Below the pieces are notes generated by a model. It was given only the letters and a program-made list of their open reading frames with translations. It did no database searches and was not told the DNA's origin. 64,000 bases of DNA from positions 372,001 through 436,000 of the forward strand of contig OZ020524.1 of the NCBI GenBank assembly GCA_963971425.1, read 5' to 3'. Source of the DNA: Bryoerythrophyllum caledonicum (taxonomy: Eukaryota > Streptophyta > Bryopsida > Pottiales > Pottiaceae). Shown piece after piece: positions 1 to 64,000 of the stretch; within the stretch, counting starts at the first letter, position 1; each line of letters begins with the position of its first letter. The position numbers were made by a program, and so were the translations under genes.

Positions 1-3000
1 GATCTTTTAATATACAAAAAGCTTTTGAAGATGTTGGACACATTTACTTAAATTTGTTTGTCATCATATAGCTCATTCTCAATGCTGCACAATGGATATA
101 TGGACGAATGAAAAGCCATATATAACGAAATGATTTCCAAAATCATCAAACATTGTTAAGTCAATTTAATAAAATACAAACAATCTCCGCAAATATGGTC
201 AGGTTCGATAAGAGAGGTGAATCAAAGTTTTTTGGTAGACCTAGTTGTTGAGAGCAATTAAAAGAATTTGTACATGATGCATCATTCTTTGTGCAATAGA
301 GTTCTACACTTTATTTTGTATAGTTGTAAAAAGAGTATCAAGTTATTAATTTTATGACAACATGCTATGAAATTGGTTGTGAAATATTGTATATTTGGTT
401 CATAATTCTAGTGAAACAGATACAACATATTGCTAAATTAGTTTGCAATACCATAATATTGAATTTGCACATCTATGAATTCATATAACAAAAGGAGTAA
501 TTTTCGATATCAAACTATAATACTAAAGATAAAAAATATTTAGTTAGTGCAAGTAACAAGGTATGTAAAAAACCTTACCATGCATTGACTCTAATAATGT
601 AAGCCAAAAAAAATGAACAACAAAGATTTGGTATGAAGGAAATGAGTTTTTTTAAATTTATTTTTAAAAACTAATATATAGTAGTTTGATAATTCTTGGT
701 TTGAAAATTGAAAATACAGTATATATCTATGAAGACCAAAAGGTGGGCATGAATAAAGAAAAATACAGCTCCTTAGTAAAAATTATTCTCACCTCTTTTT
801 GGCAAGGTGCACAAAACAAATTTCACTTCCTCATAGAAGTTTGAATTACATTTTCCCTTATAACTTTTTAAATCTACTTTAGAAAGAAGCATGGATGTTA
901 GTTTTGACCTTTTAAATTTTTTATTTACACAAAAATGAAGTAAATAAAAACTAGAACGTGGTTCCTTGATTATTGAACCTCTTTTCATTGCTTACTTTTT
1001 CAAATATGCCACATTTTTTTATTACCTTACAAAATTTGTGTACAAGGAAATAACATCACATACATTGTGATGGTAAAAAATTTAGAACATTTATAATGCA
1101 AAACTTTGACAACACATGAAGTATAGGTTTGTTGCAATTTTAATGTTAGGAAGAAAAAAAACTTTTTCTCCTCACTTCAAACTCTATAATCTTTCAAGCT
1201 ATCAAAGATTATAGATATTTGTAAGAATTTGATTTGGATCTTTTATTTTCAAATGGAAATAATGACTTTAATTTTTTCACTCTTTGCTTTAAAATAAGTA
1301 GTTTTGAAAGGCTTTTGGTGCAACAATCAAGGAATTTTAGGGGCTAAGCTCTCATCTAATAAAATGAAACAATATTATCTTTATTCTCTTCAATATGAGA
1401 ACTTTGATTGTAATTGCAATTAGAAATCATTGTTTAATATATATTTAAGATATCTTACCCTGAACGTGCTTTCAAACCACGTTGTCTCATGCATTATGTA
1501 ATAAAAAACAATTGTTATAATTGCTTGATAAAAGCCCAAACAAAACCCTTGAATAAATAAATCTTCAAGATTCCATGAATCTGGTTTTTTAGATGGAGTA
1601 ACAATATCCTTTGTCCAATATAAATTTGAGTTTCAGTAAAAGAGCAATTAATTAAGATGTTCATTAAAAGTATTATATTAAGAAGCACTCATCAAGTATA
1701 TTGTAAATGTATGTATTATTAGTTTTTTTAGTACCAGAAGCAAAGTTATTTTACTTCATATTATAAGATGAAACTTTAAGTATTGTTCAATTTTGCATCA
1801 ACAAAAAAAATTATATGGTTGAAGGAAATTTGATAATTAACCAAAAATCATAAAAGCCTCACCTTAATTAATAAGAAGCTTTCTGAAATTTGAAACAATT
1901 CAATAGCAAGCCCTCTAAGAAATTTTATTTGAAAATAAAATTACAGGAAACAAATCAAAACAATAAATTTCATCAATCATAGAAATAAATTTTGATTGTG
2001 GAATATCATTTTAAAAATATAATTTACAAGTAGAATAAGAACATAAAATCTATATTGTTAATCCTCTATATAGGAAATAACTGGATATGAATATCTAATT
2101 AATTAACGCTTTCTTTAGTTGTTATAGGGTGTATCAATACAAAAAATTGATTTGTTGTAAAATAAAACCTCGTGAGAACATAATTTTTTTATAAATCATA
2201 AAGGTAATCAATTTATGGAAAATAAAGAGTGAAAGTAGAAAAATCTAAGATGTATTGCAAGTAGTTTATTGCATGGAAAATAGAGTCATAAAAAATCTCT
2301 TTAAATTAAGATTTTTGTGCCAAAGAAACTAATTTTTAATCACATGTTCGATCCAAATATAAGTTTTTAGAAAACGGTTCTAATTTTTGGAATTTAAATT
2401 GCATACACATTATATGCATTTTGGAAGACTTATACCCTACTTTGGAGTTGTATGCTACTTTGGATACTAGAAAATGCATTGTTGAATTCAACAAATATAT
2501 TTAGCACTTATAAATAAGTATTTATAAATAAGCACTTATAAATAGAATTTCACATTTTCTATGGTATTTGATGGATGTAAGAGAATAAATTTGTATTGAA
2601 ATTTTGTTTTAAAAAAAAATTATTTTTGTACAAATGCTAATGTCTCTTCCTACATACAATGCTTCCATTTTGGTTAATATAAATTCCAAATCACTGTATA
2701 CACTATTAAGCAGATGGGATTAAAAAAACCATTATAAATATTTATTTCAAAAAAAAATATCAAAATAAAGCTAATAAATTACAAAACACCTTTAAACCTA
2801 TTTGATTTAATTATTTGAAGTTACTTACAAGATTCTATTGATTGATTAAGTTGTGCACTCAACCTATTGTACAAGTTACACTACATATTGATAAGAATTG
2901 TAGATACCATATTCTGTTATAATAATTATTGGATGTTGTTCATTGATCAAGTGCAACCATATAAAATTAGAAATGGAAATTAGAAGCTCAATTTCAATCA

Positions 3001-3123
3001 CAAGTAGCTCAAAGAAAGAAAACCAACATAAATTCTACTAGTGCTATTAAAGTCTTCAGAGAGTGTTGTTTTTTTGGAATTAAGTAAACATCCCTTGTGT
3101 TTGAATAGTTTTAATAAAAATAT
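1..3123. other. AT-rich stretch without recognisable genes
   Basis: Strongly AT-rich DNA with many homopolymer runs. Only short open frames occur (longest about 71 codons) and none has a recognisable motif or sensible composition. I see no exon of the ATPase found further right, no RNA gene and no clear transposon end. Confidence 0.6.
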
Positions 3124-3462
3124 TGTAGTGCCTTACTGACCAGAGTCGTAAACGATAAAATCGTTAAGACTCAATCCGGGTGTGATGAACCAGAACCGGG
3201 CTCCAACCGTTATAAACGGAATCGGAATCTAACGGATATAACCAAAACCAACTAAGGGAAATGATTACTAGACGACTAATAAACAGTTATGCCAGAAGGC
3301 AAGCTCCTCATCTTTTCTTGCTTCGATTTCTTGTCATTTAGTGGCGCTGGAGGTAAAGGGTAGTTGTCGTGTAAAGAAAGATCGATAACCACAACAGATC
3401 GAGAGTCCTAACCAACATCAAATAAACGAAAAACATACACTAAAATGAGTATACGTAATACA
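3124..3462 (-). repeat. 3' LTR of the methyltransferase-bearing gypsy element
   Basis: On the minus strand the segment begins TGTATTACGTATACTC directly after a G-rich polypurine stretch and ends CACTACA, fitting the TG..CA borders of an LTR of about 339 bp. Diverged copies of its start and the adjoining internal sequence recur near 28,250-28,705 and 46,975-47,060, which supports the border. The matching 5' LTR was not found. Confidence 0.65.
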
Positions 3463-3785
3463 CCCTCAAGTGCCCCCCTTAGCGGATAAAGAGACCCTCT
3501 ATCCAGCTAGGACCAAACAACACTAATAAGACTAAACGCCACGGTGATGTCGCTGCAACAACTGTACGCATCCAGCCAAAGATGTCGCCGTCATCGAATC
3601 AATAAGCATATGAAGAAGTAACAAAGAGATGGTAGGCCGGGTGCAATGTGAGCCCCATCTTTAATCGCCTTAGGCAATTTTGTTGCCAATCCCTTGGTCA
3701 ATCTCCACGTTGCCTATCCCTGAATCGAAATCAGGAACTCCAACTGGATGGCAACGTACCACACAATGACAAGTCCACGAGGAAT
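3463..3785 (-). promoter_or_regulatory. 3' untranslated region with polypurine tract and conserved 38-bp block
   Basis: Lies between the pol stop and the 3' LTR. The minus-strand sequence next to the LTR (3,463-3,480) is AAGGGGGGCACTTGAGGG, a likely polypurine primer for plus-strand synthesis. At 3,631-3,668 is a block with the core GATGGGGCTC and GCACCCGGC. It recurs in both gag-only elements (11,325-11,363 and 15,161-15,198) and in a relic near 28,516. Its role is unknown; conservation between different element types suggests a cis-acting replication or packaging signal. Confidence 0.55.
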
Positions 3786-5120
3786 TCAAGCCGTTTCATC
3801 GGTTGAAATGTGACTCGAAGACCTCCGACAACGAGGGCAAGTCCAATCCCCGGACGGTAGAGTAGAGAGAGGCGGCATCAAGCAAGCCATATGCCAACCA
3901 CGCTGGCAATGGTCACAAAGCAACATAGTAGCCGCACCCTTCTTCTCACCACACACAAAACATGGAAGACCCTGTGGCACAATGGCCAACTCAGGATGCA
4001 CGGAGCCATCAATGGGCAAATGGCAGGGGGCGCAGTTCTTGGAGTGCTCCCGACACTCCCGGCCATCTTTGCCTTCCAGCAACAAGATGCCACTTGGCAA
4101 CACATCCTTCACACGAAGAATGGTGCGCCCGGCCTTGACGTCTAACGTCGTAGGCGCCTCACGTTGCAAATAAACGTAATCTCCAGTGGAAAAACGCCGC
4201 AACTGAGGTCGATAAGCGCCGCTGCGAATGCGAGCGTACCGTAACGTGTTGCGCTGCTGAGCGATAGATAAATTCTCCATGGCCATTGGCATGGCCCGCT
4301 TGAAGAACTCCGCCCGATCACGCAGACACTGGATCCAGACCTCTGGATCATCCAAGTCCACAACTGGGGCCAACTTCTCCCGTACAGAATTGGGTAGAAT
4401 CGGCTCCCGTCCGTACAACAACTGATACGGACTGAAAGCGGCCAAAGAGGCCTGCCGGCTAAACCGGTGTCCCATGGCGATCCATGGTATCATCAGATCC
4501 CAATCACGGTGGCCACCCTGAAGTAATCCATACTTCCGTAGTCCACGCTTGACGGTCTGAACCACACGCTCCGCCAAACCGTCTGCTTCCGGATGATCCC
4601 GAGAAGTGGTACGGTGGTCAATGAAAGCCTTGGTGCACAAAGCCTCGAAAGCACCAAGGAACTCACGCCCTTGGTCAGTCAACACCTCAGCTGGAGCTCC
4701 AAAACAAGCGAGCACCCGGTCAAGAAATGCCATGGCCGCCAACTCCGAGGAGTTCTGTGGTAGTGCCACAAGCTCAATCTACTTGCTGAAGTGCTCCACC
4801 ATCACCAACACATACTTGGCTCCACGTGGGGTGACAACAAGTGGCCCGGCAAAATCCAGAGACCAACGCTAGCCCAAACCCATGATGGGCAAAGGCTGCA
4901 ACTGTGGTGACAAGGTGTTGAAGTTGGATCTGACCCGATCACAGACTTCACACCGTGAAACGTACGTGGCAACCTGCTGATACATGCCGGTCCACCAATA
5001 TTGACTGTGCAACATCGAATGAGTCCGCCGGACGCCAAAATGACCAAGGTCTTCGTGTACCTGCCGTACCAACGAAGCCCTCTGATCCGGTCTGGGAACT
5101 ATGCGCCTAGTTCCATCCGG
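3786..5120 (-). pseudogene. Integrase with HHCC zinc domain, DDE core and C-terminal PHD finger
   Basis: Inserts the retrotransposon cDNA into chromosomal DNA. The zinc-binding region (about 4,930-5,070) shows H-x4-H and C-x2-C. The catalytic core shows LDFAGP, TDQGREF and GLAERV, giving the D, D and E residues with family-like spacing. The last 45 residues before a short tail (3,828-3,962) form a PHD finger: C-x2-C, C-x2-C, H-x2-C, C-x2-C, with the tryptophan two residues before the last pair. PHD fingers often read histone H3 tails, so this may replace the chromodomain of other gypsy integrases as a targeting module (inference). Two in-frame TAG codons (4,869-4,871, 4,779-4,781) interrupt the frame; both fall where family members usually have tryptophan. 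The frame ends in TGA. Confidence 0.88.
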
Positions 5121-6137
5121 CTACAACCGAAATAGAAGGTCGTTCTCCCAACGGAACCTCGCTATCCGGTGTCCAACTCGATCGCGCTCCATGGCCGAAA
5201 GAACGGACGGAAGTGTGCCATGTTGCAGCTTGTGCAAGATAGGAACGTCTTCCCACACGTCGCTAATAACCTGGGCCTTGTCCGATTCCTCATCTGCTGC
5301 CATATCAGGCAACGCCGACGTGGATCCGGACATCAATGTGAGGTAGGCTGCTGCATGCCACCCCGGGACTGACTCCCTGTCACAGTCCCCATGCCACCTG
5401 ACACCAGTCAAATCTTCCTCCGATGGACTTGGATTGCGAGATAGACCATCCGCATCCAAGTTCGTGATGCCCGCTCGGTGTACAACCTCAAAATCATACT
5501 CCTGGAGCAACAAAGCCCACCTGGCAAGCTTGCCAGTAAGCTTGTCAGACTCCATGAGCCACTTCAAAGGCTGGTGGTCGGTCACCAAAGTAAAACGCTG
5601 CCCATACAAGTAGGGTCTAAAATGAGCTATGGCCCAAACCGCGGCCAAGGCCTCCCCCTCATAGGACGAATAGTTGGACTCCGCGTTGTTGTTGCTCCTA
5701 GAAGCAAACGCCACAACGTACTCCCGTCCTTCATCATCCTTTTGAGTCAACACGGCTCCCAATCCTACCGCACTCCAATCCGTGTGCAAGTGGAAAGGCC
5801 GTATAGCATCTGGACGTCGCTGTACAAGCGCTGAACCGAGCTTCAGTTTCAAAGTAGCAAACGTCTGCTGCTGCTCCCGTCCCCAAGTCCATGGCTGATC
5901 CTTCCCCGTGAGAATAGTCAACGGCTTGGCAATCAAGCAGAAGTTCTTGACAAACCGGCGATAGTAATTTGCTAGGCCAAAAAAAGCTCTTAGCCGTGAC
6001 ACGTCGATTGGGGCTGGGATCTTCTGCAGCGAGTCAACCTTCGCCTGCTGCACGCCAAGACCTCCTCGAACAATCATATGTCCCAAGTATGGCAACCGGT
6101 CATGGAAGAATTTGCATTTGCCATGGTGCAAGCGCAA
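5121..6137 (-). pseudogene. RT connection and RNase H domains
   Basis: Continues the reverse transcriptase. The N-terminal third carries YLGH and the LRAFFGLANYYRRFVKNF block typical of gypsy RT thumb/connection regions. The RNase H part shows HTDWSAVGLGAVL (first acidic residue), EGEALAAVWA (second), TDHQPLKWL (third) and the closing VVHRAGITNLDADGLSR, so the active-site acids are present. RNase H removes the RNA template during cDNA synthesis. The frame is the same as the neighbouring RT and integrase, interrupted by TAG at 6,144-6,146 and at 5,121-5,123. No frameshift is needed across this part. Confidence 0.9.
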
Positions 6138-6143
6138 TCCCCA

Positions 6144-6917
6144 CTACCGTAGCCTCTTGAACACCGCCTGAAGATGCCTCACATGCTCCTGTGGGCTGCT
6201 ACTAAAAATGATAACATCATCAATGTAGCATCGGGCAAACGGTAAACCGGTCAACACCCGGTCCATCACCCTCTGAAACTCAGCGGGTGCGTTCTTGAGG
6301 CCAAATGGAAGAAACTTCCAATGGTAGAGCTGATCTCTCCCATCCAGATCAACTCCCCAGAACGCCGTCTTCACCCGGTCTTCCACCATCAATGGTAACT
6401 GGTGGTAACCGGACCGCAAATCCAGAGTACTAAATACTCTGGCGTGTCCCACCGCATCAAACAACTCCTCTGGCGTGGGCATGGGATACCGATCCGACTT
6501 GGTCTTACGATTGACCGGTCTATAATCCCCACACATCCGCTTCTCCGTCCAGTTGCCAAAGATGTCCTTCTTCGATGGCATCACCGTGGTACAAGCGTAC
6601 TCGCCGTTGGAGAGCTCAATCAAACTGGCGGCCAACAACTCCTGACAACGAGTCTGAACCCCAACTTTCTCAGATGGACTGAGCTTGTACGGTCGTCGGA
6701 AGATCGGGTGGTCATCCTCCAACTGAATGTGAATCGGTTTGCCTCTATAGCCCTCCAAATCATGGAGACTAAAGGCAAAACAACTACGATACGAACGTAT
6801 AAACGCTCGTACCCTTCGTGCCTCGGCACTAGTAAGATGTGGCCCCAAATCCAGAGGCCAATAATCAAACTCTGTGGTCTCCTTCTCCACCGTAGAAGAC
6901 TCACCGCGTACCGGCAC
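6144..6917 (-). pseudogene. Reverse transcriptase catalytic domain
   Basis: Copies element RNA into DNA. Visible blocks are MCGDYRPVNRKT, FSTLDLRSGYHQLP, FLPFGLKNAPAEFQRVMD and the catalytic YIDD box (6,216-6,227), all in gypsy-family order. The frame is the same as the upstream methyltransferase, from which it is separated by a TAG at 6,930-6,932 followed by CAA TCA. The listed start is a GTG and only marks the open frame; translation would come from the upstream polyprotein by readthrough, or this copy is dead. Confidence 0.93.
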
Positions 6918-6929
6918 GGCCGGTGATTG

Positions 6930-8201
6930 CTACTTGGTAGCAGAGAGGGCATTAATGCCCCCAGACCCCTCACTCACGGGATCTACAGAAAATCCCATGT
7001 CGTGATGATAAAACTGGGAAAAGATATCTCGAGCATCCTCACGGCCAAAGTCCTCTTCCAAGGCTACAAAGACACGCTGAGCACGAAGCTCATCAGCTCC
7101 ATGCCTCTTCAAACGAAAAAGCAACTCCGCTTCCTCGATCTCTGTGAGATGTGGCACCGCTGCCCCCTGACCATCAGAGTCTGCCCCCAGCACGCATGGA
7201 TGGTCACTTGAACGGCGTTGAGCGGCGAAACAGAGGCCACATATCCAAACAAGGGTGTTGAGGTCAATGGCTTGATCCAACAAATAACGGCGTTGGCCCT
7301 CAAAGATATCCGGTGCGGCGGTGGTGCCTGTCAAAAAGCCCATCGCCCGCTCCCTCTCATCGGCAGAAGGCTCCTCGAAAGTTTGGGAAGAAGAATCCCA
7401 AACCATGCTCGGACAGCGTGTCCTGAAGGCAAAAGAGCCTGGATAGCACATCAAAGTGGGAAATGCCCCCCGAGTGAAACCAACGCGGTTGACCACCGCC
7501 AATGGTGGCTCATCATCCTTTGTAACCTCCGTGGAAACACGGTGGTTGTCTAAAATGTCATCGACCTCACGGCGCACGGGCCGTTGCACTTGAGCAAGTG
7601 CAAAAGTGAGCGTCGTGGATGATGCCATGTTGGTCCAAATCCAACGTGGCCGATGGGCGTAAGATCCCAACGCCGTGGCATCAACAAACGTAGGGGGACC
7701 AAGAAGGTGATGGATGTACGCCCCATCCTCACGCACTTTCGTCCGTGTATCTCCCAATAGGGGTACATTCTCAAAAATGTACCCCGGTGGTGTCGATTGG
7801 TGGGTAATCCACCACTGGACGAGCCTGAGCAAATCCGCAAAGAGACCCGACCGTGGATCATCCAAGCCACGTCCACTTCCCGCCCGTGAGTGGCCTTGGC
7901 AAGGCCATCCGGCAATCACCAAGTCCACGTGACCTAACTAGCGAAGATCATCCTCACTGATCAACGTCACATCACGTGGCAACTTGCCAAAACACCCTCG
8001 AATCGCAGAAGATGGTAACTACTCTGGATACAACGCCAAAAGACGCTGAATGTGATGGTGAGCGGCACGGTTGGCTGTAAAGCCACTATCCACGTGGATA
8101 TACCGTCGTACCTTGAGCCCGGCCTCCAACACAGCCGCGAGCCCCGTACCGATACTGGCAAATAACTCCACAAGGGTAATACCCTCAACGGTGGTCGCCA
8201 C
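6930..8201 (-). pseudogene. DNA (cytosine-5) methyltransferase domain inside the retrotransposon polyprotein
   Basis: Would transfer a methyl group from S-adenosylmethionine to C5 of cytosine. Motifs are in the usual, unpermuted order: I (LVELFASIGTGLAAVLEAG, cofactor binding, near 8,140-8,175), IV with the catalytic PCQ (GWPCQGHS, 7,896-7,904), VI (FENV, 7,764-7,772), VIII (HRPRW), IX (ADERERAMGF) and a motif-X-like QAIDLNTLVW. A linker of about 90 residues leads to RT. TAG codons at 8,019-8,021 and 7,938-7,940 interrupt an otherwise continuous frame. The protease upstream is in another frame, with the switch near 8,195-8,205. Methyltransferases captured by retrotransposons have been reported in Klebsormidium and dinoflagellates (de Mendoza and colleagues 2018), so this fits a known but rare class. 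Confidence 0.9.
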
Positions 8202-8642
8202 TGAATAGTACGAGCCAACAACGGAGTGGAAGAGTCCACTGAAGGCAGTGGAGCATCAAGAGCATCCACGATCTCTCCACTACGACAAGTGAGCTCCAAC
8301 GGTGTCCCCCACGGCAGAAGCGGATCCTTGCAATGACGGGCAGGGATCGCCAATGGTGAGTGCTCGCGTGAATCTTCCACCACAGACATAAATGCATATG
8401 TCTCCTCCAAAAGTGAAGAAGCACACGGCAAGTCTGATGCCAGAGCACTGCACCCAAACATAGCGTCTGTCGTCGAAGTCACCGCGCTAGCTGCGAAGAC
8501 TACGGGGATGAGCTCCTTCCTACCATCACCAGCAGACCACCCTGGCCTAATCCAGGCCTCCTCCGTCCAGTTATCCACCCCAAATCCAAGTGGATATAGT
8601 GCCTGCTGGCCCACCAAAATATCGTAGTTGCTGGCGCAAGTA
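8202..8642 (-). pseudogene. C-terminal part of aspartic protease region, cut off by insertion
   Basis: The frame carries NYDILVGQQALYPLGFG and the block AWIRPGW, which continue the retropepsin started at 16,037-17,365. With the 8,648-16,031 insertion and one 5-bp duplication removed, the two halves join in frame at the codons for Q-C-A-V. Roughly 100 further residues of low similarity link it to the methyltransferase. The frame then differs from that of the methyltransferase, so a one-base change or a programmed shift lies near 8,195-8,205. Confidence 0.8.
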
Positions 8643-8647
8643 ACAGC
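8643..8647. repeat. Target-site duplication ACAGC, left
   Basis: ACAGC directly precedes TGTGGGGCTCC; the same five bases follow the other end of the insertion at 16,032-16,036. Removing one copy plus the insertion restores the protease frame. Confidence 0.85.
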
Positions 8648-9172
8648 TGTGGGGCTCCATTTCCACATGGTGTCGGAGTTAACTTTAAATCCGGTTAAAA
8701 CAAAAAAATTAGTTAAGTAGTTATGATAGTTTCCACTAGGATTCATCCTATAGTCGTCAGAAAAGAATAATGACGAATGGATCGGGTTGCGAACCCTAAT
8801 TAAGCCAAAATCTGTTAAAATCGGAGCCGGAGGAGTTACCGGATTTTAGGGGCAGACAGTTATTCGGAACCGTCAGCCAGAACTGTCGCCATCAACTGTC
8901 ATCATGACTCCGTACTAACTGCCGGACTACTTAAGGATGGGGTTTGGGGGGAGAACTCTTTCTTCTCCATTCCTTCGTCGCGTGCAAGGTTTTCGTCTTC
9001 AGGCTTTCTTCCTCTCCCTCTTTCACTTCCTCGCTCCCGGTTTCTAATCTCTGGCCGTTACGGTTTGAAGCTTAGACGGTTCGAACGGACGTGTGTCCGT
9101 TAAGGAGTGCTTTTGTGAGGACGGTGCGTGCAGGGACTACCTTGAGAGACGGTGAGGATTTAGGAGGCCCTC
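8648..9172 (+). other. 5' non-coding leader of the outer gag-only element
   Basis: Begins with an imperfect TGTGG..CCACA inverted repeat, a feature also at the start of the inner element (TGTGGG..CCCACA, read on the minus strand). The segment near 9,108-9,150, with GTGCGTGCAGG, matches the inner element's leader near 13,585. No coding frame is seen. It probably contains the promoter and primer-binding site, but neither could be pinpointed. Confidence 0.5.
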
Positions 9173-10168
9173 ATGAAGTCTGTACCGATGGCTAAGAAGA
9201 AGAGGACGGATAGAGACGGGCGCGACAAAAGAGACGAAGAGCCGGCCGCGGGACTTCCCCCTTTGGCCCGAGTCCTTCCGGACATCCCCGAGGACCTGGA
9301 CGAATTTAACCTCCTGAAGTCGAGCCTGAAGACTATGGGGTGCGAGGGTTTGCTCGAAGTCCCCTGGGGTATGCGGGAAGAGGTCTACGTCCAGGAGCTT
9401 ATCGGCGCTCCGGACAAGAAGTACCAGGGGTTACTGAGAGCCCATCCGGAAAACTTGGGAGTTCCGGAATGGTCCTAGGCGTACGACTTCCGGGGCGGAC
9501 GCACCAAAGTGGTGGAACGACGAGACGAATTCTTGGTAGACAAATTTGCGAGTCCGGCTGACCCAAAGGACGGCTACAACATGCAGGACCTTCGGCATCT
9601 GGACGCCCAGCTCGTGCTAGGGTTTTTAAACCCTATCTTCCATCCGGAAAAGCCGAAGCGGGTGGTGGCAAAGTGGGCCTGCACCTTTCTCGGGGCACTC
9701 CGGAAGAAGATAGTAGTGGATTGGGGAACGCTTATGACGGACATGATCAACTGTCTGGTAGCCAACCTCCAGAGGGTGAAGAAGACGGCAACCCCCTTAG
9801 CCTCCTATGTGGTGCACCTCTATGCACACCACCAGCAACTCACTACGGCGGAAGTCCGGAAGTACGATATCGTCTTCAACTTCCAGAAGTACGGAGGGGA
9901 CGAGTCTGAAGAGGAAGAATCCAGAGAGGGAGAGCCAGCGCCGGAAGCAGCCACCACCAGCACTCCGGAGGGCCGGAAGGCTCCAAAGAGACCTCGGGGG
10001 AAAGAACCTGCGACGGAGAGTCCGGGCATCCGTAGCTCTTCTGCATCATCCGGAGAAGACGAGTCTGGACCCTCAGAAGGGACCAACCGGAAGAGGAGAA
10101 AGGTGGACCGGGACGACTCCAAGGGTCAACTCAAGCTGATGGATGAGCTCACCCACGACATTGGCTGG
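9173..10168 (+). pseudogene. Gag-like protein of outer element, N-terminal part
   Basis: Begins with a lysine/arginine-rich segment, then a helical region containing KTMGCEGLLEVPWG, NPIFHPEKPKRVVAKWA and a VDWGTLM block, then an acidic, serine/proline-rich stretch and a basic NRKRRKVDRDD. The same blocks occur in the inner element's protein and the older relic at 22.6-25.3 kb. They resemble a plant-specific retrotransposon Gag/'putative plant transposon protein' family (assignment from memory, not searched). A TAG at 9,476-9,478 interrupts the frame. The coding sequence is broken at 10,168 by the inner element and resumes in frame at 14,021 after the duplicated GCTGG. Confidence 0.7.
10164..10168. 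repeat. Target-site duplication GCTGG, left
   Basis: GCTGG precedes TGTTGCAG at 10,169 and follows ..CCCACA at 14,015 (copy at 14,016-14,020). Removing one copy with the insertion rejoins the outer gag in frame at D-I-G-W-R. Confidence 0.88.
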
Positions 10169-10455
10169 TGTTGCAGTTTGTAGAGTAAGTATTCCTCCGG
10201 ATAACACTTAGTTGGAGCTAAATGTGCCCGGAATGGTCGCTCTAAATTCGTTCCCTCAGAGATCTATTGCTTCTTCTTGGAATGATAAGTAAGCTATCTG
10301 CTATCCTTCTACCACACGCCAGTTAGCATTCCTATTCTACGCCTTATCTATTCATCTGGATTCCTCCGGACGTCCGATGTGGTTTCCTACTATTTTCCGG
10401 ATCCTTCCAACTTCCGGAAGGTCAGATGGAGTTTTTCTTCCGGAGTTTTTAAACG

Positions 10456-10538
10456 AGTGGCCGGGTACCACTGATCCTATTTGTGTAAGTGGCCGGATTC
10501 CCCACTGCCTTGTGACTTTAAGTGGCTAGACACCCACT
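10456..10538 (-). promoter_or_regulatory. Array of three AGTGG..CCACT hairpins (inner element)
   Basis: Three short inverted repeats AGTGG(7-9 nt)CCACT lie at 10,456-10,472, 10,488-10,506 and 10,521-10,538, spaced 32-33 bp. The same array is at 15,641-15,724 in the outer element. Function unknown; see findings. Confidence 0.6.
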
Positions 10539-10595
10539 CTCCCTATATTGCTAATCGGTCGTTGGTTTGTTGTTTTTGGATGCACTCTCTCACAT

Positions 10596-10617
10596 TATCC
10601 GGAAGGCCTTCCGGATA
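10596..10617. repeat. 22-bp perfect palindrome (inner element)
   Basis: The core ATCCGGAAGGCCTTCCGGAT is flanked by T and A, giving a 22-bp perfect palindrome. The same 20-bp core is at 15,532-15,551 in the outer element. Confidence 0.75.
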
Positions 10618-11393
10618 TGGTCACTCAGAGGCTCACCCAGGCTACAACAACATTCTGGGGGATGATTAGTGGTTCGGTGAGGTGTGAAGGGTAGATCGGC
10701 AGTTGGTCTTCCTTCTAGACATACACCACAGGCTTTTCCATCTATCGTAAGGGGAAATTCCGGTCGCAACCAGAATCCGGGTTCACACGGAGTCTCCGTG
10801 CCCTAGGAGCTACCAGGCCCACCACCTAAAGTACCCTCCCTCCCCCTCCAGGCTTCTCCCGCTCACCAAGGATCGTCAGACTCGATCTAACCTCTCCTTC
10901 AGCTGTTCCGGGCGCTCTCCCACAGCAAGTCCCAACCGATTAGACTAGATGCTTATCTGTGAACCACTTCAGCTTCCACAACTATTCCTCTAATCATCAA
11001 CCACAATGGGCCCTATCTTTCATTCACGAAATGATATATGCCAACATAACTTCAAGACGAGAAAGTATACTAACAGCAAATATCCTTCGGGAGGAAGAAA
11101 AAAGACCCTAAGCCAGCTACGGCTCCCGTCTCAAGAGCCCGCTACCACTGATCTAGAAACGGATCTAAGAAACTAAAAATCCGGAAAATCCTATTCTAAA
11201 AGTGAAAGGGATATTATCCCTAGAAATCCGGAATTCAAACTCAGATCCGAAAGTTTCGGATCTGAGATCCGATTTCTACGGATCTAACTCAAAACTAAAA
11301 AAAACTGTCTTTAGTCTTACCGCATGATAGCCGGGTGCAAACTTGAGCCCCATCGTTAATCACTATCAGACTTTTAGCCCTAAAGATTCTAAT

Positions 11394-13605
11394 CTACGGA
11401 GTTACTTGGTTCCGCCTCCGACTGCTACGGCGTGAAGGGGTAACCTCTGCTGGAACGGTGCCGGCCTCGGTTTGCGCCGGAGTGGCTGCTAGTGGCTCCG
11501 GTGAGGTGGTCGGCGTCGGCATACCTGGTCCGGATGTTGCATCCGGGTCCTCTGTTGTGACTGCCTGGCCGGATGGTGCATCTGCACGGTCTTCAACGTC
11601 CGAAAGGTCCCGGAAGCTACCGCTGGGGCTGACCACCATGGGTGTCGCTGCCGAGCTTCCGGGTAAAGGGTCCGTCACTGGTGGCCCCGGAGAGAGAGAT
11701 TCTGAGGGAGTTCGGAAGGGCAAGGGTGGTACTGCCTGACTCTTGGCACCTGTTCCCACTTCTGCATACTCTCCGTGCTTGGGAAGGCCACCCCATTCCA
11801 ACTCATAGGAGAGCTGAAATTCGGCGTTCCCACGAGATCATTGAACTGTCCGGTGAGTGACTTTGCTGTTCCAGATGCAGGGCTGGGTGAAGAGCCGGCC
11901 GGAGGTTGGGTGGGAGAAGCAGCTGCCGGACCGGGTGGGGATCCGGACGGGCGTGCAGTGGTTCCGGACGGATCTGCCTGGGTTCCGGATGGTCCCGCAG
12001 CGTCTGGAGCAGGTGGTGCCGGAACTGGAGGGGGAGCTCCTGGTACTGTTGAGGTGGCCGCCACAAGATCCCTTGCTAGCTCCTGCATCTTGGACCAGGT
12101 GCTCTCCATTTTCCGGCTGTGATCCACCAGGAACCGGATCACATGCCCCCTGTTGAACTTCTCGTTCTTCTCCAAGCTCGTTGTGTAGAGTAATGCCCGG
12201 TTAACCGTATCCACCAGGAACTCCAACGTTGTGCGAATATCGGTCAGTGTCTGTGAAGTTGCCCGGACCTTTGTTTCTGCCACCACTCGGGCATGCTGTG
12301 CTGCATCCCGTGCGGCTTCCGCCTGCCGGACCTGATCCCAGAGCCGGGTGTTTACCTTGGTTATGGTGGCGTTCTCCTGCTCCAGTCTTGTGACGGAATC
12401 GTGCTTCTCCTTCATCTCTCTGAGCTGGGCGATGAGGTGAGTGGTGTCCTCCAGTCCGACTACCTCTAGGATGGCCATGATCATGGCATGCCTCTCCCGG
12501 ATCTCTCCTTCTTGGATCCTGGTCCTCCAGACAATATGTCTGCAGAGCTCGTGGACGTCCACGGGAATGTCTCCAATGATGCTTGGGACAAACGTCGGTC
12601 CCGGCTCTGATCCGTTCGCGAATCGTTCGTCTTCTGGGGCCGGTTCCGGTGCCGTTGCCTGCGCTGCGGTTGGTGGTGCTACGGGTGGGCTCTGCGCCGG
12701 GATTGTTGACAACGGCCGGCAAGCTCCCGGGGTCTCCGGAGTCCTCTGCACCGAACGACTCCGCTTCCGGTTTGGTCTTCGAAGTATGAAGGGGGATGAC
12801 GACTTCTCCGTGTCAGAGTCCGTCGATTCATCCAGTTCCTCATCTGTTTCCATCCCTCCGTATGACTGGATGGTGAGCAGGCTATCGTACTCGGCCTGCT
12901 CATCCGGACCCAACATCTTCTGCTTGGCGTACATGTGAGCCAGGTAGGTGGAAAGCGGGGATGGGGTTTTCCGGGCTTTCGGCACGTTCTTCACCATCCT
13001 ATCAATCTGCTCGTCCATGATGGCCGCCTAGTCGACGGACAGCTTCCCTCTCATCGAGCCCAGGATCAGTGTTGCTAGCTTGGCCACTATCCGTTTCGAT
13101 TTCTCGGGATGGAAAATAGGGTTGAAGAATGCCATTACTAACCTGGCGTCCGGATCGGTGAGGTCGCTGAGGACATACCCGTCTTTAGGGTTACCCTACG
13201 CGCGGAATTCGCCCTTCAGGATGGCGTCGTCACGTCCGCCACCTTGATTGTTCCCGCCCGGAACTCGTAGGTGTCTCTCCAGAGTGCCGTGGTCCAGACC
13301 TCCGGATGCGCCCTAATCTTCTGCGCGTATTGGCTTGGTGGCTCTCCCAGGAGCTCCGTCATCATCGTTTCTCTCTGGAAGGCCCACGGTGTCGCTAGAA
13401 GACCTTCACAACCCATGATCTCGAGGTAGCTCTCTAAAACCCGACAGGTCTTGACCGGCTTCGGAATCTCCGGAGTCACCTTCTGCAGCACCAGTGTTTT
13501 GGTAGCCCGAGCCTTGCCCTTCTTGCCCGCCATCCGTGCCCACCTCTCCGTGAACTTGCGCCTCGCAATGTTGTCAAGAAATCCTGCACGCACTGTCCTT
13601 ACCAA
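11394..13605 (-). pseudogene. Gag-like protein of inner element, with frameshifts
   Basis: Collinear with the outer Gag. The N-terminal segment (13,605-13,216) carries EIMGCEGLLATPW. A different frame (about 13,200-11,675) carries NPIFHPEKSKRIVAK, SPLSTYLAHMYAKQ, an acidic/serine region, a coiled-coil-like stretch rich in Q, E and R, and HVIRFLVDHSRKM. A third frame (11,801-11,394) carries the proline/serine-rich tail with SPSGSFRDL and a basic end. At least two frameshifts therefore separate the blocks. In-frame TAG codons occur at 13,196-13,198 and 13,028-13,030; the second replaces the tryptophan seen at the equivalent site in the outer protein. No zinc knuckle is visible. The coding sequence is dead in this copy. 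Confidence 0.7.
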
Positions 13606-14015
13606 GTCCCTCTTGCTAACCTAATTTGGCTCTACCGTCCTTCACCAAGACCGGATCCAAAACCCTAAGAGAATGCGAGAAGTGGACAGAGAATGAGCCT
13701 GCTGGAAACCCTAAAAGATTGGTGCACAGGGCTGCCAGTCGCGTTTTGTATCTGACGCACTTGTACGGAAAACCGTTATGCGTCATGATGGCATTTCCGG
13801 GTCCGGCTGTAACCGTCCTCCGGTTTTGCAACTTCCGGGAAGGGTGCTGTAACTACCTTCATCAGGAATTCCGGCGCAGCACTAAAATCTTATTCTGTTC
13901 TATGAACTACTTATGCTCTTATGGCCGACTAACTAACTAATTTTTCTAATTTTTTTCTTATTTTCTTCCGGATTTGGTATTAAGTTCCGGAAGTATGTGG
14001 GGACAGCTTCCCACA
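13606..14015 (-). other. 5' non-coding leader of inner gag-only element
   Basis: Terminal TGTGGG..CCCACA inverted repeat, then AT- and CCGG-rich DNA up to the gag start. The part near 13,585-13,610 matches the outer element's leader. Nothing coding is seen. Confidence 0.5.
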
Positions 14016-15093
14016 GCTGGAGGGTTGGGCTCCTCAAGGAGACCAACTACATCATCACCAGCAGCGTGGAACCAATCTTCCGGAGTCTGGGCGTCGAACG
14101 GCTGGAGGACGCCATTAACAGGGTGGAGGAAGTCCGGAGCCGAGAGGTGGGATCGAAGGCGCTGCACACTCAGATCGCTTCTCTATACAAGGCAAGTAAC
14201 GATATGGAGAGGAAGATGAAGCAGTACCTAGCGGAGGCGGCTGTGGCGGTGAGTCGGTGACGGCCCGGAAACTGGCCGAGAAGAAGGCCAACGCTTCCGC
14301 AGCGGCTTTACTGGAAGTCCGGGCCTTCTTGGACATACCGGTCGACGTGATCAACCGAAGCCGGCTCTTCACCGAGCTGGTGGAGAAGAAGGAGAAGGTC
14401 ACCCGGGCCAACATCATCCGGTTCCTCCTTGACCAGGCTGACAAGATGGGAAGGACTTGGGAGCAGATGAAGGTGCTAGTCGACAACATTGTCGTCGAAT
14501 TTCCGGAAGAACCTGCAGCACCTGGACCGGAAGGCACGCCGACCACAACTCGAACAAGAGCCACTCCGGAACCACCGACCAAGACCACCCCAGCGCCGGG
14601 AACCTCCGCGAATCCGGAGTCCTTGGATACTCCGCCACGGACACCAACGGAGGGGATCGTGCCCCCTAATCTGAGTACCAGCGAGATCCTGAAGACGCTT
14701 CCGAATCTCCTGTCGCCACCCACTATGCGGCTTCCAGATCCTCCGACAGAGGGCGGCCTTCCAGCTCCTCCAAGGTCAGTGTCATGGAGGTTAGCATCCG
14801 GAGCCAGGAGTCCGTCCGGAAGCTACAGGGACTTGGTCCAAGAGACCGGGTCAGTTTCCGCGGCAGGTACCCGAGCACCTCCGCATCCGGAAGGATCTCC
14901 GGCCCAGCCCCCTCTACCACCGGACGCCAGGACTCCAGTGGTGGTTGTTCCCTCACCAGCCGGCCCGGCCAACAGGAAGACCAACCTTTCCCCGGCGGCT
15001 TCAAAGAAGGCAAAGGGTAAGGCGCGCGTTCCGGTGGAGATTTCCCCCTCCCACCGGAGTGGGAGAAATCGGGGTCCCGCTGCTCCTACTTAG
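14016..15093 (+). pseudogene. Gag-like protein of outer element, C-terminal part
   Basis: Continues the frame of 9,173-10,168 after the nested element. A helical segment (SSVEPIFRSLGVERLEDAINRVEEV) runs to about 14,250, where the frame shifts by one base. The following frame (14,257-15,093) carries LLEVRAFLDIPVDVINRSRLF and RANIIRFLLDQADKM, equivalent to blocks in the inner protein and in the 24.6-kb relic. The proline-rich tail contains SPSGSYRDL and ends in a basic SHRSGRNRG, matching the inner protein's SPSGSFRDL and basic end. A nucleic-acid-binding role for the basic tail is inferred. Confidence 0.7.
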
Positions 15094-15530
15094 GGTTAAA
15101 CTAGGTTGTAAGTTTCTTTTTGTTTATCTCTTTTTCTCAGGGTTAGAGTCCGGATCAGCAGCGACTAACGATGGGGCCCCAAGTGCACCCGGCTGCTACC
15201 GGAATCAATAGCCAGGTTTTGTTAGAGAAGGAAGTCCGGAGTCCAGGAACTGTTCCGAGATTTTAGGATCTGAGATCCAATCTGGGACTTTTCCGGATTT
15301 CTCGGATCTTTTAGATAAGATCTAGCGGATTTCCCGTAGTCATAGGTAGAAGGAAATCGTGTTAAACTGATCTCCGGTCAATACCGGAGTTCTCCCCTAA
15401 GATAGGAAGAAAAAGCTTGATACCAGTTACTAGATAAAATAACCATAGCGAGCCATGAGTCTCTGATCCGGAAATTTACAGTCATACCCCCCGGAATGCC
15501 GTTGTAGCCGGGTTAGTCTCTGCGTGACCG

Positions 15531-15552
15531 CATCCGGAAGGCCTTCCGGATG
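15531..15552. repeat. 22-bp perfect palindrome (outer element)
   Basis: The core ATCCGGAAGGCCTTCCGGAT is flanked by C and G, giving a 22-bp perfect palindrome about 90 bp before the hairpin array. The inner element has the same core and order. Confidence 0.75.
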
Positions 15553-15640
15553 TCGTGAGAGTCGAAGTCCGGCAACAGCAATCGAATTACCAGTTAGCAT
15601 AGTAGGAAGAGTGTTGTTTGGTCACTCTAAGAATCCGGAC

Positions 15641-15724
15641 AGTGGGTGCCTAGCCACTTTAAGTCATAGGGCAGTGGGAAACCCAGCCACTTACACAAAA
15701 CCGGGTCAGTGGACTCCGGCCACT
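15641..15724 (+). promoter_or_regulatory. Array of three AGTGG..CCACT hairpins (outer element)
   Basis: Inverted repeats lie at 15,641-15,658, 15,673-15,691 and 15,708-15,724, spaced 32-35 bp. Stems are five base pairs (some extend) with 7-9-nt loops. The array is conserved in position and spacing in the inner element. Confidence 0.6.
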
Positions 15725-16031
15725 CGCTTAAAAACTCCAGGAGACTCTCTGAGGAGGAACAGAGACTAATCAAACTACCCTCCTGATTTCCGGAACCTCT
15801 TTTCCGGAAACCATTGTATAAAATTTGGATCCGGACGGATCCGGATCTGACCTAAAAAATATAGGACTGTAGCTAACTCGTAACCGAATTGCTTTGGTAA
15901 GATTAGTAATCCGGGGTATGGGAAGAAGATATTTAGGTCTCTGTGGGAACGAACCGGAGCGGTTACTTTGGGGAGCTTTTAGTGACGATTGGGAGTAACC
16001 CGGAAGAATACTGTCTCTACGAACTGCAACA

Positions 16032-16036
16032 ACAGC
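16032..16036. repeat. Target-site duplication ACAGC, right
   Basis: Second copy of the five bases at 8,643-8,647, directly after CTGCAACA. Confidence 0.85.
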
Positions 16037-17365
16037 GCACTGAAGGGAGACATGGGAGAACAATGGACCAGATCCCACGCCAAACATCAAGTGCAACGGA
16101 TGTCGGGTGTAGCCCATGGCCTTCTCCGTGCCCCCAACCGATGTAACAATCGTGAATGGACAAGGCTCGAGGTCCAAAGCACCTAGACCCAAATCCTGGG
16201 CTAGCTGCTTGCCAATCATCACTGGCTGAGCCCCAGAATCCAACATAACACGTAGGGGGGTAGCTTGAGTGGAGTTGCCATCCGTACGGCCTACCACCAT
16301 GACTCCATCGTCATTCACCAAACGTACCACCCCTGGACGCACACTGCGTCGCTCCCGTGCCGACCGGGCTGCAACGTCAGACAAATAAGCCACTCCAGAG
16401 ATCAAGGCCCGATCCCCGGACGACTGCTCCATAGGTGTGGAAGTGGCATTGGCCTCAAACGCGGAAATAGCCTCCGCCGCCAACTTGGCCCGCATTGCCA
16501 CCAAATCCTCCTCAGTGGGTGGAGCGGTCACTGCCTGTGACACCTCCAATGACGGAATGGGCACCTTGCCTTCTAACATACTACCCGCCAAGTGGAATAC
16601 ACCGGATGGTTGAAAATCCGGTGTGAGAAAGTCCACACCAGCAAACACCGGCAATAGCAACACCTTATACGCCAAGGTGTGTGTAACATCTCCAAGACTG
16701 GAAGAAACCGGTGGGACCGGAATCGAAGTGGGAGCAGCAGTAGAAGTAGCCGCATCCGCGATGTTGAACGAAAGAGGGAGCCGGGACTGACCAATGTGGT
16801 CCGGCAAACCCGCATGACGTGAACGACCGCTACTACCCGGCACAGTGGAAGAGGGTGCCACCGCCTGTGTAATGGTCTGAGCACGAGTGGCAACCGCTGC
16901 CACCACCTCCCCCGAAGCGCCATACAAGTAGCGATCTAAGGCTGAAGATGAGCCCTGACCCGTCACCACTGGCCGTGTGTGTGCCACTTGCCCCAAAGAA
17001 GCCATCGCGCTCATCTGCTTCTTTAGCTCCACCAATTCGGATTGAAGTGACTTCACGGCATCCGATCCAACAGCCGAAGATCTTGGGTGCTTCTCCGGGT
17101 GAAGAGAAAAGCAGTTCTCATCACTGTAGCCAGGCTTGCCACATTGACAGCATGTCACAAGCTTCTTCCACTTGCCCCCAGTCCTCTCCGTAAGCTTGGC
17201 CGCCTCGGTCTTGGGCTTGGCCTTCGTCACCACTGCCTCCTTCTTCATCGGACAATTGGGGTCCCCCTTGGTGTGACCGGCCTCTCCACAAGCCCAACAA
17301 TGCACAACCTTTTCAGGTTGTGCTTCTGCCAAATTACTAGTCGCCGTAGCAAGCTTCTTGGGCTT
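16037..17365 (-). pseudogene. Zinc knuckles and aspartic protease of the gypsy element
   Basis: The nucleocapsid-like part shows CWACGEAGH..C (17,252-17,299) and a second knuckle CCQCGKPGYSDENC (17,111-17,152), where the zinc-binding histidine is tyrosine. A serine/threonine/alanine-rich linker follows. The retropepsin signature LDSGA is at 16,232-16,240 (DSG), followed by QLAQDLGLGAL and a second half that continues at 8,642. The protease would cleave the polyprotein. The frame continues past 16,037 into the inserted element, giving about 90 unrelated residues. Upstream it joins Gag in frame once the 17,371-19,971 insertion is removed. Confidence 0.85.
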
Positions 17366-17370
17366 CGGAG
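17366..17370. repeat. Target-site duplication CGGAG, left
   Basis: CGGAG precedes TGTAAGCCC at 17,371 and follows ..CACTCACA at 19,971 (copy 19,972-19,976). Removing one copy and the insertion joins Gag to the zinc-knuckle frame. Confidence 0.85.
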
Positions 17371-19971
17371 TGTAAGCCCAAAAATAGACCCCCTAAGAGA
17401 ATCAATTTTTAAACCTACAAGGTCCTATTGTTACACCACTTAAACCATTCTTTATGCTTAACTGTAAATTCTAATTTTTACTGGATTTGGATCTTTGGCA
17501 TATCTATTTATATATTCAGAATTTAATAGTACTATTACTTTGACCCAGTTAAGTGGACTCGGTTAACTTTTCCTTGTAATCAAACACTTAACTCTGGATA
17601 AATTTAAATAGGTCTAAGTAATTATCTAATTATTTGTTATGGGATAATTATTATTATTATTTTTTGGTTTGTTTTATTTTATTATTTTATTATTTTGTGT
17701 TTAGGTCGGATGATCAGGCCTGATCCAGATCCTGTTTTGTGGCAGCAACTTCGGCAGCCCTTATCTTTTGATTCGGGACTCCGAATCCAAAAACATTTCC
17801 TCTCACAATGATCAGCAACTCATTTCCAACTTGAATGAACCACTTAGAACCAATACCAGCAGGCCGAGGACATAGAAACTACCATCACAAGAATTTTCCA
17901 TGCACCAACGATCTCAACACATCATTATGAACCAAAGACGAACTGATGCATACAAAATAGAGTCAATGGGCTGTCGACCGGTTCAGCTCTGATGGAACTT
18001 GTGGCCAAATACCTAATTCTGGCAAAAATTTACCAGCGCTTTCGCATGAGATTCAGCCACCAGAATTTGAACACCTTGCTCCTCGCAGCTCTCCAACACC
18101 TTCTCTCCGGATCGCACCGCGCGCGCAGGCTCTTGATCTCTCGCACACACGCCCGCAGCTCCGCGACAAGCCGGGTGACGACCTCCGGCAATTCACACCA
18201 GACTCACACTTCGACACAACACCTGTGGTCAGAGGCGTTTACAAACGCCGGCACCCTCCAGATCGATCCTCCTCCTCGAGTCTTCTCCAGCTCGTGCCAA
18301 CTCCTCCGTGCACTCCAGCGCGCTCTCTCAACACCAAAAAAATAAAAAAAACGGCTCTCTCTCCCGAGCTCAGAACCATACCTCGTGATCAATTCACGGA
18401 CCCCGCAATCCCAGCAGCCACAACACCGACCGCCTCACACACACAAGAAAAGAAAAAAAAATAAGCATAAAAAAAACCCGCACCTCACACCTCGCACACC
18501 CTCTTGCGAGCCTCTCCTCGCCGAACAGCTTCCCGGAACCGAGCCCAGCTCGCGCGAGCTCCTCTCTCTCCGCGCACTCCGCGCGTTCTTCCCCCAAAAA
18601 ACCACATAGGTCCGCAGCTCGCCCACGCTCGCGGGAACTCCTCTCCCACGCAGCCGCGACGCATGCACACGATTCTCCTTTGCGCGCCCAGATGCGCACC
18701 TCTCAACAAAACAGCACCACGAAAAACCGGAGAGCTCCAGCCTCTGATCCTCCAGCTCCCCTGCTCGCAGGAGCTTCTTGCTCGCGCGCTCAGCGGCGCA
18801 CCTCTCCCAACAGCACACAAAAACGAGAGCTCCAGCTCCCGATCCTCCAGTTCTCGCACACACAGGTGCGCAAAGAAAAAAACGACTCTCTCACACAGGT
18901 GCCCTAAAAAAAAAGAAAACAACACACGAAAACAACGAGCTCCAGCTCGCTTGCTCGCAGGAGCTCCTCTCCCACACGCCGATCGCGGTGCACACACACT
19001 CACACGATTCTCCTTCGCGCGCCCAGCGGCACCTCTCGAACGGCTCTCCAAAAACAGAGAGCTCCAGCTCTCCTCGCCAGGGATTCCGCCTGGCTCCTCC
19101 CTTCCTCCTTTTTTTTTTCCTTTTTTTTTCTCTGCCTATTTCTTTTTCTTCCCCGACAAGACTGGCTTAGTTTTAATGAGGCAGCCCATGACCTCTCACA
19201 AAAGTGCAGGATTGGCTACTTACAGCCGTTTTGGCATGGTTTAAATTTATCACGAGCATTAACTCGCCGCTTTGCTCCTGACAAGCCTCCCTAAAATTAA
19301 ATCCATGGTGGCAAGAATTGTCATGTGGCATGTGCATGGGAAAGCACATCCAACCACTTCCTTTTTCTTTTTTTTCTTTTTTTTCCATTTTTCTTTTTCT
19401 TTTGATCTTTTAAAGACTATTACACTAGATCTAATACTATCTACTGATGACTTTCAATTTACTTATAAATTCAAAAACTAACCACACAGCCGGACTCCCA
19501 GCACCCTAATTAGTCTACCTTAATTTCCTTAGCATTTTTTAAGGTTCCTAAGTATTTTTCCCGAACGGCCAACCCGCCGATCCACTAGTCAAACCCTAGA
19601 AATAAATAGCAATTCAACTCGGAAAATTCTAGAAATCTTACCACTACTTCTACCTGCTAGGAGACACTCTTCCAATTTTTCCCATATTTTTTGACCCATT
19701 TCTCAAATTTTAGTCATTTTCCAAAGACTTTTCTTTCCATTGTTTATCCTTTTCTTCATTTCCATTCTACTTCCACTACACTTTCAAGCATATTAGTAGG
19801 AAGGAGGACGAATGGGAAGTTTAATGTCACATCATGGCTCTAGGCCTATTAATCTAGGAATTTGACCCTAATAGATGGGTTGTCCACCAATTTAACTAAA
19901 ACTTGGTTAATACTATCAAAAAACTCAAAAAAATGAAGAAAAAGAGTGAGGGCGCACTTTGGCCACTCACA
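17371..19971. mobile_element. 2.6-kb TG..CA insertion without coding capacity (large solo LTR or non-autonomous LTR element)
   Basis: Begins TGTAAGCCC and ends CACTCACA with a CGGAG duplication, as expected of an LTR-retrotransposon product. No protein domain is recognisable. I did not find the left end repeated at the right, so a solo LTR or a deleted element are both possible. The middle (about 18,100-19,170) is a CT-rich, degenerate tandem-repeat region. GCTCTGATGGAAC near 17,986 faintly resembles a primer-binding complement but is weak evidence. Confidence 0.65.
18480..19110. repeat. Degenerate CT-rich tandem repeats within the 2.6-kb insertion
   Basis: Recurring units contain GAGCTCCAGCTC, CTCGCAGGAGCT, CTCCTCTCCCACA and CACGATTCTCC followed by GCGCGCCCAG (for example near 18,668 and 19,006). 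Units are imperfect and irregularly spaced. Open frames across this region on both strands are by-products of the low-complexity sequence. Confidence 0.55.
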
Positions 19972-20970
19972 CGGAGCATCCATGAGCGACGTGACCAAGT
20001 CTGTGGCCTCGCTCACACCCAACGCCCGGTCAAGCGCTTCCACCTCGGCGAACGCCTGAGCCAAGGTCGCGTTGCCGTGGTACCGGAAGAGCAAATGCGG
20101 ACCGATCAACTCTACCATCCGCTTGTCGAGCTTGGAGATAAAAATCTTCACAAGCTGGCGCTCCGTGAAGACATCACCAACCTCCGCCGCCAACCGCGCC
20201 AACCGTGTGTACATGGTGCGTGGCGTGTCTTCCTTCTCACGGCGGAAGTCCTGCATGCGGTGCATCTGATCGCGCCGAAACCCCCCGTACTCCACCTCCA
20301 GATGCGCCATGAACTGCGCCAGAGGATCGAAGGCTGGCGGGTTGCTAACCGCCACCAATGCCGCACGTGTGGCTACGGCCAAACGAGACATGGCCCTCAT
20401 GCCAGCTCGTTCGCCAACAATGGCAACACCGTTGCCCTTGGAGTCCTCACCGAGGAAACTCTCCTCCTCCATGGGCTCCTCGGTGGAAGTCGAGAGTTGG
20501 GCACCCGCACTCTCCTTGAGTGCAGTGACCAACTCCACACGCTGGCACCAATACTCCTCAACCGGGCGCAACTCTGCCTCGTGCTGCGTGGTCCACCTCC
20601 CATATGTCTGAAGTGCCTCCAGCTCCAAATGCTGGGGCAAAAGCTCGAACGCGTACCAATCGTTGAACGACAACGTCCGCTGGCGCTTCTCCTTCATCCA
20701 AGTTTGGAATCGGAGACGCCAATCGGGTAGGGAGATGCCCCCAGCCCGTCCCGAGAACCTGTCTCGCACAACATGACGGTGATCGTCCGCCATGTCGTCA
20801 AACGTGCCCACACTCCAGACCCGAAGCCTACGGTCGGTATCCAACGCCGAAACAGGCTCAAAAGCCTCGTCGGTATCCGACCCTGGCCCAAAGTCTATGG
20901 TGGAAGCACTCTCCGAGTGGTTTGGTGAGGGAGAGCGGTAATACCGACTCCGGGTACTCACCATAAACAA
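19972..20970 (-). pseudogene. Gag of the methyltransferase-bearing gypsy element
   Basis: Structural protein of the virus-like particle. After a short basic/serine-rich start and an acidic segment it has a helical Gag core: DRFSGRAGGISLPDWRLRFQ, FDPLAQFMAHLEVEYGG, RREKEDTPRTMYTRLARLA, FISKLDKRMVELIGPHLLFR, typical of gypsy Gag. The frame runs on into the insertion for about 35 residues (19,971-19,849); the true continuation is the zinc-knuckle frame at 17,365. No internal stop is seen. A start at the methionine codon near 20,970 or 20,964 is assumed. Confidence 0.8.
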
Positions 20971-22189
20971 AAACCACCTCGGGATCTATCTACGGGTACT
21001 ATCTAAAGGGTAAGGGTACGAACGGGCAACCTGCACTTGCAAAATCACCAAGCTGTGTGGAACACCGGTCATCACCTCCGGCTACCACAGGTCCAACCAC
21101 ATCCCCCCACATAGAAAGGTCTTGCCGGCCATAAACCCGACTTCACCCCTACGGTACCCTATCACAAACTAGAACAACAAGAAATGGGGCCACCGGAAAA
21201 CACCGGCAACAAGCCCGCAACACGGGGGAGGTACCGCACAAGAATCCAGAAATCAAAACCGGATCCTCTCCCCCAACAACATAAAAGCAGGAAAATGAAA
21301 GAGACAGCGCCACTGGCACACGCCTGCAGTGGATGCCTCAAAGTCGCAAAACCTGCAAATCAAAGAGAAACACCGCAAGGTGTTCCTCCAATGTCTAAAA
21401 ACTAAGGAGGTAATAGAATCCTATGGTCACGGTGTTCAAAAACACTAGTCCCCCAACGAAATTCAAACCATGGGTGACAAACGTGCCAAAACGTCAATCC
21501 AATACTAGAATTGGATAAATGACGAGATTCCTTAACTATAAATGCAAGTTTCACTCAAAACTAGAGTAAAAATGCACTAGCTAATTACCTCCGAAGTTAG
21601 ACACTAAACATTTTTTTTTTTTTATTAATAGGTCACATAAACATGTGATTGTTTTGAAGACACCTAAAAAATGTCGGTTTTTGAAAGTGCTAAAAACCTA
21701 AATTTTACTACACCATAAGGCTTATAATTCCTCTGCGAACTCAAATCCGCAATCGGAATCCAGAAATAATCAAAATTGCAAAAGTTAAAATTTTGATGTT
21801 TTGGTCCAGGGATGTGCTGAAATTTCAGCCCAAAAGTGACGGTTTTAGGAACTTCGGCACGGTTTAGGGTCCCTAACGGAAATACGTACCCAACAGATTT
21901 GCGACCCAGCGGATGAAAACTGCCGCAGTGGATGAAAAACCACCGTGGATGAAAAATCGCGCGGCGGATGAAAAATTCGCACAGCAGGTCCAGAAGCTGA
22001 TCCACCTTGCTCCAATCTTCTACCGCTCACAACTTCTTCAAAAATTGTCCAAATCGCACGCCGTTTGTCGCATTAGCTTCCTCTAAACGCGCTCTACGAC
22101 ATCATGCTAAGTACCCACAAGTTTTTCTCACAATTTCTAGCTCCATAAAACGAGATCTAATTGTAGAAAATGGAGGGTCTTTGTCAAGT
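20971..22189. other. Gag leader and flanking sequence; no gene recognised
   Basis: The first few hundred bases are moderately GC-rich and probably the untranslated leader of the gypsy element. A copy of its 339-bp LTR is not visible, so the 5' end is missing or too diverged. From about 21,660 the sequence has repeated GGATGAAAA words (21,910-21,980) and other LTR-like features belonging to the next relic. No coding sequence is supported. Confidence 0.4.
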
Positions 22190-22555
22190 GAATCACATGT
22201 ATTTTCCACAAGAAGTCAAGCGACACGCACTCCACAAGGGGAGAATCAACGAGTGCAACTAAAGTAGAGAATGCAGAGCTTTCACTGATGATAAACCATT
22301 ACTTTACAAGCAAAAAACTCACTAATCACTCTCTAACCTCATTCACAAAGCTTGACTTGACAAAGACGTCAAGTCAAGGACGTGTGCGGCGCTATACGCA
22401 CACGCAAACAACCTTAAGTGGATGAAAATCATCCACAGTTGAAAACGGTGCGCCGCCGTTTGTCCCTAAACACACGTAGATTAGTAACAAACTAATCTAC
22501 GCTAAAATCTACGATACGGAGAGACCCTCGACGCCACGTCCCGTGACATAGTGAT
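22190..22555 (+). repeat. LTR-like repeat, copy 1 (related copy at 47,085-47,425)
   Basis: Shares with 47,085-47,425 an ordered series of words: TCCACAAG, CTCTCTAA..CTCA..CACAAAGCTTGACTTGACAA, GTCAAGGA, ACACACRTAGATTAG and ACTAATYTAC. It lies just upstream of a gag relic, so it is probably the end of its 5' LTR or leader. Confidence 0.5.
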
Positions 22556-22559
22556 TGGA

Positions 22560-25309
22560 GGCGAGAGTATTGAGAAACCGCAAGTAGGGTTGCAACCGGC
22601 TATGGATTGAATTAGAGTTTTGGGTGAGAGTGAGGATTTGGCTGTGGAACCGGGTAGGTTTGCTTATAGAGACGGTTCTAGGGAAGGCGTCGAGTGGTAA
22701 GGCGGCTGCGGAGGTTGTTGTCAATCTCCGAACAATACTTTCGGCAGTTACTAAATTAGAGAAGGAACAAAAGGCCTTAGACGCCAATTTGAAGAGGATG
22801 GGTAGTTTTGGGTTGAAAGAAAGATCGTGGAATTTTCGCAACGAGGTTATGGTGAAGGAGGTGCTGGTGGGGCGCTCCAACGAATGGGACCAAACCTTAC
22901 GCGCGAAACCATAACAATGGACATTGGAGGTTTAGAGCGGCGTCTACGGATTTCCAACAAAGAGAGAAGGTATGTGCTCTTGGCAGGCAACCTTTATAGA
23001 AGGGAAGTTTGCACGGAAGGCCAATCCCAAGGCTGGGTTGGCTAAAGTGGATTACAAGGATTTGGGAGCAGGGAGAGTGATGGAATTTATGGTCCCCATT
23101 TTGTATCCAAAACAACCCTCTAAGACAACCACCCTTTAGCAAACACCATGTGGAGATCCTGCACAAGTGCACGGCCCGGTAGCATTGGGAGAGGTACTCG
23201 GAGAGTTAGTGAGGAAATTAGCGGCTGGCATAGGGAGAGGGCATAAGTATGCTAAGGGGGGTACAAAATGGGCAAAATTAATATACTCCATAGTATGTTA
23301 GTTTTGAAGCCCTTTGTTAAATTGTTGTTGAATGCCAACCGTCCATTTTTTAGGTGTGGAGAAATCATGGCCAACAAAATGTTAGGTGAACTGAAAATCT
23401 CTTGAACGAAGTGCTGATTTTTGGGACTTTGTGTTGTCATAACACATGTTGCTTTGTAAGTGGCCAAACCCTTTCCCGAGATGAAAATACTGCATACTAC
23501 AGAGACTGAAAATATACCAAAAATACTATGCAGTATATCAATTTTTTCAAGGAACCGAAAACTAGGTTTTGAAAAAAATGATGGAAAAAAAAAATTTGAA
23601 AAAACTTTATATTTTAAGATAGATTTTTGTATGCTAAAGAAGGTTTGATAAGAATTTGGAGCAAAAATCAACATTTAACCCCATTTTAAGCATTTTTGAC
23701 AATCAGCACATTTTTTGCTATTACAAGCAAATTAAAGTCTCGGATCATAATTTTTCATTTGGAATGATCGAAAAGAACATGTTTTGCATGTAAACTGAAA
23801 GTTTTGTAGAATTGTGAATTTATGATCTCCCACAAGAAGTATATTTTAAAACGGTGACTGGTATATAGTAATTACAAATATACTTCTTCTCATTAAACTG
23901 TAGACCGATTTGGTGAAAATTTATGATATGTGTGATGGCATGGAAGTCAGGACTCACATTTTGGATACCAACATCTGAAATCAAAAGAGAATTGGGCATG
24001 TGACGCTAAAGAGCAGTTGTGACATGGCAAAAAACGGTGTGTGACAGTTTATTCATACGACCTTAGTCGACTATCACCCGAGAACAAGATATACTCCAAT
24101 CTCCCCCTTCCTTTACCATCTTTACCACCATTATGACTTGTTGCACGACAAAGAAGAGACAACATATGAGATGGCAAAGGTGTTGGCAAGTCACGATTAG
24201 ATTGAGGAAGAGGCACCGGATCCGGAACTGGATTCCTCCAATGAGGATGAGAGATTGACAGCAGCCAACGCACAGAAGAGGAGGAAGCAGACCGAATGAT
24301 TTGACACCATGCTCCTTTCAAGGCAAAAGAAGAACATCAAGAGGAAGGACAAAGCGGACCTATTCGACACAATTTTAGCAAGGTACAAGAAGGCAAGAGA
24401 AAATTACGAGCAGATGGAGGCCATTTTCGACCAAATATGCATAATTGCTAGAGAGGTGAGTCTAGAGGAACTGTGCAACTAGCTGGAGAGGAACCTCCAG
24501 CCCCGCAACATACAAGAGCTGGAGGGCCGGCTAACCACTCATATGAATCAGAATCGGAAGCTCAAAAATATGGCAACGAAGAAGGAGGAAGAAGCTGCTG
24601 TATCGGCTGCGAAGGTGAACGAGACGGTGTTAGGCTCAACCAGGTAACGGAGTTTGTAACACATCTGGATGACGTGCTATTAAAGGCGAGGCTCTTTGAC
24701 AAAGGGTTTGACAAGGCCCGGAAATTGTCCAAACTGGTAGTGAGGAAGTTTGTTGGGGTGTTGGTGGAGTGCCATGCCAAGATGGAGAAAGTTCTGGAGG
24801 AATGCCGGAAGATCAACGCAGGGATCTTTGAGGACATCGGCACGGATAAGAGGAAGGTATCTCCCAACGTGCAACAAGCGGACATGCTTCCGGAGTGAGT
24901 CGAGAAAGCGGAACACGAAACAAAATTGTCAACTTTGGACCCGGAGTTATAGAGGAAGATAGAAGATCGCCTCCTAAAGGAAAAGTCGAGGAAAGGAGAC
25001 AAGGGAGATGGGGTGGTCAAAGACAAAGGCGCTACTCCATACTCCAAGACTTCCAACTTCTAAGCGGTGGACCGCGGTTGGATAGGAGAAGGGGATGCCT
25101 TGCATGCGCTAGACCCGATTGGCGTCACGGACGGCAGCTTGAGATCCCAAGAAAAGACGTTTGCAAGCAAGAAGGTTGAGGTGCAGCAAGAGGTGCACAA
25201 GGAAGACGAGGAGGAGCTCGAGGTGTCGCCATGCGTGGGAACTTTGGTTGGTGCAGGATCGAACTCGTCGAATGGCAGTGAAGACCAAGAGCGAGAAGGG
25301 GACGAGTAG
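22560..25309 (+). pseudogene. Decayed Gag-like gene related to the gag-only elements
   Basis: Blocks line up with the outer Gag at 9,173-15,093 in the same order: LKRMGSFGLKERSWNF..EVMVKEVLVG (about 22,780-22,880), KFARKANPKAG..MEFMVPILYPKQPSK (about 23,010-23,125), then after a 0.8-kb insertion SPFLYHLYHHYDLLHDKE (about 24,100), and later VTEFVTHLDDVLLKARLFDKG and KLVVRKFVGVLVECHAKMEKV (about 24,645-24,790). Several frameshifts and stops of different types (TAG, TGA, TAA) occur. It is an older member of the same superfamily. No RT or integrase is seen nearby. Confidence 0.6.
23291..24088. mobile_element. 0.8-kb AT-rich insertion with 10-bp duplication
   Basis: ATATACTCCA occurs at 23,281-23,290 and 24,089-24,098, and the Gag similarity stops at the first copy and resumes at the second. 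The ends show neither TG..CA nor clear inverted repeats, so the class is unknown (a retroposon or a Mutator/hAT derivative are possible). It has no coding capacity. Confidence 0.55.
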
Positions 25310-26085
25310 GTAAAGATGTCTTGGTTTAGGTCTAAGGAAAACTAGCCGTAAAGTTAGAATTACGTTAAGGATAAACGGTCAAGTCTTAAATCCAATAAGT
25401 TAGGATTTGAAACTAGATCTTTGGCCAGAGCAGGCCTAAGATTTTGGATCTAGTCAGGTTGTTGTTAGAAAGAGAGCTAGATAGCTCTTAGAATTTATTT
25501 TGGGACTGTGAGGTGGCCATTGTGGGCTCGGAGGGACATGATGTGCATTGTGGATCACCCTGGGTTTGGCTTGTGAGAAGAAGGTATTTAGTGGATGGTT
25601 GCGACGCCATTCAGGTCTTGTGAATTTGTTTAGTCCTTGGGGCCTTGGAAGATTTTGGACTTGGTTTCCCGCAAGAATTCTGCGAATGGGTTGAAGGCCT
25701 ACCGTGGCCGTAACCGTATCCGGATCCGGATTCAGTCATCGTAGTATTAGGGAAGGATTAATAAGCACTAGTTGGGCGGCAACATTCCCTACAATTGTGA
25801 GAAAGTGCATTGTCCTATATTGTATTTGTTTGTGTCTTCAATCTTTAATCTCTTCTAGCTTCAGTTCGTGTGCACTAAAGTAAGCCCAATGTGGATGTAC
25901 CCCATTAACTAATCAATGAGTCGCTTTTGTGTTGCCCGAAGTGTTGTGAAAAGGGAAGACTTAGATTGAAGACACAAACAAATACAATCTAGGAAATGAC
26001 ACAAACAAATACAATATAGGAAATTAAAAGCCAATGAAAATGGGACTCATATCCAAACTTAAAAGCTCAAATTAAAATCTTCCTT
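25310..26085. other. Non-coding stretch after the gag relic
   Basis: Probably the 3' part of the relic element. A short duplication with GACACAAACAAATACAAT occurs at about 25,970 and 25,998. No gene is seen. Confidence 0.4.
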
Positions 26086-26364
26086 TCACTTTGAGGATGA
26101 TGAAAGTTGTAAAATGTGGACACACTTCTCCGGAGTAGTACCGTAGCACTTCCAACGCTTCCTGCAACAGCTACACCTAGTCCCTTCTACACCTTTAAAC
26201 TGCTCTTGGAACAACACTGCAACGGCCTCGGCGGGCAAATACGCCATGAGCTCGATGGGAAATTTAGAGCTGAGGGAATCATGTAGGGGAGGCGGGCACC
26301 TCCTCAGGCTTTGAGGCCCTACAGTTGGAACCTCAATGATCTTGCGCCACAGTGCACTACTCAT
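26086..26364 (-). CDS. Unrecognised 92-codon frame with Cys-rich end
   Basis: I do not recognise this frame. It has an even amino-acid composition and a cysteine cluster (RCSCCRKRWKCYG..CVHIL) near its C-terminus that could be a degenerate zinc-binding motif, followed by a serine run. Base composition is richer in GC than its surroundings. It may be an exon or fragment of a transposon gene; it may also be chance. Confidence 0.2.
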   Translation of the reverse strand: MSSALWRKIIEVPTVGPQSLRRCPPPLHDSLSSKFPIELMAYLPAEAVAVLFQEQFKGVEGTRCSCCRKRWKCYGTTPEKCVHILQLSSSSK

Positions 26365-26934
26365 TAAAGTGGTGTAGTGGGACTCGTTGCTTAATCAGCT
26401 AGATTAACCAAAATTGATGGTCTAATTAATGAGGGGCGTAGATAGAGTCTAAGACTTTGATAAAGGTGCAAAGGTATAGGTAAGACGGGCGTGCCAGTGA
26501 AGGGTGGGTGGGCGCCGTGGTGGTGATGTAATCAGCCAGCTAGCAAAGGTGCGCACTAATGTGGCCATGGGCAGGCGAACACATGGACAAGACATCTAGG
26601 GTTGGCCGCCAAAGAAACCTCTCCTATGAGCTTGTACCAAGATATAATGTTCATTATGGTAGAATAATGGGATGCCAACAGAGGCAGTCCCCTAGATTCA
26701 ATGACCTTTGTTGCTAGGCTCCCCCACCCCCTCTCTTGCCTCTCTACATCTTTTCCACCCTTGTTGTCAAACTCTTCAAATATGTCCTACCGTCGGCTCT
26801 CTCACAATTAGCATGTCCATTCCTCACAACTCGATTCCTCTCTTGTCTAATTTCCTTGAATAATCCCTTGGTCTCCTACACTTTGTCTCTCATCCTGGTT
26901 GAACGAAGGTCTAACTTCTTGCATGTGCACATTC
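26365..26934. other. No gene seen
   Basis: Mixed composition with a CT-rich stretch at about 26,710-26,900. Open frames here lack recognisable features. Confidence 0.4.
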
Positions 26935-27530
26935 ACACAGATGTCCTGCCTCTGGTGCAAACACAGAGGATCAAGGCCATGGCAAAGGATCTCAAGGAGA
27001 AGGATGTGGTGCACCAGCTAGATTTTGGATACCGCCATAGGGGATTTTTCTATGTGGTATGCAACTCTCTTAGTTTTGTGTTTCATTTTCCCTTCTTTGA
27101 TTTTTCACTTTGTACCTTTGCATGTTTGTATCCTACATCGTCTTTCTGCATGAATTCCTTCCAAGTTGGTGCATTCCTTTCTTGATTGGAGGCATGGATT
27201 TTTCTCTCTGATGGTCTCTCAAAAGCTACGCAAATTTGGCATAAACATGCCTCAGGTTCCAAGTCATATGATGGTTATCCTAAACTAGATGGTGCACGTA
27301 TTTGGATGTATTGGCGTTATTCCTTGGCTCTCTTCTCATGTCAATAATTGATTGTTGTTAAAACTTATGCTTGTGTGGATTTTGTGAAGATAAAGGATTT
27401 CAGAAGTTGGGAGATCACAAAGGGTCGTCCAAATGAGCACAAGGCCATCAACATATGCAAGTACTTCCAGCACAATTATCCCTGTCTTAAATCCACTAGA
27501 TTCCGTGCTCAACAATACCAAAAAAATTAT
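26935..27530 (+). pseudogene. Two exon-like coding islands of unknown family
   Basis: Island 1 (about 26,950-27,056) reads RIKAMAKDLKEKDVVHQLDF..RGFFYV and ends at a GTATGC that could be a 5' splice site. Island 2 (about 27,366-27,520) reads VDFVKIKDFRSWEI, RPNEHKAINICKYFQ, YPCLKSTRFRAQQYQ. The peptides look protein-like compared with the AT-rich flanks, but I do not recognise the family. They could be exons of a host gene or gene fragments carried by a transposon. Confidence 0.3.
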
Positions 27531-28249
27531 ATTTTAGCCAGACTACTATATAATGTAGTGATTCTTCTTGATTTCATTGTATGTGTGTCTATTGTCTGAA
27601 TTCCCTTGTGCCAGTTTTTTAAGGAATTAAAGCAACTGATGCTAAATTAAAGTTTGAATATCCTCTCATGGACCTCAATTAGTGGTAAGCATGACAACCT
27701 TTCAATGTGCTTGTATATGATAAATAAAGCAACATTTTAGAAGATACAAGGATTTTTTCTTCAATCTTGTATCCATCATTGCATGCCTGAATTTGTGAGC
27801 AAGCTCCAACCTCTTGTGCAAGATACTTGGATGTAATCATTTGTACCAATTTCTTTTTTAAAACTCTCAATCTTATTTTTCTACCTTTTATGTTCCATCA
27901 TGTTTGAGTGAAGCATTGAAAGATGATTTTTTGAAAGATCAAGAGAATTTCTTTCATGTTTTATGCACAACACAATCTCGTGTGATTTGGTTGTCCATGG
28001 CCTTCCTAGAAACATGTATCAATTGTGTTGTTGATTGAAATTGACTAGAACTTGGAAGAGCAATCATGCAAGACATTGCTTTGGCACTCAAAGGACCATG
28101 AGATTTATTTGAAGGTGAAAGTGCAGGGAACCCGTTTTGGATTTCGAGAATGATTCAGTACTCACTAATTTGCAATTGGAGCGATGTTTGTTTGGATGCA
28201 TATGGTTACAAAGTCACTAGATGGTGCATCATCCACTCAACTTAGTCAT
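27531..28249. other. No gene seen
   Basis: AT-rich, with no supported coding or RNA feature. Confidence 0.5.
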
Positions 28250-28705
28250 GTAAAGAAGATTGCTAAACACAATAGATTGAGAGTCACAACCAACACTAGA
28301 ATAAGCACAAAACATAGACAAACACAACTATGAGTAGTACACCCTTAAGTGCCCCCTACAAACAAATAAATTAAGAGCCCCTTTAATCAACTAGGATCAA
28401 AGAACACTAAGAAGACTATAGTCACGGTGATGTCCTTGCAAAGACTATACGCATCCAGCCGAAGATGTTGTCAAAGGCCAAATCAATAAGTAGATGGAGA
28501 AGTAACTTAGAAAGGGTAGGTGGGGTGCAATGTAAGTTCTATCCTTAATTGCCTCACAAAACTTTGTTGTCAATACCTTGGTCAATCGTTGTGTTGTATG
28601 TCTCTAAAATGGAACTAAGAACTCCAACTGAATGGTGGCGGACCATATGAGTAACAAGTCCACAAGCAATTCAAGCCATTTTACTGAGTGAAACGTGAAG
28701 GCAAT
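28250..28705 (-). repeat. Relic of the gypsy element's 3' end (LTR start and 3' UTR)
   Basis: Aligns by eye with 3,408-3,805 over its whole length, for example GCATCCAGCC.AAGATGT, CACGGTGATGTC, GTACACCCTTAAGTGCCCC and GGGTGCAATGT. CG dinucleotides of the main copy are largely replaced by TG or CA here, as expected of an old methylated copy. Confidence 0.7.
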
Positions 28706-31236
28706 GGTTGTGAACGGACTAAACTAGGTCTATATCTATCATTTTTGTCAATAAGATCCTCTAAGGCACATCCTATTGTTACTTATAGATAGTAAAGGCC
28801 TTGCATTTTGAAAAGGCCTTGCATTCAATTGAAATTAATATCCTTGTTAGACAATCCACCTTTTGTGGCAAGGATTATTTTTGGCAGAAAGTCGTTGATA
28901 TTCTTCATTTCTAAAAGAGAATTAGTACAAAACATATGAACTACATTTATAGTCTTGGCTATTGTAGGGTCATTGTGATATTTTAAACATGTTGTATGAC
29001 ATTAATTAGTAAAAAAAATTAGTAAAAAGTTAGACTTTTAAAAAAGTTGTCCATGTATTTGGGTATCATGGCTATATTAAAGTATACTTTTAGCGGCTAT
29101 AAAAGTATATCTTTAGCAGCTATAAAAGTATATTTATAGCCAAAAGTATGAAATTTTAGTATGACGGCTATATTCTAAAGTATTATAATTTTAAAATTCT
29201 TGTTATAAATTTTTTAATTTAGTTAAAAAATGAAATTTTAGTTTTTTTAATTAAAAGAAAAAATGTAGTCCATATGAAGTGGCGGCAGAAGGAGTTGTGG
29301 CAGAATGAAGACTTGTGTTGGAACAAGGACTTACACCACTATGTGATCCATATATAATCAAGCAAGGGGTATATACTAGGGCCAAGTCCCTACTTCCTTC
29401 AAGTCCCGTAGTCCCCACTTTCCTTAAGTGTAGCTTATCATAAGTGTTGGGAGTTTCAATAACAAAGTGGGACAAGGACTCATGTTGCTTTGTGGCCAAT
29501 GTACATTTGAGCAACATGTATATTTCAACCGCATGTGTCTTATTAGTATCACCTACGTTTTGTCTTTACCGGACAAATAATAATCTATAATATATGGAAG
29601 GGGGCCAGGGCAAGGGTTGTTGTTTCTTCTCCCAAATCCTACAAGTCTCCCCTATCGTGAAGTCCCTTCAATCTCCTTTTCTCCCAATTTTCCAAGTTGC
29701 CACTTCCCTTGTGTCTCTCAAGTCTCAACTTCCCTCGGATCCTTTACTTTTAGGTTTTGGCTTCATTCAAGGAACAATATTCTGTTATATATAGAGACAA
29801 ATGTTGTCCACTTCTGTCAACACGAAAAGAAAGAACATGCAAAAGGTTTTCGATTAAAGTTTGATACTCATCTATATAGATCTAATAGTGCATCTTTATG
29901 GTTTTAAAGAATCCTTAAATTTCCAAGAATCTTTAATAGGATTCTAAAGAAAATGCTTAGAAGCTAGGAGTATCTTTAGAGCTTGGAAGAATCTTTAGGA
30001 TTTTAGAAAGCTTTGCCAAGTGTTTTAGGGTAAGAAATGCATATATGTTGTTTAGGAGGGAATTTTACACTTACTTCCTTGTTTGTTATAGATAGTCAAC
30101 AAATCAGATTCATTTAAATTGCATATCCTTTGAAAATTTATCCTTATTGGCAATTTTTGTGCTACCTAGTCTAAATTTTTTAATATGTCTATAATTTTTT
30201 AGTTTTTTTAATACAAATTTGTTATTTTAGATTATTTTTAATTATATGCAAAGTGTGCATAGAATGTATATGCATATTTGAGCATCAAAGTTCACTACTT
30301 ATTTTTTCACAAATACCATGCAAGTTGAGATTTACTAAACCACAAAACCAAAAACCGGTTGCTGAGGCCCTAATTATTTAAGCAATATTACTTGTATGAA
30401 ATCAATCAAAATATTATGTTATTTGACACTTGATATATACTCAACATTCTCTCATTTTCACTACAATTAAACAAAGATTAGAAGCCTACAACATTTACAC
30501 AACGTCTTTATATTAATTATGTTGTTGCATTCAAAACACTATATAACCTTAAAGTACATGAGAGAAGTATTTGATGGTGCAATGCCTACTTGCATACAAG
30601 GCAGATCTGGTAGGACTATACGAGCAAGCCACAAAAGACAATTATATCTAAAGATCAAGTTTGGCAATATATTATGGTATGATAATTCTTTTTGAAAAAA
30701 TAGATGTTTGGCAAAACAAATATTTCAGGAATTCACCTTTTTATTGAGCAAAAGAATTTATATGTTTTTTTGAAATGTAAATTCCAAAAAAAAATTGAAA
30801 GTTTATTTTTAGGATTACTTCTTATCTAACTTGCTCATTGTATACAGTATCCTATTTGTGAAAGATAGCAAATGCTATCAGAAAAAATCTTTGGGAGTTG
30901 TTAAAGAAAGTTATTCAAAAGTAAATTGCTAAATAGATGTGGGTGCCACTACTTTTGAATCAAGTGTTATAAGGCTTGGATAGGAATGTGTTGTCATCAG
31001 ATAGCATGGCAAATGTTCCTTCAAATAGGAACTTGGAGCAAATTGTTGTTTAATGCCTTATTGGAATGTATGCAAATTGATGTTTAAACTATCTTGTAAA
31101 TTTATAAAGAACTTCCAAGTAGAGTAATTTCAAAGTCTTCATATGTTATCATGTAGTTTCAATTGGATGATATGTTACCTCAAAACATAGATTTAAACTA
31201 GGCTAGTTGATTGTTACAAATTGTTGGTTATGATCT
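28706..31236. other. AT-rich, no gene; short tandem repeats at 29,080-29,145
   Basis: GGCTATAAAAGTATAT-type units of about 28 bp repeat two to three times near 29,080-29,145, with inverted variants (TATAGCC). The rest has no supported feature; open frames up to 96 codons lack motifs. Confidence 0.5.
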
Positions 31237-31436
31237 NNNNNNNNNNNNNNNNNNNNNNNNNNNNNNNNNNNNNNNNNNNNNNNNNNNNNNNNNNNNNNNN
31301 NNNNNNNNNNNNNNNNNNNNNNNNNNNNNNNNNNNNNNNNNNNNNNNNNNNNNNNNNNNNNNNNNNNNNNNNNNNNNNNNNNNNNNNNNNNNNNNNNNNN
31401 NNNNNNNNNNNNNNNNNNNNNNNNNNNNNNNNNNNN
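31237..31436. other. Assembly gap (200 N)
   Basis: Exactly 200 unresolved bases, probably a scaffold gap of nominal size. Any frame crossing it is meaningless. Confidence 0.99.
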
Positions 31437-33544
31437 AGTTCATTTTTATTTTAAAAATTGTATCCACATATTTATGTCAAAATAAAAAACTTGGAAAGCA
31501 GTAAGAAAGAAGAGCATAATCATGAGGCATTTGTTCTAAAGGTATTTTTGTACTTCTATTGGTCTATTCTATTCAATAGCAGGTAACAATATTATATAGA
31601 TAGAAAATAGATGCTATCATCTATGTTACCATAATTTGTGAAAGAAGTTATATGATACCATTAAGCAGAAAATTAGATCTTTTTAAAATAGAGATGTTGT
31701 GAGTAAAACAAGATTAATCTATAAAGCACACTATTCAAACTAGATTGTAATATACACATTGTAGTCTTATATTCTAAATAGATGTCTTTCTACAAGAGTA
31801 TTTAAACAACATCATTAGACACAATATAGAATCAAATTTTAATTGAAATAATTACAAACAAAAACAACATCTAGTATTTACTCTAGATCTTTTCCACATA
31901 TATATCTAATTATCATAACAAGAAATTGTTCCAAAGAAATCTACCTTTATCTAATTTTATCTTAAAGGAAGAAAAAGAAGTTTTGTGTTTCGGTATATTT
32001 TCTAGATTTGTGCTTGGGTATGTCCAATGGTTGCTATGATTTATTGTTTGTTGTATAGCATTTAGAATTGGATAAATGACTTATTGTCTATGTATGAAAC
32101 TTGAAGTGAACAATTCACCTACATTTATATTCAATTATATGCTAAAGTGCATAACCAAGGTATCACCAATCTAACCCAATTACTAGCTCAATTGTAAGTT
32201 CAAGCATAGGCAACAAATGCCAATCAACATGCAATAATGATGGTTACAAATACATACATATCAAATAAATCGGCATAAGCATCAATATTGCTACATAAGT
32301 AAGCAATGTCATCAATCTTGCCATATTACCATAAATCCAAATCAAAGCTCCAAGCCTTCAACAAAAAGATGTAAGTTGTAGACAAAAAAACTAGTATGCA
32401 CCTAGTAGTAACGGAAGCCATATCATTTTCCAATGGATCGGTGCCCTAGTTCTAACAAAGATGTATTGAAGCACTATGCATGAAATATAGTATTTACTAA
32501 AAAATTCTCGATTTATAATTAATAAAGCACAAAATAGTCATTATGCTTAATTACATATAGTTTTCAGTACATATAAGCAATTTATTCTAATGACGATTAC
32601 TTTCATCTTGCAAAAATACAAAGGCATAAAAACATATGAAGGTGTTTTTACTTTGAGAAGAATTTCGTAAAATTACAAATATCCATAGTTATATATATTT
32701 GTGAGCATATTATATTTGTCTTTAAACAACCACTAGATGTTTTACTTATCACAACTACTTAAATAAATCAAGTATATAATTACATACAAAAAAAGCCATT
32801 GGCATGAGCATCATAAGATCATAAAAACCTGAAACATTTATAGATGTTATAAATATTATCATTAAAATTGTAAAAATCCCACAGGTAATTTAACTCTCTA
32901 AAGGAACAACAAGAAAGTCTTTTGTATTTTCAACTTGACCTTGGAAGCATAAAAAATCTTGGTTAATTCGAATATCAAAAGCGGTTGAATAATATGTAGC
33001 ATATACATATATTAGTTTGTATTAACAACACATTCTACTTTGAGATTTGGATATATTAATGAAAAATTTCATTGTTTATACTACCCACCAATTTACTACA
33101 AGATCAAAACTAATTAAAAAAAAATACAAACACATTGCACTAATTAATAATTATAATGCAAAAAATTGCATTTGAAGAACTAATAAACACATGCATATGT
33201 ACAAAACTTGACAACAAAGGTATGGACAACCTTAACAAGGCCAAAAACAGGGTGAACTTTAGGTGAATGTCATAAATTATATTTTTCATAAAATTGCACG
33301 GGGCTCTAAGAGCAATTTCATTTTGCTGTTGTTGTCAAGTAGCAAAGGTTATATGAATCTAATTGCAATGTCTTTATGCATTTTAACTTGGATATGCACA
33401 ACCTTCTTATATTTATGCACCATGACATATCTCCAAGGTAAATTGAAAGAGAAATAAGGTGAGATTGGGAGGTTAATTGAGTGTCCTCTTTCAAGTAGAA
33501 TTGTGTTGTTTGAAGGAGAGTTGGTAGCTAGCTCTTTGTTTGCA
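31437..33544. other. AT-rich, no gene seen
   Basis: Very AT-rich DNA without supported coding, RNA or repeat features. Confidence 0.5.
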
Positions 33545-34564
33545 ATGAAGTTGAGGAATCTCACAACAAAAGAAAAGGGTCACATTGTTGGTATGCACGA
33601 AGCAGGAGTCTCTGGTGCTCAAATCATACATGAATTAGGCATAGCAAATCAAATTGTTTTTTCTCTTAATATCAAGTGGTATGAGCTTCACGGTAGTATT
33701 GTTTCTCCAAAGCCTGTAGCTAGAAGATGTAAGCTTCATTTCTGTGACAAGCAACAACTCAAACAACTTGTGCTTAGTGATTATCGTGCACATATTGCTG
33801 CAATTTAGGCCCAAATGACAACAAAAGTTTGCATTCGTACATTGAGGCAATACATTCGGGCTCTTAGCTTCAACAATTGTGTTGCAATCAAAGAGCCTTT
33901 TCTCAGTATGCACACAAGGCATGAAGGCTTGCTTTTGGTGAAGCTCATGCACATTGGAGTGAAGAATTCTAGAAGAATGTCATATGGATGGAGGAATCAT
34001 TGTTTGAGGTTGTCAAGCATTCACGGTCAATACAAGTTTGGCGTCAAATTTACGAGAGGTACTCATGGGATTGCTAATGTCCAACCTTTAAGTCCGGTCA
34101 TGTTCCCGTTATAATATGGGGCGTTTTTAGTGGCTATCTTAAGTCTTCTATAGTCATAATCCCTGCAAGTAGAAGAAATGTTGTTGATTTTGTGAACATT
34201 ATATACAAGGGAGCATTATCTACCTTTTATTCCCTTCATGATCATCCAAATTATATGATTTTTCAGGGAAGATGGTGCTCTAGTGCATCGTAGTTCTCTG
34301 TCTAATAGGTGGAGAGAAGCTCATGGCATGACAAAATTAAATTGGCCGCCTAACTCTCCAAATTTGAACCCTATAGAGAATCTATGGAAAGTTGTAAAGA
34401 ATCATGTTCAGAACAAGTATTGGCCACGTTCTTGGGAGCAAATGGCTTCTGCCATTCAACGCGAATGGAAAGGAGTCTCTTGAGATGTGCTTCATACACT
34501 CATATCCACAATGCCTTACAGAATGAAGGTTATTATTGATGCTCAAGGTGGTAGTACTAGATGG
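33545..34564 (+). pseudogene. Decayed Tc1/mariner-type transposase
   Basis: Starts LRNLTTKEKGHIVGMHEAGVSGAQI, equivalent to the helix-turn-helix start of Tc1-like transposases. It ends with [27 protein letters not shown] and a final DAQGGSTRW that mirrors DANGGHTRW of the element at 45-46 kb. Stops and frameshifts of several kinds break the middle (about 33,800-34,270). The catalytic acids of the second half (D in EDGA, E in PIEN) are still visible. No terminal inverted repeats were recognised. It is a distinct, older relative of the 45-kb transposase. Confidence 0.8.
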
Positions 34565-36927
34565 TACATACCATGTCATAAAATATCCAAATTGTTGTAT
34601 ATTTTGTACTTTTCCACATAACATATTCTAAAACTTGAAAGTAGTCTTTTGTACGTTTTCCATTGCACATTACGGTTCTTAATTTCATGCAATTAAATGG
34701 CTTACAACATTTTGAGTTTCATAGTTTTCATAGGATTGAGGCTTGAAATTGCTCTCCATATCTTAGCTACCGGGTACTATACTTCAATAGAACTTTAAAC
34801 TCAAAATCATAGCTTAATGTGTATCCATGCTTATCAATTAAAAAAAATAGAAATGTTTTCATGTATGAAGTGTATTAAATGTAATTTGTTTAGGATACAT
34901 GATTGTTTTATTAACTGGTTTTATAACATGAATGTTTTATAACATGGTTATTTTCTTCATGAGCAAGAAAAATGAATTTTGCAAGTTCAGGCATCACTAC
35001 ATAATAAGAATATTGTTTATACCACTATTATACGTGTAGTATCTATAGCACTTGTTAATCTGCAACTAAATTCAATGGTTATTATGGATAAATATCTATG
35101 AATTCTGCAACTTGTTACTGTGTACTATATATATATCACAGATTTTTCCAAAACATACTGATTTTAGCATCCTACTTCCCTCTTCATGGTTTATATCAAA
35201 CCAAAACAAAAGCTTCAATCAACACCACTCAAATTGGAAATTTGCTACCATCATTACATTACAAATCAATAATAACTATGTCTTCACTTTCAATGTTTAT
35301 GTTTTGGTTAACCTCTAATGGACCAAATGTCTACAAACTAACTTTTTAAGAACCCAAGTAGGTTCTCATTCTTTGGATCTTCAACAATGTTTTGTTATAA
35401 TGTTTACTATAGAGTTGCAACTTGCACTTGTACAAGCTTTGTGAAAATATAATTCTTTGAAAACCAACATTTGATTAAAATTTATCCTATCCAAAGCAAT
35501 TAATGTAAATGACAAATAATTGGATGGTTTACAAAGTTGCTTCAAGGAATTTGACATTTTGAATTTAACTGATTTATATAACCTCCTCCTGAGATCTTAC
35601 AAGAAATAACTTTTATATTGCAAAAATTGCACATCAAGAGGGGTCAAAGTTTTAGGCACTACGCAAAAGAGCTTTCATTTTCCACATGAATTAACACAAT
35701 ATTTTGAGATTTTGCATTCTATTTTCTACTTCAAGAAAACACAATAATCTTTATGTTCACCTTGTGGATTGATATTATTAATAACAAAAAAAAAATGTTT
35801 TGTGTAATTTTTTATCCTTTCTTATTGTACAATTGTTTTAAATAAACTAAACATCATTTATTTACCTAAATGATGAGAAGTACCTTACATCATATGAATT
35901 GTAATGGTAACAAGTGGCAAATTGGCATAGTGTAAATACTTCTCATCTCAACATAAACTAGGGTGCAAAAAGACCATTGAACATATCTCAAATGCTATAC
36001 TCTTCCAATCCACGTAATCTAATTCTAAATAAAATATTAGATATGTTCTTCTAGTAATGCCTGTAAACATTCTGTGATTAAAAGTAAGGCGAGATTATTC
36101 TTTATAATTGTGTTATATTTGCAATCTAAATGATAGTTTTGAAGTTATTTTAAAAATTATAGGTGTAGCCCTTAAGGAGTTAATAATCCTAGTGCTTAAT
36201 TGTGTATAACAACGCCTACACTCTTTATAAGAATGGAGTTTTGTTTATTTTTCATCTCCTTCAAACCTTAATGAGCAAACTTTAATTGATTTTTTCTATC
36301 CAAATCCAAAAAAATCTAAAACCATTCTAGCATATGTTTTACTAAAATTTCAATTTTATATGATACCTATTAAATATGGAACCACTCATTTAATCAAGAT
36401 GTGGTTACAATTGAGACAGTGTCATTACAATTGCATTTTTTACATTACTTAGAATTACGTTTATTATAGGTTGCTTAACTTTTGTTAATTTGAAATCACT
36501 CTAAAAAACAAATATGATCTAATATAGATATTATAAATATGGATAATTTTTTAATAAATAGATTATACTTCAATCAACTTGTGTTGTTTTATTTCGATTG
36601 TTCACAGCAAGTGTAGCACATATCATTTGATATCTTAGATAGACAGTTACATGGAGTCATGTAGATTTATTATATTTGATTTTTGTACTCATTCAGTATG
36701 GTTTTTTTGCCATTATATGATATACCTTCCAATAAGAAGAAAAAAATATGAAGTATTTTCACAAAAGGAAGAAGGTTTAAAATAAAGAGAATGCTTGAAA
36801 TTTTTTTAATTTGATATAATATTTTTTTAAATCAATGATATAAATATTAATACTTATAAATCTAGAAAAAATATAAGGATAATTTATGAATGTTGTAAAA
36901 AATTTAGGTATTATGAATTTATCAAAC
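34565..36927. other. AT-rich, no gene seen
   Basis: The next ATPase exon (expected to begin with a DRVKPSP-like sequence on the minus strand) was looked for here and not found. No other feature is supported. Confidence 0.45.
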
Positions 36928-37133
36928 CTTGGAAATTGTCATAATAGTTCCGTCATTAAGAATGGCTATAACAAGAACCATGAAAGGTGAAAAATCAAAT
37001 TTCCATATAAGGCATAGAAGGCAAAATCCAACAACAATACGAACAGTGATGGATACTGCATATATGGTGTAATTCTTCATTCTTTGAAATATCGATCGGC
37101 TAGTAAGGATTGCATGAATAATTACACTCAAAC
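36928..37133 (-). CDS. H+-ATPase exon 5 (M5-M6)
   Basis: Encodes [20 protein letters not shown], the following membrane helices and [12 protein letters not shown]. The acceptor TTTTAG precedes it and the donor AAG/GTTTGA follows. It is joined to exon 4 in phase 1 across a 10.55-kb intron. Membrane segments M5 and M6 contribute to the proton pathway in the family. Confidence 0.9.
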
Positions 37134-38146
37134 CTAAAATTTCATTGTAACATATCAATAAATAAATGATCGACACATAGAACCATATTTCAAGAAATTT
37201 CATTCATAATTAGACATTATATGAATATAAATAGTAATTAGAATATGTAATTAACCTTGCACATGACAAGTTTTATGAATTTGAATGTTTTTTGTGGTCA
37301 TATGATGGTTTTTGTACGTTGCCATATACTTTTTAATCTTGCAAAGGGTTATAACTAAATTATACTTTGAAATATCTCAACAATATTTGTTGTGAGTTTC
37401 TCAAAGTTTATAGTTTTTAGATGTATATATATCAATATATATAGTCATATCTATACTTATCATTTATCAATCAAAATTCCAACCACTATGTGTTTAATAA
37501 TGCATATGTTCAATTTCACAAACCTTTCAAATTATTAATTAAATATATTATACTTTGAATGATTTAATCAAAAATATTGTATGCAATTTTGAATTTTTGT
37601 TTTCTTCATTATAAATCATGTCATATCACAAAAATTGAACTGCAATATCAACTTTGCTTCAAACTATGTATTTTATAAGGCGGTCTCATCTCCAATCACT
37701 ATATGTTATAATCATTGTAGAAAATAATACTAAAATATCAATATCATTGATAATCCTATTATCTAATATAGAATAAAAGTATTTGTTATAACTTTGCGGA
37801 ATAAAGTCAACAAGTCTTGTACTCCTTGTAAACGAAAGCTTTTATGCAAATAAGTTATAAATTCAACAAGATTTCTAAAACAATCCGTGTTAAGTATAAG
37901 TCTCTTAGTCTTTGGATTTAGAAACAAATGATTAGTTTTTAAGTGGACCTTCAACACATTCGATTTAAAGTACTCATTATTTGTAAATTTTAAACCATAT
38001 GTAATACCAAATGTCCTTGAGTATTTCACATTGGATACACTTGAAATTACTTCAAAATACCATTCTATTGCATGGAGAGGAAAATAATGAATATAAAAAA
38101 TGAAATATTTATACCTAATTATACTAAAAGTTCAATAATAATTCTT

Positions 38147-38193
<47 letters not shown>

Positions 38194-41100
38194 GTAGGTA
38201 GGTAGATAGGTAGGTAGGTAGGTAGGTAGATATATAGGTAGGTAGGTAGGTAGATAGATAGATAGATAGATATAATTATTCTTAAGATAGATGGATAGAT
38301 AGATGGATAGATGGATCCATGGATCCATAGATGGATGGATGGATGGATGGATGGATGGATAGATAGATAGATGGATAGATAGATAGATAGATGGATTTTT
38401 ATACCTTTTTTTAGAGCATTTATATCAAATTTCACTTTGCAATATTGCATCCTCAATTCAAAATTGATATAAAATTTTTGGGATATTTATCATTAATTTG
38501 AGAAGCAACTAAGTAGAATCAAAGGTGGAGATTGTATGCACAAATTATTTATACTCACTATGCTTCGGTAAGATTACACTGTTATATATGTGCGATTTTG
38601 ACAACAATGTGGAATTCAGAAATCCAGTAGTATATAAAAAATTCTTATTCAAAAGTGAAAAAATGCATGGCCATTATGTTGACTTTACCCTCACCCTAGG
38701 AATATAGATGGCAAAATGAAACCTAGTCCTGAAGAATTGGCAAGACTAGAGTTTGCTGACATTAACACTGCTATTCCTAACACGGTTGAGACGCTCAAAG
38801 TCACTACGGTAGACACGTATAACAAGAAAGAACTTGAGGGGCTTATCGAAGTTGCGGTCAACAAGTTCTAAGGCAACCATGGGGAAATTTGGCAAGAGAT
38901 AGATAATATCAAAGAGGTAATTGTGGCGGAGGCAAAAAACCTATGCACACACTCTGTCAAAAGCCGCATCATCCATTGTTTCCAAAGAGATGAGACCCTT
39001 GTATGCCCAATTATAATCTACAATAAATGTGATGGAGAAGACCCTCATTGGCTAAGGTGATGAATCAATGGACCAGTTAAATGAGTATGGTCCAATAAAG
39101 CGGCACAATATACAATTAACAAAACAAAAAATAATAATAAAGTATTTATAAGTATTAAAAAACACAAAAATCCTACAGATACTAAGTATTTATAAATACT
39201 ACAAAATCACTAAAAACACTTAGAACTTCAAACCTTGGGTATTACTTTCTTAATTTTACAAATAATTCTTACCTTTAACTTAAATTTTTTTGGTTTCTGC
39301 CTATATCTTCTTACTTTTATCTTTTATCTTTTATACTTTTAACCTTTAGAATTTCACCTTTAGTTTCTACCCTAATCTACTCCCTGTTATAATTATCTTT
39401 TACATTTATCCTTCAAACTTCTACTTCTACATTTGCACTCTTCTTAACTTTCAAACCTCTCCTATTCAAACCACCCACTTTTACATACTTACTCCTACAA
39501 TTGTATCTCGCCTTTCCACCTCTATCTCTCATTGCTATCACTACATTTATTAGTTCACTCTCCACAAGACCACCATTACAACCTCTTCCTATCTCTCCAA
39601 TCCATATGCAAACACTCCCTACTAACACCTTCTCCTCCCCACACTTACTCATTGTTGATACCTTCTTCTCAACATATTCAAATCCCAACCAAGTATACTC
39701 ATTAAAAACCCTAAAAGGTTACAAAATTATAAACTTTCCCTATGAAAACTCAATGACCTCTCAACACAAGACATAGGTAACATTATTAATAGTTCTATTA
39801 TTATGTGGCAACATTGAATCTAACCCAGGCCCTATGCCAAAAATACTACAAAATCACCCCCACCCTACAAACAACAAGCCAAGACTTATTTTTCGAAACA
39901 AATTTCCGTTGGGTAGGCCGGCATCACCTTCTGGATGGTTGGAGCTCCGGCGGTGACACTAGTAGTCTTGAGCTTCCTAGCAGCCCGGTCTTGAGCTCCA
40001 ACCATGGTGCCAGACTAGCTGTTTACAATATCTTCTTGTACCTGCACGCATTGTCCTCACAAAACTCTTCGCTATCGGAATACTTCCAGACTAAATAAAG
40101 CTGAAGACAGAAAGCGGGGAAGGAGAGAGAGAGAGAGAGAGAGCGCGAAAGACAACAAAGAATATTGGTGACACCTTCCTTTTTTTGACCCCTTTTATAT
40201 ATGATGCGACGTACAGACAACCACCAATGATGTCTGGCTCATGATGTCAGTTTTGGATCCGGATGTCATCCGGAATATTCCGGACTTCTCCGGGTGCTCC
40301 GGAAGTCGGGTTTCCGGGAAAATGCTTAGATAACATTGTTTAACAATTCTGGTTAGTCCTACAATCTATAATTTAAATTTCTACCTAGTTGTACTAAATT
40401 GCACTACTATATTCGCTAATTTTTTTGAATTTTCCCTTTTTTACCGGACTTCAAGGCTATATCCGGAACCTTGTGTGAACAGATTTCTACAAAATACCCC
40501 TAACAAACATCTCCATAGCTGAATGCAACCCACACAATGACATTGAAACACAAAAGAATACCATCCAAATTTAACAAAATAAAGCACACATCTACAAAAA
40601 TAATGGAAAACATCTAATAACCATCTCCAGTGCTTGACTATATTGGCTATGGAAATAACACCAGCTTGAACTAAATCATCCAAAAAGCTTAGAATAAAAA
40701 ACTCATCCATTCAAAATTGAAATTGTTTGGTTATACCAAAGATATAATTACATAATACCTAAAATGGACCTCCTCAAAAGAACACACTACACAATACCAA
40801 CAACAATACTCAACTTTCTTACCACAACATATGATGTCCAAACACTCATATTTTTCATCCCAGGTCACATGCTTTACCAAACTAAATAAATTCTTCTCCC
40901 CATTCTCACAAGATAAAGTCTTTGGCTCGCTTGAAAAAACTTTTGAATACAAATGGGGAGGTATTGGATACACACATCCATATAACAAAGAAGAAATCCA
41001 ACAAGTCATACATTCGGCTAGACTCGCGGCTATTTAACATAATCCATTTAACATAACATACATCCTATTATCAAACGACGATTGGTATCTAAACTTCAAC

Positions 41101-44100
41101 CCCCACATAGGCCCATTTCTAGACTCCCACATAGGCTCATTTCTAGACTTCCACATAATCAGCTCATTTGCGGAAGATACAATAACATACAATGAACCTA
41201 TTATATCAACAAAATTAAACAAGCCAAGAATAGAAAAATCCACACTACAAATAATGTGAATACACCATCAAGACATCAACATAGGCTCCCAAACAAACCT
41301 GGAACAACTCAAACTAATAACCAGTAGCCTAAATATAAAACAAGTATACCAACATTGTTTCATCAACGCCGACAAACACCGTAGTCAACTGCAACAAATA
41401 ATGGTCAAAGCTTAATTATCCAAACCCTAATCAAACATCCACAAACCACATAGCACTACTTTCTAATTATAATACAATTTTTTCCTTCAAATTCAACTCT
41501 GAGCAGTGCTACTACGCAAACGGATCATTTAAAAAACCAATTGAAGTAAGCTTGGTAACTAGTATGGAGAAAAAGTCGGTTATTGTATATAGAACGCGTC
41601 AAAAGATATCAAAATTGCTAAACGACTACATGGATTACAAAACATCATAATAGCAATAATGATGGCCGTTCATAAAACGCTACAAATCCTAACCACTAAA
41701 TTTCTAGACGAACTTGGTCACACTTTTACAGATTGTGTAAATGTGCTATATCTTCTAACAACACAGATACAACACTCTAACATGCACAATAACCACCCCA
41801 ACAAAACCATCCTCACTTCAATGGTACAAATGCTATAAACTTGTACACAATCTACAATTCTTTATAAAGTTAGAGCCCATGACAACATTGATAGAAATGA
41901 AGAAGCGGACAAATCAGCCATATTAGAAAGAAACAAGGAACATAGAAAAGCCAAACACACATACAAACATGTCCACACAACACCATACTATCACCAAAGA
42001 AACGAATGGCCATCCATGGGTGTCACCCCGGACAAAAGTTCTGTAAGGTTCTTTGACAAATACCTCAAAAACATGATCTTCATAAAAACCTAACAAAATT
42101 AGCCAAAAACTTTCCAAACATAGAAAAATGGACAGGAAATAAAGCCATTGACAACAAACTCTCTAATGACTCTTGGACAAATCTCTTTATTACGGACTCA
42201 CAAAAAACATGCATCACTAAATTTAGAATAGGTCAATACATGGAAAAACAACTAGAAAACAACTCTAGAAATCAACTCTTCTTTGGACCCAGAAGATTCC
42301 TCTCAATCACCTGCCCCATTTGTAACTCCATAGAACCAGACACATGCTAGATGTACTACTCTAATGTCAACAACATCACATACTCTCACTGAGAGTCCAA
42401 AGACACAACAAAGCAATATGGGAAATTAGAAAATTACTTGTATTCCATAGTAAAATCAGAAGTCTTATTGATATGGACGTTGGTATCTTTCATAACAATC
42501 CATCAAAAAACACGGTCCCATCTTGGCTACTCCCCTATACATGTGAAACACAAAGATGTCATTGTAACGCTAGGTTTATACCAGACCTACTATGTGTCCG
42601 CAGAGCATTATATAATCACCCCCAACTATATATTCTACTACTATTAATTCTAAATATTATCTTGTTTTTCCCACTTTGCCCATAAATTGTTTCCATTGTC
42701 TCTTTTTCTTCTTGCTCATCTCTTTTTCCTACTAAGAACCCAAATTTGCACATAATACTAATTTGGTGCTTACTTTTGGGGTTACACCACTAACCACATA
42801 ACCTATCACTAATTTTGTCTAATGGTTCACTAATTTCTAACAATTAGTCTAAAACCAAATGTGAGCCAACTTTTGAGCTCACAGAAATACACTTTCACCT
42901 TATCATGTGGGAGACTCAACTTGAGAAAGACGAGCCTCCCTCAACCACTCATAGAGGTCATTTGGACTCCAAGTTTTAGACACCACTATCAAAAGACACC
43001 ACTGTTGACCACCTAGCCGTCACGCGGCACTAACCCTAACCCTAATCACTAACTAGGGTTGAGCCTTCCGGTAACTCCACAACTTCCTAGGTGGTTTTCT
43101 ATCCAAAACCACCTACACAAACTCCTCAGTGTGCCAATCTTGACAGCTTATAAAATATAAAATAAAATAGATGTATTAAGCAAACCTTGCCTTTCAATAG
43201 TGGTAGTTTCATAGTGCATGGTTTGTATTGCACATAAGATGACAAGGGAAAATAATAGCTTGTTTATGTTGGTATATAGATTGTCCTTCTTGCTACAATG
43301 AATGAGCCAAGAATGAGCCAGTATATAGAGCAAAATTCTTGAAAATCAATCGTTTATAAAATTAAAAACCCTAAAATTAGAAAAAAAACACATTTAGTTA
43401 AATTAGGCCAAGTGAATCATAATTTGAAAAAAATCTAAAATGTATCTTTCTATCTTAGTTTTTATATTTAATTGAGTTTGAATTTTGCTTTTATTAATTT
43501 TCCTTGAAATAATATTGCAATTAAAAAATCCAAATGTGAATTAGATCAATCCATGCTACCTCCACTATTGTTGCATTGAATGTATTTTAAGAATTCATGT
43601 GCTATGGGTCCTACTAGAGGCGTAGCCTTCATTTGAACCCTTTTCACTTTGTTGAATGGGTTTGACAAGCCTCACTTTGCTCACATATTTGCAACAACAG
43701 TTGACGATTCATTTAAATATAATTATTTTTTTGTTTTATCTCCAATTGATAGTAAAGGTGGTTAGAAGTCTTCATATTTTCCAATGGTTGAGGTGTTTTT
43801 TTATTACTTTGATATATTGTACAAGATTATTGACTGCATTTACAAGGCTATATGCATTGCCAATTGCATACTCTAAAATCTCCATCCTCTTGTTTTACAA
43901 GAACAAATCTTTGGTTTCTTGCAGAATCACATTTAATATTGTGCTAAATTCAATCATTATGTGCACCATTGTACAATTTTTAACGGGAGGACAAATGATA
44001 GCAATTCCATTATGTTTTGTAAAGGAAAAGGTTTGCTTGTACAATAGGGTGACATTCAAATTGGCCGTTTAGTAGTTCCAGGGATAGTGTCCTACACTGC

Positions 44101-47100
44101 TGCCAACTTTGACACCCTCCCCAAAGCTGAGAAATTGTTATTTTACCATGAAAATTTGGGGACAGCATCATCTTTATGTTGAAAACATGCATACCAAATT
44201 TCAAGTCCAGGAGACTTATACAAAAAAACTTATGCAAGATCTACCAACATGGGATAGCTGTGAGAAAAGTGTCACAGCTGCCAACTTTGACACCCTCCCA
44301 AGAATTGAGGAAATTTTTTTTGCCCATGTAATTTTTGGAGCAAAACATTTTTATGTTGTTTGCATGTGTGGAAAATTTCAAGTCCAAAAGACCCATACAA
44401 AAAATAATATTCCAAATCTACCAACATGTGTAGTTTTGAGAAACAAAGGGGAAAACCATTTTACTACTTCCAACTTTGACGCCCTCCTTAGGATTGAGTT
44501 TTTGTTGATACATAATGAAATTTTTGGCACAAGATCATCTCTACGCTGGTAACATGTGGGATAAATTTCAAAGCCAAAAGACATACATAAAAAAAGTTAT
44601 TCCATATCTATCAACATGTGTAACTATGATAAACAATTTGAAGGTCATATTGAAAATGTCAAAATATCTTTGACACCTCATGCTTTTTCATTGAACTCAA
44701 TCATGTGAGTAAGCCACCAAACATAAATGCTTCTCAAAAAGATCAATAACATCTAAATGAAGAAGTGAAGAGGTGTTCCATGCAGAAGAATCCACTTGGC
44801 CATAAAGTGTGCATTAGACACATGACAAATTTTTTCTTCTAAATATCTATTGAACACTATGTAAAGGGAATGGTGTGTGTGATTTGTGATAGACTGAATG
44901 TTGAGACAATCCTCAAAACAGAGAGTGTTGTATTGTGGGATGCATGAGTGTTGATTCGCATTGGGCATACATGATGAGTGATTAAGAGCAAAATGATTTT
45001 TCATGTATGCATATGGGCTTGTGTTTTGGCGACCCTTCTCTCTCCTCTTTGCTCCAGCGCCTTGGCTCCCTTCTCTCCCCCTTGCACTGCTCCAACCATG
45101 TTCTCCTTCCTCTGCCAATTGTCACGTGTCAATCCTGCAACCCCCTTTGCTCTGCTCTAGCCCCTTGGCCCCCTTCTTTCTCCCTTGCTCTGCTCTAACC
45201 CCTACTCTACTGCTGTAGCTAGCATCACGCACTCTATAAGTTTATGATGGCAATTTCAGATGAAATTCGTGCCCGCATCATAGGTTTGAGTGAGGGAGGA
45301 TTTACAGGAGTTCAAATTGCAGCTACTATTGGAGTTCCTATTAGAACAGTTACAAGGTTAGTAAAAACATTTAGAGAAGATGGAACCTACAAGTGCAAAC
45401 CTTGCGGTGGAAGTCACGCTAAAAAGCTTAGTGATAGAGGTGTTCGTAGTATTGTGCATTACTCAAAAATTCATCGTTGCTCTTCACTCTCATAGATTAC
45501 CAATGCATGTCCTACTCAAGTGTGTAGACGTACTATTCAAAGGGTCTTACATAAAAATGGCATTTTTAGTCGAATTGTAGTCAAAAAACCTTTTTTGACA
45601 CCTCCTCACATGTCTCAACGATTAGCTTTTGCTCAGAAGTACCGTAGATGGAGTGCAAAAGAGTGGGAGCGTGTTGTTTGGACAGATGAATCTACTTTTG
45701 AAATTGGAAAAAATTCTCGGCAAATTCATGTTTGGAGAAGTGCATACGAGCGTTATTCATCAAGTTGTCTAGCTCCTACTTTTAAAAGTGGAAGGACTTC
45801 TTTAATGATTTGGGGCGCATTTGCCGGAGGACAACAGTCAGAACTTGTCTTTATGCCTAAAGGTCAACGTTCTGCTAAGGATTTTATAGAAGTGGTTTAC
45901 GATGCCAAATTGGCTCATTTCATGGGTCAAATTCCACATGGAGTGCTTATGGAAGATGGGGCACCCGTCCATAGGAGCAAAATATGTGAAGAATGGAGAC
46001 AAAGCCACCTTCTCGAAAAGCTCAACTGGCCTGCAAACTCTCCCAATCTCAATCCAATCGAGAACGTTTGGAGGATGTTAATAGATGTTGTGCAACATGG
46101 CAAACAATGCCCTAGAAGCTTAGATGTGTTGAAGGTAGTTCTTGAAAGAGAGTGGAAGTTAGTCAATGGTACAAAGCTCCTTCAACTATGTCATTCTATG
46201 CCCTCTAGGTTACCAGCAGTGATTGACGCTAATGGAGGACATACACGTTGGTAGATATGGAATAACTTTTTTGTGTACATCTTTTGGCTTTGAAATTTAT
46301 CCCACATGTTACCAGCGTAGAGATGATCTTGTGCCAAAAATTTCATTATGTATCAACAAAAACTCAATCCTAAGGAGGGCGTCAAAGTTGGAAGTAGTAA
46401 AATGGTTTTCCCCTTTGTTTCTCAAAACTACACATGTTGGTAGATTTGGAATATTATTTTTTGTATGGGTCTTTTGGACTTGAAATTTTCCACACATGCA
46501 AACAACATAAAAATGTTTTGCTCCAAAAATTTCATGGGCAAAAAAAATTTCCTCAATTCTTGGGAGGGTGTCAAAGTTGGCAGCTGTGACACTTTTCTCA
46601 CAGCTATCCCATGTTGGTAGATCTTGCATAAGTTTTTTTGTATAAGTCTCCTGGACTTGAAATTTGGTATGCATGTTTTCAACATAAAGATGATGCTGTC
46701 CCCAAATTTTCATGGTAAAATAACAATTTCTCAGCTTTGGGGAGGGTGTCAAAGTTGGCAGCAGTGTAGGACACTATCCCTGGAACTACTAAACGGCCAA
46801 TTTGAATGTCACCCTATTGTACATATTTGTAATGATTTATATAAAGCATAAGATGTTCTTATAGTAGAATCAAAGTACTAGTTCTCTAAAATTTCTGTCA
46901 AAGAAAATAAATAAAGACCTTGCTCAATATAGATGACAAGACCATGAGTGTTGTGTAAATAGATATTTATACACACAAGAGATTGAGTACCGCAACCAAC
47001 ATCAAATAAGACAAAAACATATACAAATACAAGTATACATAGCACATCCTCAAGGAGAAAAGAGCAGATCAAACTAAAGTCAAGTGTCTTTTACTCCACA

Positions 47101-50100
47101 AGAGAAGAATGAAAGAATGCAAGATAGAATAGAAAGCATGACCCTTTACCAATGACTAAACCGTCACTTACAAGCAACTATTTTCAATCACCGCTCTCTA
47201 ATCTCACTCACAAAGCTTGACTTGACAACAATGTCACATCAAGGAAGATTGCGCCTTATATACTGACAAATCCTAGGCAGATAAATACATCTACCAAATG
47301 AGAATGCGACAATGGACGCACACCTTTTAACACACATAGATTAGCCCAAACCAACTAATTTACATAATCACTAGCTTAACGTGGTGAGTCCTCCAATGCC
47401 ACACCCTGTAAAATGACTCTATCTTGGAATTCAATTTTTTAGACCATTACATTTTTCTTTTAAAACTCTCTAAGAAATTCATTTGGGTTATTGATTGAGG
47501 GGAATGATGGGTAAAAGAGATATTCATGCCCTATAATCAAAAAAAAAATCTACTTCTTTATTCTTTGGATAGAAATAATCTTTAGGAGCTCCCAGATTGC
47601 TCAATCAATACTTAAATAGTTATGCATAAAATAAATTTGCAATTATATTCTTTCTTTGAATTATTGAAGCATATCAAGTATGAAAACCTGGCTCTGTTAG
47701 GACAATATCTGCAGCATTTTGAGCTGCATCTGTAGCATTTGCAACAGCAATACCAATGTCAGCCTTCTTCAATGCTGGAGCATCATTGACACCATCTCCA
47801 GTCATACCACAAATATGATTACGCTCCTGCAACATCTTCACAATTTGAAACTTGTGTTCTGGAAACACTCCTGCACTTCTCTGAATATTCACATGTGTCA
47901 ACATAAATTTTTGGAAGCGACACTAAGAAAAGAAAGTAGTAACAAAATAGAGTATCTATGAAGTCAAAAGCCGAGGGTAGATTTTTGGAGTGCACAATTG
48001 CGGGTATATCTATGAAGACAAAGGCTGAGGGTAGATTTTTGGAGTGCACAATTGCGGGTGCGCCTACCCTATGTAGGCTGCTTTGCATTGTATCAGCAAC
48101 ATGTCAAAATGCTAACATCAGATGTACTTTGTAAATAGTAAAACCTACTTATTGTACATTGTTAGGAAGAATTGAAGATGGTAGTTAGAATTGTATGTGT
48201 TCAAGAATTAAGTAAATATTCAATGTTATCATCCAAGCGACGTAAGGCTAGTCAAGCCCATCAAGGAGAATAAAAGAGTTTGACTAAGAAATACATATCT
48301 GGTAGGAGCTATAGCTTGTTAAGTCTTAGGAATCAATTAAAATAACATGATAATAAATGTTTATATCAATATGTGTTGGCTTCTGTAGTCTGAATTTTAC
48401 AACAAATTTTACAACGATTGATACCTAATATAATATATTATACATAGTGTGATATTTTCCTTAGCTAACGATATATGATTGATTTTCACATATAAGGTTT
48501 ATTTTTTAGGCCTTTAGTAATTATCTGATTTATTTTTATTCATTCATTTTTTTTTGAAAAACCTTGTTTTAAGGTTCTAAATCTCCATTTTCATACCTCA
48601 TACATTCACTAATAACCCTATACAAACCTTTGTTCCAACAAGAGCAAGCTATTTTGCAATTTGTAAACCTACATGCACTTCCAACATTGCACTCTAAATG
48701 CACCCTCATTAAGGGTTTTATTGGAATTGGAAGTTTTCTTGAAAGTTGAAGTTAAGACAAAAAAATTGATATTTAAAGACCATTACAAATATGAGTGCAA
48801 TGCATGTATTATCATGTATCTTTTCTTATATAATCATTTGCCATTGTTGATATTGATATACAACTAAAGTCTCAATCAAATCATAGATATATCTTATTGA
48901 TTTATTGTGATACTACTATTGTATATGTACAAATACTTGTCAGCTTGAAAGTTATTGGGCTTTGCTCCACTAATGAAAATTCTTACATTAGCTCAAGGTA
49001 CATACTTACAAAAAATGATAAAAATAGATGCAAATATGGTAAAGTGAACTTTATATTAACAATATTGATGCATATGGATGTCATGCTTATGATTCATTTA
49101 TGGCACCCATTACTCACTATAGATAGATCCATTATAGAATGAAGTAGTATATATACTCAGTTTGATCTTGTGGAACAACAATAGAGACCTTTTCTCTATT
49201 AGCGGATCAATGTAAATGTATTCTACACATTTGAATTAAGAGGCTTTGCGCATCTTTTTAATTGATATCAACTTCAATAAATAAACACTCGTCATTTAAT
49301 TTTAAGCAACACAAAGGGGCTATTCCAAGAAGACACATACAAATTTGACTTTTATTGGAGCATTCCAAAAGACATAGAGATGTTCATGTTACATTATTTA
49401 CGAAACAACATAATTAAAAAAATATCAATACATAAAGAGGCGTACATTTGGAAGTCCTTGGTAAATTCTTGGAATGCATAAATAATTATGAATATACACG
49501 TTTTTTACTTTTAAAAAATACCAAAAAAATTTAATGTTGAATTATATGTGACATAAAATTTGGTCATATAATATTAAAGAATACTAATCCAAATTTTCAT
49601 GATATATTAGCTTCTTTAATTAAAAAATCTTTTGAAATGCATTGTTTTACCATAATATATTGTTCCACTACAGTCTTGTAATGTTTTGATTCAAAGTTCA
49701 TAAAATTTTGTTTTAGATACTTGGCTAAATTTTTCCAAAACATTTCAATATTGATATAAGCATTCCAATGTAAAATGAAACCATGAAATTTCTTATTTGT
49801 ATTCCAATTGTAGAATCTTAGTATAAACTACAAAGAAATAGAAACTTTTAAATTTCTAGAGAAGCCAATTGCACACATTAAACAACTGAAATATGTTTTC
49901 TTCAAAGCATAAATGTAATCAACGAACTTTGATTCCTCTTGTTGTCAAATGTTTGCAAAACACAAGATCTAAATTTCTTACCATTGTGGTTTGAATTATG
50001 CCAACTCCTCTTACACTAAATATAAAGGTAGCAATAGAACCAATTCTTTTAAAACAATTGTGAAAATATGGTAGCAAAGGTTCAAAAATTACTGAACATA

Positions 50101-50202
50101 TTTTTATTCTTTGTAATATTATTATCTTTTAAAATAAAAATCCATAGGATTAATGAAGATTTGTAAGAAATCTTAGATTTAAAAAAAATGAATTAGTATA
50201 TC

Positions 50203-50254
<52 letters not shown>

Positions 50255-52957
50255 TCAATTTTTGGAAGAAAAAAGACTTTCAAATCATAGAGCAACATGT
50301 GGACTTCTCCATATTTTGTAAACATATGAACCAACAAAACATATATGTTTTGTTTTTGTGTTTCTTTTCCTAAAATCTCTTAAAATATATGGAATGCAAG
50401 AAGATAGTAGTATAGCACTTGATATCTAAGAATAACTAATGTCAAATTGCTTTGCCGTTCCAAAGACTTGTCTAAATATTGGTTGATGTGCAATTTATAG
50501 TTCTCAGTTTTTCAACCTTCTTTGACAAGGTACCAAGATCGGTTGAGCTAGAGTACCGATGAAATCATTGAATTCATGTTTAAAATGTATGATAGGAAGC
50601 ACATGGAATACACCCTAACTTACACTATATATTTCAATATGTGGGAGAAATTTGTTTCACCTGCAAATCCATCTGCTTGTTCAATTAAGTCATGTGGGTC
50701 CATGCCAGCTATTCCAAGTTCACCTTGAACATCTCCCCCTTTACTAAATAGTGCAGTTGAAGGATACATGTTAGTTCCCATTCCCAGTCGCCTGCCTGTT
50801 TCTTTGGCTATAGCCAATTGATCACCAGTTATCATCTTTACTGACACACCAAGCTCAAGAGCACGGTGGATAGTGTCACCAGTGTCATGACGGGGAGGAT
50901 CAAAAAGCGGTAGCAATCCAATCATCTCCCATGGACCACCACTGCTTTCTTTGATTCCTTCTGGAACTTCCTACATTCCATTGTAGGTGAAAAATGAATT
51001 GTTCCAAAAAACAGAAAACTTCAAAAAAACAAACCAATCAATGATGGTGACGGTTGAATTAATGATGACTACAATGATTATGAATTTTACATTCACCATG
51101 ATCATATTTTTTACTATAATTACAAACATTAGTTTGAACACATTGAATTTTTAAGTCTTACCATACAAGATAAGCAAGGGTGAACTAGACAAAGAATGCA
51201 AGGGTGAACTATACAAAGAATGCAATGGTGCAGTTAAGGTGAGCAAGGGTGAATTCAAGATGAAATTTAAATATACCAAATAATGGACCAAATGAGAATC
51301 TCATACTTTATTTCTTAGAAACTATGATAACATTTATTGATAAACTAATTCTTTAAATGTGAAATGTTACTTGATAAGCAACTCCAAGACTTCTCAAACC
51401 ATGCTCAGCATATTTTATTATGATCTCATGTACTTTGCTTTCAATTGCTTCACGATTAGCAGCAAGTGCAAGTATTTGCTCGGGGGATCCTTTGGTAGCA
51501 CGGTGCATGTCACCATCAGGAGTTGTGTACGTGATAGCTGTTCTCTTGTCAGTTGGATTGAAAGGCAAAAAATGCACCTCTTTGACCCCTTTTCTTGCAT
51601 CTTGAATATTTGGAAGCATCGAACATATTGCTAGATCAATAGGATCCTGATCGCCAAAGTTAAATAAAATAAAATAATAAGTATATAAAAGGATTGTGTA
51701 TTTCTAATGCCATAGCATGCCTTGGTTTTGGCCTTTTGGAGGGCCCAAGGGAGGAGGGACATGGGCAGGGGTTGGAGAAGTCATCAAGAAGAAGTTTGTC
51801 TGAACCTGATTTTCAATTCGAGATGCATGAGAAGCTGTAAGAATAACCAGATCTTTGTCAGCAGTCGCTGAAGTAACTTCAATAATGGCTCTATCCACAT
51901 TGAGACGGTTCAAAGTCAAAGTTCCTGTTTTGTCAGAACACAAAATATCCATGCCAGCCATCTCTTCGATTGCCGTCATGCGCTTTACAATTGCACCTTG
52001 TTTAGCCAAACTATGAGCTCCAACAGCCATGGTAACAGATAACACAGTTGGCATTGCTATTGGAATTCCACCAATAAGCAGTATCAAGAGGTTATCAATT
52101 CCAATTCGGTACTTTCTCCGTTGGATCCCAAATATAACAATAACTTCAACTATAATGCCAATTGTAATGGTAAAAATACAAAAGTTTCCAATTTTTGTGA
52201 GCACTTGTTGGAAATGACCTGTGTGATGTGTTGTATCCACTAAGTGTGCTGCTTTACCAAAGAAAGTGTGAATTCCTGTAGCAATTATAAGAGCTTCTAT
52301 TTCTCCTTGTTTGCAAATAGATCCTGAATAGACAACTCCTCCAGGTCGTTTTGTTACAGCAACAGATTCACCAGTAAGAGAAGATTGGTCGACAAGGAGT
52401 GGATCCCCTTCAAGAAGCCTTGCATCTGCAGGAATTATGTCTCCAAGCTTGATGGTAATAATATCCCCTGGAACCAAAATTGAGGCATCAGTTTCAGCAT
52501 AAATTCCATCACGAAGGACCTTTGACTTTGGAGCAAGAGCTTGCATGAGAGCATTTGCAGCTTCCCCAGCATTGGTTTCTTCAATGTAGCTAACAGTTGC
52601 ATTGATGAGTAGAAGGCAGACAATGCCTATAAAGTCTTGCCAGTCTGGAGGTCTATTGTCTCCATTATCTAAGACAAGAGCCATTATGGCTGCTGTTTCC
52701 ATGACCCATGATAATGGATTCCACATGAACAACATGAACTTCAACAACTTATTTTCCTTATGTTCTTCTAATTTATTGGGTCCAACAAGCTTAATGCGCA
52801 CACCAGCATCCATGGTTGATAGGCCTTCGCGAGTAGCTTTTAATTTTAAAAAAGTCTCTTCAAGAGGAAGTTGTTCCAGGTCTGCCTCCTCCTCTTCTTC
52901 TAAGAAGCCAAATTGGTAGCCTCCGGTATCTTCTTTTGGTGGCTCATATCTATCCAT
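36928..52957 (-). CDS. Plasma-membrane H+-ATPase (P3A-type), five exons, 3' end not in window
   Basis: Pumps protons out of the cell using ATP. Exons on the minus strand are 52,957-51,806, 51,646-51,371, 50,970-50,661, 47,870-47,688 and 37,133-36,928, together 709 codons; all introns are GT..AG and phases match. Visible are the actuator TGES, PIAMPT in M4, the phosphorylated aspartate in SDKTGTLT, the nucleotide-binding [15 protein letters not shown] and the hinge GDGVNDAP. Family members have about 950 residues, so M7-M10 and the autoinhibitory C-terminus (about 240 residues) are missing: either a very long last intron reaches beyond the window or the gene is truncated. The N-terminus ([17 protein letters not shown] plus an acidic run) is longer than in flowering plants. 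Coding frames are open, so the gene may be active. Confidence 0.92.
37134..38148. other. Intron sequence, AT-rich
   Basis: Start of the long fourth ATPase intron (37,134-47,687). No feature is recognised in this part. Confidence 0.5.
38149..38396. repeat. Tetranucleotide microsatellite (GATA/GGTA/GGAT)
   Basis: Runs of GATA, then GGTA, then GATA, a short ATAATTATTCTTAA interruption, then GGAT/GATA variants. The whole array covers about 250 bp inside the ATPase intron. The Tyr/Leu/Ser/Ile-repeat frames on the minus strand are artefacts of the repeat. Confidence 0.95.
38640..39065 (+). pseudogene. Coding relic of unknown transposon family
   Basis: Reads [13 protein letters not shown], then [56 protein letters not shown] and [19 protein letters not shown], with a TAA after NKF and a one-base shift. 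The composition is protein-like and GC content is higher than around it. I do not recognise the family. Because a LINE relic on the same strand starts about 350 bp downstream, it may be an upstream frame of that or another element. Confidence 0.35.
39792..39833 (+). other. 2A-like ribosome-skipping motif in the LINE
   Basis: Codons read [14 protein letters not shown]. The 2A consensus is D-(V/I)-E-x-N-P-G-P; here the D is N, a GAC-to-AAC type change. Such motifs are known near the start of ORF2 in some animal and protist LINEs. A TAG (KT*VTLL) interrupts the frame about 20 bases upstream. Confidence 0.6.
39905..40475. mobile_element. GC-rich insertion within the LINE, class unknown
   Basis: LINE-like reading stops at about 39,905 (FFETNFR) and LINE-like base composition returns near 40,480. 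The insert has CCGGA words typical of the gag-only family, a GGTTGGAGCTCC inverted repeat (39,936-40,005) and a GA run at 40,123-40,142. Exact ends and target duplication could not be fixed. Confidence 0.35.
42666..44039. other. LINE 3' flank and AT-rich intron sequence; two telomere-like units
   Basis: At 43,032-43,047 the sequence ACTAACCCTAACCCTAAT contains two CCCTAA units, with an inverted TAGGGTT nearby. This may belong to an untranslated region of a transposon. No gene is seen; the frame at 43,656-44,072 has no motif. Confidence 0.4.
44042..44620 (+). repeat. Left terminal inverted repeat with three direct modules
   Basis: The motif TGCCAACTTTGACACCCTCC or a close variant lies at 44,101, 44,279 and 44,468, so the repeat is built of units of about 178-189 bp. 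Each unit also carries a CCAACATG-type word and a CAAATTTCAAG-type word. Confidence 0.9.
44621..45243 (+). promoter_or_regulatory. Upstream region of the transposase gene
   Basis: Non-coding. A CT-rich stretch at 45,040-45,210 contains two imperfect copies of GCYCCAGC..CCTTGG..CCC about 100 bp apart, just upstream of the start codon. It probably holds the promoter and 5' leader. Confidence 0.4.
45244..46254 (+). CDS. Tc1-type transposase (DD34E), one internal TAG
   Basis: Cuts and pastes the element. About 336 codons, the usual family length. N-terminal helix-turn-helix ([21 protein letters not shown]), a second paired-like helical domain, then the catalytic core [18 protein letters not shown] and NPIENVW, where 34 residues separate the second D from E. 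TAG at 45,493-45,495 interrupts the frame between the DNA-binding subdomains; otherwise there is no shift, so the gene is one base change from open. Start: two ATG codons in tandem at 45,244. The last codons (HTRW and stop) lie within the right inverted repeat. Confidence 0.92.
46242..46819 (-). repeat. Right terminal inverted repeat
   Basis: Inverted copy of 44,042-44,620, with the modules mirrored at 46,374, 46,563 and 46,741. Nearly identical to the left repeat. Confidence 0.93.
46975..47060 (-). repeat. Relic of the gypsy-element LTR border
   Basis: Aligns with 3,395-3,480: ACCAACATCAAATAA.ACAAAAACATA and a CACATCCTCAAG version of the LTR-polypurine junction. The similarity is lost soon after. 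Confidence 0.5.
47085..47425 (+). repeat. LTR-like repeat, copy 2 (related to 22,190-22,555)
   Basis: Shares ordered words with 22,190-22,555 (CTCACAAAGCTTGACTTGACAA, ACACATAGATTAG, CCACACCCTGT). Lies in the fourth ATPase intron, upstream of exon 4 in plus-strand terms. Probably a solo or truncated LTR. Confidence 0.5.
47688..47870 (-). CDS. H+-ATPase exon 4 (hinge, GDGVNDAP)
   Basis: Encodes [20 protein letters not shown], the Mg2+-binding hinge [20 protein letters not shown] and ADIVLTEPG. Acceptor GTGCAG/GA, donor CCAG/GTTTTC; phase 1 at both ends. Confidence 0.95.
47953..48060. repeat. Tandem duplication, 54-bp period
   Basis: Two adjacent copies beginning TATCTATGAAG and containing GAGGGTAGATTTTTGGAGTG differ at only a few bases. 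Confidence 0.9.
50208..50250. repeat. (TA)n microsatellite
   Basis: About 21 TA units in the third ATPase intron. Confidence 0.97.
50661..50970 (-). CDS. H+-ATPase exon 3 (nucleotide-binding/phosphorylation domain)
   Basis: Begins [20 protein letters not shown] and includes [40 protein letters not shown] and [10 protein letters not shown]. Acceptor ATGTAG/GAAGTT, donor GCAG/GTGAAA. Phase 0 in, phase 1 out. Confidence 0.95.
50971..51370. other. Second ATPase intron (400 bp) with short tandem repeat
   Basis: GCAAGGGTGAACTA.ACAAAGAAT is repeated in tandem at about 51,173-51,222, followed by a partial third copy. Donor CAA/GTAACA, acceptor ATGTAG. Confidence 0.8.
51371..51646 (-). CDS. H+-ATPase exon 2 (nucleotide-binding domain)
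   Basis: Encodes [37 protein letters not shown], the ATP-binding [11 protein letters not shown] and [11 protein letters not shown]. Acceptor ATCAG/GAT, donor CAA/GTAACA; phase 0 at both ends. Confidence 0.95.
51806..52957 (-). CDS. H+-ATPase exon 1 (N-terminus to phosphorylation site)
   Basis: 384 codons. Start ATG at 52,957 gives [17 protein letters not shown]; an upstream in-frame TTG at 52,975 is not a likely start. It then encodes the acidic run [11 protein letters not shown]1-M2 ([28 protein letters not shown]), the actuator TGES, M3-M4 with [10 protein letters not shown] and CSDKTGTLT (about 51,920-51,940). The donor is AATCAG/GTTCAG; the frame staying open past it is intronic. Confidence 0.95.
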
Positions 52958-53590
52958 GGATTGAATGGATTTCAACTTGAAAAATACAATAACTATTAAG
53001 AAAAGGTTGTCATATTTTTAATTTGTGATTCCTTTTCAAGTCCAACTAATTTCTATCTCTTCGTTGAATAATGTGTTAAATATTGAATCAAACATCTTCT
53101 TCAATCTACACTTTCAAAAAGAAGAGGTGATTGTTAATTTATTATCCATTTGAATTGAAATCCAATATCTTAGATGCAATAATTGTAAAATCATATATTG
53201 ATCAATCATTAGAAGAGATCTGTGTAGTAAGTTTTGCTCCAGGTCTGCCTCTTCCTCTTCTTCTATGTAGCCAAATTGGTAGCCTCCAGTATCTTCTTCT
53301 TCTAGTGGCTCATATCTATCCATGGATTGAATAGATTTCAATTTGAAAAATACAACAATTAGTAATAATAGGTTGCCATATCCTCAAATTTGTGATTCTT
53401 TTCAAGCCCAACTAATTTCTATCTCTTTGTTGAGTGATGTGTCAAATATTAAATTAGGCATCTTCTTCAATCTACACTTTTAAAAAAAAGTTGATCGTTA
53501 ATTTGAATCAAAATCCAATATCTTCGATGCAATAATTGTAAAATCTCATATTGAATAAACATTACAAGAGATTTGTGTAGTAATTTTTGT
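52878..53590 (-). repeat. 363-bp tandem duplication over the ATPase start region
   Basis: Copy A (52,878-53,240) holds the functional start; copy B (53,241-53,590) repeats the first ~33 codons ([20 protein letters not shown], start at 53,323) plus the upstream non-coding sequence, then diverges after ADLEQ. Copy B cannot encode a pump. It could serve as an upstream leader with an extra start codon, or mark a duplication of promoter-proximal DNA. Confidence 0.85.
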
Positions 53591-55131
53591 AAAAATGAAT
53601 CATCATTCAAAAAACTCATTTTTTGTAAATACCAATATCAGAACTTATCTAATAGTGCTACTTTGATCTATTTAATGATTGAATTTATTCATTATGAGAT
53701 ATTGTTATTGAATAGTTTTAGGGTAAACTTTTTCATGTTGTAGGTAGAATTTTATAGATGAGTGCTATAAGAAAATTCACATATATATTGCAAATTAAAA
53801 TTTTTTATAAAAAATCAAAATTCCTACAAACAAATTTATCCTTAAAAAAAATGTACCTATAACCTTTTGCAATCATAAGAGTATCCGAGAATTGCTGAAG
53901 AATATAAATACATTTGACATATAACTGTATATTTCATTCAAAGGTTTCCTACCACTTTGAACAATTCAGTCATCTCAGCAAAATATTTAATCATTTGCAT
54001 TCCAATCTTGGTGGTACCAACTGTAGAAGAAAAAACAAGAAAAAAAAAGAAAACAGTTCAAATGCTAAAATTACAGTCTTTCAATATTTGAAAGAAAGAA
54101 TATCTTTGATGATCTATGATTCACATTAAATTGAAACCCAAACTTTATTGTTAGAAAATTAAACCCTAAATACTTAATTTCTATAGAAAACAAATCAAAA
54201 TTTGTGGTACATAACTTGGATTGGAGTTGAGTTTAGGGCTCCCTGTAGTAAATGAAATTTTATAAAAGTCGTTTGTTAGGTCATATCTCAGTTGAATAAA
54301 AAAAGCATTAGTTCAAACACAAAGAAAAGTTCTTATACGGTTCATTCAACAAGTCACCTCATTCCTTACATTTTGCATTATTGACTTCATATGTGATTTT
54401 TTGCATAAGTACTTGGTTTATCATTCAAGAAAGGACTGTAGAGATTTTTTACAGGTATTATGTGAAGTAAGGGACTATTGGTTGTTGGAAACCATTGGCA
54501 CCTAGTGAAACAATGCAAATACAAATCCAAAAAATTAAGAAAACATAAATGTATTTTTCCTTTTATATTCAGCAAAAAAACCGTTTTATACTTATGATTG
54601 TATCTTTTGAATTAAATGCATTGATTTTGGAATATTAAGCATCTTTGATGTGAAATTGTGATATAGTTTTGATTAAATGCTACCCAATAGATATAATATG
54701 ATAGATAGAATCAACCATGATCTCATTTGAAGACTTAAGTTTTCTAGAGTTACTAAAAAAGTAGGCTTACATCATCATTATCATGTCCAAAATCTACTGA
54801 TGATATAGTACTTATTATTAGAAACTTCTAGTATAAATTTGGGGTTTTGGAATAAAATCATCTCACTCCAAAACAAATCATTTGTGATATTGAAGTTCAC
54901 TTGCTGTAGGTGTCACCTGCAATTATCAGGTTGTAGGTCACTAAATCGTGGATTGTGTAGAACAACCCTCTTGTAGATATAGGCAATACAAAAACAGATT
55001 TTTGAAGACATTTGTGCACCAATAATTCTATTCTCAACCCCTACTTATTGTTGGTCATAATCTGCACAAGGTGTAATCAGCACGAGGTATACCGTACATT
55101 GATAAGCTCTAGGGCCAACTATTTCATTAAT
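53591..55131. other. Upstream region of the ATPase gene, AT-rich
   Basis: Probably contains promoter and 5' UTR of the minus-strand ATPase gene, but no defined TATA or other element could be singled out in such AT-rich DNA. No other gene is seen. Confidence 0.4.
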
Positions 55132-55658
55132 GTAGAGGCACCCAATTCCGATCACTTAAGCCAGTTGGGGACTCAAATGACATTGTATGTCAAAAACATT
55201 TATGTAGGAAGATGCCGAATTAGGAATGAAACTCAACAAATATTTTTTTCAAATTTAATCTCAAAGATTTGTAATTGATATAGAATCTAGAAGCCCAAAA
55301 ACCACCGGAGCCCATAATCAAACTTTAGAGTAGGTGAGATTTGGTGCCCTCCTTTGCCTAATGCTAATAAGTGAGAGTGAATAAAAAGAGAGAAGACATG
55401 CCATGGATAACCAACTCATAGAGGTACCTTCTTTGACTTTCGAGGCAAGGCCACCAATGAGAGCTCAATCGAGGTGGAGCAACCCAAAATTGCACACTTC
55501 ATGACCCAATGCCAATAATGACTCGAGTTTTCAAATTTTGAGTTATTGGTTTTGGGTCGCTTCATGCACCATTTCATGCATTTACCAATTTCATGCACCA
55601 TTCCATGCATACTCTAGTCGTCAGAATTCGGTGGCCATCTAGAATTGGGCGTCTCTAC
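55132..55658. mobile_element. MITE-like repeat, copy 1
   Basis: Begins GTAGAGGCACCCAATTCCGA and ends with its inverted form (AATTGGGCGTCTCTAC); a full-length second copy lies at 61,801-62,324 in the same orientation. No coding capacity. Contains GGTTTTGGGTC and repeated CATGCACCAT words near the right end. Confidence 0.8.
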
Positions 55659-55746
55659 CTTAGTCACAACCAAAAAAAAAGTGGATGGAAACACAAACCA
55701 ATACATTTAATGCAAACTATGCATTTAGTGTAGTAACAAAATTGTA

Positions 55747-57075
55747 CAGTACCCTCACACAAGTATACGTACTTTTTGCTTTTGTACGTTTCCACACTAC
55801 ACTGCTGCCAACTTTGGCACCGTCATGAGGGCTAAAAATTTGTCAGCTTACCATGAAAGTTTTGGCACAAGATCACTTCTATGTTGAAAACATGTGTGCC
55901 AAATTTCAAGGCCAGAAGATTCATACAAAAAAAGATATCCAAGATTTACCAACATGGGGTAGTTGTAAGAAAAGTTTCACAGCTGCCAACTTTGACACCC
56001 TTCCAAGGATTGAAAGAATTTTTTTGCCCATGTAATTTTTATCATGAGACGACCTCTATGTTGATTATATGTGTGAAAAATTTCAAGTCCAAAAGATCCA
56101 CAAAATTAAAACTACATCAAAAGCTAGCAACATGTGTAGTTGTGAGAAACATTTCACTCCTAGCCAACTTTGACACACTCCCAAGGATTGGGTTTTTTGG
56201 TATTTTCCCATGAAATTTTTGACATGAGACTATCTCTATGTTGATTACATGCGTGCCAAATTTTAAGGCCAAAATATCTACATATCAAAAGATTTTTGAA
56301 ATCTACCAACATGTATAGTTGTGAGAAACATTTCACTGCTGCCAACTTTGACACCATCCTAAGGATTCAATTTTTTATTTTTTCCCATGATATTCTGGAC
56401 ATAAGACCATAACTATGTTGGTTATACATGTGCTTAATTTCAAGTCCAAAAGACCCACAAAAGAAAAGAAACAAATCTAAATCTACCAACATGTGTAGTT
56501 GTGAGAAACAATCAGCGAAACCATTTCACTATTGTCAACTTTGGCACCCTCCCTAGGTCGGAAAAATTGTTAATTGACCACAAAATTTTTGGCACAAGAT
56601 CACTTTCATGTTGATGACATGTGTGCCAAAATTCAAGGCCAGAAGATGAATACAAAAAACCATCTTCAAAATCTACCAAAATATGTAGCTACGAGAAACA
56701 ATTTTGAATATCCTTTTTTCTATTCATCATGTGGCCTTGGAATTTGGCACACTTATTATAAACATAGAGGTGGTCTCATGCTGAAAATTCCATGGGCTAA
56801 AAAAATTCTTTCAATACTTGGGAGGGTGTCAAAGTTGTTTAGCTGTGAATGGCTCACAACTACACATCTTGGTAGATTTTGAATATCTTTTTTTGTATTC
56901 ATCTTCTGGCCTTGAAATCTGGCACACATGTTGTCAACATAAAGGTGATCTTGTGCCAAAAATTTCATGGTAAAGTGACAATTTTTCAGCCCTTAGGAGG
57001 GTGCCAAAGTTGGCAGCAGTGTAGTGTGGAAACGTAAAAAATCAAAAAAGTACGTATACTCGTGTGAGGGTACTG
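55747..57075. mobile_element. Non-autonomous Tc1-like element with modular inverted ends
   Basis: Flanked by TA (55,745-55,746; 57,076-57,077). Ends CAGTACCCTCACAC..GTATACGTACTTTTT are inverted over several hundred bp. The motif CAACTTTG(A/G)CACC lies at about 55,808, 55,986, 56,164, 56,342 and 56,537 in one direction and at about 56,825 and 57,000 inverted, a period near 178 bp. No transposase remains. The modules match those in the inverted repeats of the 44-kb element, although the outermost bases differ. Confidence 0.85.
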
Positions 57076-57077
57076 TA

Positions 57078-57632
57078 CATTAATTGCCAACTACAACACT
57101 ATTAATCAAATTTTGTAAACAATACAATATAATTATTTTATTTATTGACATTTAGTATAAAATATTGATTGAATATGTACTATAGTAATTATGGCATAAG
57201 TACATTATATAGTCAAAATAGTGGAATATATTATATGGTAAACCTTACCATATAATATATATATATATATAACAAATGATATATCTATCTTTAGTATACA
57301 TGCTATATAGTATGTATATTACACTCAAACATATTTTATATCTAGTATAAAATAGATATGTATCTACTCTATAATATAAAAGATAAAACATAGATATCCA
57401 GTCAGTACCCAGACTTCCACTGTAATGACACGTGGCTATACCATGGAACTTGTTGGATATTGGGGCCATTGTCTAGGCTGATCCAAAGCTTGAACCCTAA
57501 TCCTTTGCTCTTCGTCAATGTAGCATTTTGATTTTAGTTGTGCGTGCACCCCTCTTTCTTTGTTGATTGCTCCACGCTTCAAAGGCAACCATGGTAAGCC
57601 CCCTATTGAACTCTCTTTCCTTGCTTTGCAAT
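57078..57632. other. AT-rich, then a possible promoter-like stretch
   Basis: 57,240-57,300 is an AT repeat. At 57,490-57,595 AACCCTAATCC is followed about 85 bp later by CAACCATGGTAAGCC, which looks like the start of a ribosomal-protein-type gene with a first exon of one codon. No downstream exon is found, so this is weak. Confidence 0.25.
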
Positions 57633-57660
57633 CACTACAAGAAAAAAATGGGGCTAAGTT
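57633..57660 (+). mobile_element. Possible CACTA-type transposon terminus
   Basis: CACTACAAGAAAAAAATGGG matches the usual CACTACAAGAAA start of plant CACTA elements. An inverted partner (..TTTCTTGTAGTG) was not found, so only one end, or a chance match, is present. Confidence 0.35.
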
Positions 57661-60600
57661 ACGTCCCATGTGTGGTTGATTACACTAGATTTTGATTGAA
57701 TTCAGACCCTCTAAATGTTGTTTAAGCGCCAACCCAGTCATCGATATCACGGTATGATGCCCTGTGGATAGTGGATACCGTTGGCATCGGAAACTTCAAT
57801 AAGAACTATTCATTCTCATTGCAAAGTGTAGGGACCACCATTATCCATGTGGCACCTTGAGCTCACTCACTTTTGTAGGCCCTGCTAATGTCCATGTCAC
57901 TTCATTTTATCCTTACCTCTCTACAATAACTTGGTAAGTAGTAAATGTGTGGATTTAGTAAATTTTTATACTCAGTAATATTTTTCGTTAAATTTTATTT
58001 AATGGAAATGAGTTATTCAGTCCAGGTATATTTTTGGACGTGTTAGTCAGATTGTGTCATGAATTAGACATATAATATGCTTGCAAATATTCACAACGAC
58101 TTATTTAAATACTTATCATAATAAATTAGTACCTTTAACGGGTCATAATGTAATAAAATAAATTTCACTGCATATGTAGGTGGTTAAATTTTAAGGCTAT
58201 AAAAAATACAATCAATACACACATTGTCCATGTACTTACAGACGTACATCCCTACATATGTGCATATGTGCATATATATACATATATACATACTTAGATA
58301 CATGCATACATACATATTTACCGTACATACTTACAAAACCATGCTAGTTATGCTATACTAATAATGGCCTATATTGCCATATATGGAAGTTCCTAAAATG
58401 TTTTAACAAAATTACGGGGTTCTCCCAAGCTATTTCATTGCCTTGTTTGGCGATTCTGCAGAGTCGGTAATCATGCAATCCCGAATTACAGCTTATCACC
58501 TCCAGTGCACAAATGCATTATTCCCTCACTAGGCAAATTGCCTTCTCTAAGGGGGTCCGCACGAGAAATACAATGAAAATGTCTTCCAAAACATATTGGA
58601 TCCAAACCGCACCTTCTATCTCGTTGTAAAGATGTAATATGAGCAAAAATCGTTGCCAAAGTTCTTACGTCCCTTCAACATTACCATGAGAAAAATGAAC
58701 TACGGCTTTTTTGAAGTAGGAAACCAACTTTTGGGCCTCTAATTCTAGGCTTAATTACTTTTTTTTTCTTCATGACCTCAATTCTTCTATGTGCATCCAA
58801 TCTTCTCATGAAGACCTCCATCACTCCTTCACCCCGCTTCTATCCACCTCTCCCATGAACGTCTCCACTAATCCATAAACTCCACCCTACCAAAAAACCA
58901 AAATACAATAAAAACATCTACTTGATAGTGAACCAAAGCACCGTAAGTCATCCATACATTTAATTAAAAACTTAATGAGAAAAACACAAGAACCAACAAC
59001 AACACCTACGCTACCATATAGACAACATGTCACTCTTCCTCAGAACTAAAACTCGTTGGGGTGTTGTCTTTTAAGGCATCTTCTAGCTTGGAACAAGACT
59101 GATTGGATGACGATGTTCCAGTGCTTGAGTCATCCCCTTCTGAGCTTCTGAAATTACTCAGGGTTAGTATATCCAAACCTATAAATGTGCAAACGAAAGG
59201 ATGGAAAGCACTGAGTAGAGCTCCTCATTTCTTGGTAAGGGGAGGAGAGGGACTTAGCTGCAGAACCTTGGTTTACGGGTAACAATAGTTGGTTTGCCCT
59301 ATTTGTGAGCTTAGATATGAGGTGTGGGAAGGCCTTGGAGAATAGTTAACATGTGTTGATTAGGCTCAGCTTTAGATCTACAATTGGAATGTTTGTGAAT
59401 GCTTGTGTCAGAGATCTCTAGCTGTATGAGACCTGAAGTGAGGGGCACTCGTATTGGAGCGGGGATCTTGCTCACTTAGCACGTTTATCCAACGAGGGAC
59501 CCGAGATCTTGAGTAGGCTTGTTTGGATCTATGACCTATCACAGAGCCTCTCTCCAAACACAAGCGCCTAGTACACAAGATTGAAAATACAACTCCTTTG
59601 GCGTCACTGCAAGGCAACAACAACATGCCATTGCAGGCTATATCTTGCCTTGCTTCTCTCTATAACATTACTATTCTCTACCACATTTTTTTCCTTGAGA
59701 CTTTGTTTTATAGACACATTGTACCTGATGTTAACCACACACATGCACTTAGATATGAAAGCACGTCAAAAGGGACTACTGCAGAAGCAAAGCACAGAGC
59801 ACGCCACTTGTCTAGGATCTAGATCTCAGCATTTGCAACAAACAAGAAAGACATAAGAGATGCCAAGTAGCAGATAAGCACTCACAGTAGCAATCCAAAG
59901 TTCCAAGTCTCGGCGTGGCCATTGCCCAACAAGCCACCGAGCTCATCAACCACAACTCAACATAAGCCTAACAAGCATATGCCAGCGCAGATCGACAACA
60001 ACTCCAATAACTCAGTATCTCCGGGCAACAAATTTGTATCCCAAGGCAACAACTAGCCTCCAAGCGACACCCCGCTACACGCACATGCTACCTCTTACTT
60101 CACTCTTCTACTCATCTCATGTTATCTTATTCTTTTGCTTGTTTTCTTACTAAGTTTAGAGCACACACAATGAGATTAGATCACACACATACCCAAGCTT
60201 TTGCTCTAAGTACCTTGTCCTCCAAGCTTAATCCACTCACCGCTAGCTTAGCTCACAGACAAGATTATGCTTTTCTCTCTAACACCATATTAGTTAAATT
60301 GAGACTTAACAGTCACAATTTCTAAAATTTCTAAATATAGTATGTATTTTATATTCATTAAATTGAGACATAACGGTAAAATGAGACTCCATTCATTGAA
60401 AAGACCCCACAAGCATAAAAAATGCATTGGTATAATGCATCTTCTATAATAAATTTAGCACTAGATTTTAGAAAAGGACAAATTTGACTGATAGTGAAAA
60501 ATTGGTCTAATCCAGTTACATGGTAAAAGTTCAATAAAGAGTTGAGTGTATATTTTTTTATCACAACAGATACAAAATATACCATGTAGAATTGTCAATC

Positions 60601-60880
60601 TCTAGTAGAATAATATTTCATAGTGACTTTCACACTACAAAGAAAATATTGCAAGTCAACAAATTCTCTATTGGAAGCACCAAATTTTTAACTCAATTTA
60701 GAAGAAAACTACCAAACAAAGAACTCATTGCTTTGGCTAATGCTATTATTGAATTTAAACCTTTATTTCATGTAAAGGCAAATCAATGCTAAAAAAGGTA
60801 CTCAATAAAAGCTTGCAAGACTCTTCTTAATGATTCCCACTTGATTTGTTGAAATCTTCATTTTTGAGATCAAAGTATTT
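57661..60880. other. No gene seen; possible LTR-like relic at 59,350-60,295
   Basis: Around 59,580-60,100 is a CA-rich stretch with CAAGGCAACAAC words. TCTAACACCATATTAGTTAAAT at about 60,280 resembles the primer-binding-site complement GCTCTGATACCATG.TTAAAT of minus-strand LTR elements. The similarity is weak and no coding domain is present. Confidence 0.25.
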
Positions 60881-61330
60881 CCCTTCACCCGAGATTTTCA
60901 AGATGTCATAATGGTGCTTATATCAATCAATTTCTCCAATTGCGTAGGATCCAACTTCCAAAATAATGCCTTCTTAGTCTCTCAACCTCGTATGGCAAAC
61001 TCATTGTCATTGGTGACAGGCCTCCAAAAACAAACCTCAATTGAGGTTGGGTATAGTAAATTACAATGCGGATCTCTTACATCTCAAGCAATCCAAAATA
61101 GGCAAGGATCATCATCCGGCGATCGTACAACAATAAAGTACCCGGCATACATGCCCCTTCCAACTCGAAAGGATGGATTTGGTCTATTGCGTCTTTGGCC
61201 AAAGAAAGGCGCATCCACATCATATCCCTCTTTTAAATCCCCATTGTCAAGAAAATGATCTTCAAGTACGAGCGACACCCTAGATGAGGGCCAAAATCCA
61301 TTTGTCAATTCACGCTCTACAATCATTGGT
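60881..61330 (-). pseudogene. Coding relic on minus strand, family not recognised
   Basis: Reads WPSSRVSLVLEDHFLDNGD, GYDVDAPFFGQRRNR, GRGMYAGYFIVVRS, PCLFWIA, then after a stop RDPHCNLLYPTSIEVCFWRP, NDNEFAIRG, KKALFWKLDPTQLEKLID. Two or three stops in otherwise one frame, some where tryptophan would fit. The sequence is protein-like and GC-richer than its flanks. I suspect a transposon-encoded protein but cannot name it. The plus-strand frame 60,911-61,258 is its shadow. Confidence 0.4.
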
Positions 61331-61800
61331 GTAGTGAGAGCCGTCTACACTACCTTCCAATAATGAGTGTATGGCTCATGTTTTTAACAAAATTGTACGG
61401 AGAGGTCTTCATTAGCCATTGTGTCCCAAAGATTGACAAAACCACCTATACCCTTACTAGTCTACACACCATTACCACCAAAATTGCATAATGTTTGGTC
61501 TCCACGAGGCCAATAAATAAATCTTCACCTGCGTTACAAAACAAGACACTTCATTTTAATCACCCAACTCTTGAGAATGATTCCAATTTCCTCAATGCTA
61601 TTATGACACTGAAAGAAGAAAGAAAATTTTATGAGTGTCTATTTCCAGGTGCGGCACACCATGCAACGGTTGACTTTGTAGATGCTGCAAAAGTCAATGT
61701 TTTAATTTAAGCCACATTTGGTCAACGAAATTCTAAAGGACAATCGACTATACATTAGCGCATTACAATCAGGAGGATGCAGAGGCAAGTGAGGTATAAG
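61331..61800. other. No feature seen
   Basis: Between the coding relic and the MITE. It may be more of the same decayed gene, but no convincing reading frame was found. Confidence 0.35.
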
Positions 61801-62324
61801 GTAGAGGCATCCAATTCCGATCACTTAAGCCAATTCGGGACTCAAATGACATTGTATGTCAAAAATATTTATGTAGAAGGATGCGGAATTAGTAATGAAA
61901 CTCAACATATATTTTTTCAAATTTAATCACAAAGATTTGGAATTGATATGGAATTTAAAAGCCCAAAAACCACTGGAGCCCATAATCAAACTCTAGAGTA
62001 AGTGAGATTTGGTGCCCTCCTTCACCCGATGCCAATAAGTGAGAGTGAGTAAAAAGAGAGAAGACATGCCATGGATAACCAACTCATGGAGGGTACCCAA
62101 TACCGATCGGCCTTGTTCGACTTTCGAGGCAATGCCACCAATGAGAGCTAAATTGAGGTGGAGCAACCCAAAATTGCACACTTCATGACCCAATGCCGAT
62201 AATGACTAGGGTTTTCAAATTTTGAGTTATTGGTTTTGGGTCACTTCATGTACCATTTCAAACATTTGCCATTTTCATGCACCATGCCATGCATACTCTA
62301 CTGATCGGAATTGGGTGCATCTAC
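61801..62324. mobile_element. MITE-like repeat, copy 2
   Basis: Ends GTAGAGGCATCCAATTCCGA and AATTGGGTGCATCTAC are inverted; extending them by TAAG/CTTA gives about 27-bp inverted repeats. The internal sequence aligns with copy 1 (55,132-55,658) end to end. It separates two minus-strand coding relics (62,495-62,325 and 61,330-60,881), as if inserted in the gene they came from. Confidence 0.85.
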
Positions 62325-62495
62325 CTTACCAAGTGTGTAGTGGCTACAGCCACGTGAGGTCTTCGGAACATTAGTAGAGCGACAATAACCAAGGGCCTCA
62401 ACAAACATTCTCCTCCAAGCAACCATTTCAATACTACCTTCTTCCCAACCGTTTTCAATGTGACGGTTCCATAATATTGACCAACAATGGACCAT
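62325..62495 (-). pseudogene. Coding relic on minus strand next to the MITE
   Basis: Reads MVHCWSILWNRHIENGWEEG, EMVAWRRMFVEALGYCRST and NVPKTSRGCSHYTLG, tryptophan-rich and protein-like. It may be the upstream part of the relic at 60,881-61,330. Family not recognised. Confidence 0.35.
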
Positions 62496-64000
62496 TAAAT
62501 TGAATGATCAATACGTAACCTCCCCCTTATTTAAACCCTTTGATGACATTAGTATGTCTATACGCAACATATACACCTTTTCTTAAAAGTGTTGGTCTGA
62601 TGCAGAATTCCTTTGATGGGTCATGAAAACTCACTCACACATACCACATGTAAATTGCCCACCTAAGAGCATCTCCACCCCTTGCGGGGAAACGCCCACA
62701 GCAAAGGGTGGAGATGACGATGGTGAGAGGAAACGGGAGGGGGTTCATGTCTCCCCCCCGCACCCCAGCAAACGAGGGCCTGCAGGCAGGCCCGACGCCA
62801 GCCCTGCCGCTGGCCGCAGCTGGCCAGGCGTTGACGCCGGCAGCTGGCCTGGCGCGGTTTAAATTTTTTGTTTTTTTTTGTTTTTTTAATTATTATTAAA
62901 AATACTAATATTCGTAATGTATATTCGCTCTTTTTTTTCCCTTTTTTTTTTTTTTTTTTGGTTTATATTTTCATATTTTTTAAATTATTTAACCTCCAAA
63001 GGACCACGACCAATTTTGCTCTAAAACCAGTCCAAAACTATCACTACCAAAAGAAGACATGAAAATCACATTTTCAAGTGAATTTCAGATTTTCAACCGT
63101 AAGATCTTTGAATAGACTTCATTATGAACATGCCTCTAAATTTTGGTTGCAATCCACCGCACAGATTGATAGATTTAGTGTTTGAAGTCAAAACAACGGT
63201 TCGTTTTCTTCCGTGCGCTGAGTAGAATAGTAGACTTTGACTTCACTTTGAAACAAATTTTTGCATTGTACAAGGCCTAAATCTTTTTCCATTGTCTTAA
63301 GCATGATGTTATTTCCCAACACACCAATTTTTAGAGGTAAAAATAAATGTAGCATATTCAAAACAAGTGAACAAGGTGTGGAGGTTCAAAAATTGCCATT
63401 TCAGGTTTTTTATTTATTTTTAACTACATATGTATTCAACTGATAATCCAAACGGTCAATATGAAGGTTTTCACCTCATATTGTTGTTGAAAAAATAAAA
63501 AGTAAAAATTATGAAGATCTCTACGTTTTATGTTGAAAAGATGAAGTCTTTTTCCCCCGTTGCCCGACAATGTGTGAAAATGTTCGACTTGGAATAAAAT
63601 GCCTTTTTACACTAAAGACAAGAATTTTTTACCCAAGTACGAAGGACATTTAATAACTGAACTAATATTGTCACATTAAAAACAAAATTGCCATCCAATA
63701 TACGATATACATGAAATCATACACTTTATATTTGAATTACTCAAAATCCATCGTGTTACAACCAAAAGTTTCTAGCCACTACTAATTATTATAGTTGAAA
63801 ATAATAGGTTTATGAATAATTCCTCAAACCATTAATTACCTCCGATTTATTTTGAAAATTAATTTTCTAGGCTTTTATACATAAGTTCAATAATTAGGAA
63901 CTACCGAGATGAAGTAACCAAAAATTTGTACAACTATCCATCCAACGTACATTTGAATTGCATAACATTGCAAAAACATTACCCCTGTGTAAACAATCCT
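62496..64000. other. AT-rich with one GC-rich patch; no gene
   Basis: 62,666-62,865 is a GC-rich patch with an inverted repeat (CATCTCCACCCC..GGGTGGAGATG at 62,671-62,717) and repeated GCTGGCC/GGCCAGC words. The CATCTCCACC word resembles ends of some plant MITEs. The rest of the stretch, to the window end, has T- and A-runs and no supported feature. Confidence 0.45.

Follow-up and report, generated by a model that had tools for sequence, protein, structure and literature searches.

The locus studied here raises the question of whether a retrotransposon in a moss chromosome carries its own C5-DNA methyltransferase (DNMT) and, if so, what such an enzyme could do for the element. The window, i.e., the whole stretch of 64,000 nucleotides of the Bryoerythrophyllum caledonicum genome that was analyzed, contains a gypsy copy with terminal repeats that runs from 22548 to 3365 on the minus strand, with the 4-bp duplication ACTA at both flanks (Table 1). 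The original prediction placed a C5-methyltransferase between the protease and the reverse transcriptase (RT) of a Ty3/gypsy-type element, and this was borne out, the enzyme being of the DNMT3 type by profile. The methyltransferase motifs occur in order: motif I (LFASIGTGL) lies in a piece at 8255-8022, where the domain starts around 8186, and motifs IV (GWPCQG), VI (ENVP), VIII (HRPR), IX (ERERAMG), and an X-like motif (LDQAIDLN) lie in a second piece at 7937-6933. The second piece matched the PF00145 profile with 39.8 bits (cut-off 22, E 4.7e-10), and the 78-aa motif-I piece on its own gave no Pfam match. Both pieces share a single reading phase with the RT, and RNase H, integrase, and a PHD finger follow. 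The expected frame in common with RT is correct as far as the phase is concerned; however, DNMT and RT are separated by an in-frame TAG that is common to the family.

Table 1. Features of the gypsy copy in the window, in the 5' to 3' order of the element.
Feature	Position	Strand	Basis or remark
5' target-site duplication	22549..22552	-	ACTA read on the minus strand
Terminal repeat part A1	22207..22548	-	Start = TGTCACGG; comparison with L014: 90.7% to positions 1-341 of its 356-bp A
Gag-like N-terminal part of ORF1	19973..20985	-	Alignment to L011/L014; no Pfam gag match in group w
Nested insertion interrupting ORF1, missing from intact copies	17371..19972	.	2.6-kb gap in the alignment to L011
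C-terminal portion of gag (zinc-knuckle-like motifs by eye), followed by the aspartic-protease region (LDSGAQPVMIG)	16032..17370	-	Protease of intact relatives below the Pfam cut-off
7.4-kb nested insertion, missing from intact copies	8648..16031	.	Alignment gap
DNMT3-type C5-methyltransferase domain	7214..8186	-	Nonsense codons between 8021 and 7938 break the domain
ORF1 C-terminal tail, last residues ALSATK	6933..7213	-	Sequence
In-frame TAG + CAATCA (6929-6924), type-I readthrough signal	6930..6932	-	Sequence match
Reverse transcriptase, nonsense codon after (6146-6144)	6147..6929	-	RVT_1, 81 bits
RNase H, nonsense codon after (5123-5121)	5124..6143	-	RT_RNaseH, 131 bits
Integrase zinc-binding domain	4872..5120	-	H2C2, 68 bits
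Integrase core and C-terminal part	3963..4778	-	rve partial, 24.8 bits, here below the cut-off
PHD finger, end of pol	3828..3962	-	PF00628, 43 bits
G-rich polypurine-like tract directly before B1	3471..3481	-	By eye
Terminal repeat part B1	3365..3470	-	End = TACACGACA; 98% to L014
3' target-site duplication	3361..3364	-	ACTA

Judging from its sequence, the window copy is dead and decayed, with nonsense codons in the DNMT, after the RT, after the RNase H, and in the integrase (between 4871 and 4779), and with the end of its protease in a different phase from the DNMT. Elsewhere in the window, a Tc1/mariner transposase-like ORF (45496-46251, by eye) lies between 557-bp inverted repeats that are 99% complementary (44038-46823), and the stretches at 50623-53017 resemble by eye the exons of a host gene, a plant plasma-membrane proton ATPase.

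The possibility that the domain was a one-off insertion, missing from other copies, was checked in the host assembly (437 Mb, 894 contigs), where 1056 candidates yielded 123 scored PF00145 matches, 20 of them inspected individually. The matches are distributed over the large contigs C1-C4, C6-C12, C14, and C15 as well as small ones, C5 and C13 being absent from the listing; both a one-off insertion and contamination were rejected. The search for intact copies found long frames in L009, L010, L013, L014, and L017, each with an ORF1 of 1353-1371 aa and an ORF2 of 1041-1047 aa in one phase with a single stop codon between them. Three groups were told apart by eye and by similarity, namely s1 (L009 type), s2 (L017 type), and w (the window copy, L011, and L014). 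ORF1 of L009 contains a CCHC knuckle, protease and gag matches, both below cut-off, and the DNMT, and its ORF2 contains RT, RNase H, H2C2, rve, and PHD. The same layout, minus the knuckle and gag matches, is seen in L014. The gag-PR-RT-RH-IN order with a DDE integrase, by which Ty3/gypsy elements are recognized, was found in the family, RT, RH, H2C2, and rve being above cut-off and PR and gag below it. Of the 15 integrase segments, 13 have all three motifs LDFAGPL, TDQG.EF, and GLAE; L010 has no LDFAGPL and L024 has GLAE alone. In groups s1 and s2, ORF1 is also preceded by a conserved ORF0 (216-231 aa; L009:62-709, L017:35-703, and kin), and that of L009 gave no Pfam match.

Two side observations concern the assembly. 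The L001 locus (G000:C14:16014858-16018817), one of the 123 matches, is plainly a different gene that encodes an uninterrupted 370-aa dcm-like cytosine methyltransferase (218 bits) inside a 22-Mb contig; its surroundings have 63% GC, versus 40% in the window, and the two adjacent ORFs have no Pfam match, so that it may be a bacterial mis-join, a transfer, or an endogenized virus. Besides, plastid rbcL is found on three contigs in two types (C894 and C590 versus C821). The accD encoded on C894 matches a cluster of 236 members named after the moss Timmiella anomala with 96% identity, the next being a Sphagnum-named cluster with 86%, which points to a moss as the host. C821 presumably derives from another bryophyte in the sample, and the window chromosome, being a large contig, would belong to the same moss as the plastid contig C894.

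According to the original prediction, a land-plant host would widen the known range of DNMT capture. The host is a moss, and Marchantia, Calypogeia, and Sphagnum are among the names of the relatives, so that the range published for Klebsormidium is extended. One protein search listed 63 relatives, 14 of them named Marchantia polymorpha, one Sphagnum fallax, and three Closterium; a second had 122 matches, and the 120 of them that were listed include three named Calypogeia fissa and one further Marchantia. No Klebsormidium name appeared among the relatives listed in either search. The order RT-RH-DNMT-INT-PHD was present in 13 of the 183 proteins listed, i.e., the DNMT lies between RNase H and integrase in P0036, P0041, P0051, P0054, P0058, P0060, and kin; in P0063 it is N-terminal. 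The coverage filter excluded one of the 13 (P0052) from the trees, and both the DNMT tree (19 rows) and the RT tree (23 rows, all of them gypsy relatives with a DNMT) set the other 12 apart with supports of 97/95 and 100/98, respectively, the long branches P0046, P0058, P0060, and P0063 being unsure. The two DNMT positions may reflect one capture followed by a move or two captures. In P0031, P0032, the Closterium protein P0055, and P0061, the sequence of motif IV is WECQG rather than WPCQG.

Taken at the level of sequence, this is a family with the order gag-PR-DNMT-UAG-RT-RH-IN-PHD, long frames, selection on the DNMT near that on RT and integrase, a UAG-CAAYCA junction, and split ends with TG..CA termini and 4-bp duplications. 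The leaky-type stop, these ends, the PHD finger closing pol, and the decay of the window copy go beyond the original prediction. Our main reading, to which we assign a probability of roughly 0.6, is that a moss Ty3/gypsy family under selection has captured a DNMT3-type enzyme, sets its dose by readthrough, methylates its own cDNA, and integrates from a circle, the window holding a decayed copy. From the layout we infer four steps: readthrough, packaging, self-methylation, and circle integration. The UAG would stop most ribosomes, yielding Gag-PR-DNMT, and the minority reading through would add RT-RH-IN-PHD. The DNMT would then be packaged in the particle at a Gag-like dose, encounter the fresh double-stranded cDNA, and methylate it, and the new copy would arrive in the chromosome already methylated, stay quiet, and be tolerated. 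The more specific proposal, i.e., a land-plant gypsy lineage that delivers a DNMT3 at Gag dose through tobamovirus-style UAG readthrough, methylates its own circular cDNA, and inserts the circle with a palindrome-cutting integrase of retroviral type, is put forward tentatively. The original prediction had suggested that the element may methylate its own cDNA or its insertion sites and thereby evade or direct host silencing; methylation of its own cDNA, or a steering of insertion, would be a possible function here.

Steering is the alternative that survives best, even if we regard it as unlikely. It holds that the DNMT and the PHD finger together target integration to silent chromatin, or create such chromatin at the insertion site, the methylation of cDNA being incidental. 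PHD fingers are common readers of histone tails. In L009 and L014 the pol frame closes with one, and homology to L009 indicates one in 17 of the 23 relatives with a mappable integrase. Against this, the moss DNMT is located on the Gag side of the stop, apart from integrase and PHD, and no PHD is seen in L012, whose frame has 1517 aa. In the self-methylation reading the PHD finger has a place too, since it would perhaps direct the integrase to silent chromatin.

The stop codon between DNMT and RT is the feature on which the dose argument depends. TAG followed by CAACCA (s1, s2) or CAATCA (w) was found at 19 of 21 host junctions, which are related copies that represent the three groups plus L048 rather than 19 independent cases; the exceptions were L012, in which the stretch is lost, and L016, which has CAG, and L002 yielded no junction for this count. 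L048, a relative with 93% DNMT identity, has TAG CAATCA; its contig is filed under a cyanobacterial MAG and presumably represents moss contamination. A genome-wide pattern with NNN at the stop gave 217 matches versus 0 for the reversed pattern, and a hand count of the 100 matches listed among them gave 93 TAG, 2 TAA, 2 CAG, 2 TCG, and 1 TAC at that codon; this pattern has no power to test the hexamer because the following CAACCAAGG is fixed in it. The preceding ALSATK C-terminus recurs in P0005, P0008-P0010, and P0064-P0066 and is near-identical in P0003, P0013, and P0067. Passages of PMC11166343, and also of PMC2754532, describe UAG CAR YYA as the type-I readthrough signal, and the junction fits this signal, suggesting that the stop is probably leaky. 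A recoded host genetic code in which TAG means Q found no support: 12 of the 123 matched stretches hold a stop, three of them TAG, and it is at the junction that TAG is conserved.

It is improbable, in our opinion, that the UAG is a true terminator, with RT made by reinitiation, internal entry, or splicing and the DNMT dose independent of readthrough. This idea is favored by the host copies L012 and L016, which lack the stop, and by some relatives (P0031, P0032) with DNMT and RT in one uninterrupted frame. However, codon and hexamer are kept in s, w, and L048 though the residues around them differ, and RT resumes immediately after the TAG in the same phase. The control stops vary or differ: ORF0 ends in TGA (10), TAG (4), or TAA (2) in overlapping loci, and ORF2 ends in TGA in 7 of 7 cases.

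The methyltransferase domain is of the DNMT3 type, its profile being closest to DNMT3, not DNMT2, and its motif order unpermuted. A bacterial origin was rejected: the bacterial and phage loci (L041-L047, L049-L052) match just partially, at 31-49%, and the profile favors DNMT3. The catalytic motifs IV and VI are intact in 20 of the 20 domains inspected. In the comparison of s1 with s2, median dN divided by median dS is 0.05 for the DNMT (dS 1.62), compared with 0.03 (0.90) for RT, 0.03 (0.77) for INT, 0.01 (1.01) for RH, 0.08 (0.68) for PR, and 0.04 (2.26) for GAG; inside the groups the DNMT ratio is 0.12-0.23, and the comparisons involving group w are mostly saturated. These values point to purifying selection on the DNMT, slightly looser than on RT, RNase H, and integrase and tighter than on the protease region. 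The dS between s1 and s2 is unequal across domains of one element, from 0.68 (PR) to 2.26 (GAG), which possibly means that the domains have different histories, with exchange or conversion between lineages. Because selection on the DNMT is a little weaker than on RT, and dS is unequal in this way, our trust in the best explanation is slightly lowered. A single-sequence structure model reached a pLDDT of 31, too low to be of use.

A structural or RNA-directed role, or mere passenger status, of the DNMT would agree with the yeast assay in which the isolated KnitGypsy-Dnmt3 domain gave no methylation, a result that its authors call inconclusive in the passages of PMC5890265 where SymbioDIRS-Dnmt3 is reported active. 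A footprint of CpG depletion was likewise not seen in the element stretches measured (o/e 0.47-0.84 versus 0.42 in window 24001-64000), and both observations also stand on the opposing side of the main reading. Nevertheless, the intact motifs, the low dN/dS, and a profile nearest to DNMT3 and not DNMT2 argue against such roles, to which we give a low probability.

The ends of the element are unusual. None of the nine copies for which both ends are available has a complete LTR on each side; in all of them the 5' end is A alone and the 3' end is B or B-A-B, the A1-int-B1-A2-B2 form being found in five copies (c2a, c1a, c7, c4, c14) and the A1-int-B1 form in four (c2b, c1b, c3b, and the window copy). 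A script check found a TG start, a CA end, and an exact 4-bp duplication (CCTC, TCCG, AGCA, TAGT, GTGC, AGCT, AACT, CCGT, ACTA) in all nine, in both forms; c9 and others fell outside this check as the stretches used do not include an outer flank. In the six copies compared, A1 matches the A2 of its own copy with 98.6-100% identity, and therefore these insertions are fairly young. Inspection by eye of the sequence that follows A revealed no primer site of the tRNA type. The B-A junction is a palindrome, GACA-GC-TGTC, whose central GC is missing at the outer ends. L048 forms a circular map of 9158 bp with a B-A junction and a 126-bp terminal overlap, and this circle may be an assembly effect of the repeated ends.

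In terms of reverse transcription, the long repeat would be B-A, with the polypurine-like tract before B and the internal region after A, and we infer that the integrase opens it internally. It would cut the palindrome inside the B-A repeat, most simply on a circle, so that a one-repeat circle would give A-int-B and a two-repeat circle A-int-B-A-B, with two nucleotides lost as in retroviral 3' processing. HIV-1 and foamy-virus integrases cut palindromic LTR-LTR junctions (PMC1905944, PMC1180852). Circle integration may be one among several routes to such ends. That recombination or truncation of ordinary LTR elements produced the split ends, with no unusual integration route, is very doubtful: unequal exchange can generate tandem units, and the window holds a solo A-B unit of this repeat type, diverged and shortened (47253-46949), and c9 three A-B units with a period of 599 after B1 (L018:8191-9901, L029:1-1318), but exact 4-bp duplications surround A..B in all nine two-ended copies of both forms, and truncation after insertion would not yield four A-int-B copies with matching duplications.

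The closest known system is KnitGypsy-Dnmt3 of Klebsormidium nitens, described with DIRS-like repeats, gypsy domains, and purifying selection on the DNMT (de Mendoza et al. 2018, PMC5890265). According to the passages of that paper, the moss family shares its gypsy domain content, a DNMT3-type enzyme in the coding region, DIRS-style repeats, and purifying selection on the DNMT. It differs in that the KnitGypsy DNMT is in the Pol polyprotein ORF, whereas the moss enzyme is in ORF1 with gag and protease, ahead of a UAG-CAAYCA and RT; moreover, the moss family has a PHD finger and demonstrated 4-bp duplications and TG..CA ends, and the terms "PHD" and "readthrough" are absent from the main text of PMC5890265. 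SymbioDIRS-Dnmt3 and SymbioLINE-Dnmt of dinoflagellates, presented there as independent captures, are likewise retrotransposons bearing a DNMT, but they belong to the DIRS (tyrosine recombinase) and LINE classes and not to gypsy. The A-int-B-A-B split direct repeats of five moss copies resemble those of PAT/DIRS elements (Fig. 1 legend of PMC5890265), which in contrast use a tyrosine recombinase and make no target duplication; the moss element has a DDE-type rve integrase and 4-bp duplications, and no tyrosine recombinase was among the Pfam matches of seven proteins from four copies. Rice RIRE2, as cited in PMC2754532, is also a plant gypsy element with candidate stop readthrough, its in-frame stop lying in gag-pol, whereas the moss stop comes after protease and DNMT. 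In the passages available, a 2025 survey (PMC12344493) names LTR Copia and DIRS elements as carriers of DNMT3 in streptophytes and dinoflagellates. The passages of PMC6453930 and PMC8226300 contain nothing on DNMT-bearing gypsy elements, and a literature search of titles and abstract beginnings, outside subscription journals and preprints, found no report of a land-plant DNMT gypsy, its UAG, or its 4-bp duplications.

The retrotransposon DNMTs described so far in these sources come from streptophytes (Klebsormidium) and dinoflagellates. A numerous, partly young, and selected moss family with kin in Marchantia offers genetic models for tests of self-methylation. The conserved stop of the leaky type makes a clear prediction on enzyme dose, and the 4-bp duplications around split repeats allow integrase action on cDNA in circular or permuted form to be tested outside retroviruses. 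If the proposal is true, this retroelement would put a silent mark on itself before landing.
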